64,000 nucleotides of DNA from Lachnospiraceae bacterium (GTDB lineage Bacteria; Bacillota; Clostridia; Lachnospirales; Lachnospiraceae). Shown piece by piece: positions 1-64,000 of this stretch. The translations under genes and the position numbers were made by a program. Location of the stretch: positions 56,990-120,989 of the forward strand of contig JAMPFQ010000010.1 of NCBI GenBank assembly GCA_023664345.1, given 5' to 3'. The notes beneath the pieces were generated by a model. The model searched no databases and was not told where the DNA came from. It saw nothing but the letters and a program-made list of their open reading frames with translations. The first letter of the stretch is position 1. Every line of letters starts with the position of its first letter.

Positions 1-2276
1 CCACCGACCTTTCCCAGATCCGCCAGATGCAGCGGGAGACAAAAGACGCCCTGAACCGGCTGTTCAAATATGGCGGCACTTCTTTCGGAAGCAATGCCAA
101 TCTGGGATTTTCCATCAGATCCCTGGAGATTGGAAGCACCCTTTCCATCTCTGAACTTATAAAGATCGCCTCTTTTCTGGACAATGTGAACCGCATCAAG
201 ACCTATGGCAGAAAGGACAGAGAGGATGCTCCTGAGGATTCCCTGGATCCTTATTTTGAACAGCTGACGCCCCTGACCCAGATCGCCAATGAGATCAACC
301 GCTGTATCCTGTCGGAGGAAGAGATTGCGGACGATGCCAGCCCCAGGCTGAAAAGCATCCGCCGCTCCATGGCGCTGACCAACGAGAAGATCCATTCCCA
401 GCTGACTTCCATACTCAACGGTCCTTACCGCACTTATCTGCAGGACGCCGTTATCACCACCAGGAATAACCGCTACTGCATCCCCGTGAAATCCGAATAT
501 AAGGCGCAGGTAAACGGCATGGTGCACGACCAATCTGCCACAGGCTCCACTTTCTTCATCGAACCCGCGGCTGTGGTCAGCCTGAACAATGAGCTGAAAG
601 AACTGGATCTGCAGGAGCAGGAAGAGATCAACATCATCCTCGCCACCTTGAGCGCCCAGGCTGGGGAACACACTGAAGCGCTGGCAAAGGATCAGAAGAT
701 CATGACCGCTCTGGACTTTATCTTTGCCAGGGCGGAACTTGCCATGGATATGAACGGCACGGAACCTCTCTTTAACACGGAGCATTACATCAACATACGA
801 AAGGGCCGCCATCCACTCCTGGATAAGAAAAAGGTGGTCCCCATCGACATTCATCTGGGAAAAGATTTCAATCTGCTGATCATCACCGGCCCTAACACCG
901 GCGGCAAAACCGTATCCCTGAAAACAGTGGGGCTTTTTACCCTGATGGCGCAGGCGGGACTTCATATTCCAGCCCTGGACCGCTCGGAACTCTCCATTTT
1001 TACGGAAGTTTACGCGGATATCGGTGACGAACAGAGTATCGAGCAGAGTTTATCCACATTTTCTTCCCACATGAAGAGCATTGTCCACATTTTGAAGCAC
1101 GCGGACGCGGATTCCCTCTGCCTGTTTGACGAACTTGGGGCAGGCACGGATCCCACGGAGGGCGCCGCCCTGGCCATTGCCATCCTGAATTTCCTGCATG
1201 ACAGGGGAATCCGCACCATGGCAACCACCCACTACAGCGAGCTGAAAATCTACGCCCTTTCCACCTCCTTTGTGGAAAATGCCTGCTGTGAATTCAGCGT
1301 GGAGACCCTGCAGCCCACTTACAGGCTCCTCATCGGCATTCCCGGCAAGAGCAATGCTTTCGCCATCTCCTCCAAGCTAGGGCTGTCAGACGATATCATC
1401 AATGCCGCAAAGGAGCAGATCGGCAAGGAAGAAAAAAGTTTTGAGGACGTGATCGCCGACCTGGAACAGAGCCGCGTTACCATCGAGAAAGAACAGCGGG
1501 AAATCGCCGAGTATAAAGAACGCATCCGCACTCTCCAGGATCAGCTTCAGAAAAAGAATGAGAAGATCGACCAGGCAAAAGATAAAATCCTAAGAGAAGC
1601 CAACGAAAAGGCAAAGGAGATCCTGCAAGAAGCAAAGGAAGTGGCGGATGAGACCATCCGCGACTTTAACAGAGCGGGAGCCGGTACCGATATCAGGGAA
1701 CTGGAGCAGAAACGCCAGAAAGTCAGGGATAAGATCAGTGAAAAGAATGAAAAGCTTTCCCTGAAAAACGGTTCCTCCCTGAGAAAGCCCGACAAAAAAG
1801 CGTTGGATCCAAAAAAATTGAAAAAGGGCGATTCCGTGAAGATCGTATCCATGGGCTTAAAGGGGATCGTGAACACACTGCCCGACGCGAAAGGGAATCT
1901 TTTCGTGCAATGCGGCATCATGCGCACCCAGGCCAATATCCGCGACCTGGTGCTGATAGAGGAGAATCCTGTTTCCGCCCCTGTCCTGCAGAGAAGCAAC
2001 ACCAGCAAGATCAAGATGTCCAAATCTTTTTCCATTTCCACGGAGATCAATCTGCTGGGCAAGACTGTGGATGAAGCCATCGCGGAGCTGGACAAATATC
2101 TGGATGATGCTTATCTGGCACACCTGCCCAGCGTGCGGATAGTCCACGGCAAAGGGACCGGCGCCCTGCGCAACGCCGTCCAGAATCATCTGAAACGGCT
2201 GAAATATGTAAAGGAATACCGTCTGGGAGAATACGGCGAGGGAGATGCGGGCGTTACTATCGTGACTTTTAAATAA
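1..2276 (+). CDS. mutS2: Endonuclease MutS2, 3' part (5' end outside window)
   Basis: MutS2 is a DNA-binding ATPase with a nuclease domain; family members suppress recombination or act in ribosome rescue. The frame is open from base 3, and the first ATG at 27 is internal, because the family normally has about 40 more residues before it. Visible parts are the core and clamp region, Walker A GPNTGGKT near base 890, Walker B with DELGAGTDP near base 1130, a long Glu/Lys-rich coiled coil (about 1420-1780) and a C-terminal Smr domain (about 2045-2276) with HGKGTG. The stop at 2274 is followed directly by the next gene's ribosome binding site, suggesting co-transcription with the two-component pair. 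Identity is secure. Confidence 0.95.
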   Translation, partial: TDLSQIRQMQRETKDALNRLFKYGGTSFGSNANLGFSIRSLEIGSTLSISELIKIASFLDNVNRIKTYGRKDREDAPEDSLDPYFEQLTPLTQIANEINRCILSEEEIADDASPRLKSIRRSMALTNEKIHSQLTSILNGPYRTYLQDAVITTRNNRYCIPVKSEYKAQVNGMVHDQSATGSTFFIEPAAVVSLNNELKELDLQEQEEINIILATLSAQAGEHTEALAKDQKIMTALDFIFARAELAMDMNGTEPLFNTEHYINIRKGRHPLLDKKKVVPIDIHLGKDFNLLIITGPNTGGKTVSLKTVGLFTLMAQAGLHIPALDRSELSIFTEVYADIGDEQSIEQSLSTFSSHMKSIVHILKHADADSLCLFDELGAGTDPTEGAALAIAILNFLHDRGIRTMATTHYSELKIYALSTSFVENACCEFSVETLQPTYRLLIGIPGKSNAFAISSKLGLSDDIINAAKEQIGKEEKSFEDVIADLEQSRVTIEKEQREIAEYKERIRTLQDQLQKKNEKIDQAKDKILREANEKAKEILQEAKEVADETIRDFNRAGAGTDIRELEQKRQKVRDKISEKNEKLSLKNGSSLRKPDKKALDPKKLKKGDSVKIVSMGLKGIVNTLPDAKGNLFVQCGIMRTQANIRDLVLIEENPVSAPVLQRSNTSKIKMSKSFSISTEINLLGKTVDEAIAELDKYLDDAYLAHLPSVRIVHGKGTGALRNAVQNHLKRLKYVKEYRLGEYGEGDAGVTIVTFK

Positions 2277-2297
2277 ATGAGGAGGCATGGTTATCAA

Positions 2298-3002
2298 ATG
2301 GTCAGCAAACAAAAAATCTTGATCTGTGACGACGACAACAATATAGCGGAACTGATCTCCCTGTATCTGAACAAGGAGTGTTTTGAGACCCTGATCGTCA
2401 ATGACGGTGAATCCGTTCTGCCCGCCATGGAGACCTTTTCTCCTAACCTGATCCTGCTGGATATCATGCTTCCCGGCATGGACGGCTATCAGGTATGCCG
2501 GGAAGTGCGAGCAAAGTACTCCGTGCCCATTATCATGCTTTCCGCCAAGGGCGAGGTCTTTGATAAGGTGCTGGGACTGGAACTGGGGGCTGACGATTAT
2601 ATCGAAAAGCCCTTTGATTCCAAGGAACTTGTGGCCCGTGCCAAGGCGGTGCTGCGCCGCTACAAGCCTGCTGCCGCTGTACCCCAGAATTCAGATGACA
2701 AATGCGTGGAATATACCAACCTGTCCATCAACCTGACCAACTATTCCGTGATCTATATGGGGCAGACCATCGATATGCCCCCCAAGGAACTGGAACTGCT
2801 GTATTTCCTCGCCTCCTCGCCCAACCATGTATTCACCAGGGAGCAGCTGCTGGATCAGATTTGGGGCTACGAATACATCGGCGATACCCGCACGGTGGAC
2901 GTACATATCAAGCGCCTGCGGGAGAAGATCAAGGATCATGCCAACTGGAAGATCTCTACCATCTGGGGAATCGGCTACAAGTTTGAGGTAAGGAATCCAT
3001 GA
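2298..3002 (+). CDS. OmpR/PhoB-family response regulator
   Basis: DNA-binding response regulator, phosphorylated by the kinase that follows it. The receiver domain covers about residues 1-120, with the acidic DDD pocket near residue 11, phospho-acceptor D54 in LLDIMLPG and the conserved Lys in EKPFD. A winged-helix output domain covers about 135-234, with the typical ending GIGYKFE. The frame could open at 2277, but a GAGGAGG ribosome binding site at 2279-2285 supports the ATG at 2298. The gene overlaps the kinase by 4 bases (ATGA), so translation is probably coupled. The signal and targets cannot be read from sequence. Confidence 0.93.
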   Translation: MVSKQKILICDDDNNIAELISLYLNKECFETLIVNDGESVLPAMETFSPNLILLDIMLPGMDGYQVCREVRAKYSVPIIMLSAKGEVFDKVLGLELGADDYIEKPFDSKELVARAKAVLRRYKPAAAVPQNSDDKCVEYTNLSINLTNYSVIYMGQTIDMPPKELELLYFLASSPNHVFTREQLLDQIWGYEYIGDTRTVDVHIKRLREKIKDHANWKISTIWGIGYKFEVRNP

Positions 3003-4426
3003 GAAAGACCCTCTACCTGAAGTTCATACTGGCTTATGTCATTTTCGGGATATTTAGTTTTATCATAATGACTACCTTTGTACCCAGCATGACCATGGAG
3101 CATCTGGTCCGCGAAAAGGCAGAGAACCTTTACGCCGAGGCCACGCGGATCGCCAATACCTACGCCAACGGACTTTATACCAGTGAAACTGACCTTGAGA
3201 CAGTAAAGACGCAGCTGGATTCCCTTGCCATCTATCTGGAATCCGTGATCCGCATCATCAACCCCTCAGGGCGGCTGGTCATGGACACAGAAACCCCCAT
3301 CAATGTAGAGGAAGTGGTCATGATCGAAGAATTTGACCCTACCGTGACCAGCGGCTCCTATTATATGGTGGATCATTTCTTTGACAGCTTTGAAGATGAT
3401 ATGCTCAATGTCATTGCTCCCATCACCACGGATTACAAAGTAAAAGGATATGTCACCATCCACTGTGACATGGCGGATATCCAGGAATCCTGCAACAGTC
3501 TGCTGAACATCTCCTATATCACCCTGGTGATCCTGCTTTTGCTCTCCCTGATCATTCTGATCTTCTTCACGGAGATCGTATATATACCGCTGCGGAAGAT
3601 CACTTACGCTACGGAGCAGTACGCCGAGGGAAACATGCATTATGAATTTCAGGTTGACAGCGATGATGAGATGGGATATCTTGCAGCCTGCCTGAACTAT
3701 ATGGCCAGCCAGATCGCCGGGGCGGAGGACGACCAGAAAAAGTTCGTGGCAAACGTATCCCATGATTTCCGATCCCCTCTTACTTCCATCAGAGGTTATC
3801 TGGAAGCCATGATAGACGGCACCATTCCCCCGGAAATGCACGAAAAATACCTGAACATCGTGTTAAATGAGACCGACCGCCTGACCAAGCTGACCAACAG
3901 CCTTCTGATGCTGAACAATCTGAACACAAAGGGAATGCTGTTGGATCGGACGGACTTTGATATCAACAAGGTGATCCGAAACACTGCTGCCTCCTTTGAG
4001 GGCACCTGCCGCCAGAAGACCATCGCTATCGAACTGATCCTGACAGGACAGGAAATGCTTGTCAACGCGGATGTGGGAAGGATACAGCAGGTCCTGTATA
4101 ACCTAATCGACAATGCCATCAAGTTCAGCCACCACGATTCTGTCATTAAGATAGAGACCTCCCTGAAAAAGAACAAGCTGTTCGTTTCCGTAAAGGACAC
4201 CGGCATCGGCATTCCAAAGGACGACCTGAAACTGATCTGGGACCGCTTCTATAAATCCGACCTCTCCCGGGGCAGGGACAAGAAAGGGACCGGCCTGGGT
4301 CTCTCCATTGTAAAAGAGATCATCAACTGCCACGGGGAACATATCAACGTGATCAGCACGGAGGGGGCAGGAAGCGAATTTATCTTCTCTCTGGCGCTTT
4401 CTGTGCAGAATGAAGAGGAGGACTGA
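2999..4426 (+). CDS. Membrane sensor histidine kinase
   Basis: Sensor kinase partner of the preceding regulator. It has an N-terminal membrane segment (about residues 7-29), an extracellular sensor region of about 140 residues, a second membrane segment (about 170-192), a HAMP linker, a HisKA domain with phospho-acceptor H255 in VSHDFRSPLTS, and a HATPase domain with N box NLIDNAIKFS, G1 box DTGIGIP and G2 box GTGLGLSI. Length (475 residues) and layout match VicK/PhoR-like kinases. The extracellular domain has no motif I recognise, so the ligand is unknown. The start overlaps the regulator's stop codon. Confidence 0.92.
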   Translation: MRKTLYLKFILAYVIFGIFSFIIMTTFVPSMTMEHLVREKAENLYAEATRIANTYANGLYTSETDLETVKTQLDSLAIYLESVIRIINPSGRLVMDTETPINVEEVVMIEEFDPTVTSGSYYMVDHFFDSFEDDMLNVIAPITTDYKVKGYVTIHCDMADIQESCNSLLNISYITLVILLLLSLIILIFFTEIVYIPLRKITYATEQYAEGNMHYEFQVDSDDEMGYLAACLNYMASQIAGAEDDQKKFVANVSHDFRSPLTSIRGYLEAMIDGTIPPEMHEKYLNIVLNETDRLTKLTNSLLMLNNLNTKGMLLDRTDFDINKVIRNTAASFEGTCRQKTIAIELILTGQEMLVNADVGRIQQVLYNLIDNAIKFSHHDSVIKIETSLKKNKLFVSVKDTGIGIPKDDLKLIWDRFYKSDLSRGRDKKGTGLGLSIVKEIINCHGEHINVISTEGAGSEFIFSLALSVQNEEED

Positions 4427-4609
4427 TGGAGAATTTTATTGTTAGAAATATGAAAACATGGGACAATGTTGACACAGAAAGGCATTGTGTCAACTTCTGA
4501 TTCTATGTGCGCCAAAGCGCACGGAAATATGGTATACTATCAAAAAGTACGTGACTGTATGTCAATCATAACAGTAGTAATGACTAATTGTGAAGAAAGA
4601 GCATATACC

Positions 4610-4871
4610 ATGCCAGCATTACAAAAACAGCCAACTGTTACCACCCTGGAAGAATATGAGACGCTGCCGGAAGATGTCAGGGCTGAAATTTTTGACGGAA
4701 CAATTTATTACATGGCCAGTCCTTCACAAAATCATCAGATATGTGACTGTATATTATTTTGAAGGCAATCTTTTCAATGTTCCTTACACATTTGATTCTG
4801 TCATTAAGGTAAACATATATGAGGATTTGTATATTAATTTCGCTGATATTGCAGAGTTGTTAAACATATAA
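4610..4871 (+). pseudogene. Uma2-family endonuclease remnant with internal deletion and frameshift
   Basis: The ATG at 4610 opens a typical Uma2 (DUF820) N-terminus: LEEYETLPEDVRAEIFDG, then YYMASPSQNHQ. The reading frame then breaks. The last part of the family, ending in YINFADIAELLNI, is encoded in another frame from about 4745 to the stop at 4869. The middle, which holds most of the PD-(D/E)XK nuclease core, is missing. An intact member has about 180-200 residues; only about 85 are represented. No functional product is expected. Uma2 genes are common in gut Firmicutes and often decay. Confidence 0.75.
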
Positions 4872-4948
4872 CTTTTGCGGAAACACATACAGAAAAAAAA
4901 ATATATTTTAAGTTCGAAATAAGTCAATAATGAAAGGAATATGGAACC

Positions 4949-5419
4949 ATGAAAAAAATGATATATCTTTTACTGCCATTACAGGTACTTATCTTATTAT
5001 TAAGTCCTCGTTTCGGATGGAAAATGCACAATCCTGAGTCAATTGTTCTTTCCTATGGGGGCACTGTGTATGCAGATGGAAAAATCCATACCCTTTATCA
5101 AAATGAAAATGAAAGTGTTGACATTTCCTATGAGAATTTATTTTCAAAAAAATTTCTCATAACAATAAACGATAAAGACGAATATGAAATGGAGGTTGGA
5201 ATAGACGGGGCAACTTACAACGATACAAACTCCCTGCACTTTACCGACGCCGACATTATATGGAATGATTCATGCGGCATATTCTGGTGGAGATACATTT
5301 TGACAATTGCAATGACCATCTTCAGTATCTTATTGGTTAAACGCAAAAATCGCATAAATATATTTTCCTGCATTTTATATGTAGTATCGTTTTTGATATC
5401 TTTCAGAATACTTTTTTAA
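4949..5419 (+). CDS. Small membrane protein of unknown function
   Basis: A 156-residue protein that I do not recognise. It has an N-terminal hydrophobic segment (about residues 3-20) that could be a signal anchor, a soluble middle rich in Asp, Asn and Tyr, and two C-terminal hydrophobic segments (about 112-130 and 137-155) split by the basic KRKNR. The ribosome binding site AAAGGA lies at 4932-4937. It is followed by a clear terminator at 5505. Nothing in the neighbourhood suggests a role. It is AT-rich compared with the mutS2 region, so it may be recently acquired together with the decayed Uma2 gene. Confidence 0.65.
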   Translation: MKKMIYLLLPLQVLILLLSPRFGWKMHNPESIVLSYGGTVYADGKIHTLYQNENESVDISYENLFSKKFLITINDKDEYEMEVGIDGATYNDTNSLHFTDADIIWNDSCGIFWWRYILTIAMTIFSILLVKRKNRINIFSCILYVVSFLISFRILF

Positions 5420-5504
5420 TCTGCCTGCCGCTCTGATAACAAAGTAAATTTGTATCTGACGAAACAGGTGTAAAAGATACACATTAGATACATATTCCCA
5501 CTAC

Positions 5505-5540
5505 AATGGTTTTGATCAGAGCCTGGTCAAAACCATTTTT
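5505..5540 (+). terminator. Rho-independent terminator
   Basis: The perfect 11-base arms AATGGTTTTGA (5505-5515) and TCAAAACCATT (5527-5537) are followed by a T run. It ends the transcript of the small membrane protein before the lipoprotein gene. Confidence 0.85.
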
Positions 5541-5564
5541 ATATGTTATAGAGAGATAAAATAT

Positions 5565-7826
5565 ATGAAAAAAAATAAAACCACTTTATCCATTATCCTG
5601 TTCCTCACTTTCCTGTTCATGGCAGGATGCGGAAAAGAGAATGCGGATCAAACCTCCGATATCCCACAGTCCTCCAACATGCAGCAAAATATTGCACAGG
5701 ATGTGGAACATGGCACAAACGAAATGACCCATTGGAACGCATCCCACTTTCCAATGCCGGAGCAATACGAAACAGCTACGGTAGCAGGCAGCAGTATCTA
5801 CGCCTGCGGTTATGGGGAAAAAGGTGTGACCGTCTCAGTATTTTCTACAGATAGCATGGAACAGACCGAATCCCATACCATCCCGGAAGCTACCGAGGTA
5901 AAGAACATTTCCGTAAGTGCTTCTGAAGAAATATACCTTTTTGGCAGTACGGGAGACAGCGACACTTTATGGAAAATAAACCGGGATGGCAGCAGCGGTA
6001 CAATAGAGGAGATTGAAATAGAGGATGTCGGACTGTGGCCGTCATTGAAGAATTTTTACGCGGACAGCAGCGGTCTTTATTATTTATGGTATGAAATGAG
6101 CGTACCCTGCGCCGAAGTATATGAGGACGGTGAGGAAGACGTTTACACAAGGCTGGACAGGATCTATGTAAAAGATGCTCAGATGAAGACCATTGTTTAT
6201 GAACAGATCCCTGATTCCAACCATAATAAACTGATCAGCCTTATCTTTGATGAGGATGGCATCCCTATGCTTTTGGCAAAGGACGAGGACGGATATTATA
6301 TCCGGAGAGCCCGCACCACGGACGGAGAACCATATGAACCCAGCCGTCTGGAAACAGACGGAAATACGTTCTACAATCTGGAAAACACCCGCATGCTGGC
6401 ATATACACAGGATGGACTGCTGTATACCCTGGATGGTTCCCTGCATCTCTATCATACCTCTGATTCCCGAGATGAAAAGCTTCTGAACCTTGCAGGCGCC
6501 GGCATACGGGAGGAGGATATCATTTATCTGGGGATGCGAAACGACAGGATCGAAATCATAGACAATCACAAGAGATCCCAACCGTCAGAATATACTTCCA
6601 TCGAACAGGGAGAAAGCCGGAAAACTCTGCTTACATTAGGCATCATGACGCTCCAGCCGGAAATGATGGAGATTGTCGCGTCATTTAACCGTTATCAGAA
6701 CAAAGTGACAGTAGAACCGATCATTTATGTCAATGATCTTGATTACGACAGAGGATATGAGAAATTGACATTGGATGTCATTCAGGGAAAAGCTCCCGAC
6801 CTGATCGATGTTTCCGGACTGGAATATGAAAGCCTGGCAAACGCCGGGGCATTCGCCGACCTGTATCCATTGATGCAGCAAGACGACGAATTAAACGCGG
6901 AAAGCCTTATATCCAGCATTTTAAAAATATATGAGATAGAAGGTCATCTATATACGATCGCGCCCGCTTTTCGGGTCTATACCATGTGGGGAGCAGGCAG
7001 CATGATAAACGGACGGAAAGGGATCAATGTGGAGGAAATGGTACAGATGCTTCAGGATAACGGTGGGGACATTAACAGTATCTACGGTTTTTCCGCTGAT
7101 GAGGACGTCCTTACCACATTGTGTACTTTTAATATGGACAAATTTATTAACTGGGATGACGGAACCTGTGATTTTACCGGAAAAGAGTTCCAGCAGACGT
7201 TACATTTCGCCAGGGAATATCAGGGAAAATATTATGAAAGCCTGTATCATTGTATCCAAAACCATGATATCCTGCTGACCCTCGGCCTGATCAATTCTGT
7301 GGAGGATTACCGGATCGAATCAGAACTGTACGGCGAGAATATCCAGTTTATCGGCTGCCCGACAGAAAACGGAAACGGTTCGGCGGCATTTTTCGCAGGA
7401 GGGGAAATCGCGATCAATTCCGGCGGCGCCCATCAGGAAGAAGCATGGGAATTTGTAAAATATCTCCTGCGGAACGGATACAATCATACCGGTTTTCCCC
7501 TGCTGAAAGAGCAGTTTGAGCAGATACTGACTGAATCAATGATTGAAACCTCCGTCACTGAAGACGGCGTGTCAAGTAAGTACGTTAAAGCAAGTTACCG
7601 TGAAGCAAACGTCATAGATATTTATGTATACAAGTGTGAACCTGAGGATGTAAAAACGGTCAGAGAACTGATTGACAGCGTAAGCAACAAATTCCGGTAT
7701 AATGTGCAGATACAAAATATCATCAGCGAGGAAACCGGGGCGTATTTTAACAACCAGAAAAGCATGGAGGAAGTATGTGCCATTATCCAGAGCAGGGTTC
7801 AATTGTACCTTGATGAGAAATATTAA
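5565..7826 (+). CDS. Large lipoprotein with a solute-binding-protein domain
   Basis: Secreted lipoprotein of 753 residues. The signal peptide ends in a lipobox (MAGC, Cys about residue 22), so it should be anchored outside the membrane. Residues about 60-345 are rich in short beta-strand-like stretches and may form a propeller-like module. From about residue 350 it resembles a family 1 extracellular solute-binding protein (motifs near PDLIDVSGLEYESLANAGAF, DLYPLM and FFAGGEIAINS). That is much longer than a normal binding protein of about 430 residues. No ABC permease genes adjoin it, so it may be an orphan sensor or uptake protein, perhaps linked to the dCache kinase next door. A bidirectional terminator follows. 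Confidence 0.8.
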   Translation: MKKNKTTLSIILFLTFLFMAGCGKENADQTSDIPQSSNMQQNIAQDVEHGTNEMTHWNASHFPMPEQYETATVAGSSIYACGYGEKGVTVSVFSTDSMEQTESHTIPEATEVKNISVSASEEIYLFGSTGDSDTLWKINRDGSSGTIEEIEIEDVGLWPSLKNFYADSSGLYYLWYEMSVPCAEVYEDGEEDVYTRLDRIYVKDAQMKTIVYEQIPDSNHNKLISLIFDEDGIPMLLAKDEDGYYIRRARTTDGEPYEPSRLETDGNTFYNLENTRMLAYTQDGLLYTLDGSLHLYHTSDSRDEKLLNLAGAGIREEDIIYLGMRNDRIEIIDNHKRSQPSEYTSIEQGESRKTLLTLGIMTLQPEMMEIVASFNRYQNKVTVEPIIYVNDLDYDRGYEKLTLDVIQGKAPDLIDVSGLEYESLANAGAFADLYPLMQQDDELNAESLISSILKIYEIEGHLYTIAPAFRVYTMWGAGSMINGRKGINVEEMVQMLQDNGGDINSIYGFSADEDVLTTLCTFNMDKFINWDDGTCDFTGKEFQQTLHFAREYQGKYYESLYHCIQNHDILLTLGLINSVEDYRIESELYGENIQFIGCPTENGNGSAAFFAGGEIAINSGGAHQEEAWEFVKYLLRNGYNHTGFPLLKEQFEQILTESMIETSVTEDGVSSKYVKASYREANVIDIYVYKCEPEDVKTVRELIDSVSNKFRYNVQIQNIISEETGAYFNNQKSMEEVCAIIQSRVQLYLDEKY

Positions 7827-7839
7827 GCCGGACAAAACG

Positions 7840-7872
7840 AAATCCCCGATGTATCCGCACCGGGGATTTTCA
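7840..7872. terminator. Bidirectional terminator between convergent genes
   Basis: AAATCCCCG (7840-7848) pairs with CGGGGATTT (7861-7869). T or A tracts on both sides let it serve the lipoprotein gene (+) and the hybrid kinase gene (-). Confidence 0.85.
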
Positions 7873-7880
7873 TTCCTATC

Positions 7881-10800
7881 CTACTTCACAAACCGGCTCA
7901 GCACCTCCATAAAGATCCCAATATCCAAAGGCTTCGCGATATGGGCGTTCATGCCGTTCTTAATGGCTGCTTCCTTGTCTTCTTCCAGAGCGTTGGCAGT
8001 CATGGCGATAATGGGCAGGTCTTTCACATCATTCCTGGGCAGGCTCCGGATAGTCCTGGTGGCCTCGTAACCGTTCATAATGGGCATCTGCACATCCATC
8101 AAGACCACATCATAGTAATTTTCCTCAGACTTCCTCACCATATCTACCGCGTCCGTTCCGTCCGGCGCCGATTCCACCACAAAACCGGATTCCGTCAATA
8201 TGACCTCCGCAATCTCACGGTTCAACTCAATATCCTCCACCAGCAGGACACGCTTTCCATGGAAATCAGCCAGCGTCCATATGGAAGATTCCTCGTTCTT
8301 TTCCAACAGATTATTCGCCGCAAGCAGCGCAGATTTCAGGTCTGACAAGAAGAGCGGTTTCGCACAAAAGGCAGTGACGCCTGCTTTCTTGGCATCCTCT
8401 TCGATATCGGTCCAGTCATATGCGGTCAGGATGATAATGGGCGCTTCGTCCCCCACCGCGGCGCGGATCTTCCTGGCCGTTTCCACTCCGCTCATCTCCG
8501 GCATCTGCCAGTCAATGATATAGGTATGGTAAGAATCCCCTTCTTCATAAGCCCTCTTGGCACGATATGCCGCTTCCCTGCCTGAAGTAGTCCACTCGGA
8601 ACGCATACCGATCTGTTTCAGCATCTTGCTCACGCTGTCGCATACATTGAAATCATCATCCACCACCAGCGCACGCAGCCCGTGAAGTTCCTTGATCTGT
8701 TCCGCGTTCTTTTCCACATCCTGCAGCTTCAGGCTTAATTCCACCGTAAAAACAGTACCCTTTCCCACTTCGCTTTCCACGGAGATAGTGCCGTTCATCA
8801 TCTCCACGATATTCTTCGTGATGGCCATGCCAAGCCCTGTTCCCTCGATCCCGCTGCGGGTGGTGCTTGTTTCCCGCTCAAAAGGCTCAAACACATGATC
8901 CACAAATTCTTTTGACATACCGATTCCATTATCCTTGATCACAAAGACATAATCTCCATATCCATGGCGGAATGTGGTCTTCTGCGTGATCCTGAAAGAG
9001 ATGCTTCCTTTCGCGGGCGTATACTTTACGGCATTGCTCAACAGATTGATGAACACCTGATTCATCTTCAGCGGATCCGCTATCACATCCTCGTTGGCAA
9101 CCTCAAAGGTATCGATGAACAGTTCCAGCTGTTTCGCCTTTACCTGGGGCTGTATGATATTGACCAGATTATGCATCAGTTCGGAAATATTACATTCCTG
9201 CTCTTTAATCTGCACCTTGCCGCTCTCGATCCTGCTCATATCCAGGATATCGTTGATCAGACTGAGCAGGTGATTGCTGGACGAAAGTACTTTCTCCAAG
9301 CAGTCCTGTACCTGCTCCTTATTGTTAATATGGCTCACCGCAATGGTGGTAAAACCTATGATGGCGTTCATGGGCGTGCGGATATCATGGGACATATTGG
9401 AAAGAAAAGTGGTCTTGGCAGCATTGGCATGCTGTGCCTGCATGAGGGCATCCTGCAGGGCCTGAGTCTGTTCCCGCTGTTTCTGAACCTGTTCCGTGAT
9501 CTCTTTCGATACCACCATGACCATGATATCGTCCGTGTCGTAATCCCGCGTCATGATGAATGTCTGCCTTACGCACATCTGCCTGTCGGCGGACTCCCAG
9601 CCCCAGAAATCCACATTGACTTCCGCAATACCCTGTTCAAAGCATTTTTTCAGGTGATCCATATTGACGACTCTGCCATACTCTTCCAGAGATTCCTTTA
9701 AAATAAATTCTTTCCACCTTTCAAAGCATTCCGAAGCCTTACATGGAACGGTCAATCCCACTTTTTCCAACATGGAAAGCGTCCTGCCATCCAGTTCGCG
9801 TACAATATCCTCCTCGATCAGATCTTTGGTCAGGTTAAACTCAAAGGTACAGAACGCATTGGAGGTAATGGCGATCCGATACTGCCTCTCTTTCCTGTCC
9901 GCAAGGGACATTTCCGCCTGGATGCGCAGTTCCTTTTCCTTGACCTCCGTGATATTCTGGCGGATGAACAGAACTTTGCTGGCTCTGCCGTCCTTTCTCT
10001 CCAGGCAGACTATGTTGATGTGTTCCCATTCCTCCCTGCCATGATTCGACACATGGCCCTCATAACGCAGGTCATTATGTTCATCCATAGCCTTGATAAT
10101 GGAATCCTGATCAAGTATTTCCGTAAAATTTCGGCGGTCTTCTTCCTCTATTATTTTGTTGCAAATATGATCTACCAGATTCTGATAACTTCCATTGTCC
10201 GAAAAACTGCTGTCTTCCGGCTTTGTCCCTGCCAGATACTGATAAGTATCAGTCTCAAAGTCCGCCATGGCAAAGCGGGCAAACAGGATATTGATGCCTT
10301 TGATGATATATCCCATCTCCTGGTTTTCCTGTTCCAGCTGCTTCTTTTCCCGCCTTGCGTTTACAAACACCAATATAATATAGATCACAAACATACAGAT
10401 CAGCATTGCTTCCAGTCGGATTCCTACAAAGTTTTCGGCTTTTATCATACTCTCCGTGACACTCTTGGGAAATGTCTGTACCAGGACAAATTCGTTTCCC
10501 TGAAGATATCTTACACAGATATTATCCGTTTTACTGCCGGGAGCACAGATAAAAGCGCCCTCGCCGCCATTTTCAAACACATCTTCTGCCTGCCTTGCGG
10601 TATCCTTATCGATCATTTCCATATCCAAAAGTGTATCGATGATTTTTCCCGCATGTCCTTTGGCGTCAGAGCAGGCAAGGATCCGTCCGTCCGGCATACA
10701 CAGATGTACCGATGCGGCCTCGCCGAAATAAGTAGTCTTGAGCATATCTTTCAGATATTCTTCCGCAAGATACGCACCCCGCAGCACCCCGATAATCTCG

Positions 10801-11270
10801 CCTTTGTACCGAACGGGAGCATAGAAGCACAGCATGGTCTCATCATAAAACGCGGAATCAAAGACCACTGAGATCCCCGTCTCTCCCTGCATACCGCGCA
10901 CATAATAATCCCTCCCGGAAGCATCGGATGTCCGTCCGTCCGAAATATGATTCATTCCTTTGACATCCGTAAACAAAAGGGCGTCAAACAGCAGGTTGTC
11001 CTCCATCTCCTGCAGCGTCTGTCTGGATACCTCCGGCTCTGTAAGGCTTTTTCCCACAAAATACGCATATGTATCGATCAGATCCAGGGCATTGTTCAGT
11101 TTTTCATTGATCTCATCTGACATCTGACGCGCTGAATCTGACGCATAACTCTTATTTCGATCTTCCATGCGCTTTCTGTTCTGTGTGGTATACCACTGGA
11201 ACAGGATGATGATGGCTATTAAAAGCAATACGACATATAGAATCTTCTGTAATATTTTTTTCTTTTCCAT
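7881..11270 (-). CDS. Hybrid sensor histidine kinase with dCache sensor and two receiver domains
   Basis: Membrane sensor kinase of 1129 residues. Order: membrane segment (about 10-28); extracellular double-Cache-like domain (about 30-275, with GRDYYVRGM); second membrane segment (about 285-305); two PAS-like regions (about 320-600); HisKA with H628 in NMSHDIRTPMNA; HATPase with DNGIGMS and GTGLGMAIT; receiver 1 with an Asp near 919 in IIDWQMPE; receiver 2 with an Asp near 1059 in LMDVQMP. It ends without an HPt domain, so a separate HPt partner or regulator is expected. The ATG at 11270 is chosen because GGAGG lies just upstream (11276-11280). A chemoreceptor gene lies upstream on the same strand. 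Confidence 0.92.
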   Translation of the reverse strand: MEKKKILQKILYVVLLLIAIIILFQWYTTQNRKRMEDRNKSYASDSARQMSDEINEKLNNALDLIDTYAYFVGKSLTEPEVSRQTLQEMEDNLLFDALLFTDVKGMNHISDGRTSDASGRDYYVRGMQGETGISVVFDSAFYDETMLCFYAPVRYKGEIIGVLRGAYLAEEYLKDMLKTTYFGEAASVHLCMPDGRILACSDAKGHAGKIIDTLLDMEMIDKDTARQAEDVFENGGEGAFICAPGSKTDNICVRYLQGNEFVLVQTFPKSVTESMIKAENFVGIRLEAMLICMFVIYIILVFVNARREKKQLEQENQEMGYIIKGINILFARFAMADFETDTYQYLAGTKPEDSSFSDNGSYQNLVDHICNKIIEEEDRRNFTEILDQDSIIKAMDEHNDLRYEGHVSNHGREEWEHINIVCLERKDGRASKVLFIRQNITEVKEKELRIQAEMSLADRKERQYRIAITSNAFCTFEFNLTKDLIEEDIVRELDGRTLSMLEKVGLTVPCKASECFERWKEFILKESLEEYGRVVNMDHLKKCFEQGIAEVNVDFWGWESADRQMCVRQTFIMTRDYDTDDIMVMVVSKEITEQVQKQREQTQALQDALMQAQHANAAKTTFLSNMSHDIRTPMNAIIGFTTIAVSHINNKEQVQDCLEKVLSSSNHLLSLINDILDMSRIESGKVQIKEQECNISELMHNLVNIIQPQVKAKQLELFIDTFEVANEDVIADPLKMNQVFINLLSNAVKYTPAKGSISFRITQKTTFRHGYGDYVFVIKDNGIGMSKEFVDHVFEPFERETSTTRSGIEGTGLGMAITKNIVEMMNGTISVESEVGKGTVFTVELSLKLQDVEKNAEQIKELHGLRALVVDDDFNVCDSVSKMLKQIGMRSEWTTSGREAAYRAKRAYEEGDSYHTYIIDWQMPEMSGVETARKIRAAVGDEAPIIILTAYDWTDIEEDAKKAGVTAFCAKPLFLSDLKSALLAANNLLEKNEESSIWTLADFHGKRVLLVEDIELNREIAEVILTESGFVVESAPDGTDAVDMVRKSEENYYDVVLMDVQMPIMNGYEATRTIRSLPRNDVKDLPIIAMTANALEEDKEAAIKNGMNAHIAKPLDIGIFMEVLSRFVK

Positions 11271-11290
11271 ACCGACCTCCATACCACATA

Positions 11291-11415
11291 TTTATTCCCG
11301 CGGGCAATGAGCCAAAGTCCGTAGGACCTTGGCGAATGCCGCGAGGGTCAAATACCCCGCAGCTTGCTGCGTTGCAAGATTGATACCCCGTCAGCTTGCT
11401 GCGGGGTCTTTGATT
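11291..11415. repeat. Dispersed hairpin repeat, family 1 (copy A)
   Basis: It begins TTATTCCCGCGGGCAATGAG, continues through GAATGCCGCGAGGGTCAAAT and GTTGCAAGATTGATACCC, and ends in an ACCCCG/CGGGGT hairpin. Related copies lie at about 16712, 30650 and 36474. The last 23 codons of the chemoreceptor gene fall inside this copy. Confidence 0.8.
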
Positions 11416-12844
11416 CAAAAATACGGATATTCTCCTTTGTCAGATCCTGTATGATCTGAATCAGCGTCTGAAAATCTGTAATCAATCCATTGGAACAGGT
11501 TTCCGCCTTATCATAGATCTGCCGGATCTCCCCGGTATGGCCGGAACGTATGGCAGAAACCATTTCCGTACCGTATGTATGGAATGTTTTATGCTTTTCC
11601 TCAAGACCGTTCCATATCCCTGTCACATTCGGGTTTAAGGGCTTAAACGCATAGTAAAAACGTCCCAGCCCGCATTTTCTATAATCCGTCTGCAGCACCC
11701 TAAGCTGCCCTGTCTGTGCCATATCCTTTAAGGTATTGAGCCAGTTCCTGTGTGCGTCTATGGCGCTATTCAGGCAATTGATGACCACTTGGTTATCCAA
11801 CATATAAAAGGCATCCTGCACCATGGATCCCATGATTTTTGTGGATTCTTCCAAATGCTTCTCAATGGCTTTTGAAGGTTCCACAAGTTCCGCAATAGAA
11901 TGGCTGGAAACAGTCAGGGAAGCCGTATCCTCATTTAATTCCTGGCATTCCTCATTGACATACTGCATCTGGTTGTCCAGTTCGTTCATGGAACTGCTGA
12001 TTTCCTCACTGACAGCGGCAAGGGAGGAAACGGAATCGGAAATATGATCCATGCTCGTGCGGTTATTTTCCGTGATTTTCCATACATTCCGGATATTTTC
12101 ATTGATATGCTCCATTTTTGCAACGGTGGTATCCACACTGGCGGAACTCTTCTGGGACGCGGTTTCAATACTGGTCACAAAAGTTCCCATCTTCCCCGTC
12201 AGGGACTTTGTTTCATCCGCCAACTTACGGATCTCTTCCGCCACTACTGCAAATCCTTTTCCGGCTTCTCCCGCCCGCGCCGCTTCTATGGAAGCGTTCA
12301 ACGCCAGAAGGTTGGTCTGGGCAGAAATGGAGTTGATTCCCTCAATGACCTGGTTCATATTATGGATGATATCAAGCAATCCATAAATGTCCTCTTTCAT
12401 CTCCTGCGCAGTGGAAATAGCAGCGGAAGACAGACCCGTAATGGAAGTAAGTTCGCTCTCGCAATTACGGATATCTTCCATGATCTTATTAGATTCATCA
12501 GCTACTTCAATGATCGTAGAAGTAAGGTTTTCATGCGCTTTTGATACTTCGGCGGCAATATTCGCCGTTGCTCCTGCTGATTCACTGATGGCGCTCACAG
12601 CATTCGAAATGGAAGTATTGATCTGCTCCACAGTAGCCACGTTTGTCTCCAGTGTGAGATCCATGGCGCTCATCTGAATCACGGCATCCATATTTTTCGT
12701 CACAGCCTGTTCGAATTCTTTTCTTCCCTTCATCAGACGCTGGTGGACGCTGTTCCATTCCCCATTAGATGAATCGTATTGCATATCAATAAGCCTTGAA
12801 ATAGAATTGATGATAGAATCTGAGCCTTTTTTCCTGATTTTCAT
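11348..12844 (-). CDS. Soluble methyl-accepting chemotaxis protein with C-terminal CZB domain
   Basis: Chemoreceptor of 498 residues with no membrane segment, so cytoplasmic. The MCP signalling hairpin has the conserved tip region [20 protein letters not shown], then [20 protein letters not shown]. The C-terminal part matches a chemoreceptor zinc-binding (CZB) domain: AHRNW (about residue 362), CGLGRFYY (about 392) and HKTFH (about 418) give the expected His-Cys-His-His ligand set. In known CZB receptors this set senses zinc or oxidants. The start at 12844 is preceded by AAAGGAAAAAGGGG. The tail after FES (about KTPQQ onward) is encoded by a dispersed repeat and is probably not native. Confidence 0.9.
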
Positions 12845-12887
12845 AACCCCTTTTTCCTTTCTGTTCCCCTTTATAATTCTAGAAATA

Positions 12888-12915
12888 ATTTTAGCATTTT
12901 CATGTGTTTTGTCAA
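12888..12915 (-). promoter_or_regulatory. Sigma-A-type promoter of the chemoreceptor gene
   Basis: On the minus strand, TTGACA (12915-12910) and TAAAAT (12893-12888) are separated by 16 bases, about 45 bases before the start codon. Confidence 0.6.
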
Positions 12916-12960
12916 CGGAAAAAGGCACATGCTTTTCAGCACATGCCTTTTATTCATATC

Positions 12961-13561
12961 CATGCCGCTTCCGGCAGCACAAACCAATCCCAGCGTGAGA
13001 TCTAGAACTTCTTCACGAAGCAGCCTTTGCTGCGAGTGTTAGAAGTTCTTCTCACACCATTCCATCCCGCGGAACCATTCAGTTTCGGGAAGAATGCCTG
13101 CTCTTGGCATTCTTCAGCGTGAGATCTAGAACTTCTTCACGAAGCAGCCCTTGCTGCGAGTGTTAGAAGTTCTTCTCACGCTATTCCTTCCCACGGAACC
13201 AATTCAGTTTCGGGAAGAATGCCTGCTCTTGGCATTCTTCAGCGTGAGATTTAGAACTTCTTCACGAAGCAGCCTTTGCTGCGAGTGTTAGAAGTTCTTC
13301 TCACGCTATTCCTTCCCACGGAACCAATTCAGTTTCGGGAAGAATGCCTGCTCTTGGCATTCTTCAGCGTGAGATTTAGAACTTCTTCACGAAGCAGCCT
13401 TTGCTGCGAGTGTTAGAAGTTCTTCTCACGCTATTCCATCCCACGGAACCATTCAGTTTCGGGAAGAATGCCTGCTCTTGGCATTCTTCAGCGTGAGATC
13501 TAGAACTTCTTCACGAAGCAGCCCTTGCTGCGAGTGTTAGAAGTTCTTCTCACGCTATTCC
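12961..13561. repeat. Tandem array of family 2 hairpin repeat (124/125-bp period)
   Basis: Units begin with CAGCGTGAGAT at 12991, 13115, 13240, 13365 and 13489 (periods 124, 125, 125, 124). There are four full units and one partial. Each unit holds a long hairpin: GCGTGAGA and AGAACTTCT arms pair with AGAAGTTCT and TCTCACGC around a GCAGC/GCTGC tip. A second hairpin is AAGAATGCC/GGCATTCTT. The left flank (CATGCCGC... CAAACCAATCCCA) also matches the single copy at 32135-32328 on the other strand. No gene is seen in 12929-13554. Confidence 0.9.
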
Positions 13562-15678
13562 CTTACAGCCCGAAAAAACACTCCCTCATGATAAATCAGA
13601 GCATTGTCCGCGTCTATCTGGTAAAAATACCGTCCAAACAGGGGAGCGGCATCTTCTACCCCCTCCAGTTCAAAATGCTCGAACTCTGTCACGGAAAGTC
13701 CCATTGTGCCAAGATCCACTCTGAAATCTTCCTCAAACTGGCTGGCAGAAACCGCTTCTTTCCTGTAATTGCCCACGGAATAAGCCGGAACATCATAATT
13801 GTAAGGTTGAGAATCCATATAATACCAATATCTTCCATATTCCAGATGAATATCCTCAAGGCTTTCTATCTCCTCATCGGATAACGCATAGATTCCCGCA
13901 GGCGGTATATGTTCCGTCACTTTCCATTTTCCATAAATGGTTGTTCTGACAAAAGAATCCTGATATTCCGGCTGGGCTGTAAAATTTTGTATATCAGTGA
14001 TCGTCTTCTGATCATGGAGATTGTTATATGCTTCCTCCAGGCTTCCTTCTTCCACAAAATCTCCGTTCTCCCTGCCGGTGTAGATACGGGCTTCCGAAAG
14101 CGCATCCTCCGTAGGCCTGCCCTCGTCAAATATATAATTTGTTATGGTGATCACATCCGTATAACCGTCACCGTTGATATCAGGAAAGGAGACTGCTGCC
14201 ACATTATGAAATTTCCAGATATTCTTATCCTGCCGAATGCCATTCCCTCCAAAGGTATAAAGTACCTGTCCGTCCTGAATCAATTTAAAAGCCACGTCTT
14301 CGCCCGGATTTGATTCTGTGTTGGGAGCATAGGCAGCGAAAGTTACCTGCCCATGAGGGTTAAATTCCACATCAAAAGACTGTCCTGCTATCACGCCGCC
14401 GCTTTCTGCGCTTCCTGTGCCGCCGCTTGCCTGTACGCCGCCATTTTCTGTGCTGTTTGTTCCATCGCCTGCCTGTATGTCGCTTCCCGCACCATCTATT
14501 CCGCCGCTTGCCTGTATGCTGCTGCTTCCCTCATTGTCTGTTCCTGAACTGCCCGCTTCCTCGGCATCAATCCTGGGAATGGTCATAAAGGCAGCCGTAC
14601 AGAATACCGCCAGTATTATCACCAGGCCTGTGACCACAATACTGCCGTTTTTCTTTCGCGCCAGATTTCTCACTCTTCTTTCCGTGTGGGACTCCCCAAA
14701 GGCAAGCCCTACGGACAGGCCGCTGCGCTTCTCCGCAAAGGAGAGGAGTGTCCTGGCGTAAGATTTCTTCTCCTCCGGCGACGCGTTACGCAGAACGGAT
14801 TCATCGCAGAACATTTCCATATCCTGATTCATTTTTAAAACCGCCAGCCACACCAGCGGATTCCACCAATGCAGGCAGATGCACAAAGTTCCTATCAGCC
14901 GAATCAGCGGATCATGATGCCTGATGTGGGTCTGCTCATGCCTTAAAATTTGATAGCCTTCCTGCTTTTTCAGGCCATAGGGCATGATGATCCTGGGTCT
15001 GATGATCCCCAGCACAAAGGGAGAGTCGATCCTGTCGCTGAACCACACGTTCTGCTTTCCCCTGACTGCGGTGGAAACCCTGTGTTTCATGAGCAGATAT
15101 TGTATTGTATAGAAAATGAAAAATATACCCGCTCCTGACAGATAAATCATGGCAAGAATCTCTAAGATTCCTGTTGAATCGGATGTTTCCGGATTGACTG
15201 CAAATAGGTTGGATATTTTCTGTAAAAATTCCGTTATTATATTTTGATGATTCGACGTATGATTGCCATCGGATAAATTAAAATTTTCCGGAGTTAATGG
15301 ATATACTCCATTTTCGTCTGATTTAATCCCGGAATCTGTATTCTCCGGCAACTCGCCGAGAAGATTATTTTCCTGCCCGGAAATATCCGCCTGTGCTTCC
15401 TGATTGTCTGGCAGCAATCTTTCAGGAACATACTCTCCTCTTATCGGAATTTCTCCATTGCGCACAATTCCGTCAGGGCGTATAGCCTCCGGCTGCAGGC
15501 TGAAAGGCGCCTCCACAAAAACAGGACACAGGAGCCTTACACCCACCAGCATCCACAGAAAATACATATATATTTTTGGATACTTTTTCAGGAAAAACCT
15601 CACTGCCAGAACTACAAGGATCAAAATGCCGGCCTGCAGGCTCATGCTCCACAACCTGCTGATCATCCCCATCATCAT
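13555..15678 (-). CDS. BlaR1-like M56-family membrane metallopeptidase with unusual C-terminal sensor
   Basis: Partner of the BlaI-type repressor upstream. In this family the membrane metalloprotease senses an external signal and relieves repression. The N-terminus has membrane segments (about 10-30 and 35-55), a long loop, another segment (about 180-200) and the zinc motif HEQTH (about residue 247) followed by CDE at the usual spacing; a further segment lies near 345-365. In place of a penicillin-binding sensor there is a Gly/Ser/Gln/Ala-rich linker (about 380-425) and a C-terminal domain of about 280 residues with a DINGDGYTD motif like calcium-binding FG-GAP/VCBS loops. GGAGG lies 7 bases before the ATG. 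The TAG stop is inside a family 2 repeat. Confidence 0.85.
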   Translation of the reverse strand: MMMGMISRLWSMSLQAGILILVVLAVRFFLKKYPKIYMYFLWMLVGVRLLCPVFVEAPFSLQPEAIRPDGIVRNGEIPIRGEYVPERLLPDNQEAQADISGQENNLLGELPENTDSGIKSDENGVYPLTPENFNLSDGNHTSNHQNIITEFLQKISNLFAVNPETSDSTGILEILAMIYLSGAGIFFIFYTIQYLLMKHRVSTAVRGKQNVWFSDRIDSPFVLGIIRPRIIMPYGLKKQEGYQILRHEQTHIRHHDPLIRLIGTLCICLHWWNPLVWLAVLKMNQDMEMFCDESVLRNASPEEKKSYARTLLSFAEKRSGLSVGLAFGESHTERRVRNLARKKNGSIVVTGLVIILAVFCTAAFMTIPRIDAEEAGSSGTDNEGSSSIQASGGIDGAGSDIQAGDGTNSTENGGVQASGGTGSAESGGVIAGQSFDVEFNPHGQVTFAAYAPNTESNPGEDVAFKLIQDGQVLYTFGGNGIRQDKNIWKFHNVAAVSFPDINGDGYTDVITITNYIFDEGRPTEDALSEARIYTGRENGDFVEEGSLEEAYNNLHDQKTITDIQNFTAQPEYQDSFVRTTIYGKWKVTEHIPPAGIYALSDEEIESLEDIHLEYGRYWYYMDSQPYNYDVPAYSVGNYRKEAVSASQFEEDFRVDLGTMGLSVTEFEHFELEGVEDAAPLFGRYFYQIDADNALIYHEGVFFRAVRE

Positions 15679-15680
15679 AC

Positions 15681-16034
15681 CTAATCCTCCATCTGATCAA
15701 TCATCTGCCTGATCTTATCCGCATCCTCCCTGGATAATTTCCTGTCCTTAAGAAAAGAGGCAAAGAAAGCGGGAATGTTTCCTTTGCTGGTGCGTTGTAA
15801 CAGTTCCTCGCTGTCCTGTCTGTCCACCTCCTCTTTTGTCACCAGGGCGGATACGATGGTGTTCTCATTTTTCACAATGCCTTTGTCAATCAGTTTCTTG
15901 ATCACAGTATAGGTGGTGGATTTCTTCCATCCAAGCTGTTCGTTGCACAGCTGTACCAGTTTCGGGCTGGCAATGGGTTCATTTTCCCATAAAATGCTTA
16001 AAAACCGATATTCTCCTTCGTATATTTTTTCCAT
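15681..16034 (-). CDS. BlaI/MecI-family transcriptional repressor
   Basis: Winged-helix repressor of 117 residues, the usual size for BlaI/MecI. It shows the family's helix-turn-helix region (FLSILWENEPIAS, then KKSTTYTVIKKLIDKGIV) and a C-terminal dimerisation helix region. It overlies two copies of an inverted repeat in its own upstream region, so it should repress itself and the BlaR-like gene, which starts 2 bases after its stop. AAGGAGG precedes the ATG at 16034. No beta-lactamase gene is nearby, so the regulon may be cell-wall stress or unknown. Confidence 0.92.
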   Translation of the reverse strand: MEKIYEGEYRFLSILWENEPIASPKLVQLCNEQLGWKKSTTYTVIKKLIDKGIVKNENTIVSALVTKEEVDRQDSEELLQRTSKGNIPAFFASFLKDRKLSREDADKIRQMIDQMED

Positions 16035-16051
16035 GAATGCTTACACCTCCT

Positions 16052-16095
16052 TAGTCTATTACTATAGACTAATTATAGTCTATCACTATAGACCA
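16052..16095 (-). promoter_or_regulatory. Two BlaI-type operators over the blaI promoter
   Basis: Two inverted repeats with 4-base spacers: TAGTCTAT-tact-ATAGACTA (16052-16071) and TAGTCTAT-cact-ATAGACCA (16076-16095). On the minus strand TTGACA lies just upstream (about 16104-16099), 17 bases before TAGACT. The operators therefore cover the promoter and the first transcribed bases. Confidence 0.75.
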
Positions 16096-16162
16096 GAGAT
16101 GTCAATCCATTATCTCTTTTTTTCAAATTTTAGGTTTTAAGCTGAATGTTAAGATACGTTGC

Positions 16163-16191
16163 TTGTGGCAACAGACAATGCCGCCTATAAT
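16163..16191 (+). promoter_or_regulatory. Promoter of the XRE regulator
   Basis: TATAAT at 16186-16191 with a weak -35 (TTGTGG, 16163-16168) at 17-base spacing, 34 bases before the start codon. Confidence 0.5.
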
Positions 16192-16225
16192 AATACTAAC
16201 AATTGAAAGAAAGGCGGTATTCTTA

Positions 16226-16732
16226 ATGCTCAACGAAAATATCAAAACAATCAGAAGATCAAAAGGACTTTCACAACAAGAACTTGCTGTCAAACTGAAC
16301 GTAGTGCGACAAACAATCTCTAAATGGGAGAAAGGATTATCAGTTCCCGATTCTGATATGTTGATCTCCATATCGGAAATACTTGAAACACCTGTAAATA
16401 CGTTACTTGGAGAAAACGTCATTGAGTCAAAAGTTGATGACTTAAAAGAAATCTCCGCAAAACTGGAGGTGATAAACCTGCAACTTGCGCAAAGAAAAAT
16501 CACAAGAAAAAAAATCCTACATTGGTGTCTTATCTTATTGTGCGTAGCCATAGTAGCAATCTTTGCAGTTTTATATGCATTAGAAAGTCCCTATTTAAGC
16601 TGGGATTATAGTGATCCTGAAATCGCCGTTCTCGGAGTGGCATTTCACTCATTTGAATGGTTGTTTGTCAGAGCAGCACCGATCATCCTTATTGGTGCTA
16701 TCATAGGAGTTTTTTATTCCCGCGAGCAATGA
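16226..16732 (+). CDS. XRE-family regulator with C-terminal membrane segments
   Basis: N-terminal Cro/C1-type helix-turn-helix (about residues 1-60: LSQQELAVKLNVVRQTISKW) joined by a short coiled-coil-like linker to two hydrophobic segments (about 95-115 and 142-162). It therefore looks like a membrane-tethered regulator, a common but poorly characterised Firmicutes type. The ATG at 16226 is preceded by AAGGCGG (16211-16217). The last residues, YSREQ plus the stop, are encoded by the start of a dispersed family 1 repeat, so the native C-terminus was probably replaced. It points against all its neighbours. Confidence 0.85.
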   Translation: MLNENIKTIRRSKGLSQQELAVKLNVVRQTISKWEKGLSVPDSDMLISISEILETPVNTLLGENVIESKVDDLKEISAKLEVINLQLAQRKITRKKILHWCLILLCVAIVAIFAVLYALESPYLSWDYSDPEIAVLGVAFHSFEWLFVRAAPIILIGAIIGVFYSREQ

Positions 16733-16872
16733 GCCACAAGTCCAGGGGAATCATGATTCCCTTGGACTTTGACGAATGCCGCGAGAGTCAAATACCAGCA
16801 TCCTGTGGACGCATTGCGCTCTGCGGTGTTGCAAGATTGATACCCTGCCCCTTGTTGGCGGGGTATTTGACT
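16712..16872. repeat. Dispersed hairpin repeat, family 1 (copy B)
   Basis: TTATTCCCGCGAGCAATGAG begins the copy. AAGTCCAGGGGAATCATGAT and the following bases form a near-perfect palindrome. GAATGCCGCGAGAGTCAAAT and GTTGCAAGATTGATACCC are shared with copy A. It ends in an ACCCTGCC/GGCGGGGT hairpin that could terminate transcription of the XRE gene. Confidence 0.85.
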
Positions 16873-16891
16873 TTCTCACCAGATAACAATA

Positions 16892-17632
16892 TCAATACAG
16901 CGTTGTATACAAATATTGACTGCCTTTTTTCCCAACTCTTGTCACAACGCCTACTTCATACAGAATATTCAGTACAGTCTGCGCCAGCGAAACGGAGATA
17001 TGCGCCACTTTGGCAAATTCTTTTGAGGTAAATTCGTCCTCCAGTTCATAGGGTACAAACTGCATATAATCCTCAGGACAGTTAATCTCCACTTCCTCCA
17101 CCAGTTCCACAGGAATCCTGTCATAGCGGGTGGAACCCTTTTTCTTATCCCTGCTCCATCCGTTTAAAAGTTTATATTCCTCCATATCCATAAGCGCCAG
17201 CCTCAAGTGCAGATTCGGTTCTTTCAGAAACGGTTTTATCTTATATAATTCCGGAAAGACAAAATAGGGATTTCCCTTTACGGGAGATTTCCGCTTTTGG
17301 CTCAATTCTCCTGACTCCTCGTCTATCCAGATGATCCATTTTTCCCTTGGAATGGGATAAACGATGGTAACGGGATAAAGGGGCAGAAAACATTTCAGTT
17401 TTTCTCTCATTTTATTAAACTGGCGGGTCTGTATCTCTATAATCTGGCCGTCCGCATAGATATCCGCCACAAAATTTTCTATGGGGATCTCCTGCCTGTT
17501 CTCGTCAGGTTCATAGTAATTTTTTAAGATAGCGTGAACCGTTTTTTCCGACAAAGTGCCGATTCCAAGTCTCTGCCTGTCCACACCGATTATTTTCTTT
17601 TTCGCGTTTTCAAAGGCTTCCTTATCCGGCAT
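16892..17632 (-). CDS. Unknown protein, possible PD-(D/E)XK-like fold plus C-terminal winged helix
   Basis: A 246-residue soluble protein I cannot name. Around residues 50-75, FVADIYADGQ then IIEIQTRQF resembles the D...E-x-Q core of PD-(D/E)XK nuclease-fold proteins. The last 70 residues (about 175-246), with TSKEFAKVAHISVSLAQTVL and a GVV-R-G wing, look like a winged helix. The middle is rich in Trp, Tyr and Pro. It lies 25 bases downstream of tcdA on the same strand and is probably co-transcribed. Its function is unknown; the nuclease reading is inference from a short motif. Confidence 0.7.
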   Translation of the reverse strand: MPDKEAFENAKKKIIGVDRQRLGIGTLSEKTVHAILKNYYEPDENRQEIPIENFVADIYADGQIIEIQTRQFNKMREKLKCFLPLYPVTIVYPIPREKWIIWIDEESGELSQKRKSPVKGNPYFVFPELYKIKPFLKEPNLHLRLALMDMEEYKLLNGWSRDKKKGSTRYDRIPVELVEEVEINCPEDYMQFVPYELEDEFTSKEFAKVAHISVSLAQTVLNILYEVGVVTRVGKKGSQYLYTTLY

Positions 17633-17657
17633 GATCGTTTACTCCAATTGGTGTCAT

Positions 17658-18425
17658 TCAACAGTCAGCACATAAATCCTTAACCACTTCTCCCGCAATG
17701 ATCAGTCCTGCCACAGAGGGCACAAATGCTACGCTTCCCGGAATGGTGCGTTTTCCTGTGGGTGGTTCTTCTGCTGATGATTCTCCGATTACTTTCTGTT
17801 CTGCTTCCCGGCTGGCGGCTTCCTGATCTGCCAAAAGCCGAACGGGAATTTCTTCCGAATATACCACTTTCAGTTTCTTGATATTTCTCTTTTTCAGTTC
17901 ATGGCGCATTACCTTTGCCAGGGGACAAACTTTTGTCTGGTAAATGTCCGCTACCTTAAACTGACTGGCATCCAGTTTGTTCCCGGCGCCCATGCTGCTG
18001 ATAACAGGGATTTTCTTTTCTTCCGCTGTCACTGCCAGATGGATTTTTGCTGTCACCGTATCCACCGCATCCACAATATAATCATATTCGGAAAAGGGAA
18101 ATTCTTCCGCATTTTCAGGCAGGAAAAAGCTTTTATAAATCCTCACATCCGCATCCGGGTTGATCTCCAGAATGCGTTCTTTCATCACTTCCACTTTATC
18201 CCTGCCTATGGTCTTATGAGTGGCGATGATCTGTCTGTTGAGATTCGTTAAGGATACCTTATCATTATCTATCAGGTCAAAATGTTCCACCCCGCTCCTT
18301 GCAAGGGCCTCGCATACATAGCCGCCCACTCCGCCTACTCCGAAGACGGCCACCCGGGAATTTTTTAATTTTTCCATGGCAGCCTTTCCCAATAATAATT
18401 CTGTCCTTGTAAATTGATCTGACAT
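17658..18425 (-). CDS. tcdA: tRNA threonylcarbamoyladenosine dehydratase (ThiF/E1-like)
   Basis: TcdA (CsdL) uses ATP to cyclise t6A37 to ct6A in ANN-decoding tRNAs. The protein has 255 residues, the family's usual size. It shows the E1-like nucleotide-binding GVGGVGGYVCEALAR (about residue 29), the DxD-type DLIDNDKV, NRQ, and the later DAVDT and GAGNKLD motifs. KVCPLAKVMR matches the family. The segment QEAASREAEQKVIGESSAEE is a polar insertion often variable in Clostridia. It is transcribed with the following unknown gene, toward it. Confidence 0.9.
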   Translation of the reverse strand: MSDQFTRTELLLGKAAMEKLKNSRVAVFGVGGVGGYVCEALARSGVEHFDLIDNDKVSLTNLNRQIIATHKTIGRDKVEVMKERILEINPDADVRIYKSFFLPENAEEFPFSEYDYIVDAVDTVTAKIHLAVTAEEKKIPVISSMGAGNKLDASQFKVADIYQTKVCPLAKVMRHELKKRNIKKLKVVYSEEIPVRLLADQEAASREAEQKVIGESSAEEPPTGKRTIPGSVAFVPSVAGLIIAGEVVKDLCADC

Positions 18426-18499
18426 TTTATATCCCTTTACTTAAGAAAAAGAGCCCATTATCCCATGAGCCCTTTTTCATTCTGTTTTACAGTCAATTA

Positions 18500-21043
18500 T
18501 TATGAATCGTTCTCTTCAGAAACATCTTCTTCCGAAACGCTATCCTCAGGAATTTCCTCCAGGGCATCATCCACATTTTCAAATTCCTGCTCGCCGTTGG
18601 AAACTTTTCCCCTTACCTTGGCGATTTTAGCTACTTTCACGCCCTGATCCAGATTGATCATCTTGACGCCGGAAGTAATCCTGCCCAGCTTGGAGATATC
18701 CTGTGCCCGAAGCTGGATGATGACTCCGCCATCCGTTATCATCATAATCTCGTTTTCTTCCTCCACAGCCTTGGCGCCGATCACGTCGCCGGTCTTATCA
18801 GTGATCTTATAGCATTTGATACCTTTTCCACCACGTTTCTGAACCGTAAATTCTTTCAGGTTCGTGCGTTTGCCCAGACCATTCTCTGATACGATCAGCA
18901 TATAATCGCCCTGGCTCTGCAGCTGCATTCCTACGATTTCGTCACCATCAGACAAGTTCATGCCAATCACGCCCATGGAACTCCTGCCGGTTGTCCTTAC
19001 ATCCGTCTCCTTAAAGCGGATACACATACCCTGCTTTGTCACCAGGAATATCTCACTGTCTTTGTCGGTAACTTTTACCTCGATCAGTTCATCATCATCT
19101 TTCAGATTGATGGCTGTCAGACCGTTCTTACGGACATTGGCAAATTCCATAAGGGAAGTTTTTTTCACAATACCGTTTTTTGTTACCATAAAAAGACGTT
19201 TATCTTCATCATATTCCCTGATTGGAATCATGGCCGTGATCTTCTCTCCCGGAGAAAGCTGCAACAAGTTGATCACAGCAGTTCCCCTGGCTGTCCTGCC
19301 TGCTTCAGGGATCTCATAAGCCTTCAAACGGTAAATGCGCCCAAAGCTGGTAAAGAAATTCAGGTAATGATGAGTGGTGGTCATCAGCAGATCTTCAATG
19401 AAATCATCCTCAATGGTCTGCATTCCCTTTATCCCTTTGCCGCCGCGGTTCTGTGCCTTGAAATTATCCACGGTCATTCTTTTGATATATCCAAGATTCG
19501 TCATGGCGATCACCGTATTTCCATAAGGAATCAAATCTTCCATGGATATATCAGTCTCGTCATACCCTATCTTACTCCGGCGGTCGTCTCCATATTTATC
19601 GGAAATCTCAATGATCTCCTTTCTGATCACGCCCAACAGAAGCTTTTCGTCGGCAAGGATCGCCTTTAACTCCGCAATCTTGACCTGTAATTCCTGATGT
19701 TCGTTCTCAAGCTTCTCTCTTTCCAGACCGGTGAGAGCCCGCAGACGCATATCCACGATTGCCTGAGCCTGGGCATCGGAAAGTTCAAACCGCTCTATCA
19801 GCCTGTCCTTTGCAATCTGGGTATTCTGGCTGCTGCGGATAATAGAGATCACTTCGTCAATATAATCAAGCGCTTTTAACAGACCCTGTAAAATATGGTC
19901 TCTTTCCTCCGCCTTGTTCAGATCATATTTTGTTCTTCTGGTGACTACATCTTCCTGATGTTTCAGGTAATGGTTCAGCATATCCAGCAGGCTCATCACC
20001 TTGGGCTCATTATTCACCAGAGCCAGCATGATCACGCCAAAGGTATCCTGCAGCTGAGTATGTTTATAAAGCTGGTTCAAAATCACATTAGCGTTGGCGT
20101 CTTTTCTCAGTTCAATAACGACTCTGACACCCTCCCTGTTGGACTCGTCCCTGATATCAGTGATTCCGTCAATCTTTTTCAGCTTTACAAGTTCCGCTAT
20201 CTTAACGATCAGGTTTGCCTTATTTACCATATAGGGCAGTTCCGTGGCAATGATCTGGCTCTTGCCGTTAGGCAGCGTCTCAATGTTCGTCACAGCCCGG
20301 ACAACAATCTTGCCCCGGCCTGTCCGATATGCCTCCTCACAGCCCCTTGTACCCAAGATCAGACCGCCTGTAGGAAAATCAGGAGCTTTTACGATCTCAA
20401 GGATTTCTTCCATGGAAGTAGCCCTGCTCTCCTCCACCTTATTATCAATGATCCTGGTAACGGCTTTTACCACCTCACGAAGATTGTGAGGCGGGATATT
20501 GGTAGCCATACCTACTGCGATGCCGGTGGTTCCGTTTACCAGCAGATTGGGATAACGGCTGGGCAGCACAACAGGCTCTTTTTCCGTATCGTCAAAGTTA
20601 GGCACGAAATCAACAGTGTCCTTGTTGATATCCGCAAGCAGTTCCATGGAAATTTTTGAAAGCCTTGCCTCGGTGTAACGCATCGCCGCCGCGCCGTCGC
20701 CGTCCATGGAACCGAAATTGCCGTGGCCGTCCACAAGAGGATATCTGGTAGACCATTCCTGCGCCATATTGACCAGAGCGCCGTAAATGGAACTGTCCCC
20801 ATGAGGATGATATTTACCCATAGTATCACCTACGATACGGGCGCTCTTCCTATGGGGCTTATCAGGACCGTTATTTAATTCGATCATGGAGTAAAGGACA
20901 CGCCGCTGAACAGGCTTCAGGCCGTCCCGGACGTCCGGGAGCGCACGGGAGGCAATCACGCTCATGGCGTAATCTATGTAAAAGGTTTCCATCCGCTCCT
21001 TTAAATCTACCTCATGGATCTTATCAAAAATATCGTCGTTCAT
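18500..21043 (-). CDS. gyrA: DNA gyrase subunit A
   Basis: Catalytic subunit of gyrase, which cuts and religates DNA to add negative supercoils. It has 847 residues. The catalytic Tyr is Y123 in [10 protein letters not shown]. The quinolone-determining segment reads [17 protein letters not shown]: Ser is kept at the first resistance position, and Gly (about residue 88) occupies the place of E. coli D87. The C-terminal beta-pinwheel has repeated blades and a GyrA box-like QKRGGKGIK near 774; a related [10 protein letters not shown] lies near 531. The tail is very acidic (Glu/Asp/Ser). It follows gyrB by 70 bases on the same strand. Confidence 0.97.
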
Positions 21044-21113
21044 AATCCCTCTTTCTTTTTTAAGAATATTTTAAGCAATGTTTTCGAGGCTGATCTTGAA
21101 TCGTTATGTTATC

Positions 21114-24393
<3,280 letters not shown>

Positions 24394-24428
24394 TTTCATA
24401 CTCCTGTCCGCTTTTGCGGGCATGTGAT

Positions 24429-24635
24429 CTATTCTATCCTGATCATTTCCCCGGCAAATTCCACTATATCACCGACAACAAGCTTTTTACCGCGCTGCAG
24501 TTCTGTCCGGCCGTTCACTTTCACCTGGCCATCCCGGATCACAAGCTTGGCATCCACACCGGATCCTACTAAGCCGACAGCTTTCAAAGCCTGACCAAGC
24601 TTGATAAAATCATCTTTCAAATGAATTATCTCCAT
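24429..24635 (-). CDS. yaaA: S4-domain RNA-binding protein YaaA
   Basis: A 68-residue S4-like protein found between dnaN and recF across Firmicutes. It shows the S4 core FIKLGQALKAVGLVGSG, then VKVNGRTELQRGKKL. An RNA-binding role is inferred from the fold. The ATG at 24635 has AAAGGGG about 8 bases upstream. The gene ends 35 bases before recF. Confidence 0.9.
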   Translation of the reverse strand: MEIIHLKDDFIKLGQALKAVGLVGSGVDAKLVIRDGQVKVNGRTELQRGKKLVVGDIVEFAGEMIRIE

Positions 24636-24697
24636 ATTTACACCCCTTTGCGTGCCCCAGCACAAACAATTGATGAACCTTTTCGCCTTTCACACTA

Positions 24698-25807
24698 TCA
24701 GCTGACAGTCGTAAAATTTACAGGCAGAATCAGGTAAATATAACTTTCTTCCTGATTCTTGATAAAACAGGGGGCTTTTGGATTCACCATATAAAGGTCA
24801 ACTTCCTCATCATCTATCACTCGCAGCGCATCGATCAGGAACTTAGGGTTGAATCCTATCATCAGATCCTTGCCCTGTTTTTCGATATCAATATCCTCGT
24901 TCATGCTTCCAAGGATGGAATTGATCCTCAGTTCCATGCTCCCATCCAGGATATTGATGATGATAGGCTTCTTGTCACCCTCTTTTACCAGAAGGGTAGC
25001 ACGGTCGATACAGTTCAGAAATTCTTTCTTATTGATTCTGACCTTTGTCTCATAGTCGCTGGAAAGCATCTGGTCTATCCTGAAATATTCGCCTTCTATC
25101 AATCTGGATACCACGGTGGTATTGCCAAATTCAAACACAATATGCTTGTCCGTAAAGGAAATGATAACATCATTCTCAGCTCCGCCGGGCAGAATCTTGC
25201 TCACCTCATTTAAAGTCTTTCCCGGAACGACCACTTTCTTGGGCGCATAGCTGTTCTTTAACCGTATCTTACGGATGGAGATACGGTGGCCGTCCAGTGA
25301 TACCACCTTTAACTCATCCTCATTTATCTCAAATAATTCGCCCGTCATCAGCTTATTATTGTCATTGTCAGAGATGGAAAAGATGGTCTGCCTCACCACT
25401 TCTTTCAAAGTAAACTGGCTGATGATGATGCTGTCATTCTTTTCCACCACAGGAAGATAAGAGAAATCCTCCCCCGATTTACCAATGATATTGAATTTGG
25501 CTTTCTCACAGGTAATGGTAGTCTTAAAGGAGGAATCTGTCTCGATCGTTATATTACTGTCAGGAAGTTTCCTTACGATTTCAAGGAATATCTTCGCATC
25601 AAGCGCAATGGCTCCTTTTTCAATGATATCACCCTCAATGACAGTCTCTATCCCAAGATCCATATCATTGGCGGTAAGAGTAATAGATCCTTTCGTCGCA
25701 TCTACCATGACACACTCTAAAATAGACATCGTTGTTTTATTAGAGACAGCTTTGGATACAATCTGTACCCCATTCAACAGATTTGATTTGGAACAAACTA
25801 ATTTCAT
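24698..25807 (-). CDS. dnaN: DNA polymerase III beta sliding clamp
   Basis: Ring-shaped processivity clamp that tethers the polymerase and other proteins carrying QLxLF-type motifs. It has 369 residues, the usual length, in three repeated domains. Recognisable parts are the N-terminus KLVCSKSNLLNGVQIVSKAV, LDGHRIS near residue 175 and the ending YIYLILPVN. It lies downstream of dnaA with a 284-base gap that holds DnaA-box-like sites. Two proteins of the integrated element carry C-terminal motifs that could bind it. Confidence 0.97.
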   Translation of the reverse strand: MKLVCSKSNLLNGVQIVSKAVSNKTTMSILECVMVDATKGSITLTANDMDLGIETVIEGDIIEKGAIALDAKIFLEIVRKLPDSNITIETDSSFKTTITCEKAKFNIIGKSGEDFSYLPVVEKNDSIIISQFTLKEVVRQTIFSISDNDNNKLMTGELFEINEDELKVVSLDGHRISIRKIRLKNSYAPKKVVVPGKTLNEVSKILPGGAENDVIISFTDKHIVFEFGNTTVVSRLIEGEYFRIDQMLSSDYETKVRINKKEFLNCIDRATLLVKEGDKKPIIINILDGSMELRINSILGSMNEDIDIEKQGKDLMIGFNPKFLIDALRVIDDEEVDLYMVNPKAPCFIKNQEESYIYLILPVNFTTVS

Positions 25808-26091
25808 GTGAATAACTCCCTTCGTATCTTGAGCGTATCTATCATGCGGACAAATGATAGAAATATTGAAAAGAAATCATTAATATTAGTAATAATAGGT
25901 GTTGATATGTGCATAACTAATCCTATTATACTATTTTTCAAGGAAAAATGGAATGGAAAAGTAGTGAATTATGAAATAATAAGTTCATGATAAGTCTCAG
26001 GTTATTCACAAAGCCTTTTTCACCGTTTTTTCCTCATTATGGATCATCAACACATTAACCACATATTTATCCTCTAAGAAATGTTTATTTT
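25808..26091 (-). promoter_or_regulatory. dnaA-dnaN intergenic region with candidate DnaA boxes
   Basis: An AT-rich gap with three sites one mismatch from TTATCCACA or its complement: TGTGCATAA (25908-25916), TTATTCACA (26002-26010) and TTAACCACA (26055-26063). TATAAT is present on the minus strand (complement of ATTATA at about 25925), a possible dnaN -10. No gene is seen. Confidence 0.5.
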
Positions 26092-27450
26092 CTAAGAAAT
26101 GTTTATTTTCTTTGTGATAATATCCACCTTATTTCTCAACTCCTCATTGACCTCCAGTTCCGCAGTGATCTTTCTTATGCCGTGTATGACTGTGGTATGA
26201 TCCTTTTTGCCAAGGATCTTACCAATGTTTGCCAGTGAATTATGGGTATATTTACCGCAAAGGTACATGACTACCTGTCTTGGCTGTACAAATTCGGAAT
26301 TTCTCCTCTTTGAGGTAATGTCTTCTGGCTTGACGCCAAAATGTTCCGCTACCACATTGATGATAAGGGTAGGTGTGATCTCTGTAGGTTTGTTTGGATG
26401 GATGACATTCTTTAATGCTTCCTCCGCTGACGCCAGGGAAAGTTCCACTTTGTTCAGTTTCGCAAAAGCGATCAGTTGGTTAAAAGCGCCTTCCAGTTCG
26501 CGGATATTGGAATTGATGTTGGTGGCGATATATTTGATAGCTTCCTCATCGATCTTGTGATCATATATCTCCGCATTCTTGCGCAGGATGGCCATACGTG
26601 TCTCATAATCTGGCGGCTGGATATCGGCGATCAGTCCCCATTCAAACCTTGACCGGAAGCGTTCCTCCAGGGTTTCCATATCTTTAGGAGGCTTATCCGA
26701 GGAGATGATGATCTGTTTTCTGGCGGAATGAAGCACGTTAAAAGTATGGAAGAACTCTTCCTGGGTACTTTCCTTTCCTATGATAAATTGGATATCGTCT
26801 ATCATCAGCACATCAACGGTACGATACTTTTCCCGGAGTTTTGTCATGGAAGCAGCATTACCGCTTCGGATGGATTCTATCACCTCATTAAGGAATACTT
26901 CACTGGTGACATAGAGAACCTTTTTATCCGGATTCTGTTCCAGGATAAAGTGACCGATGGAATGCATCAGGTGGGTCTTGCCCAATCCGGATTCTCCATA
27001 TATGTAAAGAGGGTTATAAACTTCTCCGGGGGTTTCTGCTACCGCCAGGGCAGCGGAGTGGGCAAATTTATTGTTGCTGCCCACCACGAAAGTGTCAAAC
27101 TTATATTTAGGGTTCAGGTTCGCGTTCTCATAATTAATGTTATATCCGGATCCGGACATGGAAAGGCTGTTCTGGTCGTCAAGCCTGATATCTTTTTCCA
27201 GAATGAACTTCACATCATAATTATGGTCGAAAAGTTCTGTAATGGTAACCTGAAAGAATATCCTGTATTTTGTAGAGATATAATTAAGGGCATGTGCCTG
27301 GTCAGAAGGTATGATGATGCTTACCACATCATCTTCCACATCGTAATATTCCAGAGGATCTACCCATGTCCTGTAAGAAACATCGGATATATTATATTCT
27401 TTTCTGATGGTTTCCTTGATAGTAGTCCAGTTCTCTTTTATTTCATCCAT
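26092..27450 (-). CDS. dnaA: Chromosomal replication initiator DnaA
   Basis: AAA+ initiator that binds DnaA boxes and melts oriC. Domain I covers about 1-80. Domain II is short. Domain III has Walker A GESGLGKTHL (about residue 152) and Walker B VLMIDDIQF. Domain IV carries the DnaA signature around GKILGKKDHTTVIHG. The ATG at 27450 is preferred, with AAGGGA 12 bases upstream; an in-frame TTG at 27462 lies directly against that site. It has 452 residues, the usual size. The 3' end has an 18-base tandem duplication across the stop. It is transcribed away from oriC. Confidence 0.97.
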   Translation of the reverse strand: MDEIKENWTTIKETIRKEYNISDVSYRTWVDPLEYYDVEDDVVSIIIPSDQAHALNYISTKYRIFFQVTITELFDHNYDVKFILEKDIRLDDQNSLSMSGSGYNINYENANLNPKYKFDTFVVGSNNKFAHSAALAVAETPGEVYNPLYIYGESGLGKTHLMHSIGHFILEQNPDKKVLYVTSEVFLNEVIESIRSGNAASMTKLREKYRTVDVLMIDDIQFIIGKESTQEEFFHTFNVLHSARKQIIISSDKPPKDMETLEERFRSRFEWGLIADIQPPDYETRMAILRKNAEIYDHKIDEEAIKYIATNINSNIRELEGAFNQLIAFAKLNKVELSLASAEEALKNVIHPNKPTEITPTLIINVVAEHFGVKPEDITSKRRNSEFVQPRQVVMYLCGKYTHNSLANIGKILGKKDHTTVIHGIRKITAELEVNEELRNKVDIITKKINIS

Positions 27451-27774
27451 ATGATTGACCAATCCCTTGTGCAGTATTATACGGATATATTTTAATATAG
27501 ATTGTCCAGAATTTCAAATGCCAGTTATCAACATTAAAGGGATAAAGTTATACACATACTGTTGATAACCATGTTTATAATTCAGGTATTAACATTGTAA
27601 TGTGGATATTAATTATAAAAAAGTATTGAAAAAATAAGGAAAAATTTAAATTATCCACAAGTAATCAACATTTGGTGGATAACTTAATATACATGTTTCT
27701 ATGTGGATATCTATGTGTATAACTTTTTTATAAAAATTTTATTTCTCAAAATAGCGTATTTTTAAGGATTTTTC
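27451..27774. other. oriC: Chromosomal replication origin (oriC)
   Basis: The region between dnaA and rpmH holds one perfect DnaA box, TTATCCACA (27651-27659), and seven with one mismatch: 27525-27533, 27548-27556, 27560-27568, 27601-27609, 27674-27682, 27702-27710 and 27714-27722, on both strands. AT-rich stretches at about 27609-27650 and 27719-27770 are candidate unwinding elements. Divergent gene orientation on either side supports it. The exact limits are a judgement. Confidence 0.9.
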
Positions 27775-27803
27775 TTGACATTAAGGGAAATTTCTTATAC
27801 AAT
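27775..27803 (+). promoter_or_regulatory. rpmH promoter
   Basis: TTGACA (27775-27780), a 17-base spacer, then TACAAT (27798-27803), 40 bases before the rpmH start. It probably drives rpmH-rnpA-yidD-yidC-jag. Confidence 0.85.
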
Positions 27804-27843
27804 CAATATGCTATTTTCCTGAAAGAAAAGGAGGTGCCTTTCC

Positions 27844-27978
27844 ATGAAAATGACATTTCAGCCTAAAAAGCGTCCTCGTAAGAGAGTTCACGGCTTTAGA
27901 GCAAGAATGAGTACTCCCGGCGGAAGAAAAGTGATCGCTGCCAGACGCGCTAAGGGAAGAAAGAGACTGACTGTTTAA
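27844..27978 (+). CDS. rpmH: Ribosomal protein bL34
   Basis: A 44-residue, very basic protein of the large ribosomal subunit: [20 protein letters not shown], ending KGRKRLTV. Length and sequence are typical. GGAGGTG lies at 27830-27836. It is the first gene to the right of oriC, in its normal place before rnpA. Confidence 0.98.
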
Positions 27979-28048
27979 TCCGGTACATCAAGCAGTAATG
28001 TGACAGGTCACAGAAATGTGGCCTTTTTCTCTTTCTGTTAGGAGTTAT

Positions 28049-28402
28049 ATGAGATTTTCAGAGAGTTTGAAGAAAAATCACCAATTCCAGTTCGTTTATA
28101 AGTACGGAAAATCTTACGCAAACAGATATCTGGTCATGTATATTAAGGAAAATGGCATGGAGATGAACAGGATTGGAATCAGTGTGAGCAGGAAAGTCGG
28201 CAACAGCGTTGTGAGACACCGGGTCACAAGGCTGGTGCGGGAAAGTTACCGGTTACATGAAGCGGTATTCAATAGTGGTTTGGATATTGTGATCGTTGCA
28301 AGGCAGAGCGCGGCCTCGGTGGGTTATGATGAGATAGAAAGCGCGCTGCTCCACCTTGGGAAGCTTCATCATATCATTAAGGTATTTTTTTATTTTGATT
28401 AG
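28049..28402 (+). CDS. rnpA: Ribonuclease P protein component
   Basis: Protein subunit that helps the RNase P RNA mature tRNA 5' ends. It has 117 residues, near the family norm. It starts MRFSESLKKNHQFQFVYKYG and carries the RNR-type basic signature in VSRKVGNSVVRHRVTRLVRE. The ATG at 28049 follows AGGAG (28040-28044) by 4 bases; an upstream in-frame start is not supported. yidD begins 3 bases after its stop. Confidence 0.96.
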   Translation: MRFSESLKKNHQFQFVYKYGKSYANRYLVMYIKENGMEMNRIGISVSRKVGNSVVRHRVTRLVRESYRLHEAVFNSGLDIVIVARQSAASVGYDEIESALLHLGKLHHIIKVFFYFD

Positions 28403-28405
28403 AAC

Positions 28406-28615
28406 ATGAAAAAAGTATTGATTGCCGTTATCAGATTTTATCAAAAATATATCTCTCCCATGAAGAGCACGAAATGTCCCTATGTTCCATGCTGTTCCCA
28501 GTATGGACTGGAAGCGGTACAGAAGTACGGAGCGCTGAAAGGGGGTCTTTTGGCTGCCTGGAGGATATTGAGATGTAATCCTTTTTCAAAAGGAGGGTAT
28601 GATCCCGTACCCTGA
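28406..28615 (+). CDS. yidD: Membrane protein insertion efficiency factor YidD
   Basis: Small 69-residue protein thought to assist YidC-dependent insertion. It shows the family core [30 protein letters not shown] and [14 protein letters not shown], with three conserved Cys. It sits between rnpA and yidC, as usual. The start is 3 bases after the rnpA stop. Confidence 0.96.
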
Positions 28616-28634
28616 CGGCAAAGCAGGAGGATAA

Positions 28635-29933
28635 ATGGATTTTATTTTATTGACACAAAATTCCACTCCTATCATAGGACAAGTTGCCAAACTGCTTGGA
28701 TGGATCATGAACGGTATCTTTTATGTGATCGACAAGATTGGCATTCCTAACGTAGGTCTGGCTATCATTCTTTTTACCATCGTTGTCTATATGCTGATGA
28801 TGCCTCTGACCATCAAACAGCAGAAGTTTTCCAAACTTTCCGCTAAGATGAATCCGGAACTCCAGGCAATCCAGGCAAAGTACAAGGGTAAGACCGACAA
28901 CGATTCCGCTATGGCACAGAATGCGGAAATCCAGGCTGTATATGCGAAGTATGGCGTTTCCCCTTCGGGGAGTTGCGTGCAGCTGCTGATACAGATGCCC
29001 ATCTTGTTCGCGCTGTATCGTGTTATCTATGCGATGCCTGCCTATGTTACGAAGATAGGAAATACATTCCGGGTGCTTGCGGAGAAGATTATTTCCGTGG
29101 ATAACGGTGCGTTTATCCAGAATTCAGAGGTGGAAAGCATTGCCAATACTGTAGCCATGTATGGAAAATCTCTTACAGAGGGAACCAATGTATCCAACGG
29201 TATCATTGATATCTTGAACAAACTCTATTCTGCGGATCTGGCAGCGGTTGCAGAGCATTATGACTTAAACCAGCTGACTTATGAGGGTCAGCTGATCCTG
29301 AACAGTGATACCACCAGAGGCCTGATAGATACTTATAACAATTTCCTTGGAATGAACATTGCGGATTCACCCATGAACCTGATCAGAAGCGGTTGGATGG
29401 TGGGCTCATGGGGAATTGTGATAGGAGCGGCTTTGATACCTATCCTTTCCGCAGTCACCCAGTGGATCAATGTAAAATTGATGCCTCAGGCGCCTGAAAA
29501 TAAGGAAAGCGGACAGTCTTCCATGGCGCAGTCCATGAAGACCATGAATATGATCATGCCTGTTTTTTCTGCCTGGTTATGTCTGTCATTGCCCGCAGGT
29601 ATGGGTCTGTACTGGGTTGCCGGTAGTGTGGTAAGGAGCGTACAGCAGGTGCTTATCAATAAGCATATTGATAAAATGGATTTTGAGGAGATCATCCAGA
29701 AGAATTCTGTCAAGAGCGCCAAGAAGATGGAGAAAATCAAAAAACAGCAGGAGATGATGAAAGAATATTCCAGTATAAATACCAGGAACATTCAGTCCAA
29801 GGCTGCGACAAACACTGCGGATACTTCTTCTTCCGGTACTTCTCAGAGCACTTCTTCAACTGCAAAGCCAGGGAGCATGATGGCAAAAGCTAATATGGTA
29901 AGGGATTATAATGAAAGAAATAATAATAAGTAA
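28635..29933 (+). CDS. yidC: Membrane protein insertase YidC/Oxa1 family
   Basis: Inserts and folds membrane proteins. It has 432 residues. The N-terminal segment (about 15-60) leads to IILFTIVVYMLMMPLTIKQQK with the conserved basic loop, a cytoplasmic hairpin (about 70-105), QLLIQMPILFALYRVIY, and further membrane segments near 255-280 and 300-335. There is no lipobox Cys in the first residues. A loop of about 110 residues (about 145-250) between two core helices is larger than in SpoIIIJ. The C-terminal tail is Lys- then Ser/Thr-rich. AGGAGG lies 6 bases upstream. Confidence 0.95.
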   Translation: MDFILLTQNSTPIIGQVAKLLGWIMNGIFYVIDKIGIPNVGLAIILFTIVVYMLMMPLTIKQQKFSKLSAKMNPELQAIQAKYKGKTDNDSAMAQNAEIQAVYAKYGVSPSGSCVQLLIQMPILFALYRVIYAMPAYVTKIGNTFRVLAEKIISVDNGAFIQNSEVESIANTVAMYGKSLTEGTNVSNGIIDILNKLYSADLAAVAEHYDLNQLTYEGQLILNSDTTRGLIDTYNNFLGMNIADSPMNLIRSGWMVGSWGIVIGAALIPILSAVTQWINVKLMPQAPENKESGQSSMAQSMKTMNMIMPVFSAWLCLSLPAGMGLYWVAGSVVRSVQQVLINKHIDKMDFEEIIQKNSVKSAKKMEKIKKQQEMMKEYSSINTRNIQSKAATNTADTSSSGTSQSTSSTAKPGSMMAKANMVRDYNERNNNK

Positions 29934-29954
29934 TGAATGGGAGGATAACAGGAT

Positions 29955-30593
29955 ATGGAACTTGAATATATTGAAGTATCTGCCAAAACAGTGAGCGAAG
30001 CAATCACCGAAGCGTGCCGGAAGCTTGGCGTAACAAGTGACAGGTTGGAATATACAGTGTTGGAAGAGGGTTCCAGCGGATTTCTTGGAATCGGTTCCAG
30101 ACCCGCTGTCATTAAAGCGGCAGCTAAGATCGAAGAGATTTCCGTGGAGGATGCCGCGAAGAATTTTCTGAATGATGTATTTGCTGCAATGGATCTGACA
30201 GTGGTCGTTGATGTAAGATATGACGAAACAGATCATTCCATGGATATTGACCTCAGCGGTGATGAGATGGGTGTATTGATCGGTAAGAGAGGACAGACTC
30301 TTGATTCTCTGCAGTATCTGGTTTCCCTGGTAGTGAACAAAGGTTCCGAGGAATATATCAGGGTTAAGGTAGATACGGAAAATTACAGACAGAGGAGAAA
30401 GGAAACTCTTGAAAACCTGGCTAAGAATATTGCTTATAAGGTCAAGAGGACTAAAAGGTCTGTTTCCCTTGAACCCATGAATCCTTATGAGAGACGGATC
30501 ATCCATTCCGCTCTGCAGAATGATAAATACGTGACAACTTACAGCGAAGGAGAAGAACCTTTCAGAAGAGTGGTTGTAACAGTGAGAAAATAA
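29955..30593 (+). CDS. khpB: RNA-binding protein KhpB (Jag)
   Basis: RNA chaperone-like protein of 212 residues, encoded beside yidC in Firmicutes. The Jag N-terminal domain covers about 1-50 (EVSAKTVSEAITEACRKLG). A KH domain follows, with GVLIGKRGQTLDSLQYLVS. The C-terminal R3H domain (about 150-212) has NPYERRIIHSALQ. A strong terminator follows, ending the rpmH operon. Confidence 0.94.
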   Translation: MELEYIEVSAKTVSEAITEACRKLGVTSDRLEYTVLEEGSSGFLGIGSRPAVIKAAAKIEEISVEDAAKNFLNDVFAAMDLTVVVDVRYDETDHSMDIDLSGDEMGVLIGKRGQTLDSLQYLVSLVVNKGSEEYIRVKVDTENYRQRRKETLENLAKNIAYKVKRTKRSVSLEPMNPYERRIIHSALQNDKYVTTYSEGEEPFRRVVVTVRK

Positions 30594-30605
30594 TGGTATG
30601 ATGGA

Positions 30606-30640
30606 AACCGGATATATTTTATGTATATCCGGTTTTGTAT
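30606..30640 (+). terminator. Rho-independent terminator after khpB
   Basis: AACCGGATATA (30606-30616) pairs with TATATCCGGTT (30624-30634), followed by TTGTATTTT. Confidence 0.85.
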
Positions 30641-30649
30641 TTTAATAAT

Positions 30650-30694
30650 TTTATTCCCGCGAGCAATGAGCCAAGCGGTCATGCTTGTAGTGGG
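30650..30694. repeat. Truncated family 1 repeat (copy C)
   Basis: It begins TTATTCCCGCGAGCAATGAG then CCA, as in copy B, and diverges after about 30 bases. Only the left end is present, between the khpB terminator and mnmE. Confidence 0.7.
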
Positions 30695-30724
30695 ATTATT
30701 AACTGACAGAAAAAGGAGTTTTGC

Positions 30725-32137
30725 ATGTATCAGGCGGATACCATCGCGGCGGTCGCCACGGGAATGACTGATTCAGGGATCGGCATCATACGGATCAGCG
30801 GTAAGGATGCTGTTGTTATAGGCAGCAGGATATTTTGTACCCCATCCGGCAGGGATATCTTACAAAATGTGGACAGCCATACTTTTCATTATGGTTATAT
30901 CGTGGATAAAGTTCAGGATGCATCTGATGATTGGAAAGATGATATTATCGATGAAGTCATGACAGTCGTTATGAGAGCGCCCAGAAGCTATACGGGAGAG
31001 GATACTGTCGAGATCCAGTGTCATGGCGGTGTGCTTGTGATGCAGAAGATATTATCTGCTGTGATCGGTGCCGGTGCAAGGCTGGCAGAACCGGGAGAGT
31101 TCAGCAAGAGGGCTTTTTTGAACGGAAAAGTCGATTTGTCCAGAGCGGAAGCCGTGATGGACGTGATTCATTCCCAGAATGAGTATGCCCTGCGGTCTTC
31201 CATGAATCAGCTGAAAGGCAGGTTGTCGGAAAAAATAAGGTCTTTAAGGGAACAGATCATTTATGAGGTGGCTTTTATAGAATCCGCGATGGACGACCCT
31301 GAACATATCAACCTGGATGGATACAGCGAAAGGTTATCTGAAAAAGTGGATGGGATATCCGAAAATCTGAAAAAACTGATTGATTCCTCCGAAAACGGTA
31401 AATTGATCAAAGAGGGTATCGATACTGTGATCGTGGGAAAGCCCAACGCCGGAAAGTCTTCTCTTTTGAATATCCTGGTGGGGAAAGAGAGGGCAATCGT
31501 TACGGATATCGCAGGCACTACCAGGGACATCCTTCAGGAGACCATAAATCTTCATGGGATAAGCCTGAACATCACGGACACGGCCGGTATCAGGAATACG
31601 GATGATACGGTGGAGAAGATCGGTGTGGAGAAAGCGCTGCAATATGCCGAAAGTGCCGACCTGATTTTGTATGTGGTGGATACTTCCGTGGAACTGGATG
31701 AGAATGACAGGGAGATCATTTCCAGGTTAAAGGATAAAAAAGTGATCGTTCTGCTGAATAAATCAGACCTTTCCATGGTTGTGGATGAAGATGATCTAAG
31801 GAACCTGATTCCTGAAGATGCCAGGATTATTCGGACATCGATCATAGACAACAGCGGGATTGATGAACTGGAAGAAACCGTGCAGGATATTTTTTTCCAT
31901 GGACAGCTTAAGAGCAGTAATGAGGTTGTTATCACAAACATACGGCATAGGGAAGCTTTGCAGGAGGCTTTTGATTCTTTGGGGCTTGTGAAGAAAAGCA
32001 TAGAAGATGGTATGCCGGAGGACTTTTATTCCATTGACCTGATGAGCGCATATGCTTCCTTGGGCAGGATCATTGGAGAAGAAGTGGACGATGATCTTGT
32101 GGAGGAGATTTTTTCAAAATTCTGTCTTGGTAAATAG
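30725..32137 (+). CDS. mnmE: tRNA modification GTPase MnmE
   Basis: With MnmG it installs the carboxymethylaminomethyl group on U34 of certain tRNAs. It has 470 residues. The N-terminal formyl-THF-binding domain is followed by a helical domain that carries an inserted G domain: G1 GKPNAGKSSLLN (about residue 239), G2/switch DIAGTTRD, G3 DTAGIR and G4 NKSDL. It ends in the catalytic CLGK. AAAAGGAG precedes the ATG. The TAG stop merges with a family 2 hairpin repeat. Confidence 0.97.
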   Translation: MYQADTIAAVATGMTDSGIGIIRISGKDAVVIGSRIFCTPSGRDILQNVDSHTFHYGYIVDKVQDASDDWKDDIIDEVMTVVMRAPRSYTGEDTVEIQCHGGVLVMQKILSAVIGAGARLAEPGEFSKRAFLNGKVDLSRAEAVMDVIHSQNEYALRSSMNQLKGRLSEKIRSLREQIIYEVAFIESAMDDPEHINLDGYSERLSEKVDGISENLKKLIDSSENGKLIKEGIDTVIVGKPNAGKSSLLNILVGKERAIVTDIAGTTRDILQETINLHGISLNITDTAGIRNTDDTVEKIGVEKALQYAESADLILYVVDTSVELDENDREIISRLKDKKVIVLLNKSDLSMVVDEDDLRNLIPEDARIIRTSIIDNSGIDELEETVQDIFFHGQLKSSNEVVITNIRHREALQEAFDSLGLVKKSIEDGMPEDFYSIDLMSAYASLGRIIGEEVDDDLVEEIFSKFCLGK

Positions 32138-32328
32138 TGTGAGAAGAATTTCTAATGCTCATGCCAGAGGCGCATAATGCGGATTTATCCGCATGCAAAG
32201 AAATTATAAATCTCACACTGAAGAACGCAAAGGAAGCGTTCTTCCCGGAACCGAATGATTCCGTGGGATTAGTTTGTGCCGTCGCAGGCGGCATGATTGG
32301 AAGTGTGAGAAGAATTTGTGCCAGAAAG
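32135..32328. repeat. Single copy of the family 2 hairpin repeat
   Basis: It starts at the mnmE stop (TAGTGTGAGAAGAATTTCTA) and contains a GCATAATGCGG/CCGCATGC-type tip, AAATCTCACAC closing the first hairpin, and GAAGAACGC/GCGTTCTTC as the second hairpin. CCGTGGGATTAGTTTGTGCC and GGCGGCATGATTGG follow. Order and sequence match the reverse complement of the tandem array at 12961-13561. A further GTGTGAGAAGAATTTGTGCC lies at about 32302. It occupies nearly the whole mnmE-mnmG gap. Confidence 0.8.
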
Positions 32329-32363
32329 TGGAATGGCAACAAGTATAAAGGATGGAAATACAG

Positions 32364-34346
32364 ATGAGTGAGATTCGGGAAAAAGTGGATGTGTGCGTGG
32401 TCGGAGCCGGTCACGCAGGCTGTGAGGCGGCGTTGGCCTGCGCCAGGCTTGGCCTGGAGACGGTTATCTTTACTGTCAGCATAGACAGTATCGCTTTGAT
32501 GCCCTGCAATCCCAATATAGGAGGTTCTTCTAAGGGTCACCTGGTGAGGGAACTGGATGCCCTTGGAGGAGAGATGGGTAAAAATATCGATAAAACTTTC
32601 ATCCAGTCAAAGATGCTGAACGTATCAAAGGGCCCCGCCGTTCATTCCCTCCGTGCCCAGGCGGATAAAGCGGATTATTCCCGTTCTATGAGAAAAGTGC
32701 TGGAGAACCAGGAACATCTTACCATAAAACAGGCGGAAGTCTGTGAACTTTTATGGAGGGAATATTCCAGTGAAAAAGAAATCGCGGATAAAAAAGTGAC
32801 CGGCGTCAGGACTTTTACCGGCACAGTCTATGAATGTAAAGCTGTGATTCTTTGTACCGGGACTTATTTAAGGGCAAGATGCCTTTGTGGGGAAGCTATT
32901 ACTTATACCGGGCCAAACGGATTGCAGGCTGCTGACCATCTGACGGATTCTTTGAAAAAAATGGGAATAGAGATGCGCCGCTTTAAGACGGGAACCCCTG
33001 CCAGGATGGATGGGCGAAGTATTGATTTTTCCAAAATGGAAGAACAGTTTGGGGATGAAAGGATTGTGCCTTTTTCTTTTTCCACCGATCCTGATTCCAT
33101 CCAAAAAGATCAGGTTTCCTGCTGGCTTACTTATACCAATGAAAAGACCCATGATATCATCAGAAATAATCTGGACAGATCCCCTATCTACGCAGGAATT
33201 ATCGAGGGAACGGGTCCCAGGTATTGTCCTTCCATTGAGGATAAGGTAGTCAAGTTTGCGGATAAGGAGCGGCATCAGGTTTTTATTGAGCCGGAGGGGC
33301 TTCATACTAATGAGATGTATGTGGGTGGGATGTCTTCTTCGCTTCCGGAAGATGTGCAGCTTGCTATGTACAGGACCGTTCCCGGGCTGGAAAATTGTAA
33401 GATCGTGAGGAATGCTTACGCCATTGAATATGACTGCATCAATGCCAGGCAGCTTTATCCCTCTCTGGAATTTAAGGATGTGAAAGGGCTTTTCAGCGGA
33501 GGACAGTTCAACGGAAGCAGTGGTTATGAGGAAGCTGCCTGTCAGGGACTGGTGGCAGGCATCAATGCTTCTATGGAGATTCTTGGAAGAGAACCTTTTC
33601 TTTTTGACAGAGGGGAAAGTTATATCGGCGTGCTGATCGACGATCTGGTGGCGAAAGACAACAGGGAACCTTACAGAATGATGACTTCCAGAGCCGAATA
33701 TCGTCTGCTGCTCCGTCAGGATAACGCGGATTTAAGGCTCAGGGAAAAGGGCTATGAAATTGGGCTGATTTCTGAGGAACAGTATAAAGAACTTCAGGCG
33801 AAAAAATATCTGATCGATAAAGAGATAAACAGGTTAAAAAATACCATGGTGGGTGCCAACAGAGAAATCCAGGATTTTCTGGAATCCAAGGGTAGTTCTT
33901 CCCTGAAAACTGCAGCGAGCCTTGCGGAACTGATCTGCCGTCCGGAACTTTCTTATGATATTTTGAAAGAGATTGACAGTGACCGGGAAAAGTCTTTATT
34001 CCTATTTATAAAAGAAGCGGAGGAATCATACGGCGTCATAAGCAGGAATCTTCTGAATGCGGCGATCGAGCAGGTGGAGATTGAGATTAAGTATGAGGGA
34101 TATATTGTCCGTCAAAAACGACAGGTAGAACAGTATAAGAAAATGGAAAAAAAGAAGATACCTGAAAATATGGATTATGATAAAGTTCCGTCGCTGCGGC
34201 TGGAAGCCAGGCAGAAATTAAAGGAATTCCGGCCTGTTTCCGTGGGCCAGGCATCCAGAATCTCAGGAGTGTCTCCTGCGGATGTTTCCGTGCTTCTGGT
34301 TTATCTGGAAAATGAGAGGTTTAAGATTCTTTATGGAACAAGATAA
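32364..34346 (+). CDS. mnmG: tRNA uridine 5-carboxymethylaminomethyl modification enzyme MnmG
   Basis: FAD- and NADH-dependent partner of MnmE. It has 660 residues, slightly above the usual 620-640. The dinucleotide-binding motif is [20 protein letters not shown] near the N-terminus. Family motifs [20 protein letters not shown] and CGEAI follow, and [16 protein letters not shown] lies near residue 440. The ATG at 32364 is favoured by AAAGGA 11 bases upstream; the in-frame ATG at 32352 overlaps that site. rsmG overlaps its 3' end by 14 bases. Confidence 0.96.
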
Positions 34347-35061
34347 ATATGATACATCGCAATTTATAAAAGATGCCGGAGAGTTTGGAATCAGCCTGAC
34401 TGATCCTCAGATACAGCAGTTTATCGTTTATTATGAGATGCTGACAGAATGGAATCAGTTTATGAACCTTACTGCTATCACGGAATATGACGAAGTGATG
34501 AAAAAGCATTTTATTGACAGTATTTCTCTTTGTAAGGCTTTTGATTTTTCCAAAAATGTTTCCTGTATTGATGTTGGAACGGGCGCCGGTTTTCCGGGAC
34601 TGGCGTTAAAAATCGCTTATCCCGGATTACAGGTCACTTTGTTGGATTCCCTGAATAAAAGGATCCGGTTCCTGGAAGCGGTGATCGATCGATTGTCATT
34701 GACCGGGATCCGGACGATTCATGGAAGAGCGGAAGATCTCGCAAGACCGGGAAGACTGCGGGAAAGTTTTGACCTGTGTGTTTCCCGGGCTGTGGCGAAT
34801 CTTTCAACTTTATCAGAGTACTGTCTTCCTTTTGTAAAGAAAGGCGGATATTTTATTTCTTATAAATCCGAAAAGATAACGGAGGAGATGGAAGCCGCTC
34901 AAAATGCGATTTCCATTCTTGGCGGTAAGGTAAAAGGGCATGTAGGATTTCTGCTGCCGGATTCTGATATTTACAGGAATCTTTTTGTAATCAAAAAGGA
35001 GCGGGAAACGCCAAAGAAATATCCGAGGAGAGCCGGGCTTCCCGGTAAGGAGCCGTTATAA
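34333..35061 (+). CDS. rsmG: 16S rRNA (guanine-527-N7) methyltransferase RsmG
   Basis: SAM-dependent methyltransferase of 242 residues acting on G527 of 16S rRNA; loss gives low-level streptomycin resistance in other bacteria. It shows [19 protein letters not shown], the SAM motif [17 protein letters not shown] and [11 protein letters not shown]. The ATG at 34333 overlaps mnmG by 14 bases, with AGAGG about 12 bases upstream, so it is probably coupled. The basic C-terminus ([15 protein letters not shown]) is typical. Confidence 0.95.
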
Positions 35062-35169
35062 AATTGTTAAATTTTTATTTTACTTGTCCTTATTTATGGT
35101 ATATTATATAGTTAGAGTATCTAAATTGTATTGACAGTTATAAGAACATATGTTCTTTCAGGGGTATTT

Positions 35170-36123
35170 ATGGATCCGGAAATTTATAATTTATTGTCTG
35201 AGATTATAAGTGAACTCAGGCAGGACAGAAATAGTATTGATGAAAAGCTGCGGGATAATATTTGTCATATTAAAGAGGCAGAAGTTTATGCGGAGACATT
35301 TTTGGGTTCTGAACCTGAAGAAGATATTAAAGTATTTTCTCCCAGAAATATTGATTCTGTTTATAGAAATGAGATTAAGGATATCGAGAACAGAAAGTCT
35401 CGATACGAAGAAGAAAATAAGTTTTTGACAGAGAAGAGAGATGCTGTTTCTGCCCGGATTGAACAAATTGAACAGATTCTTGAAAACGGGATTGATAATC
35501 TTAGTGTTTTGAAGATACAAGAAGAAGACCGAAAAAGGATCGCAATAGACCTGCATGATACTTCATTACAGAATCTGACACATTTAATCCACCAGATTGA
35601 ATTGAGTGGATTGTATATTGACAAAGATCCTTTGAGAGCCAAGATAGAATTATCGATCGTGAATAAAAGGTTAAAGGAGATCATTGAGGAGATACGCAAT
35701 ACGATTTATGATCTGCGGCCTATGACCTTTGACGATCTGGGATTGAAAGCGGCGATTGAGAGATTCGTTGACTCTATCAATGAAGACAGGAAATATAAAG
35801 TAGAGTTGGAACTGGAAGATGTTTCATGTGAAACAAATATTATTCTGGTGACTATATATAGGATAGTACAGGAGTGTCTCAATAATATAGTGAAACATGC
35901 AGAGGCAACCAGGATTTCTTTAAAGTGTAAATGCAGGAACAGTAATTGTTATATCTTTATAAGTGATGATGGCAAAGGATTTAATAAGAACGATTATAAT
36001 AAGGAAAGGCATTTTGGAATTTACTGCATTAAGGAACGTGTGAAATTATTAGGAGGAAAGATCAAACTGGATTCCATACCTGAGAGGGGTACGATTATTT
36101 CGATATCTATCCCTTTGGGTTGA
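35170..36123 (+). CDS. Cytoplasmic sensor histidine kinase, DegS/HisKA_3 type
   Basis: Kinase of 317 residues without membrane segments. The N-terminal half (about 1-130) is a charged coiled coil, like the DegS sensor part. HisKA_3 follows with RIAIDLHDTSLQNLTHLIHQ (phospho-acceptor His about residue 138), then a HATPase_c with QECLNNIVKHAEA and DDGKGF. The probable partner is the LuxR-type regulator at 36689, separated by a gene remnant and a repeat. The ATG at 35170 is chosen because the first 13 codons of the longer frame lack a good ribosome binding site. The segment is clearly more AT-rich than the genes on either side. Confidence 0.88.
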   Translation: MDPEIYNLLSEIISELRQDRNSIDEKLRDNICHIKEAEVYAETFLGSEPEEDIKVFSPRNIDSVYRNEIKDIENRKSRYEEENKFLTEKRDAVSARIEQIEQILENGIDNLSVLKIQEEDRKRIAIDLHDTSLQNLTHLIHQIELSGLYIDKDPLRAKIELSIVNKRLKEIIEEIRNTIYDLRPMTFDDLGLKAAIERFVDSINEDRKYKVELELEDVSCETNIILVTIYRIVQECLNNIVKHAEATRISLKCKCRNSNCYIFISDDGKGFNKNDYNKERHFGIYCIKERVKLLGGKIKLDSIPERGTIISISIPLG

Positions 36124-36464
36124 ATTTTTCCTTTGATAAATGGAAGAAATATATTGATAATGATGAGGATTCTTTTCTTTGGCAATTGTTTATAGAGGGT
36201 ATAGCAATGTACTTTGAGCAATGCCTGGTTGGACGTGCCAGCTATTATCATCAGGATAAAGATGGTTGGAAGGTGTGGTGTGATGATCATTTAGAACAGA
36301 TTAAGGCAGATTTTAGCCGTGATATGAAAACAATGACATTTTCTAATCAGTGTTATTTTGGCGATTGGGTTATGTACAACGGATATTGTGATGTTGGATA
36401 TTATCTTGGTTGTCAATTTGTGCGTTACATTCTTTCCATGTATGGATTGGATGAGATTATTTAA
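36120..36464 (+). pseudogene. Remnant of a DUF2268-like zinc peptidase
   Basis: This open stretch of about 114 codons starts only with a TTG that overlaps the kinase stop. Its sequence resembles the C-terminal half of DUF2268-type predicted metalloproteases: LFIEGIAMYFEQ, a Trp-rich middle, and GYYLGCQFVRYIL near the end. The N-terminal half with the HExxH zinc site is missing. It is best read as a decayed gene that separates the kinase from its regulator. Family assignment is from recalled motif patterns. Confidence 0.5.
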
Positions 36465-36473
36465 ATACAAATT

Positions 36474-36590
36474 TTCATTTATGCGGGCAATGAACCAGTG
36501 TTGTATTTGACTGGCTTGGTGAATCCGCGATAGTCAATTACCATTAGCGTCCTGTGGATGTATTGTAATCTATAATGTTGTTAGATTAAA
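36474..36590. repeat. Diverged family 1 repeat (copy D)
   Basis: It aligns in order with copy B: GCGGGCAATGAACCA, then ACTGGCTTGGTGAATCCGCG, TAGTCAATTACC, GCGTCCTGTGGATG and TATAATGTTG, with many A/T substitutions. It is an old copy downstream of the decayed gene. Confidence 0.65.
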
Positions 36591-36688
36591 GTTTTCATTA
36601 TTACTTGCAGCGAGGTTGTTGACTTATTATCCATGGAATGAATTACGAATCATAAACTTACTAAAATAAATTAAAATGGAGAACGGAA

Positions 36689-37333
36689 ATGTGTATTAGG
36701 GTTATGTTGGCAGACGATCATTTGTTGATGAGAGAAGGGATAAGGAATCTGTTGGAGTTTGATGGAAAAATAAAGGTGGTTGATGAAGCCAGTGACGGTG
36801 AGGAGTGCATTGAAAGACTGATTGCTTCCAGGCCGGAAGTGTTACTGTTGGATATCAATATGCCTAAAAAGAATGGTTTGGAAGTTTTACAGAAGATCAG
36901 AGAAGATAATATTGATGTTAAAGTATTGATATTGACAGTCCATAATGAAATTGAATATCTGATTAAGGCAGTGGATATAGGAGTAGATGGCTATATTCTG
37001 AAAGATTCGGAATCTGCTGAATTGAAAAAAGCTATTGACATTGTGATGAGAGGTGAAAGCTATATTCAGCCTAAATTGATTCCAATGTTAAATAACAGAC
37101 TTGTATCCAGGGATATGGATAAGGATAAGATTGATTCTTTAACAGGAAGGGAAAAGGAAGTTCTGATACATGTTGCAAACGGGATGTTTAATAAAGAGAT
37201 TGCTACTATATTAAAGATCAGTGAACGTACTGTTAAAAATCATATATCTAACATATTTAAAAAGATAGATGTTTCTGACAGGACTCAGGCAGCAGTATTT
37301 GCTATAAAAAATGATTTGATAAAGTTGTTCTAG
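36689..37333 (+). CDS. NarL/LuxR-family response regulator, DegU-like
   Basis: Response regulator of 214 residues. The receiver domain has the acidic pocket ADDH near residue 8, the phospho-Asp in LLLDINMP (about residue 55) and a Lys in ILKDSE. A LuxR-type helix-turn-helix (about 148-210) has LTGREKEVLIHVANGMFNKE and SERTVKNHISNIFKKI. GGAG lies upstream of the ATG. It is the likely partner of the DegS-like kinase 0.6 kb upstream. Its terminator includes a parS site. Confidence 0.9.
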   Translation: MCIRVMLADDHLLMREGIRNLLEFDGKIKVVDEASDGEECIERLIASRPEVLLLDINMPKKNGLEVLQKIREDNIDVKVLILTVHNEIEYLIKAVDIGVDGYILKDSESAELKKAIDIVMRGESYIQPKLIPMLNNRLVSRDMDKDKIDSLTGREKEVLIHVANGMFNKEIATILKISERTVKNHISNIFKKIDVSDRTQAAVFAIKNDLIKLF

Positions 37334-37350
37334 ATGTTGTGTAGTGTGGA

Positions 37351-37378
37351 GGAATGTTTCACGTGAAACATTCCTTTT
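37351..37378 (+). promoter_or_regulatory. parS: parS site 1 embedded in a terminator
   Basis: The perfect 16-base parS TGTTTCACGTGAAACA is at 37355-37370. Its flanks extend the palindrome (GGAA before, TTCC after), and TTTTTT follows. The site thus also forms a terminator hairpin for the response regulator gene. It is the ParB (Spo0J) binding site. Confidence 0.93.
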
Positions 37379-37404
37379 TTATTAGTATATAGAATACTAG
37401 ATAA

Positions 37405-37420
37405 TGTTTCACGTGAAACA
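37405..37420. promoter_or_regulatory. parS: parS site 2
   Basis: A second perfect TGTTTCACGTGAAACA, 50 bases after the first. Two half-sites with GTGAAACA follow at 37450 and 37472, probably decayed parS copies. They lie about 375 bases upstream of parA. Confidence 0.93.
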
Positions 37421-37793
37421 TTTAAACCCAAGATGTAGGGGTAAAAAATGTGAAACATTTTATAGAAAAACGTGAAACATTTTTGTAGAAACATATAGTG
37501 TTGATGTTGTTAAAACTAGATATTGTGGTTTATAACTAAATGGACAACATGCCAAACTTTTTTGTCATATTCGGACGGAACAGTTTGCTATCGCCTGATA
37601 TTTGACAGTTTTTCATGTGATTCAAGAATAACTACCACTGATTATTTGGACAGTAAAAAACACGCCGCCTCCGTCCCATTAGTTAAAAATCAAACTATCG
37701 ATTCCCTATTAACTAACATTTTGAAAATAATAATAGCTATATCACAAAATAAGTGTTATAATTGAAAAGCAAATTAATGAAAGGCGAAGAAAT
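37421..37793 (+). other. AT-rich gap before parA
   Basis: Apart from the two parS half-sites (about 37450 and 37472) and a TATAAT at about 37755 that could be the parA -10, I see no gene. An 80-codon open stretch here starts with TTG, lacks a ribosome binding site and has no recognisable sequence. Confidence 0.5.
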
Positions 37794-38555
37794 ATGGGAA
37801 GAATAATTGCAATAGCAAATCAGAAAGGCGGCGTAGGAAAGACCACAACCTCTATCAATCTGTCTGCGTGCCTTGCAGAAAAAGGTAAAAAAGTTCTGGT
37901 TATTGATACGGATCCCCAGGGCAATACTACCAGCGGTTTTGGCATTGATAAGAATAACCTGGATAATACCATCTATGAACTGATATTGGGAGAGTGTACG
38001 ATTCGTGACTGCATCATCAAAGATGTGGTGAACGGTGTCTCCGTGCTCCCCTCCAATGTAAACCTTGCGGCGGCGGAGATTGAACTGATCGGTGTGGAAA
38101 AGAAAGAATACATATTAAAAAACGAAGTTGATTATGTAAAAGATGATTATGATTTCATAATTATCGACTGTCCCCCCTCTTTAAACATGCTGACCATCAA
38201 TTCTATGACTACTGCGAACAGTGTTCTTGTTCCTATCCAATGTGAATATTATGCGTTGGAGGGATTGAGCCAGCTGATCCATACCATAAATCTGGTAAAA
38301 GAGAGACTGAATCCGGAACTGACAATGGAAGGCGTAGTGTTTACCATGTACGATTCCAGGACAAACCTTTCCATGCAGGTGGTGGAAAACGTGAAACAGA
38401 ATCTGAGCCAAAAAGTATATAAGACCCTGATTCCCAGAAATATCAGATTGGCGGAAGCCCCCAGTTATGGAAAGCCTATCAATCTGTACGATGGGAGGTC
38501 GGCAGGCGCTGAAGCATATATGCAGCTGGCAGATGAAGTAATTGATAACAGATAG
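37794..38555 (+). CDS. soj: Chromosome partitioning ATPase ParA (Soj)
   Basis: Deviant Walker-type ATPase of 253 residues that acts with ParB at parS in origin segregation and in control of DnaA. P-loop: NQKGGVGKTTTSINLS with the signature Lys; Walker A' VIDTDPQGN; Walker B IIIDCPPSL. The ending and length match chromosomal Soj. GGCGAAG precedes the ATG. parB follows after 46 bases. Confidence 0.96.
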   Translation: MGRIIAIANQKGGVGKTTTSINLSACLAEKGKKVLVIDTDPQGNTTSGFGIDKNNLDNTIYELILGECTIRDCIIKDVVNGVSVLPSNVNLAAAEIELIGVEKKEYILKNEVDYVKDDYDFIIIDCPPSLNMLTINSMTTANSVLVPIQCEYYALEGLSQLIHTINLVKERLNPELTMEGVVFTMYDSRTNLSMQVVENVKQNLSQKVYKTLIPRNIRLAEAPSYGKPINLYDGRSAGAEAYMQLADEVIDNR

Positions 38556-38601
38556 AAGTATTGACCACGGATCAGCAAACTGAGAAAGGAGCATGAACAG
38601 C

Positions 38602-39495
38602 ATGGCAGCAAGAGGTTTGGGTAAAGGACTTGATTCATTGATTCCTAATGCAGTAGGGGAGGCCAAAACAAAAAAAGAAGCCGTAAAAGAAACCGTTACA
38701 GAAAAAAAAGAACCGGAGACCATGGTCAAGATTACTATGGTAGAACCTAACAGAAAGCAGCCCCGGAAAAATTTTGATGAGGATGCACTGCAGGAATTAT
38801 CAGATTCTATAAAACAGTTCGGACTTTTACAGCCTATTCTGGTACAGGACAGAAAAGATCATTATGAGATTATTGCAGGAGAGAGGAGATGGCGTGCGGC
38901 AAAAATTGCGGGATTAAAGGAGATTCCTGTTATTGTCCGTGATTACTCAGATCAGGAGATCATGGAGATTTCCCTGATCGAGAATATCCAGCGTGAAGAT
39001 CTGAATCCGATTGAAGAAGCTCAGGCTTATAAAAGACTGTTGACAGAGTTTAATCTAAAACAGGATGAGGTAGCGGAGCGAGTGTCCAAGAGTCGTGCAG
39101 CTGTCACTAATTCCATCCGTCTGCTGAAACTCAGTGATGAGGTACAGCAGATGGTCATTGATGATATGATCAGCACCGGACATGCCCGAACTCTTCTGGC
39201 GGTGGAAGATAAGGATGAGCAATATAATCTGGCGCAGAGAATCTTTGATGAAAAACTCAGCGTCCGTGATGTGGAGAAGCTTGTAAAAAATCTCCATAAA
39301 CCTGAAAAGGCTCCAAAAAAGACAGAGAATAAGACTATGGAAGCGATATATCAGGATATCGAGGAAAAGCTGAAACAGAAACTCAGCACCAAAGTCATTG
39401 TCACTTCCAAAGGCGAAGGCGCGGGAAAGATTGAGATCGAATTTTACAATAATGAAGACCTTGACAGAATATTGGATATGATCGGTGATCGATAA
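38602..39495 (+). CDS. spo0J: Chromosome partitioning protein ParB (Spo0J)
   Basis: CTP-dependent clamp that loads at parS and spreads. It has 297 residues. A Lys-rich N-terminal linker follows MAARGLGKGLDSLIP. The CTPase motif is IIAGERRWRAAKIAGL, then ENIQREDLNPIEEAQAY. The helix-turn-helix has QDEVAERVSKSRAAVTNSIRL, and a dimerisation domain ends the protein. AGGAG lies 10 bases before the ATG at 38602 and only 1 base before an in-frame ATG at 38593, so the former is preferred. Two perfect parS sites lie upstream of parA. Confidence 0.95.
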   Translation: MAARGLGKGLDSLIPNAVGEAKTKKEAVKETVTEKKEPETMVKITMVEPNRKQPRKNFDEDALQELSDSIKQFGLLQPILVQDRKDHYEIIAGERRWRAAKIAGLKEIPVIVRDYSDQEIMEISLIENIQREDLNPIEEAQAYKRLLTEFNLKQDEVAERVSKSRAAVTNSIRLLKLSDEVQQMVIDDMISTGHARTLLAVEDKDEQYNLAQRIFDEKLSVRDVEKLVKNLHKPEKAPKKTENKTMEAIYQDIEEKLKQKLSTKVIVTSKGEGAGKIEIEFYNNEDLDRILDMIGDR

Positions 39496-39520
39496 ACGAT
39501 GAAAAACACAAAGGAGCATT

Positions 39521-40063
39521 ATGGGTACATATAATAACGGGAGTAAGATATTAAATCAGATCGGACTGACGAATTTTGATCTGGGATATGCGGTGATCGC
39601 CGCAGGGGTGCTTTTTATCCTGCTTGTGGTTGTGATGATCCTATTGATCGTACAGATCACAAAGACGGGTAAACTGAAAAAGAGGCTTGACAGTTTTCTG
39701 ACAGGAAAAGATGGAACAAGCCTGGAGCAGGATATTGTCAGTCTGTTTGAAGATAATAAGTTGTTAAAGAGTTCAACAGAGAATAATAAGAAAGATATCC
39801 GGACATTATACAGAAAGCTGGAATCTGCTTACCAGAAGATGGGTCTGGTAAAGTATGATGCCTTTAACCAGATGGGAGGACAATTGAGTTTCAGTCTGGC
39901 ATTGCTGGATGAAAATAATAACGGATTCATCATTAACTCTGTTCACAGTACGGAAGGCTGCTATTCATATACAAAAGAGATCAAAAACGGAGAGTGTAAG
40001 ATTTCTCTTGGACAGGAAGAGGCGGAAGCCCTTGCTATCGCTATAGGGGAAGCAGAAAAGTAA
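39521..40063 (+). CDS. DUF4446 membrane-anchored protein
   Basis: A 180-residue protein with one N-terminal membrane segment (about 22-46), a coiled-coil-like stretch (about 50-105) and a C-terminal domain with SFSLALLDENNNGFIINS and YSYTKEI. This matches DUF4446, commonly found directly after parB in Firmicutes. Its function is not established; the position suggests a link to chromosome organisation. AAAGGAG lies upstream, and the gene is 25 bases from parB. Confidence 0.85.
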   Translation: MGTYNNGSKILNQIGLTNFDLGYAVIAAGVLFILLVVVMILLIVQITKTGKLKKRLDSFLTGKDGTSLEQDIVSLFEDNKLLKSSTENNKKDIRTLYRKLESAYQKMGLVKYDAFNQMGGQLSFSLALLDENNNGFIINSVHSTEGCYSYTKEIKNGECKISLGQEEAEALAIAIGEAEK

Positions 40064-40077
40064 AGTGGTGAGTGATT

Positions 40078-41136
40078 ATGAAATTAAAGAGATTGCAGGA
40101 ATTAGAAGGCGGAGAAATTCTGGCCAGGGAAATCAAGACATCTGATTTCCAGGTGGTTCTGCCGGAAGGTGCAATACTTCGAAAGGAATATATAGAAAGG
40201 CTAAAGGAACTCGGCATCACAGAAATATATATTACAGAGAAAGCTGCAGAAACAAAGGAAGCTGCCATATTAAAATCAGATATTGAAATTTCCATCAGGG
40301 AAAAAGTAAAAGAAATCCTGGAACGGCATACTTATCATCATAATGATGAACTGATCGAACTGAAGAAAGCAGCCGACATTATTATTGCCATTATTTTGGA
40401 AGAAGACAGGGTAGTAGAGAAAATATTTGATATCAGAGAGAGAAGCACTGATATTTATGAACATTCCATCAGCGTATGTTCAATGGCCATTCTCACTTCT
40501 CTGAAACTAAAGATAGAAATAGGCAAAATACATGAGATCGGCATAGGCTGTCTGTTACATGATATTGGTCTGCGTTATTCGGCCTCTGATTTTTTTAACA
40601 GGGACATTTATACGCTGAATCAATGGGAACTGACGGAATATATGAAACATCCTGTTTACGGATATACATCCCTGAAAGATGAAACATGGATATCCGAACT
40701 CAGTAAGACGATAATACTTCAACACCATGAGAGGCTGAACGGTTCCGGTTTTCCGCTCAAAGTGAAAGAACTTTCGCTGGAATGCCAGATCGTAAATGTC
40801 TGTGACCTTTTTGACGAGATGATCTGCGGGATCGCCTCCCAGAGAGTAAAAGTGCATGAAGCTATCGAAAACCTGAAAAGTTACAAAAATGTTCTGTTTG
40901 ATGAAAAGGTCATAAACGCGTTTTTAAGTTTTATTGCTGTATACCCTGCAGGTACCCAGGTGACGACCAATGAAGGGGAACAGGCGCTGGTACTGTCGCA
41001 GAATACTAATTTCCAGGACAGACCTGTGATCCGTATCTTGAAAGATAAGGACGGAAATGATGTAAAAGGCGAAGTGATCAAGGATCTGGTGAAAGTCAAT
41101 AATATATTTATAGAAAAAACAATAGACTCAAAGTGA
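40078..41136 (+). CDS. HD-GYP domain protein (possible cyclic-di-GMP phosphodiesterase)
   Basis: A 352-residue protein. The N-terminal region (about 1-90) resembles the domain found before HD-GYP in Clostridia. The HD domain has CLLHDIGLRY, and the GYP segment reads HHERLNGSGFP, with Phe in place of Tyr. The early His of EHSISV and later QIVNVCDLFDEM also match the family. Activity on c-di-GMP is plausible but not shown by sequence. The start could be ATG 40078 or an in-frame GTG at 40072. serS follows closely. Confidence 0.85.
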   Translation: MKLKRLQELEGGEILAREIKTSDFQVVLPEGAILRKEYIERLKELGITEIYITEKAAETKEAAILKSDIEISIREKVKEILERHTYHHNDELIELKKAADIIIAIILEEDRVVEKIFDIRERSTDIYEHSISVCSMAILTSLKLKIEIGKIHEIGIGCLLHDIGLRYSASDFFNRDIYTLNQWELTEYMKHPVYGYTSLKDETWISELSKTIILQHHERLNGSGFPLKVKELSLECQIVNVCDLFDEMICGIASQRVKVHEAIENLKSYKNVLFDEKVINAFLSFIAVYPAGTQVTTNEGEQALVLSQNTNFQDRPVIRILKDKDGNDVKGEVIKDLVKVNNIFIEKTIDSK

Positions 41137-41153
41137 TCGCACGGAGGTATATT

Positions 41154-42443
41154 ATGATTGATATTAAATTTCTGAGGGAAAATCCTGATATTGTGAAAGA
41201 GAATATCAAAAAGAAATTTCAGGATGTGAAACTTCCCCTGGTGGATGAAGTGATTGCGCTGGATGCTGAGAGCAGAAAGGCAAAACAGGAGGGTGACGAT
41301 CTCCGTGCTGCCCGCAACAGGATTTCAAAGGAAATCGGTGCGCTCATGGGTCAGGGAAAAAAGGAAGAGGCGGAAACAAAAAAAGCAGAAGTCACTGCAG
41401 GCGCTAAAAGGCTTGCGGAACTGGAAGTACTGGAGGCTCAACTACAGGAAAAGATCATGAAGATCATGATGGTGATCCCTAATATCATCGACCCCTCCGT
41501 ACCTGTGGGTAAGGATGACAGCGAGAATGTAGAGATCCAGAAATATGGGGAGCCTGTGATCCCTGATTTTGAAGTGCCTTATCATGCTGATATCCTGGAC
41601 AGCATCAGCGGTCTGGATAAAGAGGCGGCGGGGCGTACCAGCGGAAATGGATTTTATTATCTGACGGGTGATGCCGCAAGAATCCATTCCGCCATGATCA
41701 GCTATGCCAGGGATTTTATGATCGATAAGGGATTTACTTATTGTATTCCTCCTTTTATGATTCGCAGCAGCGTGGTGAACGGCGTCATGAGCTTTGCGGA
41801 AATGGAAGCCATGATGTATAAGATAGAAGGGGAAGACCTCTACCTGATCGGTACTTCCGAGCATTCCATGATAGGCAAGTTTAAGGGACAGATCGTCAAT
41901 GAAGCCAGCCTGCCCATTACCATGACTTCCTATTCTCCCTGCTTCAGAAAAGAAGTAGGTTCCCATGGCATCGAGGAAAGAGGCGTATATCGCGTACACC
42001 AGTTCGAAAAACAGGAGATGGTGGTACTCTGTAAGCCCGAGGAGTCCATGGATTGGTATGATAAAATGTGGTCTTATACCGTTGATTTTTTCCGCAGCCT
42101 TGATATTCCTGTCCGCACCCTGGAATGCTGCAGCGGCGACTTGGCGGATCTGAAAGTGAAGTCCTGTGATGTGGAGGCATGGAGTCCCAGACAGCAGAAA
42201 TATTTTGAAGTAGGTTCCTGTTCCACTTTAGGAGACGCTCAGGCAAGGCGTTTGGGGATCCGTACAAAAGGGGAAAATGGTACTTACTTTGTGCATACCT
42301 TAAATAATACAGTACTGGCATCACCGAGAGGACTGATCGCGTTTTTGGAAAATAATGTGAACGCGGATGGAAGTATTGATATCCCGGAAGCGCTGCGCCC
42401 TTATATGGGCGGTAAAGAAAAGATCATACCTGTTGCAAAGTAA
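41154..42443 (+). CDS. serS: Seryl-tRNA synthetase
   Basis: Class II synthetase charging tRNA-Ser, 429 residues. The N-terminal coiled-coil arm covers about 30-105. Motif 2 is around SYSPCFRKEVGSHGIEERGVYRVHQF, seen here as TSYSPCFRKEVG then YRVHQFEKQE. Motif 3 includes LNNTVLASPRGLIAFLENN, shortened here. CGGAGG lies at 41142-41147 before the ATG. No T-box leader is seen; the gene appears to be read from upstream. Confidence 0.96.
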   Translation: MIDIKFLRENPDIVKENIKKKFQDVKLPLVDEVIALDAESRKAKQEGDDLRAARNRISKEIGALMGQGKKEEAETKKAEVTAGAKRLAELEVLEAQLQEKIMKIMMVIPNIIDPSVPVGKDDSENVEIQKYGEPVIPDFEVPYHADILDSISGLDKEAAGRTSGNGFYYLTGDAARIHSAMISYARDFMIDKGFTYCIPPFMIRSSVVNGVMSFAEMEAMMYKIEGEDLYLIGTSEHSMIGKFKGQIVNEASLPITMTSYSPCFRKEVGSHGIEERGVYRVHQFEKQEMVVLCKPEESMDWYDKMWSYTVDFFRSLDIPVRTLECCSGDLADLKVKSCDVEAWSPRQQKYFEVGSCSTLGDAQARRLGIRTKGENGTYFVHTLNNTVLASPRGLIAFLENNVNADGSIDIPEALRPYMGGKEKIIPVAK

Positions 42444-42463
42444 AAAGGATAAAGAGTGTAAAT

Positions 42464-43177
42464 ATGAAAGTCAGGAAACTTGCAAATATATTTTGTGGGA
42501 TATTTGCAGCTGTAGGCGCTTTCTTAGTGACGGCTGCCGTTATGATATGCATCTCAGACCGGAAGTTCATGGCCGGAGCGGAAGAGATTAGCGGTGTCAT
42601 CAGCGCCATTGAAACATATAGGGATACGGGTGATGAAACGCATCACAGGGTTTATGTGGATTATACATATAACGGCCAGCAGTATGGTAAAGTACGGGTT
42701 AATTTTTACACCAGCAGCATGTATGAGGGAAAAGAGATCACTTTATACTGTGATTCCCGGCATCCCGAAAGAGTGAGAGTACAGGGAGCGGACACTTTCG
42801 CGTTCAGCATGTTCTTGGTGATGGGGATCATCTTCTTATGCGGAGGTATCATTCCCCTTATCATATCCATCCGCAGCAGAACAAAGAAAAAGAAAGTGCG
42901 GGAAACCGGAAGAATGCTTTACGCCACTGTGGACGAGATCGACCGTAATACAAACTATCGGTTTAACGGAAAGAATCCCTATGTGATCATATGCAGCTAC
43001 AGGGATGATCATAAAGATATCACATACCGCTTCAAGAGCGAAAATCTCTGGTTTGATCCCGAACCTGCAGTTACGGTGGGATCTATAATCAAAGTTTATG
43101 TGGAAGAAAATAATCATAAAAATTATTATGTTGACACGGAGAGTATGATTCAGGGCAAAGTTGTAGATTATACTTAA
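42464..43177 (+). CDS. DUF3592 membrane protein
   Basis: A 237-residue protein with two membrane segments (about 8-32 and 108-132), each followed by a beta-rich soluble domain. The first (YVDYTYNGQQYGKVRVNFY, then ITLYCDSRHPERVRV) has the DUF3592 pattern; the second appears to be a diverged repeat of it (VIICSYRDDHKDITYRFKS). Function is unknown. It lies 20 bases after serS, probably in the same transcript. Confidence 0.75.
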   Translation: MKVRKLANIFCGIFAAVGAFLVTAAVMICISDRKFMAGAEEISGVISAIETYRDTGDETHHRVYVDYTYNGQQYGKVRVNFYTSSMYEGKEITLYCDSRHPERVRVQGADTFAFSMFLVMGIIFLCGGIIPLIISIRSRTKKKKVRETGRMLYATVDEIDRNTNYRFNGKNPYVIICSYRDDHKDITYRFKSENLWFDPEPAVTVGSIIKVYVEENNHKNYYVDTESMIQGKVVDYT

Positions 43178-43219
43178 GTAATCTGGAAGAACGTTCATTT
43201 TGGAAAGAAGGTGAGATCT

Positions 43220-44113
43220 TTGCATAGATACATGCGTGCTATCGGTTTCAGCAGTTTTGAGAGCAAAAAGAAGCTTCAGGAACTTTTGACGGATGTAGTG
43301 ATGAATTCTGATAAAAGAAGCATCACCATGAACCAGGAAAATACACTGTTGGGAGAATTTTGCAAAGATTTTGCCGCAGGTCTTGGGATTGCTGTATGTG
43401 GTGAATTTGATGATGAAGACAGGTTCATCTATGAGTATTACTATCCGTATATTAAAGGGACCGGCATCACTTCCCATGAAGATGTGTCCGTGGAGCGCCA
43501 TGCGGACAAGGATTCTTATGCCGGCGTATGCGATGATATCAAGGTGGGTATTTCCCTGATCTTTTATCTGAAAAATAAGATTCCGTATGTGAAAGCCCAG
43601 GCTACGGGGAAACTTCCAATCCGTGGGACTTCCCTGACTCTTTCCGCCTTGTCCACCAATGCTTCGATCCTGCTGCCTATTCAGAAAGACGCGGAGCAGC
43701 TGCAACGGGTAAAGCAGGCCTCCATCAACAGGAGCACACTGATGGCAGCAGCCAGAAAAGGAGACGAGGATGCCATAGAGACCCTGACTCTGGAGGATAT
43801 GGATATGTACACCGCCATTTCCAAAAGAATCCCCAAGGAAGATATCCTCAGTCTGGTGGACACTTATTTTATGCCCTACGGCGTGGAATGCGACCAGTAT
43901 TCCGTCCTCGGCGAGATCATGGCAGTGCGCCTTATCACGAACCAGATGAGTGGGGAAAAAATTTATATTTTAACAATTTGCAGTAATGAATTGACATTTG
44001 ACGTTTGTGTGAATATAATAGACTTATTCGGTGAACCTCAAGTGGGCAGAAGATTCAAAGGTGTCATCTGGCTACAGGGCCAGATTAATTTCCCTGAGGA
44101 AGCTGAATTGTAA
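43220..44113 (+). CDS. DUF3881 family protein
   Basis: A conserved unknown of about 297 residues that I associate with Lachnospiraceae, usually near serS. It starts MHRYMRAIGFSSFES if the TTG at 43220 is used, with AAGGTGA 5 bases upstream. A GTG at 43211 or an ATG at 43229 are alternatives. No membrane segment or catalytic motif is evident. A perfect promoter lies inside its 3' end, and its TAA stop (44111-44113) directly abuts tRNA-Arg. Confidence 0.8.
   Translation: MHRYMRAIGFSSFESKKKLQELLTDVVMNSDKRSITMNQENTLLGEFCKDFAAGLGIAVCGEFDDEDRFIYEYYYPYIKGTGITSHEDVSVERHADKDSYAGVCDDIKVGISLIFYLKNKIPYVKAQATGKLPIRGTSLTLSALSTNASILLPIQKDAEQLQRVKQASINRSTLMAAARKGDEDAIETLTLEDMDMYTAISKRIPKEDILSLVDTYFMPYGVECDQYSVLGEIMAVRLITNQMSGEKIYILTICSNELTFDVCVNIIDLFGEPQVGRRFKGVIWLQGQINFPEEAEL
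43991..44019 (+). promoter_or_regulatory. Consensus promoter inside DUF3881, for tRNA-Arg
   Basis: TTGACA (43991-43996), a 17-base spacer and TATAAT (44014-44019): both hexamers match the consensus exactly. Transcription would start near 44026, giving an 88-base leader before the tRNA. Confidence 0.8.
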
Positions 44114-44186
44114 GTTGGTGTAGCACAGTGGATAGTGCAGCCGCCTCCTAAGCGGAAGATCGGGTGTTCGAGTCACCTCACCAACG
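44114..44186 (+). tRNA. tRNA-Arg (anticodon CCT)
   Basis: The acceptor arms GTTGGTG (44114-44120) and CACCAAC (44179-44185) pair fully, with discriminator G. The anticodon loop CTCCTAA gives CCT, reading AGG. The T loop is TTCGAGT. CCA is not encoded. The 3' half probably forms the attachment site of the integrated element, whose integrase lies just downstream. Confidence 0.93.
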
Positions 44187-44189
44187 CTG

Positions 44190-44224
44190 AAATGCCGTAA
44201 ATCTAAAGGTTTGCGGCATTTTTC
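44190..44224 (+). terminator. Terminator after tRNA-Arg
   Basis: AATGCCGtAAA (44191-44201) pairs with TTTGCGGCATT (44210-44220), followed by TTTT. It probably ends the tRNA transcript. Confidence 0.85.
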
Positions 44225-44300
44225 GTTGCGGCTTTCCCTCCAGGGATTAGAATGTGGGAATTGGATTCAAACATATTCCTATCCTCCGCCCCCTGGGTAT

Positions 44301-44367
44301 CCCCCACAGGGATTAGAACCCTTTTGCGGGAAAAACAAGCCCTGCTAACCATTCTGCTAATTTCCAC
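44301..44367 (-). other. Possible degenerate tRNA-like remnant
   Basis: Read on the minus strand, it has a D-arm-like TTAGCAGAATGGTTAGCAG and a T-arm-like AGGGTTCTAATCCCT. However, the acceptor arms do not pair and the anticodon stem is poor. TTCTAATCCCTG recurs at about 44238-44249. It may be a relic of an earlier integration or a chance resemblance. Confidence 0.25.
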
Positions 44368-44422
44368 TTTACATGGTGCATACCGTATACTTTCATGCCA
44401 TTATGTTTATTCCGGTGCCGTT

Positions 44423-45853
44423 TTATGACCCCATCATTTTCTTTGCGAACTGTGCCATGATCTGCTCACCGAACTTCTCCACGAACTGTTTCGTAAAATC
44501 CTCCATGAGCCCCGGCTCGGACTGGAGCTGCTCCATCATGGCGGATGGGTCAGGCACGGCCTGCTGGGGGCTGCCCTGGAGTTTCTGTTCCACAGGGCGC
44601 ATGTCCGGGTTGGCGTAAAACGCCGTCTCAAACTTCTGTGCGTTGATTTTCCTGTCCTCGTCCAGGATATGGGCGTAGATGTCCGTGATCATGTCTATCT
44701 GCGCATGCCCCGTATCCCCCTGGGTGGCTTTCAGGTCCCCCTTGTTCAGTTTCAGCTTGTAAGTCGTGCTGGAATGGCGTAGGGAATGGAATACCACGTC
44801 AGGGAGCCCGGCGGATTTCTTCAGCCGCTCAAACTGGTTGCCGATGATGCGGTCCTCACAAGGCCTCCCTGTCTCCTGCGCCAATACAAGGTTGTAATCA
44901 GTATAGTCCGGCCCCATGAGTTCCTTTAGTTTATTCTGCTTTTCCCTCCAATCGCACAGGATGCAGGCCAGTGTCTTTGGTATCCATACCTTGCGGACGC
45001 TGCTCTCGGTCTTCGGCTTCTTTAACACTAGCCGGGTGGAGGACTTCCCGCCCATTACCCTGGGGAACACATACAGGATGTCTTTTTCACCAAGGGCGTC
45101 AATGGCCTTTTGGTCAACGCGAGCCAGCTCCTTCTCGATCCATACATAGGCATTGTCCGCCGCAATCTCCGCCTCGGAAATATGGAGGCAGTCCCATGTG
45201 AGCCCGGTGATCTCCCCCAGGCGCATGGAACAGGCGAAAGCAAGGTTGATCGCAACATAGAGCTTGCCGTCCTCGCAGCTGTCAAGGGCTTTGCGGATGG
45301 TGTCCGCCGTCCAGATAGCCCGCACATGCTTTTCCCTCTTTGGCAGGTCTGCATCCTCGAAAGGGTTTTTGCCGACCATGTCCCAGCGGACTGCCTGGTG
45401 GAAAGCGCAGCGCATGAGTTTCATGACCTTCTCGATGGTGCATGGCGTGACGAACTCCGTCTTCGCATGGCGGTAAGGCGTGCTCACGGCCGGCGTTTTC
45501 TGGAGCTGCTGTATAAAATGGTCAACAGTCCTCCTGTTCACATCCTGTACTAAAAGGCTCCCAATCAGGGGGTTGATGTAATTGCTGATAAGCGCGTTGT
45601 TGGTGGCGTAGACTGACAGGCCCCAGCGCTTTGTGCCGTACAGTTCCACGAAATCCTTCAGGAACGACTCAACGGTGGCGGTGCTGGGCGGGATGAACGT
45701 GCCGCTGTTCATTTCATTTTCAACCGCAGCCTTCCTTGTGCGCGCCTCCGCCTTTGTGTCAAAAGTCTCCCACTTCTGCCTTTTCTGGCCGTCCTGGTCC
45801 TCGTAGGTATATACGACAGAATATTTCTTTCCTCTTTTTTGAATTGATGCCAT
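44423..45853 (-). CDS. int: Tyrosine recombinase integrase
   Basis: Site-specific recombinase of 476 residues that should integrate and excise the element at tRNA-Arg. An N-terminal AP2-like arm-binding domain (about 1-55) is followed by a SAM-like core-binding domain (about 60-175) and the catalytic domain: Arg in CSMRLGEITGL, HSLRHSS, GDTGHAQ and the nucleophile Tyr in TDIYAHIL. A Gln/Met-rich tail of about 75 residues follows the Tyr. It lies next to the tRNA and just downstream of the excisionase gene on the same strand, the usual arrangement. Confidence 0.95.
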   Translation of the reverse strand: MASIQKRGKKYSVVYTYEDQDGQKRQKWETFDTKAEARTRKAAVENEMNSGTFIPPSTATVESFLKDFVELYGTKRWGLSVYATNNALISNYINPLIGSLLVQDVNRRTVDHFIQQLQKTPAVSTPYRHAKTEFVTPCTIEKVMKLMRCAFHQAVRWDMVGKNPFEDADLPKREKHVRAIWTADTIRKALDSCEDGKLYVAINLAFACSMRLGEITGLTWDCLHISEAEIAADNAYVWIEKELARVDQKAIDALGEKDILYVFPRVMGGKSSTRLVLKKPKTESSVRKVWIPKTLACILCDWREKQNKLKELMGPDYTDYNLVLAQETGRPCEDRIIGNQFERLKKSAGLPDVVFHSLRHSSTTYKLKLNKGDLKATQGDTGHAQIDMITDIYAHILDEDRKINAQKFETAFYANPDMRPVEQKLQGSPQQAVPDPSAMMEQLQSEPGLMEDFTKQFVEKFGEQIMAQFAKKMMGS

Positions 45854-45873
45854 ATGTGCAGGCTCCTTTCCTG

Positions 45874-46083
45874 TTAAGAATCACTGCCCCCGTCAAGCCA
45901 TTCGTCAAAAGATTTTTTTGAGATCCTCAGCCTGCTGCCGATATGGACAGCCTTGAAAGCGCCTTCCGCGCACAGGTTGTACACGGAGCGCCTGCTGACG
46001 CCGAGTATCTCCGCCGCCTCTGCGACGGAATAGCTCCTTTTCCCGGCAGCGGCTTGGGGGCTGTTATTGGTCTGTTCAGCCAC
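45874..46083 (-). CDS. xis: Excisionase-like helix-turn-helix protein
   Basis: A 69-residue MerR-like/HTH_17 protein: SYSVAEAAEILGVSRRSVYN followed by a wing with HIGSRLRISKKSFDEWL. Such proteins usually direct excision by the neighbouring integrase. It starts with GTG, supported by AAAGGAGGG 6 bases upstream. It ends 20 bases before the integrase gene. Confidence 0.88.
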   Translation of the reverse strand: MAEQTNNSPQAAAGKRSYSVAEAAEILGVSRRSVYNLCAEGAFKAVHIGSRLRISKKSFDEWLDGGSDS

Positions 46084-46609
46084 GGTACCCTCCTTTCTGC
46101 GTGGCTGGGGAAGCCTGCGGTCCCTTTACACATATATAACTTACGATTCCCAGCCAGCCACGTCAACAAAAAAATAAAAACAAAGTGTTCAAGTCCTAAA
46201 AAATTGTTTTCTGCACATGGCATCCCGGTCCATTTCCTGGTCCAGTGTCCCTGCCCCGTATTTCCAGGCCCTGCTGTGCAGGGTTATGCAGGGGGCATGG
46301 CTGTCCCCTGCGCCTGTATAACTCCCGGTGCCATGCTATGGAATTGTCAAGGTGCAAGTAAGTCATATATGGCATCTTTTGTGACATCCATACAATAATA
46401 AAACAGGGCAGGAAAAAAATTTTTCTGCAAAATCGGAAAAAAGTTGAAAATTTTTTGGAACAGGTTTTCCAAAATAGGATATAAGGCAGAATTTTAATCA
46501 ATACAGGGCAGGATAAACCTGCAAAGATATAAAATTAAAACGCCTTATAGAATATGGTTTTAAGAAAAGTATAGTCCACAAAATAATCCTGTATATAGTG
46601 TGTATAATA
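46084..46609. other. Gap upstream of xis with no gene seen
   Basis: About 525 bases without a supported gene. The part at 46390-46600 is AT-rich. It presumably holds the divergent control region for xis-int (minus) and the first RNA unit (plus); no clear operator was found. Confidence 0.4.
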
Positions 46610-46779
46610 TTGACAGACACTATATATTGTGCTACACTTCCCACATAAATGATTTTTGTGCGGATGCAGCCCTACGGAGGCTGTACGCGGGATACCCGCA
46701 TTGCACACGCTGTTAAGTTTGTATTTTTGTGCCAGCAGTACCATTATGCCCTCTGGGCGGTGGTTTGCTGGCTCTTTTT
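46610..46779 (+). ncRNA. Structured RNA unit, copy 1 (promoter, RNA, terminator)
   Basis: TTGACA (46610-46615), 17 bases, then TACACT (46633-46638) predict a start near 46645. The RNA has a possible closing stem TGTGC/GCACA around two hairpins, CAGCC/GGCTG and GCGGG/CCCGC. A linker identical to copy 2 follows (CACGCTGTTAAGTTTGTATT and the bases after it). It ends in a terminator with GCCAGCA/TGCTGGC and an inner ACCAT/GTGGT before CTTTTT. Copy 2 at 48489 keeps the same stems with altered bases. It lies upstream of a small Cys-rich gene and could be an attenuator leader or a free small RNA. Confidence 0.7.
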
Positions 46780-46908
46780 GTGTAACGGGAAATCTGCAGC
46801 ACCATAAAATTATATCCTGCTTACGGGGAACCATGGGCGACAAAGACAGGGAAAGGAATCATCCCTGCCTTTTATGTGCAAAAAAATAAGGGAAAGAGGT
46901 GATGGGAA

Positions 46909-47112
46909 ATGGAAAAATTAAGGTGGCTGGATAAAAGCTGCAACAGATGCGGCAGCAGGCTGAACAGCTGGGATGCCAGGCTGTCAAAGACGCTTGCGTA
47001 CAAGTACCCCTGCTGTGAATCCTGTATTGCAGGCGAATACGGCATGGCTGCGGAGGCGCTGCGGGAACGCATGGAAGGTTACTTTGGGATACGCCCCTGC
47101 CTGGGGATATGA
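46909..47112 (+). CDS. Small Cys-rich (zinc-ribbon-like) protein
   Basis: A 67-residue protein with CNRC near residue 11 and CCESC near 35, which could bind one zinc. AGAGGTG lies upstream of the ATG. It is the first gene after RNA copy 1 and is followed after 16 bases by another small gene, so it probably heads an operon. I do not recognise a named family. Cys pairs, a good ribosome binding site and operon context support it being real. Confidence 0.6.
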   Translation: MEKLRWLDKSCNRCGSRLNSWDARLSKTLAYKYPCCESCIAGEYGMAAEALRERMEGYFGIRPCLGI

Positions 47113-47128
47113 AAAGGAGGCTGAAAAG

Positions 47129-47347
47129 GTGAAAGAGAAAGAGCATAAAGGCTACAACCTGCTGACGGAGAAGCTTCTGGAGGCAGGCTATACAGTGGAA
47201 AACTACCCTGAGTATGTCAAGGTTGACGTCCCTTTTGGGTGCAGGAAGAGCCTTGACAATTATTATGGCGGGTTTACTTTCCAACGGCGGTGGGTATATG
47301 GGCGTACATTCAAGACACCTTGCGGGCTGCAGTGTAAGGGCCTGTAA
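47129..47347 (+). CDS. Small unknown protein (72 residues)
   Basis: It starts with GTG, 8 bases after AGGAGG (47115-47120), inside a longer open frame whose upstream part is not coding. The product begins MKEKEHKGYNLLTEKLLEAG and is rich in Tyr, Arg and Gly, with two Cys near the C-terminus. No family is recognised. It lies between two Cys-rich genes on the same strand and ends 12 bases before the next. Confidence 0.55.
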   Translation: MKEKEHKGYNLLTEKLLEAGYTVENYPEYVKVDVPFGCRKSLDNYYGGFTFQRRWVYGRTFKTPCGLQCKGL

Positions 47348-47359
47348 TGCGAGAGCAGC

Positions 47360-48355
47360 ATGGCGTATATGGGCATTGAGTGGACTTTTGAAAATGACAT
47401 GGCCACCATCCAATGCCCTTATCAGGAATGCGGCTGTAAATTGAAACATGGGTACCTGCAGGAACATGGGGTGCTCAAGTACCGGTGCAATGTGCATATG
47501 GCGGATGAGGAATACAGGTATGAGGGGAGCGTGGAAAACATCCAGAAACTGCATGATGATGAGATCCGGAGGAAAAAAGAAAGCTTCATCCTGCAGCGGG
47601 AAGGGTATGCCTGCCAGGAACACATGGTATTTAACAGGGAGACGCAGCAGTGGGAAATGCATTATGACCCATATCACTGCGGCTTGAAAGGATGCAGCGG
47701 GTACTGCCCGGTCTTAGGGCGTGACCTGGACAGGAAGAAGGGGAATGTATTTTATGATGTGAAGACAAGGTATCTCAGGAGCGACCTGGAAGGCACATTA
47801 TTTGAGGGGCAGGTGGATACCAGTGTCATCAAGGGGAGAAAACTCTTCGGTCATCCAGTGAGCATGGATATCTGCAGGGTATGCGCGGAACTGTGCAAGG
47901 ATAAAATACATGAAAAAGAAAAGTCACGCTATTTCAGGGAATTATTTTTCTCTGAATACCATGGGAAAGAATTTTCTTTTGAAACAGGGAATATCCGGGC
48001 GGAGTGCCGGGAGACAAGGGACCTGCTGCAGGACCTGGAGGATATCAGGAACGGGATACAGATAGCGCATGCCTCAGATGTGGAGAGGAAGCAGTCGGAG
48101 GACAAAAGAGAGAGGAAACAGAAGCTGCATGAGGCTGCAGTAAAAAAACTGGAAAACAAGCTGCTGGAGACAGGCTACTATAACATGGAGGAATTCAGCG
48201 CGGACAGGCGCCATGCGGACAAATGGCTGGGTAAAGAGCGGATCGGTCAACTGGAGAGCCTGCGGCAGCAGAGAGAGGAGGAAAAAAAGAGCCAGCCGGT
48301 GCAGCTCAGTCTGTTTGACATGACGGGGGAAAAGATTTATGAGGCAGGCAAGTAA
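47360..48355 (+). CDS. Unknown Cys-rich protein with C-terminal clamp-binding-like motif
   Basis: A 331-residue soluble protein with several Cys clusters: CPYQECGC (about residue 19), CNVH, CGLKGCSGYC (about 109) and CRVCAELC (about 173). This suggests two or more zinc sites. A charged helical region (about 215-310) leads to QPVQLSLFDM near the end, which fits the beta-clamp binding consensus QLxLF. It may therefore work at the replication fork together with the host clamp (DnaN, encoded at 24.7 kb). The ribosome binding site is weak, so coupling to the preceding small gene is likely. No named family is recognised. Confidence 0.7.
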   Translation: MAYMGIEWTFENDMATIQCPYQECGCKLKHGYLQEHGVLKYRCNVHMADEEYRYEGSVENIQKLHDDEIRRKKESFILQREGYACQEHMVFNRETQQWEMHYDPYHCGLKGCSGYCPVLGRDLDRKKGNVFYDVKTRYLRSDLEGTLFEGQVDTSVIKGRKLFGHPVSMDICRVCAELCKDKIHEKEKSRYFRELFFSEYHGKEFSFETGNIRAECRETRDLLQDLEDIRNGIQIAHASDVERKQSEDKRERKQKLHEAAVKKLENKLLETGYYNMEEFSADRRHADKWLGKERIGQLESLRQQREEEKKSQPVQLSLFDMTGEKIYEAGK

Positions 48356-48488
48356 AGCTGCCAAATCAGCCTGTATGTGACATAAACTGGCAAAAAAAGT
48401 TATCAAGAAAGATAACCGAATTTGCTTATACATGTCATAGGCAAATAAAACAGATCATTAAAAATATACCATATATTGTATTATAATC

Positions 48489-48669
48489 TTGACGAGAACA
48501 ATATCTTGTGTTACACTGTCCTTGTAATTGATTTTTGTGCGTACCTGTATGGGAATACAGCCGGATAAGGCTGTATGCGGCATTTGCTGCATTGCACACG
48601 CTGTTAAGTTTGTATTTTTGTGCCAGCAGCACCACTATGCCTTTTGGGCGGTGGTTTGCTGGCTTTTTT
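48489..48669 (+). ncRNA. Structured RNA unit, copy 2 (promoter, RNA, terminator)
   Basis: TTGACG (48489-48494), 17 bases and TACACT (48512-48517) predict a start near 48524. The RNA repeats the copy 1 design: TGTGC/GCACA closing stem, ATACAGCC/GGCTGTAT, GCGGCA/TGCTGC, the identical linker CACGCTGTTAAGTTTGTATT onward, and the terminator GCCAGCA/TGCTGGC with inner ACCAC/GTGGT before TTTTTT. An extra CTGTAT upstream could pair with ATACAG as an alternative. It precedes the YqaJ operon. Nothing else is seen between 48356 and 48899. Confidence 0.72.
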
Positions 48670-48899
48670 GTCATGTGGGATAAATCCCTTTAAAGCGAGA
48701 ATGGAACCGGCACATGGGAGACATGGGCAGCAGGAATATAAGAAGGTTCATTCCCGCTATTTTTATGCGTAAATCTGGCAGGGGATATTTTCCCGTCAGG
48801 CAGATGCCGGAACCGGTACTATGGTGCCAGCCGTACAATGCCCAAACGCCGATACGGCTTTGAGGATAAAACAATTTAAGGAAAGGAAGGTAAAAAAGA

Positions 48900-49058
48900 A
48901 TGGGAACAAAGAAAAGAAATGCCGGCAAGGGCTGGCAGGAACAGGGCAGCAGACGCCCGGGAAAGGAGGCAGTCTATCAAACGCTGGGCGGTTACCGGAA
49001 TACCAGCGCCGTCCCCAAGATGATGTGCCTCCACCGGAGAAGCGGGAAGGGGGCGTGA
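48900..49058 (+). CDS. Possible small basic protein before the YqaJ gene
   Basis: A 52-codon frame starting ATG 48900, 9 bases after AAGGAAGG. The product is basic and Gly-rich: MGTKKRNAGKGWQEQGSRRP, ending RRSGKGA. Its stop lies 2 bases before the YqaJ start, and its last codons contain the YqaJ ribosome binding site, so it may be a translational coupling leader. No family is recognised. Confidence 0.45.
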   Translation: MGTKKRNAGKGWQEQGSRRPGKEAVYQTLGGYRNTSAVPKMMCLHRRSGKGA

Positions 49059-49060
49059 CG

Positions 49061-50125
49061 ATGCCCAGTACAGGACAGGAAAAGGAAAGGCGTGAGCCGC
49101 TGGTACTGGTGGATACGGAAAACCTCCCGCAGGAGGAATGGCTGGAATGGCGCCGCCGTGGGATAGGCGGGAGCGATGTGGCAGCAATCACAGGCATCTC
49201 CCCTTTCCGTACCGCGAGGGATATCTATTATGATAAACTGGGTATTGCGGCGGTGGAAGAAAATGAAGGGAACTGGGTGGCCATGGAGATGGGCCATTTA
49301 CTGGAGGACCTTGTGGCGGAGATATTCCGGCGCAAGACAGGGTTTGAGATTTTCCAGGCCAAAAAGATGTTCTGCCATCCGCTGCACCCTTTCATGCTAG
49401 CAGACGTGGATTACCTGGCTGCCATGCCGGACGGGTCAAAAGCCATTCTGGAGATCAAGACCACCAACTATAACGCGAAAGACCACTGGTGGAAGGACGG
49501 CAGGGAAACCGTGCTGGATTATTATGAGATACAGGGCAGGCATTATATGGCGGTGCTGGATATTGACCGTGTGTTTTTCTGCTGCCTTTATGGCAACACG
49601 GAGGATGAAGCCATCATCCGGGAGATCCGCAGGGACAGGGCATATGAGGAAGAAATGATATTCCTGGAACAGGAATTCTGGGAAAACCATGTGCTGAAAA
49701 AAGACCCGCCGCCGTACCTTGAGGATGGGGACCTGATCACCGCCAGCGCAAGGAAATACTGCGGGCCGGCGGACAAAAATGCCCCTCCCATAGTGCTGGA
49801 GGGCGAAATGAAGTCCCTGCTGATGCGTTATATGCAGCTTCAGGAGGAAAAAAAGAACTCAGAGAAATATTCCAAGAAGCTGGAGGATGACATGCAGAGG
49901 CTGAAAGCAATCCTGGCTGCCGGGATGGGTACGAGCTGCACCGCAGTCTGTGACAAGGGGGAAAGCCATTACACGGTGACGTATAACCCTGTCAGGAAAC
50001 CCATTGTTGACAAGGACAGTCTGGCACGGCTTAAGCTCCTGTTCCCGGAGATTTACGAACAGTTTGTGACCACGCTGGAATTCCGAAAATTCCATGTAAA
50101 GGTCAGCCGGCAGGATGCAGCCTGA
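49061..50125 (+). CDS. YqaJ-like viral recombinase (lambda exonuclease family)
   Basis: Predicted 5'-3' exonuclease for homologous recombination, 354 residues. The N-terminal WRRRGIGGSDVAAITGISPF is characteristic. Active-site residues are the Glu in MGHLLEDLVAE, the Asp in LADVDYL and ExK in ILEIKTTNY. The C-terminal third is a helical extension. The ATG at 49061 follows GGAAGGGGG; an ORF open from 48821 has no support upstream. The next genes encode RecD2 and a possible annealing partner, so this is likely a Red-like recombination module. Confidence 0.9.
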   Translation: MPSTGQEKERREPLVLVDTENLPQEEWLEWRRRGIGGSDVAAITGISPFRTARDIYYDKLGIAAVEENEGNWVAMEMGHLLEDLVAEIFRRKTGFEIFQAKKMFCHPLHPFMLADVDYLAAMPDGSKAILEIKTTNYNAKDHWWKDGRETVLDYYEIQGRHYMAVLDIDRVFFCCLYGNTEDEAIIREIRRDRAYEEEMIFLEQEFWENHVLKKDPPPYLEDGDLITASARKYCGPADKNAPPIVLEGEMKSLLMRYMQLQEEKKNSEKYSKKLEDDMQRLKAILAAGMGTSCTAVCDKGESHYTVTYNPVRKPIVDKDSLARLKLLFPEIYEQFVTTLEFRKFHVKVSRQDAA

Positions 50126-50174
50126 CGCGGAAAGGCAAAATAAAAAATGACAAGGTTCATATGGAGGTAAAACA

Positions 50175-52454
50175 ATGGGCTATATAGGTACTTATGACGG
50201 GAAGATATTCCACAACCCGTCCAACAAATACTGCATAATCGTGGTTAAGACGGCGGACAGTTCCATCCCTGAACAGGCACGGGATAAAAGGCGTTACAGC
50301 GACCACCTGATCCGTTTTACGGCCATCGGCTATGGACTCCCCCTCACGGATGCAGTAGGACTGGAACTGGAGGGGGAATGGGTAAACGGCAGATACGGCC
50401 TGCAGCTGCAGGTGGAACAGTGGCATGAAATCGTGCCAAAAACAGAAGAAGGGGTGCTTGGCTACCTTGGTTCCGGGCTAATAAAAGGGATCGGGGAGAA
50501 AACTGCCGCAGAGATCGTGGCAAAGTTTGGGACAGGCACGCTGGATATCCTTGAGAAACACCCGGAACGGCTCCTTGAAGTGCGCGGGATAACGGAGAAC
50601 AGGCTGGAAGACATTAAGACTTCCTTTGCCGAGAGCAGGGTACTGCGCGACATCATGGCGCTGCTGGCGCCTTTTAAGCTTACCCCGAAAACGGCGCTGA
50701 AGGTGTACCAGCATTTCGGGCCGTCCTGCATGGAGGTTTTAAGGAAAAGCCCTTTTGAACTGTGCCAGATACCGGGGTTCGGTTTCCGGCGCGTGGATGC
50801 CATTGTCAGGAAGACGGATAACCGGCCCCATGACCTCATGCGGGTAAAAGGGGCGCTCCACTGCGCCTTGGATGAAGCAAAAGGCAGGGGGCATCTGTTC
50901 CTGGAAAGAGAGGAACTGTACAAAGCTGCCATGCGGCTGCTGAATGAAAAGATCCCTGTTCCGGAAATGAGGGTTCACAGGGAAGAAGCGGAGAAGGCAC
51001 TGGAGGATATGGTGATGGGAGGATCTGTTGTCTCCATGAAAGACAGCATCTACCATCCTGCGGCATTTTCCCAGGAAGATGAGACAGCCTGCCGGATCGC
51101 AAAACTCCTGGTGGCTGAAAAACCGCCGGCGAGAGATATTTCCGCTGCCATGGGGGCTGTCAAGGAGGAGTTCGGCCTGCGCACGTCACAAAAACAGGAA
51201 TCCGCCGTAAGGACGGCATTCCTGCATAACCTTTCCATAATCACCGGTTCGCCGGGGACAGGGAAGACAACCGTGCTGAAGATCATCCTCGAAATTTACC
51301 GCAGGATCTACCCCGGCAACAAAATAGTGCTCATGGCCCCGACAGGGCGGGCAAGCCGCAGGATGGCGGAAAGCACGGGTTTTGAGGATGCCCGCACGCT
51401 CCACAGCGGCCTGTGCCTTGCCAGTGAGGAGGATGAAGGGAGCCGTACAAAGGGCAGGGGATCTGACGCACTGGATGCAGACCTTGTTATTGTAGATGAG
51501 TTCTCCATGGTGGATATGTGGCTTGCCAGCAAATTTTTTACCGCGTTGAAGAGCGGGGCAAAAGCTGTCCTGGTGGGGGACCCTGACCAGCTCCCCAGCG
51601 TGGGGGCGGGGAATGTGTTCAAAGAACTGATCCTGTGCGGGCTTGTTCCGGTCACAGTCCTGGATGAGATATTCCGCCAAGCAAAGGACAGCCTTATCGC
51701 TCACAATGCCAGGTTCATCCATGACGGGAACACAAAGCTTTATTATGGGAATGATTTCATGTTCCTCCCCTGTGAAAACCAGGCAGAGGCAGCGGCGGCC
51801 ATCATAGAAAGGTACTGCCAGGAAATTGAAAACAATGGGATAGAGCATGTCCAGATCCTTTCGCCGTTCAGGACGGAGGGGGAGGCGTCTTCAGAGCAGC
51901 TCAACGCGGCTATCAGGGAGATCGTAAACCCGTTCCGCTCCACGGAGGATGAAGTCCGCATAGGGGCGAAAACTTTCCGCGTGGGGGACCGGATCATGCA
52001 GACAAAGAACACCGACAAGGTATCCAACGGCGACCTGGGATTTATCCGGTATATTGAGGATACGCCGGAAGGGAAAAGGATAGGGCTGGAATTTGGGAAA
52101 GACCGCAGCCTGGAATATGGCATGGAAGACCTGGCAAACCTGGACCTGGCGTATGCGGCTACGATCCATAAGGCAATGGGGTCAGAGTATGATGTCGTGC
52201 TGATGCCGGTGCTGAAGGCGCATTATGTCATGCTTTACCGAAACCTTCTGTATACAGGGATCACTCGGGCAAAAAAGCGTGTGGTGTTGGTGGGCGAGAA
52301 AAGTGTGCTTTTCATGGCGATCCACCGGAATGAGACCAGCAAGAGGAATACCCTCTTAGGGGAAAGGACGTGCCTGTATTATAAAGCGTTCGCAAAAAGC
52401 GCCGGGCTTCCCGTCCCGGCTTTCTCGGAGGGGAAATTAAAGGAAGCAGGTTAA
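50175..52454 (+). CDS. RecD2-like SF1 DNA helicase
   Basis: 5'-3' helicase of 759 residues, not part of RecBCD. The N-terminal OB-like region (about 1-85) is followed by helix-hairpin-helix repeats (about 95-215, e.g. LIKGIGEKTAAEIV and IPGFGFRRVD), Walker A GSPGTGKTTVLK (about residue 358), Walker B VIVDEFSMVD, GDPDQLPSVGAG and motif VI-like YTGITRAKKRVVLVG. The family's usual length is 720-800. It follows the YqaJ gene by 49 bases. It probably serves replication or recombination of the element. Confidence 0.93.
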   Translation: MGYIGTYDGKIFHNPSNKYCIIVVKTADSSIPEQARDKRRYSDHLIRFTAIGYGLPLTDAVGLELEGEWVNGRYGLQLQVEQWHEIVPKTEEGVLGYLGSGLIKGIGEKTAAEIVAKFGTGTLDILEKHPERLLEVRGITENRLEDIKTSFAESRVLRDIMALLAPFKLTPKTALKVYQHFGPSCMEVLRKSPFELCQIPGFGFRRVDAIVRKTDNRPHDLMRVKGALHCALDEAKGRGHLFLEREELYKAAMRLLNEKIPVPEMRVHREEAEKALEDMVMGGSVVSMKDSIYHPAAFSQEDETACRIAKLLVAEKPPARDISAAMGAVKEEFGLRTSQKQESAVRTAFLHNLSIITGSPGTGKTTVLKIILEIYRRIYPGNKIVLMAPTGRASRRMAESTGFEDARTLHSGLCLASEEDEGSRTKGRGSDALDADLVIVDEFSMVDMWLASKFFTALKSGAKAVLVGDPDQLPSVGAGNVFKELILCGLVPVTVLDEIFRQAKDSLIAHNARFIHDGNTKLYYGNDFMFLPCENQAEAAAAIIERYCQEIENNGIEHVQILSPFRTEGEASSEQLNAAIREIVNPFRSTEDEVRIGAKTFRVGDRIMQTKNTDKVSNGDLGFIRYIEDTPEGKRIGLEFGKDRSLEYGMEDLANLDLAYAATIHKAMGSEYDVVLMPVLKAHYVMLYRNLLYTGITRAKKRVVLVGEKSVLFMAIHRNETSKRNTLLGERTCLYYKAFAKSAGLPVPAFSEGKLKEAG

Positions 52455-52519
52455 AAATGGGATGCAGGTGCAGAAAATACGCCGGCTATCCCCTGTTTAT
52501 TTAATAGGATTGAAAACAG

Positions 52520-52620
52520 ATTCTATTATCGAGATTCTGTAATGGAATTAAAGACTTAATTCTATCATCAAAATTTTATGATGGTATCAAAAAAGATGTA
52601 ATTATCAAAATTCTACCATG
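52520..52620 (+). promoter_or_regulatory. Iteron-like repeats upstream of the linker-repeat gene
   Basis: Two related 26-base units, ATTCTATTATCGAGATTCTG at 52520 and ATTCTATCATCAAAATTTTA at 52559 (39 bases apart), both end in ATGG. A partial third, AATTATCAAAATTCTACCAT, begins at 52600. The second unit is an imperfect palindrome. They end 1 base before the ribosome binding site AAAGGAG, so they could be an operator or replication iterons. Confidence 0.5.
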
Positions 52621-52635
52621 AAAGGAGATTTCAAT

Positions 52636-54201
52636 ATGAATAAGAATGAACATTCAGCAACTATGTATGAGAGGGTTCCTGCGGTGGCAGCGTTGAACAA
52701 GGTGCCGGGCTTTGACCCGCTCACCCTGCTGCGCCGTACTGTTTCCCCGGAAAACGGGGAGGAAGTATTGCAGCTGGATTTCCCGTACAAAAAATTATGG
52801 TTCCGCCTGGCGAACCCGAAAGGGCGCATTAAACTGAACGCCCTCCGCATCACGGAACAGCTTGCCATTTTTGAGGCACAGGTCTACCTGGACCGCAGTG
52901 ACGAGAACCCTATAGGGAGTTTTACTTCCAGTTGTACGAGGGAAGAGGCTCCCGGCGGGCAGTACATCAAAGCGGCACAGCAGGCGGCCATGGATGAGGC
53001 ATTGTCGGACGCAGGATTTGGCGTACAGTTTGCCGATGTGGAAATGGGGGCAGGCGGCAGCAGATACGGCAGCAGGCTTCCCCTGTCAGACGGGCAGGCA
53101 GGCCATCTCCCCGCAGGAACTGGTGCAGAGGCTCCCTCGCAGCAATCAGCGGCACAGCCCGCACAGACTAGGCAGCCAGCTGCAGGCAGTAAGATATCTG
53201 ACCCTAACGGCTTTCAGCAACTGCCCACGCAGGCACAGCCGGACAGCACATCTCCTGCGGGAGCAAAAACGGCAGCTACAGGGAACACAGCAGCAGGAAA
53301 GCCTATTGCAAATAATAATATGGTGCAGAAACAATCTGTGGGAATGGCAGCAGGGCAGAGAAATCTCCCCGTACAGCCCTTTGCAACACAGAATGCAGTA
53401 CAGCAGCTTGGCAATGCGCAAAGGCAGGCGGCACAGCCTGCTCAGGCAGTGAATCATTTCAATCCTGCCGGGGAGCAAGTGCTGCCAGTACAGTCTCCTG
53501 CCGCACAGACAGGACAGGTACAGCCTTCCGCCGCACAGACAGGTAAAGTACAGCCTTCCACCGTACCGGCAGGGCGGGTACAGCTTTCCACAGCGCAGAC
53601 AGAGCAGGCACGGTCTTCCGCTGTGCAAACAGGGAAGATACAGCCTTCTACAACACAGGTGGGGCAGGTACAGTCTCCTGCCCCACAGGAACAGGCGGAT
53701 AAGGGAGAAGCATTACCGGTACAGACAGCGGGGAACCAGCTGCCGGTGCAGCCGCAGGTACAAAAAAAGGAGGCAGCGCAGCCTGCAGGGGCAGTTTCAC
53801 TGCCTGTACAGACTGCAGGATCTATATCCGGGATTCCCACAAAGGAAGAAGCAGTAACGCTCCCGTTTACCGGCAAAGAGGAGAAAGCAGGGACAACAGC
53901 TTTAAACCAGACACATCCGGGTACTGCTTTACCGGGTGGTCAGGCACAGGAAGCCCCAGCGCCCCGCTATACCCCTGATATGTCCGTGGAGGAGATCCTC
54001 AGTCTGATGACCCCGGAAGAAGCAGGGAAAGTAGTGGTAGATGTAGGGGTATGCAAAGGGCAGACAATTGCCGAAGTGGCAGAACGCAGACCGCCCAGCT
54101 TAAAGTTTTACTGCTATGGCGGCTACAAAGGGGATAACAATATCCTCCGTGCGGCAGCCCGGATCATGCTGGATTCCCTGGAGGCACGGAAAGCAGGGTA
54201 A
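52636..54201 (+). CDS. Unknown protein with Gln/Pro/Ala repeat linker, possible recombination partner
   Basis: A 521-residue protein. The N-terminal globular part (about 1-145) ends with YIKAAQQAAMDEALSDAGFG, which recalls helices in single-strand annealing or Rad52-like proteins. A disordered Gln/Ala/Pro/Ser linker (about 150-430) follows, containing about seven 10-residue repeats of the type VQPSAAQTGK (53487-53693). The C-terminal 80 residues, with VCKGQTIAEVAERRPPSLKF, resemble the exoX-like C-terminal domain. AAAGGAG precedes ATG 52636. Beside YqaJ nuclease and helicase genes, a DNA-annealing role is plausible but unproven. Confidence 0.65.
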   Translation: MNKNEHSATMYERVPAVAALNKVPGFDPLTLLRRTVSPENGEEVLQLDFPYKKLWFRLANPKGRIKLNALRITEQLAIFEAQVYLDRSDENPIGSFTSSCTREEAPGGQYIKAAQQAAMDEALSDAGFGVQFADVEMGAGGSRYGSRLPLSDGQAGHLPAGTGAEAPSQQSAAQPAQTRQPAAGSKISDPNGFQQLPTQAQPDSTSPAGAKTAATGNTAAGKPIANNNMVQKQSVGMAAGQRNLPVQPFATQNAVQQLGNAQRQAAQPAQAVNHFNPAGEQVLPVQSPAAQTGQVQPSAAQTGKVQPSTVPAGRVQLSTAQTEQARSSAVQTGKIQPSTTQVGQVQSPAPQEQADKGEALPVQTAGNQLPVQPQVQKKEAAQPAGAVSLPVQTAGSISGIPTKEEAVTLPFTGKEEKAGTTALNQTHPGTALPGGQAQEAPAPRYTPDMSVEEILSLMTPEEAGKVVVDVGVCKGQTIAEVAERRPPSLKFYCYGGYKGDNNILRAAARIMLDSLEARKAG

Positions 54202-54245
54202 AATGTCTGAGACAGCCGGAACCATGAAGAAGGGAGGTACAGAAG

Positions 54246-55976
54246 ATGGCCCCGTACCCGCAGGATTTTCCGTTTGGGATCATGGATGTGGTGGAACTGC
54301 TGCACCTGAATATCCGGCGGCGCCAGGCGGACAGTGTCTATACAGACTGTCCGTTCTGCGGCGACCGCAGGGGAAAAATGAACGTCAACATTGCAAAAAA
54401 TGTCTGGAGATGTAATTATTGTGATGAACATGGAGGGATGCTCGCGTTATATGCAAGATACCATAACACCACTAACTCGGATGCCTACCGGGAGATCTGC
54501 GAGGCGCTCCAGACAGGGGATACTTCCTGGGGATATGGGGAAGGGGATAAGGCCGGCCTTTATGCAGGGGTTCCGGCGAAGGAGCCTTATACGGGCGGGG
54601 GGATGCCGCAGGCAGAACCCGCCAGCCTGCAGGAGGTACACCAGACCCTTTCCTTGCTGTTCAGTATGCTGACGCTTTCCGATGCACACCGGGCGCACCT
54701 GCGCTCGGACAAGAGGGGGCTTACAGATGAGCAGATTGACAGGATGGGGTTTAAAAGCACACCGCCATATTTCCTGTGCCGTTCCCTGACGGAAAGGCTG
54801 ATAAAACAGGGATGTACCGTGGAAGGGGTCCCTGGGTTCTACCTGCATGACGGCGGCTACTGGACAGCCAGGTTCAGCAGCCGCACAGCAGGCATACTGA
54901 TACCAGCCATCGGCATTGACGGGCTGGTTAGGGGCGCGCAGATCCTTTTGGATACCCCTTTCAAAAATAAGGATGACCCGCCGGAAAAGACCGGAACAAA
55001 ATATATCTGGTTTTCTTCCTCCACGAAGAATAAGGGCGTTACTTCCGGAAGCCCTGTGCATTTTGTAGGGGACCCTTTTGCCCGGACGGTTTATGTGACA
55101 GAGGGGCTCCTGAAAGCGGATATTGCACACTGCCTGACAGGGAGATCATTTGTGGCGGCGGCAGGGGCGAACAATGTACAGCAGCTTGACCCGCTGTTTG
55201 CGCTTCTGGCTAGGAACGGCACGGAACTGATCATAGAGGCCCACGACATGGACAAGTACAGCAATGAAATGACAGCCAGGGGAAGCTCAAAAGTTTACCT
55301 GATGGCAAGGCAGCATGGGATGGAATGCCGCCGCCTGACTTGGAACCCTAATTATAAGGGGATAGATGACTGGCAGCTTTCCATCAGGAGGAAAAAGGAA
55401 CAGGGAGAAGGTGAAAAGAATAATTTTAAAGAAAGATACCTATGCGGTCAGTGCGGCATAAAATCTGTACAGGAACAGGTACAGAAGTGGCACAGCCAGG
55501 CAGGGGGGCAGACGGGCCTTGCGGGATACCTTGGGCTGACGGAAGAAGAATATGCTGTATTCTGCCGGGATGGGGAAGAGGCACTTGGGAAAATCCTGGA
55601 CTCCCAGAGGCAGGGCAGGCATTTCCGCATTTACCAGCTTGATTTTGATGCAGGCAGGGAGACGCTCCCTTTTGCATTTAAAGGCATTAGGGAATTATAT
55701 AAGGCAGGGTATGAACAGCCCCCGTCTTCCAGCTACCGGCTGGTATGTGATTCGTCCTTTGTCTGCCCCATAGCGTGGGGAGACGGGGACCTGCTGGACC
55801 GAATAATGGGATATTACGGGGGCAGCGTGCCGGAAGGCTATGGAGGGCACCCTCTGGCATCCTCGGATGTAGTGGAATTAAATGATGATACAGGCCGCCG
55901 CTATTTTTATGTGGACGGCCGGAAATTTGAGCCTGTCCGGTTTTCACCTTTTCTCGCAAAGCCAATGAAAAGGTAG
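54246..55976 (+). CDS. CHC2/Toprim DNA primase fused to a YodL-like C-terminal region
   Basis: Predicted element primase, 576 residues. The CHC2-type zinc finger (about 30-65) has CPFCGD and CNYCDEHGG. After a helical region comes a Toprim/DUF3854-like domain with the catalytic Glu in YVTEGLLKADIA (about residue 283) and HDMDK. The C-terminal 115 residues (about 460-576), with YQLDFD, FKGIRELYKAGYE and the GHPLASSDVVEL signature, resemble YodL-type domains often found on mobile-element proteins. No helicase domain is present. It follows the linker-repeat gene by 44 bases. Confidence 0.85.
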   Translation: MAPYPQDFPFGIMDVVELLHLNIRRRQADSVYTDCPFCGDRRGKMNVNIAKNVWRCNYCDEHGGMLALYARYHNTTNSDAYREICEALQTGDTSWGYGEGDKAGLYAGVPAKEPYTGGGMPQAEPASLQEVHQTLSLLFSMLTLSDAHRAHLRSDKRGLTDEQIDRMGFKSTPPYFLCRSLTERLIKQGCTVEGVPGFYLHDGGYWTARFSSRTAGILIPAIGIDGLVRGAQILLDTPFKNKDDPPEKTGTKYIWFSSSTKNKGVTSGSPVHFVGDPFARTVYVTEGLLKADIAHCLTGRSFVAAAGANNVQQLDPLFALLARNGTELIIEAHDMDKYSNEMTARGSSKVYLMARQHGMECRRLTWNPNYKGIDDWQLSIRRKKEQGEGEKNNFKERYLCGQCGIKSVQEQVQKWHSQAGGQTGLAGYLGLTEEEYAVFCRDGEEALGKILDSQRQGRHFRIYQLDFDAGRETLPFAFKGIRELYKAGYEQPPSSSYRLVCDSSFVCPIAWGDGDLLDRIMGYYGGSVPEGYGGHPLASSDVVELNDDTGRRYFYVDGRKFEPVRFSPFLAKPMKR

Positions 55977-56058
55977 GGAACGGATGACTGTGATGGCATG
56001 GAATGGGGAGATCCCGCTCCATGCCTCATTTATTATTTAAGTACACGGGCGCAATACG

Positions 56059-56081
56059 AAAAACTATATATAGTAGTTTTT
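56059..56081 (+). terminator. Possible terminator after the primase gene
   Basis: AAAACTATA/TATAGTAGTTTT, an AT-only hairpin followed by T. Weak; it could instead be an operator palindrome upstream of pcfK. Confidence 0.35.
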
Positions 56082-56175
56082 CACATATGAAATATGCCAG
56101 CAGAGCTGGCGGGCGCCCGGCACATAAGCAGGGAAAAAAGAAGTTTCCCTGCCCAATAGCAGAAAGGAGATTATT

Positions 56176-57102
56176 ATGGATGTTTTTGCAGATATGAACA
56201 TGGATCTGGAACTGGAGGAAGGTATGTTTGAAAGCAGTAGGCTTCAGCCCCCTGTTTCTGAAGGAAGGCCTGCAGCCCCGGAGGGGTTCGTACAGGTTGG
56301 GGAAGATGCCGAAGGTATCCCGTTTGATGAGGAAGATACAGCCTATGATTGTGAAGAAGACGGGAACGAGGAAAACCAGGAAGAAGCAGCCGGGCAGAGC
56401 CAGGCGGAAATTAAGGAAGGGGATGCCGCAGATGGCAGCACGGAGGAATGTGAGAAGGCGGAGCATGAGGCGGCAGAGGCAGAGCGCAGGGCTGAATGGG
56501 AAGCCAGGCAGCAGGCAAAGAAAAGCGCAGAGAGGGAGCAGCTTGCAAAAATAGAGTCCATGGATAATGAGGCACTCATGTCAGAAGCCATGAAACGGGT
56601 AGGCGCGGACACGGAGAAGCTAACCCGCAGGAACATGAAGGACTGCGTGGCGGAATATGTTCAGACGCTCTGCCTGGAAGATCCCGGGTTTGCCAGGATG
56701 GTGATGCACCCCCGCAAGACTATGATCAACTGCTTCCATTATATCAACCGTAAGGCCAAGGAATTTATACAGCAGGAGATGGAGGACAATGACATCAAGC
56801 CGGAAAACGGGGTATATGGAAGCGATGTTCCGGATGACCTGTGTTACCAGTGGGCAGAGGACTATTTCCGTGACCCTGATGCAAAAGAAGATCGGGCAGA
56901 GGAGGAAAAGTTTGTCCCCAAGCCTTATGTGGGCAGGGGCAGTGCCAAGGCAAAACCCAAAAAAAATACGGAGAAAAAGGGAACGGCTAAAAAGCCTGCC
57001 GGGAAGAAAACGGAAAAGCCTAAACAAGAAGACGGGCAGATGTCATTCATCGGCCAGATGTCGCTTGGCGATCTTGCAGACCCGGAGGTGAAGGCAGGAT
57101 GA
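56176..57102 (+). CDS. PcfK-like protein
   Basis: A 308-residue protein. It has an acidic, disordered N-terminal third (about 1-85, Glu/Asp-rich), a Glu/Ala/Arg coiled coil (about 88-125), then the conserved PcfK-like core (about 125-235) with FARMVMHPRKTMINCFHYIN, VYGSDVPDDLCYQWAEDYF, and a Lys-rich tail. The last residues carry QMSFIGQMSLGDL, similar to beta-clamp binding motifs. PcfK genes are found with pcfJ on conjugative plasmids; the function is unknown. It overlaps the pcfJ start by 4 bases (ATGA). Confidence 0.8.
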   Translation: MDVFADMNMDLELEEGMFESSRLQPPVSEGRPAAPEGFVQVGEDAEGIPFDEEDTAYDCEEDGNEENQEEAAGQSQAEIKEGDAADGSTEECEKAEHEAAEAERRAEWEARQQAKKSAEREQLAKIESMDNEALMSEAMKRVGADTEKLTRRNMKDCVAEYVQTLCLEDPGFARMVMHPRKTMINCFHYINRKAKEFIQQEMEDNDIKPENGVYGSDVPDDLCYQWAEDYFRDPDAKEDRAEEEKFVPKPYVGRGSAKAKPKKNTEKKGTAKKPAGKKTEKPKQEDGQMSFIGQMSLGDLADPEVKAG

Positions 57103-57722
57103 AGCTGGACAGGAAGAAATGCCGCCCATATGCGGCGCAGGCTTTGAAAGCCCCTAAAAACAGCGGGCTTCTTCATGCGGAACAGATCGAATACATCATC
57201 CGTACCGCAGTCAGGGTCATAAACCACCATAAAGTCCTTGTATTATATGTATACCCAAGGGAAAAAGCCGCAGAGGGCGATCTCCTGCCTAAGTTTACCG
57301 TATTCCAGGGCAGGGATGATTTTGTGACGCTTGACCGGAGGGAGGACGGCACTACAGCATGGCGGGTATCGGCGTTTGATAACCTTGGCGGTCTATGGCG
57401 GTTCAGCCAGAAATGTGCCTTCTATGCCCTGGAAGACGAGGAAAAAATACAGAAGTTTTTCGGGGAAAAAGAGATAAAAGGGCTGTATTCCTTAGCCATG
57501 GCACAGTATAAAATACAGCAGCGGAAGCAAAAGGAAAGGCAGCGCCTGAAAGAGCGCAGGATCGTGGAGCGCATGGAGGCATTGCCGCCGCTTCCTCGCA
57601 CGCTGAAGAAGTGGGTCCACTGCAGCATCATGCCCGCATATTTTTTCTATGATTATAAGAAAAGCGGGAAAACAGTAAAAGGGATCTGCACATCCTGCGG
57701 GAAAGAAGTGGAGGTTGCCAGG
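57099..57722 (+). pseudogene. PcfJ-like gene, 5' part, interrupted by an insertion
   Basis: The N-terminal 208 codons of a PcfJ-like protein, including LKKWVHCSIMPAYFFYDYKK and the first half of a zinc ribbon (GICTSCGKEVEVAR). At 57723 a 3148-base insertion begins; translation runs into it for 31 foreign codons and stops at 57818. The rest of the gene resumes in the same frame at 60881. Joining at the 10-base direct repeat restores EVEVARGRYNDKGICPGCG. The gene is probably inactive unless the insertion is removed. Confidence 0.85.
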
Positions 57723-57818
57723 CAATGTCATTTAGTTAAAATTTTTTGTGTTAAGTTAAGAGACAATTCCGGGTATTTTGGGCTTATTGTCTTACTTCAT
57801 AGACTTTTACCTATTTAG

Positions 57819-58640
57819 TTAGCACAATAATAAAATATGTCCAGAAAGCGGTGTCCTGAACGCGGTGGCACATGGAATATCAAGGCGCAGTCTTTCATGG
57901 TTCCGGCGTAGGGAAAACAGCATGGGTACGTGGACGGCCCATGCCCTTTTTCCTGTAATGTGGGCATGGCATCAGCAGGGATTTCCGCAAACAGGATTGT
58001 CCTGCCTGATACGGAAAAGCTGTTTTTCAGGAGGCATCATCCAGACTGGTTGTGAATGCCACAGGCATCCCTGAAACACTTTACAGGGATCAGGATGATC
58101 ACGGGCAAACATGCAGAAAGGGGGATTCCCGTAAATGCCCCATCATCATGTTCCACGCAAAAAAGCCGTTTTCAGGCGGCGTCAACCAGACTGGTTGTGG
58201 AATGCCGCAGGCGTCCGGAAACGGGCAGGGGATTCCACAAGGCAGACGGGGATTCCAGGAAACGGGAAGGGAGGATCCCGTTAAAAACAGCACGGGATTT
58301 TATTGCAATTCTTCTATTATTCGCAATTCCAAAAATCAGAATAAAAGGGATTTTTTCAGAAATCACCCTACTTTTTCCCCTGAAAATGGCCATTCCATGG
58401 AAAAAAGTGGGTGGGTATCCCCCACTTTTCCATTTTTTAGACCAAATAGTCTAGGAAATGGAAAACCAATTTTTAGACTAAGGTCAGAAATGGTCTTCCC
58501 ATACGGGCGGTTCCATACCCAAAAAGGGCAGGCGTATAAGCGGTCAGTGATAAGTTCATCCTTTTATGCCTGCCTTTTCCACCTCCATGTATGGGGGCGT
58601 GGCATTCATGCAGGCAGCACCGGATGTCATGGCATGCCCG
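57819..58640. other. Non-coding part of the insertion, with a duplicated 56-bp segment
   Basis: No supported gene. A segment at 58015-58070 is repeated in diverged form at 58161-58216 (146 bases apart), sharing CCAGACTGGTTGTG and CAGG-GTCC-type ends. A hairpin at 58398-58438 (AAGTGGG/CCCACTT with flanking GGAAA/TTTCC) with T runs on both strands can terminate the XRE gene. Open frames of 132 and 308 codons here overlap each other and look random. Confidence 0.55.
58398..58438 (-). terminator. Terminator downstream of the XRE gene in the insertion
   Basis: Minus strand: GGAAAAGTGGG and its partner form a stem around GGATACCCA, followed by TTTTTT. It also has T-rich sequence on the plus side and includes the TGGGTATCCCCCA motif found three times in the element. 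Confidence 0.55.
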
Positions 58641-58937
58641 TTATACTGATTTGCACAGGCCTGTTTCCTGGCACACAGGTTTTTGGTCAGATACTCTTTT
58701 CCTTTTACAGGCCATATTGGATTCATTCCGTGGATACGGGGTCTGCACATCCGTCAGGCCTGCCAGATAATCCATGCTCGTCCCCAATGCAAGGGCAATC
58801 TTCCTGCACTGTTCAAACGTATAATATCTTTTCCCGTTCTCGATTTTTGAGTAGTCACTCTGGTCAATCCCTGTCAGGATCTGCATCTTTAGCTGCGTAT
58901 AGCCTTTTGCCTTCCTCATTTCTTTCAACCGGTTCAT
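58641..58937 (-). CDS. XRE-family helix-turn-helix regulator (insertion cargo)
   Basis: A 98-residue Cro/C1-type protein: MNRLKEMRKAKGYTQLKMQI, DQSDYSKIENGKR and LALGTSMDYLAGLTD, a compact phage-repressor-like domain ending near residue 68. The last 30 residues are basic and Cys-containing and seem unrelated to the domain. AGGAGGG lies about 9 bases upstream of the ATG. It is divergent from the 143-residue gene, with 150 bases between them, and may regulate that gene or itself. Confidence 0.85.
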   Translation of the reverse strand: MNRLKEMRKAKGYTQLKMQILTGIDQSDYSKIENGKRYYTFEQCRKIALALGTSMDYLAGLTDVQTPYPRNESNMACKRKRVSDQKPVCQETGLCKSV

Positions 58938-59091
58938 TTTTCCACCCTCCTGCCTTTTTCATAATTATGGCATTTTGACCTATTGACATTAGGGTGATTC
59001 TGACCTATTATTAAAAGGCAGCATATACCGGCTACATCAGGGAATATGCAACCCTGATATATATATTCAAAAGAAGAAAGGCGGCATGCGG

Positions 59092-59523
59092 ATGGACAAT
59101 ACGGCAAAACAGGCATGGAAATACATCAGGACATTGAACTACTATGCCAGGGCTTGGAAGATGCCTTTGGAAGATCTGATTTATGGTCTTTTGGATGACA
59201 TGAAGGAGAAAGGATCATATGACGACAGGCAGCAGTTCATTGACGGTATCAGGCGTTTGAAATTCAGGAAATGGCTGGCAGGGTACATAGAGATAAGCCA
59301 GGTACCAGAAGAAAAGATCGTGCTTGATAATGTCAGGATGAACATATTTTTCAGGATATGGTTCTGGATACCCTATAAATGGGGAGGCGGCAATACGGAG
59401 GACGACATAAACAGCAGGACGCTGAAAGAAACGGAAGCCAAGCCAGACAAGATACAGCTGTGTGCAAACATAGCCACGATAATCACGGCAGTCATCGCCA
59501 TCATCGAGTTTATCAGGGTCTGA
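59092..59523 (+). CDS. Unknown protein with C-terminal membrane segment (insertion cargo)
   Basis: A 143-residue protein. The soluble N-terminal region is helical and rich in aromatic and charged residues (WKYIRTLNYYARAWKMPLED). A polar linker follows, then one hydrophobic C-terminal segment (about residues 122-141, CANIATIITAVIAIIEFIRV), so it may be tail-anchored. AAGGCGG (59078-59084) supports ATG 59092 over ATG 59086. No family is recognised. The divergent XRE gene is a candidate regulator. Confidence 0.65.
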   Translation: MDNTAKQAWKYIRTLNYYARAWKMPLEDLIYGLLDDMKEKGSYDDRQQFIDGIRRLKFRKWLAGYIEISQVPEEKIVLDNVRMNIFFRIWFWIPYKWGGGNTEDDINSRTLKETEAKPDKIQLCANIATIITAVIAIIEFIRV

Positions 59524-59909
59524 TGTCCTGGCACGGATTCACGGGACGCCGTGGGTATCCCCCAAACGGCTGTTAGTGGAAAGGAAAGCAGGCGGGAAGG
59601 ACAGGATTGCGGATATCATCCCAGGAACCATCTTTTCCGTTCCTGCACCCGCACACAAAACTATAAGTTGCAATATATAACTCTAAGTGTTATAATATGG
59701 CTATGTCCCGGGACATACGGAACCCGCAGTATGAAGGGACAGAATGGGAAAAGAACTGCCCCACATACAGCAGAATCTTCCTGCATCACGCTGAAAAGGA
59801 AATGCCTGCCATCAGTGTTGCAGACCCTTGCGGAAACGGCGATACAGGCCATGAAAGCGGCAGGAATCACGGTATAGGCGCATGACCCGTGGAAAGAAAG
59901 GAGTGGCTG
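59524..59909 (+). other. Gap in the insertion with a promoter but no clear gene
   Basis: Open frames of 62 codons (59697) and 108 codons overlap in different frames. The 62-codon frame starts directly after a -10 box, so it would lack a leader. It may be a decayed gene; I do not call a CDS. Confidence 0.4.
59668..59696 (+). promoter_or_regulatory. Promoter for the coiled-coil gene
   Basis: TTGCAA (59668-59673), 17 bases, TATAAT (59691-59696). It lies 214 bases before the start codon of the 171-residue protein, leaving a long leader. Confidence 0.65.
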
Positions 59910-60425
59910 ATGAAAAATAAAGCCCTTACAGTTATTTTGGCGTTTGCCCTGATATGTCTTGCAGGATTGAGCATCTTCTTGTTCTGGAACCTACGGAAAG
60001 CAAAAGAACAGGCGGCAGTATTCAGCGAAAATGTAATCTCCGCTGACGAGGAACTGGACAGCCTGAAGGAACAGCTTGAAGCCCTTGAAAGCTTGCAGGA
60101 GCAGGCGGCAGGCTTGAGCCGCGAACTGGAAGAAAGCGCGGCAAAAGTCAAAGACCTCGAGGACACAATCAGCGAGGGCAATGCGCAGATAGCGAAATTG
60201 CAGAGCACGATAGATGAAAACGCCGCCACGATTGCGGAATTGGAGCAACAGTTGAACGAAGCGCAGCGATCGCAGACAAACAGTAGTGGGAACAGCAATC
60301 CTTCTTCCAACAACAGCAGTACGCCTATAAACACTATGCCTGGTGGAGCAAACTTCAATCCTGATTCATCAGGAATAGGCACAGGTGCGGCACCAGGTAC
60401 ATTAGGCGTAGGTACTTTTGAATAA
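59910..60425 (+). CDS. Membrane-anchored coiled-coil protein (insertion cargo)
   Basis: A 171-residue protein with an N-terminal signal anchor (about residues 5-27, LTVILAFALICLAGLSIFLF), a long Glu/Lys/Leu/Ala coiled coil (about 30-125) and a Ser/Asn/Gly/Pro-rich tail. The main part is therefore probably outside the cell. AAAGGAG lies 6 bases before ATG 59910. It has its own promoter upstream and a strong terminator after it. No family is recognised. Confidence 0.7.
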   Translation: MKNKALTVILAFALICLAGLSIFLFWNLRKAKEQAAVFSENVISADEELDSLKEQLEALESLQEQAAGLSRELEESAAKVKDLEDTISEGNAQIAKLQSTIDENAATIAELEQQLNEAQRSQTNSSGNSNPSSNNSSTPINTMPGGANFNPDSSGIGTGAAPGTLGVGTFE

Positions 60426-60448
60426 AAAGTAAATAAGCCGATAGCATC

Positions 60449-60474
60449 AAGGCGTGGTAATTACCGCGCCTTTT
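60449..60474 (+). terminator. Terminator after the coiled-coil gene
   Basis: AAGGCGTGGT (60449-60458) pairs with ACCGCGCCTT (about 60463-60472) around AATT, followed by TT. Confidence 0.85.
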
Positions 60475-60870
60475 GCCGTTGTACGGATTTACAGGCAAAA
60501 CAAGTAGGCGTTCCCATGTAGTGAGGGTTTTTGATTTTCGTCCCTTTTTTGCAAAACGCAAAGAGAATCTGCTGATATTTTGATATTTCGCCAATTTTGC
60601 CCTGACGTGTGCTTGATATGTGATAAGCTTTGAAATTTCTATGTTTCAACTACTTTTTTGAATTTCCCACAAAAAAGACATATGCATCTCCCTTAGAAGT
60701 GATAAGAATTTTAAAATGCATAACTGATTTGAGAATCATAGCATGGTATTTATATTTATAGCAGATAATTGACAGAGAAAAAAATTAACCCCCCCACTAT
60801 TTTGGGGATAGTTAGGGGGGTATTTTCATGCGCTAAATTGTCCAAATTGTTTGCTAAATTTATGACATTG
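60475..60870. other. Right end of the insertion, no gene seen
   Basis: AT-rich sequence with a strong hairpin at 60788-60828: ACCCCCC and ACTAT arms pair with ATAGT and GGGGGGT, followed by ATTTT. It probably insulates the insertion's right end. AATTTAGC-like and AATTTGGAC-like subterminal repeats lie next to the terminal inverted repeat. Confidence 0.6.
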
Positions 60871-60880
60871 GGTTGCCAGG

Positions 60881-62257
60881 GGGCGGTATAACGATAAGGG
60901 CATCTGCCCTGGCTGCGGGCGGGAGTTTACAATGAAATCGCGGGGGCGCAGGGGATACCTGTGTGACTCTGAGACCTGCCAGGTAGTCCAGAAGACGGGG
61001 CCTGATGAGGCAGTCATAAGGATCATAAAATGCCGTTATGTTTATAAAACGGATGATACCTCGGAAAAGCAGGTCTATGAAAATGCCCGTTTTTTTGTCA
61101 AAAGAAAAGAGACAGGCGGCATACAGCTTGACAGCTATTATAACTCTTACGGCAGCGGGCTCCTTACCCCATGGAGACGTGGGCTCAGGCCCGTATTCAG
61201 CCAATGGCAGTATAGCTTTGAGGCGGATATATGCGGGCATGTTTACTGCGGCAACCTCCCGGGAGCATTGGAGGGTACGCCGTGGCAGTACTGCCCCATC
61301 GGGCAGTTTTATGGGCATATCCGTGAGAATATGGAGATGAGGCCGTTCCTGTCCGCATACCTTGACCATCCGAAGCTTGAGCATATGGTCAAGACGGGCT
61401 TTTATATGTTGGCGGCGGATCTGGTTTACCATGGGGATTACAGCCATATCCTGGATGAATCACAGGACAGGACGCACCGGCTGCTCAGGGTGATGGCAGA
61501 GGACATCCCTTTCCTGCGGCATCTGGACCCGGACATGTCCACTCTAAAAATATTCCAGGGATACTGCAGGATGAACCTGAAGGACCGGCAGAAGCTGCTG
61601 CTCTGGCAGATTAGTAATAAAGTGGGAAGGGATATAATGGAGATCTTAGTGCATATGATGCCGCACAAGATGATGCGTTATCTGGACAGCCAGTATTCTT
61701 TCCTGTCTTTGCGCAGGAACCAGTACGGCAGCCTGAGATATCCTTCCATGCAGGAGCTTGTCAGCGAATACAGGGATTACCTGGATATGTGTGTGAAACA
61801 GGGTTACGATATGCGCAACAGCTTTGTGCTGTACCCGAAAGACCTGCAGAAATCCCATGACAAGGCTGCCCACCGGATCAAGATGAAAGCGGATGCCAAA
61901 ATGCGCCGGGATTTTAAGGCAGCTTATAAGAGCATCATGCAGCGGATGGACTTTGAAATGGACGGGATGAAAATACTATACCCTGCCACGCCGGACGAGA
62001 TCATTGCGGAAGGCCATGCCCTGCACCATTGCGTGGGCGGCTATGTGGAACGTGTCGCAAGGAAGGAGTGCATCATCCTGTTCCTCCGCAGATGCGGGGA
62101 AGAATCAAAGCCCTTTTACACCATTGAGGTGAAGGGGAGGGAAGTTACCCAGGTGCGGGGGATGAAAAATGATCCCCCGACGCCAAAGGTAGAAAGCTTT
62201 ATGGAGCAGTGGGAGAAAGAAGTGCTTGCGGCGCCTGTGGCGAGGGCGGCCGCATAA
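60881..62257 (+). pseudogene. PcfJ-like gene, 3' part
   Basis: It continues the split pcfJ reading frame after the direct repeat: GRYNDKGICPGCGREF completes the zinc ribbon, then KSRGRRGYLCDSETCQVVQK. The C-terminal PcfJ core has EGHALHHCVGGYVERVA, a FLRRC strand, TIEV and VTQVRGMKND. An ATG at 60932 could allow translation of a 441-residue product without the N-terminal third, but it splits the zinc ribbon and has no clear ribosome binding site. Function of PcfJ is unknown; it is tied to conjugative elements. A terminator follows at 62268. Confidence 0.8.
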
Positions 62258-62267
62258 AGAAGGTGTA

Positions 62268-62296
62268 CCGGGTGTCCGAAAGGATACCCGGCTTTT
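62268..62296 (+). terminator. Terminator after pcfJ
   Basis: CCGGGTGTCC (62268-62277), a GAAA tetraloop and GGATACCCGG (62282-62291), then CTTTT. Confidence 0.85.
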
Positions 62297-62368
62297 GTAA
62301 AGGGAGCTGTAAGAGGAAACAGGACAGAATGGGACTAAAAACCCAGCAAGAAGATCAGGAGGATAGAA

Positions 62369-63001
62369 ATGGGACAAAGGACAATGATGAAATTATCGGC
62401 ATCGGAAAACTGTGTCTTTGTATGGACAGTTTCCAGGGGGTTCCGTTCCCCGCACAGGTTCGGCATATCAAAGCAGGAACTCCGGACACTGGAAGAGGAA
62501 AGGCATATTATTGCATCGGATATCCATTCTTTTGCGGATCTGCGCCTTGGGCAGTCCGGGAGAGGGGAGCCTGGGGATATGCTGGACGTTGAGTTTACAT
62601 GGCTTAGCGATAACGGGGGCAGGATGGTTTCCGGAAGGGAGGAGACCCTGCATATGCCGTATAGGAAATTTAGGGAAGCAGTGGAAAAGAGTGAACAGAT
62701 TGGAGGTGCAAGTGTAGAGCTGCTGTCCTCGGAAGAAAAGCCTGCACCGAGGATTGAATTTCAGAGCAGGAAGAACCTGCGGGCAGTCACGGAGGTAAAA
62801 ATACTGCGGAAAAAGCTAGGGAGATTCCTCAATGCTCATTTCGCCTGGAAAGGCAGCAGGAAGATTGTAGTTTATGATGATTTTGAGCCTTACAGCTTTT
62901 TTTTCATCGAGGAGACACCGAGAGGGGCCGGGATCTGTGGGGGGATTATCCTGCATGGGCGGGAGGATCTGCGGAAGGCATATTATGGTATTCACACCTG
63001 A
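62369..63001 (+). CDS. Unknown element protein (210 residues)
   Basis: A soluble protein starting MGQRTMMKLSASENCVFVWT, 6 bases after AGGAGG. It is mixed alpha/beta by appearance, with a basic C-terminal half (FQSRKNLRAVTEVKILRKKL) and an aromatic-rich end (YDDFEPYSFFFIEE). No Cys clusters, membrane segments or known motifs are seen. A terminator lies before it (62268), so its transcription may start in the short gap. No function is assigned. Confidence 0.65.
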   Translation: MGQRTMMKLSASENCVFVWTVSRGFRSPHRFGISKQELRTLEEERHIIASDIHSFADLRLGQSGRGEPGDMLDVEFTWLSDNGGRMVSGREETLHMPYRKFREAVEKSEQIGGASVELLSSEEKPAPRIEFQSRKNLRAVTEVKILRKKLGRFLNAHFAWKGSRKIVVYDDFEPYSFFFIEETPRGAGICGGIILHGREDLRKAYYGIHT

Positions 63002-63076
63002 TATCCAATGTGGATTGTACACAGGTCGATTGTAAGGAATGGCTAACCAGAAAAGATAAGGAGGCGGAAAAGTCTA

Positions 63077-63514
63077 ATGAATCTTGTAAAATGTTTGAAC
63101 TGCGGGCATGAGTTTTCCCTTGAAAAAGTCTGTGGAAATGATGAGAGCAGGTTTACCATCTGTCCTAAATGTGGAAGTTCATTCGGGACGGATCAAGAGG
63201 TCGAACTGAGCGACAGGCAAATCGAGCGGATTGATGAAGTACATAATGCGGTATACGAAATGTGCAAGGCTCTGACAGAAAATGAGGACTTGGAGTGGGA
63301 TATGTACTTCATTGGGGAAATTGCAGATTTTGCAGCCAATATATTAGTATCAGTGGGCAATAAAGTACGGTACCCTGCAGTGGTTACTGAAAGCAATGGC
63401 AGGCAGTATATTGTAGAATACCATGGGGAAGAAATTCCGGAAGATGCTGAGACAAGGAACGATGGAGAAAACGGACCGGGAACCTGTTCGGACATAACAT
63501 CAAGTGTTTCATAA
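63077..63514 (+). CDS. Zinc-ribbon protein of unknown function
   Basis: A 145-residue protein with an N-terminal four-Cys zinc ribbon (CLNCGHEF near residue 6 and CPKCGSSF near 30), an acidic helical middle (about 40-90) and a polar Ser/Glu-rich end. AAGGAGG lies upstream at about 13-base spacing. A clear terminator follows. No family is recognised. The ribbon suggests nucleic-acid binding or a structural role. Confidence 0.65.
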   Translation: MNLVKCLNCGHEFSLEKVCGNDESRFTICPKCGSSFGTDQEVELSDRQIERIDEVHNAVYEMCKALTENEDLEWDMYFIGEIADFAANILVSVGNKVRYPAVVTESNGRQYIVEYHGEEIPEDAETRNDGENGPGTCSDITSSVS

Positions 63515-63523
63515 TTAAGTGGA

Positions 63524-63561
63524 AAACAGCAGATCATGGAAATGTGGTCTGCTGTTTTTTT
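63524..63561 (+). terminator. Terminator before the parM-like gene
   Basis: AAACAGCAGA (63524-63533) pairs with TCTGCTGTTT (63548-63557), followed by a T run. Confidence 0.88.
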
Positions 63562-63632
63562 GCCTTTTTGTTGAAAAAGGCGTAATCCGTGCGTAAAGGA
63601 TATATATAAACCGAAAAAGGAGGCAAAAAACT

Positions 63633-64000
63633 ATGTTAATTGCAATCGACCATGGGAATAAGCAGATGAAAATCTCTTGCCGCCCGCCCTTTGTGTCAGG
63701 GCTGGCAGAGAGTACCACAAAGCCTTTTGGCAGCGATATACTAATGTACCAAGACAAATATTACACGCTGTCAAACCAGCGCATTCCGTATAAGAGGGAC
63801 AAAACGGAGGATGACCGCTTCTTTATCCTTACCCTGTTCGGGATTGCGCAGGAACTTCAGGCAAAGGGGATATACGGAGAGAACACGCAGCGTATCCAGC
63901 TTGCGGTAGGTCTGCCGCCGGCGCATTACGGGGCGCAGAACAAGCCATTTACCCGGTACTTTTTGGACAGGGGTGTGGTAAAATTTACTTATAGGAACCG
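63633..64000 (+). CDS. ParM/StbA-like actin-family segregation protein, 5' part
   Basis: The first 122 codons of an actin-like ATPase, cut by the window end. It starts MLIAIDHGNKQMKISCRPPF (phosphate-1 loop IDHGN), then FVSGLAES, RFFILTLFGIAQEL and IQLAVGLPPAHYG. This fits ParM/StbA-type plasmid partition proteins and indicates that the element may have a plasmid-like phase. AAAAAGGAGG lies about 10 bases upstream. A DNA-binding adaptor (ParR-like) would be expected further right, outside the window. Confidence 0.85.
   Translation, partial: MLIAIDHGNKQMKISCRPPFVSGLAESTTKPFGSDILMYQDKYYTLSNQRIPYKRDKTEDDRFFILTLFGIAQELQAKGIYGENTQRIQLAVGLPPAHYGAQNKPFTRYFLDRGVVKFTYRN

Follow-up and report, generated by a model that had tools for sequence, protein, structure and literature searches.

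The window (the whole 64,000-nt stretch of DNA analysed, from a Lachnospiraceae bacterium with a genome of 3.9 Mb) includes one end of an integrative element and carries two copies of a branched leader RNA, each preceded by a promoter and followed by a predicted terminator (T1). By a narrow balance of the evidence, and by analogy with known systems, we favour the reading that this RNA acts in cis, at the 5' end of operons of integrative and conjugative elements (ICEs), as a processive antiterminator. The RNA lies in cis at the start of operons and ahead of predicted terminators that have to be passed, as is expected of an antiterminator. Several observations argue for this function, among them the structure with its covariation, the presence of the same RNA before different genes, the short gap between T1 and ssb, the tandem predicted terminators, the paired variation in a second terminator-like hairpin (T2) and the finding of no consistent covarying alternative helix; the canT element of Tn916 is a precedent. 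Against it, the terminators are all predictions. No description of such an RNA in these elements was found by title and start of abstract in the open-access PMC full-text literature.

The initial annotation proposed two paralogous promoter-RNA-terminator units at 46610-46779 and 48489-48669, and both were recovered as described, including the layout of the promoters (Table 1). The units are 94% identical over the 81 nt that they have in common. The predicted folds of 46645-46786 (unit 1, z −3.3) and 48524-48672 (unit 2, z −4.0) each beat 200 of 200 dinucleotide shuffles. Model R2 matched unit 2 with 134.9 bits, unit 2 itself being part of the R2 alignment. Compensatory stem changes had also been read from this pair of units. 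The G-C to C-G swap was a true two-sided change, in the last pair of P4; the change from ACCAT/GTGGT to ACCAC/GTGGT proved one-sided, and the difference between CAGCC/GGCTG and ATACAGCC/GGCTGTAT was mainly a lengthening of the stem. Taken from units 1 and 2 alone, the evidence for compensation appears thin. A conserved stretch, TGCCCAAAYGCCG...CGGCTTTGAGGATA, was seen between T2 and the ribosome site, in the window after 48764 and in the class B loci.

Table 1. Coordinates of the leader RNA units and neighbouring genes in the window.
Feature	Position	Strand	Description or basis
tRNA gene	44114-44186		Rfam scan
Tyrosine integrase gene	44423..45853	-	Adjoins the tRNA gene
69-aa protein gene	45874-46083	-	Excisionase-like helix-turn-helix by eye; beside the integrase gene
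Unit 1 promoter	46610..46638	+	TTGACA-17 nt-TACACT
RNA unit 1	46645..46779	+	P0/P1 around P3 and P4, linker, T1; without P2; R2 102.2 bits
Unit 1 P1 stem and inner hairpins	46657..46707	+	UGUGCG 46657-46662 with UGCACA 46702-46707
Unit 1 P3	46665-46671/46679-46685	+	
Unit 1 P4	46687-46691/46695-46699	+	
Unit 1 conserved 3' linker	46708..46721	+	CGCTGTTAAGTTTG; P0 3' strand GTTAA 46712-46716 inside
Unit 1 terminator T1	46731..46779	+	Conserved top TATGCCC and U-tract
67-aa protein gene	46909..47112	+	Zinc-ribbon-like, cysteine pairs by eye; first gene after unit 1
Unit 2 promoter	48489..48517	+	TTGACG-17 nt-TACACT
RNA unit 2	48524..48670	+	P0/P1 around weak P2, P3 and P4; linker; T1
Unit 2 P1 stem and hairpins	48536..48598	+	UGUGCG 48536-48541 with UGCACA 48593-48598
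Unit 2 P3	48555-48562/48569-48576	+	
Unit 2 P4	48577-48581/48586-48590	+	
Unit 2 terminator T1	48622..48669	+	
Unit 2 second terminator-like hairpin T2	48694..48764	+	AGCGAGAATG...CATTCCCGCT, then ATTTTT
YqaJ-type recombinase gene	48821..50125	+	First large gene after unit 2
RecD2-like helicase gene	50175-52454	+	After the YqaJ gene

The integrase gene beside the tRNA gene probably marks the end of an ICE. No attachment-site repeat of 15 nt or more was common to 44051-44450 of the window and C45:136000-155000 of the same genome. Both units were placed ahead of element genes, as had been claimed, with unit 1 before the gene for the 67-aa protein, which had no match in Pfam or NCBIfam, and unit 2 before the YqaJ operon. 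Behind unit 1, the stretch 46973-48355 (+) is split by an in-frame TAA at 47345-47347 into two open stretches of the same frame, one ORF ending at 47347 and the next starting at 47360, and may be a broken gene or two genes. The RecD2-like helicase gene is followed downstream by YodL/CHC2, PcfK and PcfJ genes on the + strand. Repeats of 30 bp were noted at 53458-53697, within a 527-aa ORF (52618-54201; six 90-nt copies in register, 30 apart). A third copy of the RNA in the same genome (C45:145784-145968) lies directly 5' of a gene for an SSB-domain protein.

At least 117 stretches of the species-genome collection carried an exact match to the core TTGCACACGNNGTNAAGNTTGTA, and the named organisms among the 80 titles listed were Clostridia. 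The core was also found on two contigs of the viral collection, and BLAST identified relatives of unit 2 in three records, two from phages and one from a Subdoligranulum plasmid. When 150 genomes from the family, that of the window among them, were searched at the DNA level, 11 gave matches. Four of these (G000, G046, G119 and G149) had recognisable copies; the remaining matches were short and lacked the core (for example, L012). Models R1 and R2 identified more distant copies in G028, G496 and G328, and then in G589 (seven), G646 and G815, several of which kept the layout despite changed core letters. The model searches over many genomes gave matches in at least 4 of 392 and at least 4 of 391 genomes, the own genome included, with strict filters and few candidates scored. 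Homologues beyond the window, named in the initial annotation as a check on its proposal, were thus found. The loci and the window together gave 132 matches, 108 of them distinct over the central 180 nt. Removal of identical copies, and of two in which no 5' P1 strand could be recognised, left 101 parsed copies.

The consensus comprised, in order, GUAAUUGAUUUUUGUGCG, the hairpins P2, P3 and P4, AUUGCACACGNNGUUAAGUUUGUA and T1. A near-invariant P0/P1 stem (P0, UUGAU/GUUAA; P1, UGUGCG/UGCACA) closes up to three variable hairpins and is followed by an invariant linker (GUUAAGUUUGUA) and T1. The number of hairpins varies, and P2, which unit 1 lacks, is present in most of the 101 parsed copies. A sequence-only MAFFT alignment was made of 25 copies that are below 90% identity to one another (26 had been chosen, L036 being excluded for its odd terminator). 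In this alignment, 92.6% of the cells pair compared with 87.3% when shuffled, and two-sided changes were observed in 17 of the 33 pairs compared with a shuffled mean of 8.5. None of 500 shuffles matched it in any of five measures, and slid controls dropped to 30-45% paired. The model-guided alignment (111 matches, 92 distinct rows) had two-sided changes in 25 of 33 pairs; it leans towards the model, and its loci were originally found by the core pattern or by earlier searches. When a G-test with average-product correction was applied to 66 non-redundant rows, the top four covarying column pairs all lay within the structure, while at lower ranks, in a test with no tree-based null, structural and other pairs were mixed. 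The comparison of homologues therefore supports the suggestion of selection on RNA structure, and the covariation on which that suggestion was to be judged is present in the alignments (17/33 and 25/33 pairs). With the homologues included, we regard the evidence for structure-preserving compensation as strong.

The variation is unevenly spread over the stem. In P0, one pair had three U-A to A-U changes and another had two U-A to C-G changes. P1 was invariant in all 25 copies of the MAFFT alignment and had one two-sided change in the 92-row alignment, probably that of L030 (UAUG/CAUA); a wobble variant was seen by eye in the G589 copies. That the pairing of P1 depends on this one change and the by-eye variant counts against antitermination.

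The predicted folds also suit a conditional attenuator or riboswitch, in which a ligand or an element protein would switch T1 alone and the 5' strand AUUGAUUUUUGU would pair either in P0/P1 or with the 5' arm of T1. The minimum-energy fold of the full leader included P1 in only 57 of the 101 copies and not in the other 44. In transcripts ending at the T1 5' arm, the predicted upstream pairing of the arm averaged 46%, chiefly with the 5' end, and was at least 40% in 57 of 92 copies. The duplex of the 5' end with the T1 arm reached z ≤ −2 in six of 25 copies, five of the six being of the ssb type. These folds, together with the leader position and the presence of T1, lend the attenuator real support, and the low count of P1, the upstream pairing of the arm and the duplex all weigh against antitermination. 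However, the mean z of the same duplex was −1.2 with the 5' end shuffled and −0.5 with the arm shuffled, the covariation for this helix does not stand out, and the junction nucleotides are without the conservation expected of a ligand pocket. No consistent covarying alternative helix stood out in the G-test of the 66 non-redundant rows. A switch at T1 would, moreover, leave T2 or the terminator behind ssb (below) unrelieved, whereas a processive change of the polymerase would explain the passing of successive terminators. We consider the attenuator unlikely, though worth serious attention. Two further pairings were discounted: that of the core with the T1 arm was no better than for shuffled cores (−6.8 vs. 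−6.9 kcal/mol), and a linker hairpin, ACACGCUGUUAAGUUUGU, occurred in some folds but is disrupted, as judged by eye, by variants such as GCAGTTAAGATT.

Promoter hexamers were present ahead of 96 of the 101 parsed copies, and T1 was detected in place in 94 of 101 (terminator scan, hand count of the listing). The first gene behind the copy was YqaJ in 32, ssb in 25, the 67-aa protein in 20 and another gene in 24. Assigned by its ribosome-site motif, the ssb type comprised 30 copies, 27 with 1 kb downstream. The start of the T1 T-run lay 41-47 nt from the ssb ATG in the 26 copies measured, and no promoter-like site was reported in the gap in these copies; in the ssb class, the unit is therefore a leader. 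This makes it quite improbable that T1 serves to free a stable transcript of ~135-160 nt that acts elsewhere as a trans-acting small RNA, with operon expression as leakage. The unit's own promoter, compact fold and conserved linker would suit such an RNA, and the different operons behind the copies speak against it.

A further predicted terminator (a long inverted repeat with a T-run, +350 to +800) was found behind ssb in 20 of 27 copies in the sense direction and in 1 of 27 in the antisense direction, at +516 to +584 in the ten distinct copies printed. In 16 of the 20, an ATG with a ribosome-site motif followed within 33-59 nt, and no promoter-like site was found between the terminator and that ATG. 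Under another start-finding rule, three of the ten printed ssb-type copies had distances of 135, 307 and 312 nt; two of these three (L049 and L087) have an earlier ATG visible by eye. The post-ssb terminator is itself conserved (for example, in L037, L044, L087 and L093), with a long stem and a TTTTCAGAATGA...CTGAAA-like top, and the letters of its lower stem vary in pairs by eye. Of the non-ssb copies, 48 extended for 280 nt or more downstream (23 shorter ones were left out), and among these 48, T2-like repeats were present in 33 in the sense direction, in none in the antisense direction and in 0-1 in each of five shuffles. Two-sided changes were observed in 12 of 17 predicted T2 pairs over 16 copies, some truncated at their ends, a count made with no shuffle control. 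As little room for a promoter is left behind T1 in the ssb class or behind the post-ssb terminator, expression seems to need read-through of successive predicted terminators.

Several of the terminator results count against antitermination. No T2 was found behind unit 1 of the window, and the top of T1 is more conserved than a mere obstacle would require. A looser scan of the 700 nt past T1 separated the strands poorly, with at least one terminator in sense and antisense, respectively, in 23 and 16 of 23 ssb copies, 18 and 20 of 29 YqaJ copies, 13 and 9 of 18 copies of the 67-aa class and 14 and 9 of 17 others; the stricter inverted-repeat tests separated them well. Intergenic terminators deep in four elements were weakly enriched in the sense direction (28 vs. 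18, a few double-counted). T1 and T2 might also be a plain insulator that merely blocks read-through from outside, the branched RNA then serving mRNA stability or having no role in termination. This is very improbable, as T1 sits behind the unit's own promoter and would silence it, and as the sequence of P1 and the linker is near-invariant.

Upstream of the copies, the palindrome CTATATATAG occurred 50 times over 100 stretches (at least one of them empty) and is likely a repressor site. In front of copies such as L044 and L101, the −35 element has CTATATATAG, CAATATATTG and close variants of them around it, pointing to one repressor common to these promoters. Palindromes close to the promoter, and the position ahead of ssb in ICEs, would also be in keeping with a DNA-level device. 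The Frpo element of the F plasmid, for instance, is a promoter formed by folded single-stranded DNA and is active on the strand that is transferred in conjugation. Such a role is highly improbable for the present unit, which has an ordinary promoter ahead of the structure in 96/101 copies, its branched structure within the transcribed part and terminators downstream.

Copy orientation was surveyed in 21 genome handles representing 19 distinct genomes (G046/G888 and G119/G891 having copies in the same places), and several copies often shared one contig. Facing copies ~45-106 kb apart were found in seven (G046/G888, G119/G891, G149, G886, G887, G890 and G892) and same-direction copies on one contig in six others (G000 C1, G028, G589, G815, G889 and G896), a mixture that counts against antitermination. 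In G886, G888, G890 and G119, the facing copies head an ssb arm and a YqaJ arm, which are syntenic among the four, with parts also in the window and on C45. The G119 element is identified as an ICE by the VirB4-like, coupling-protein and VirB11-like genes beyond its ssb unit and the Tn916-type integrase beside its YqaJ unit, and we infer from synteny that the others are ICEs too. The region between the arms of G119 encodes an actin-like protein and a regulator of the Cro/CI type. A protein with weak similarity to ECF sigma factors (L203:8952-9491; E 0.004, below the cut-off) was syntenic in four ssb arms and C45.

The initial annotation gave no mechanism. In the antitermination mechanism that we envisage, the conserved P0/P1 stem and linker would bind the RNA polymerase that has just transcribed them, either unaided or together with a protein of the host or of the element. 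The bound polymerase would change into a state in which it runs through T1, next through T2 or the post-ssb terminator, and afterwards through further terminators. Polymerases that started at host or stray promoters would lack the RNA and stop at T1, leaving the element insulated, and the same RNA at several operons of one element would coordinate their expression. The processive step is proposed because of the analogy with canT, conAn2, put and EAR. A search for a partner like ConAn1 gave first genes that differ by class and no common small protein among the genes common to four elements; the 67-aa protein was set aside, being behind only 20/101 copies. One candidate RNA-binding partner is a 531-aa protein (L211:8819-10414) that contains an S1 RNA-binding domain and whose gene lies amid transfer genes in the G119 ICE. 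For antitermination of the LoaP/NusG type, which would call for a NusG paralogue on the element, two NusG-domain genes were found, on contigs C4 and C29, and none on C1 or C45, the ICE being incomplete on C1. More specifically and more tentatively, the RNA could represent a new class of protein-free processive antiterminator in conjugative elements of gut Clostridia, the junction RNA and the specially shaped top of T1 acting jointly on RNA polymerase, so that only transcripts from the element's own promoters would pass its terminators; this we hold to be possible rather than probable.

Two put sites head two operons of HK022, a point of likeness to the leader RNA. The put RNA consists of two hairpins and differs in this from the branched junction of the leader RNA, and R2, run with default filters up to E 10, matched nothing in HK022. 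EAR (eps-associated RNA), whose model is included in the Rfam library, was not listed for unit 2 in the Rfam scan at E up to 10; it belongs to exopolysaccharide operons, whereas the leader RNA heads ICE operons. The initial annotation knew of no named RNA family that fits, and the Rfam scans agreed: at the gathering thresholds of the families, Rfam 15 gave only the tRNA in the window and none in eight further loci. A match of unit 2 to rli62 was rejected as being at chance level (15.8 bits vs. a threshold of 83, E 1; another copy gave different weak matches). According to PMC11658703, put works as an RNA antiterminator with no need of protein factors, and PMC8955417 describes EAR as an RNA-based processive antitermination system of Firmicutes; the proposed function of the leader RNA would be of this kind.

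The canT of Tn916 is a processive cis-acting antiterminator, most likely an RNA. It is contained in a fragment of 452 bp, and its authors describe the folds predicted for this fragment as complicated to interpret (PMC11658703). It is likewise found in an ICE, acts in an orientation-specific manner in cis before terminators and has downstream genes that need read-through (PMC11658703); the leader RNA differs from this 452-bp fragment in being a compact covarying RNA right behind each promoter. The pLS20 conAn system, composed of the ConAn1 protein and the conAn2 RNA, is an antitermination system at the operon start of a Firmicute conjugative element with internal operon terminators (PMC8955417), and differs in pairing an RNA with a protein, whereas no partner protein is known for the leader RNA. 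R2 reached at best 2.6 bits over pCF10 41400-42900, the integrase-excisionase-helix-turn-helix region of a Tn916-like element, taken as the canT region although the record does not mark the exact 452 bp. Over pLS20 1900-4000, where conAn was placed from the map, its best score was 10.3 bits. No convincing relative was found with R2 in HK022 or the first 50 kb of pCF10 and of pLS20; matches on the minus strand at pLS20 26529-26616 (16.7 bits, E 0.03), pCF10 46012-46098, where the tet(M) leader peptide is annotated (16.4 bits, E 0.036), and pCF10 14481-14616 (13.9 bits, E 0.16) were taken as chance. On the favoured reading, the leader RNA would resemble canT, conAn2, put and EAR in kind, and in these comparisons it appears unrelated to them.

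Few RNA antiterminators are named in PMC11658703 and PMC8955417, namely put, EAR, conAn2 and canT, and in the former the activity of canT is not tied by its authors to a predicted fold. With ~100 natural variants, a clear fold and an invariant core, the leader RNA would make the RNA features that let polymerase ignore terminators testable by comparison. If the proposed function is true, it would also show how large ICEs of gut Clostridia could stay silent under host promoters yet express their genes as a set.
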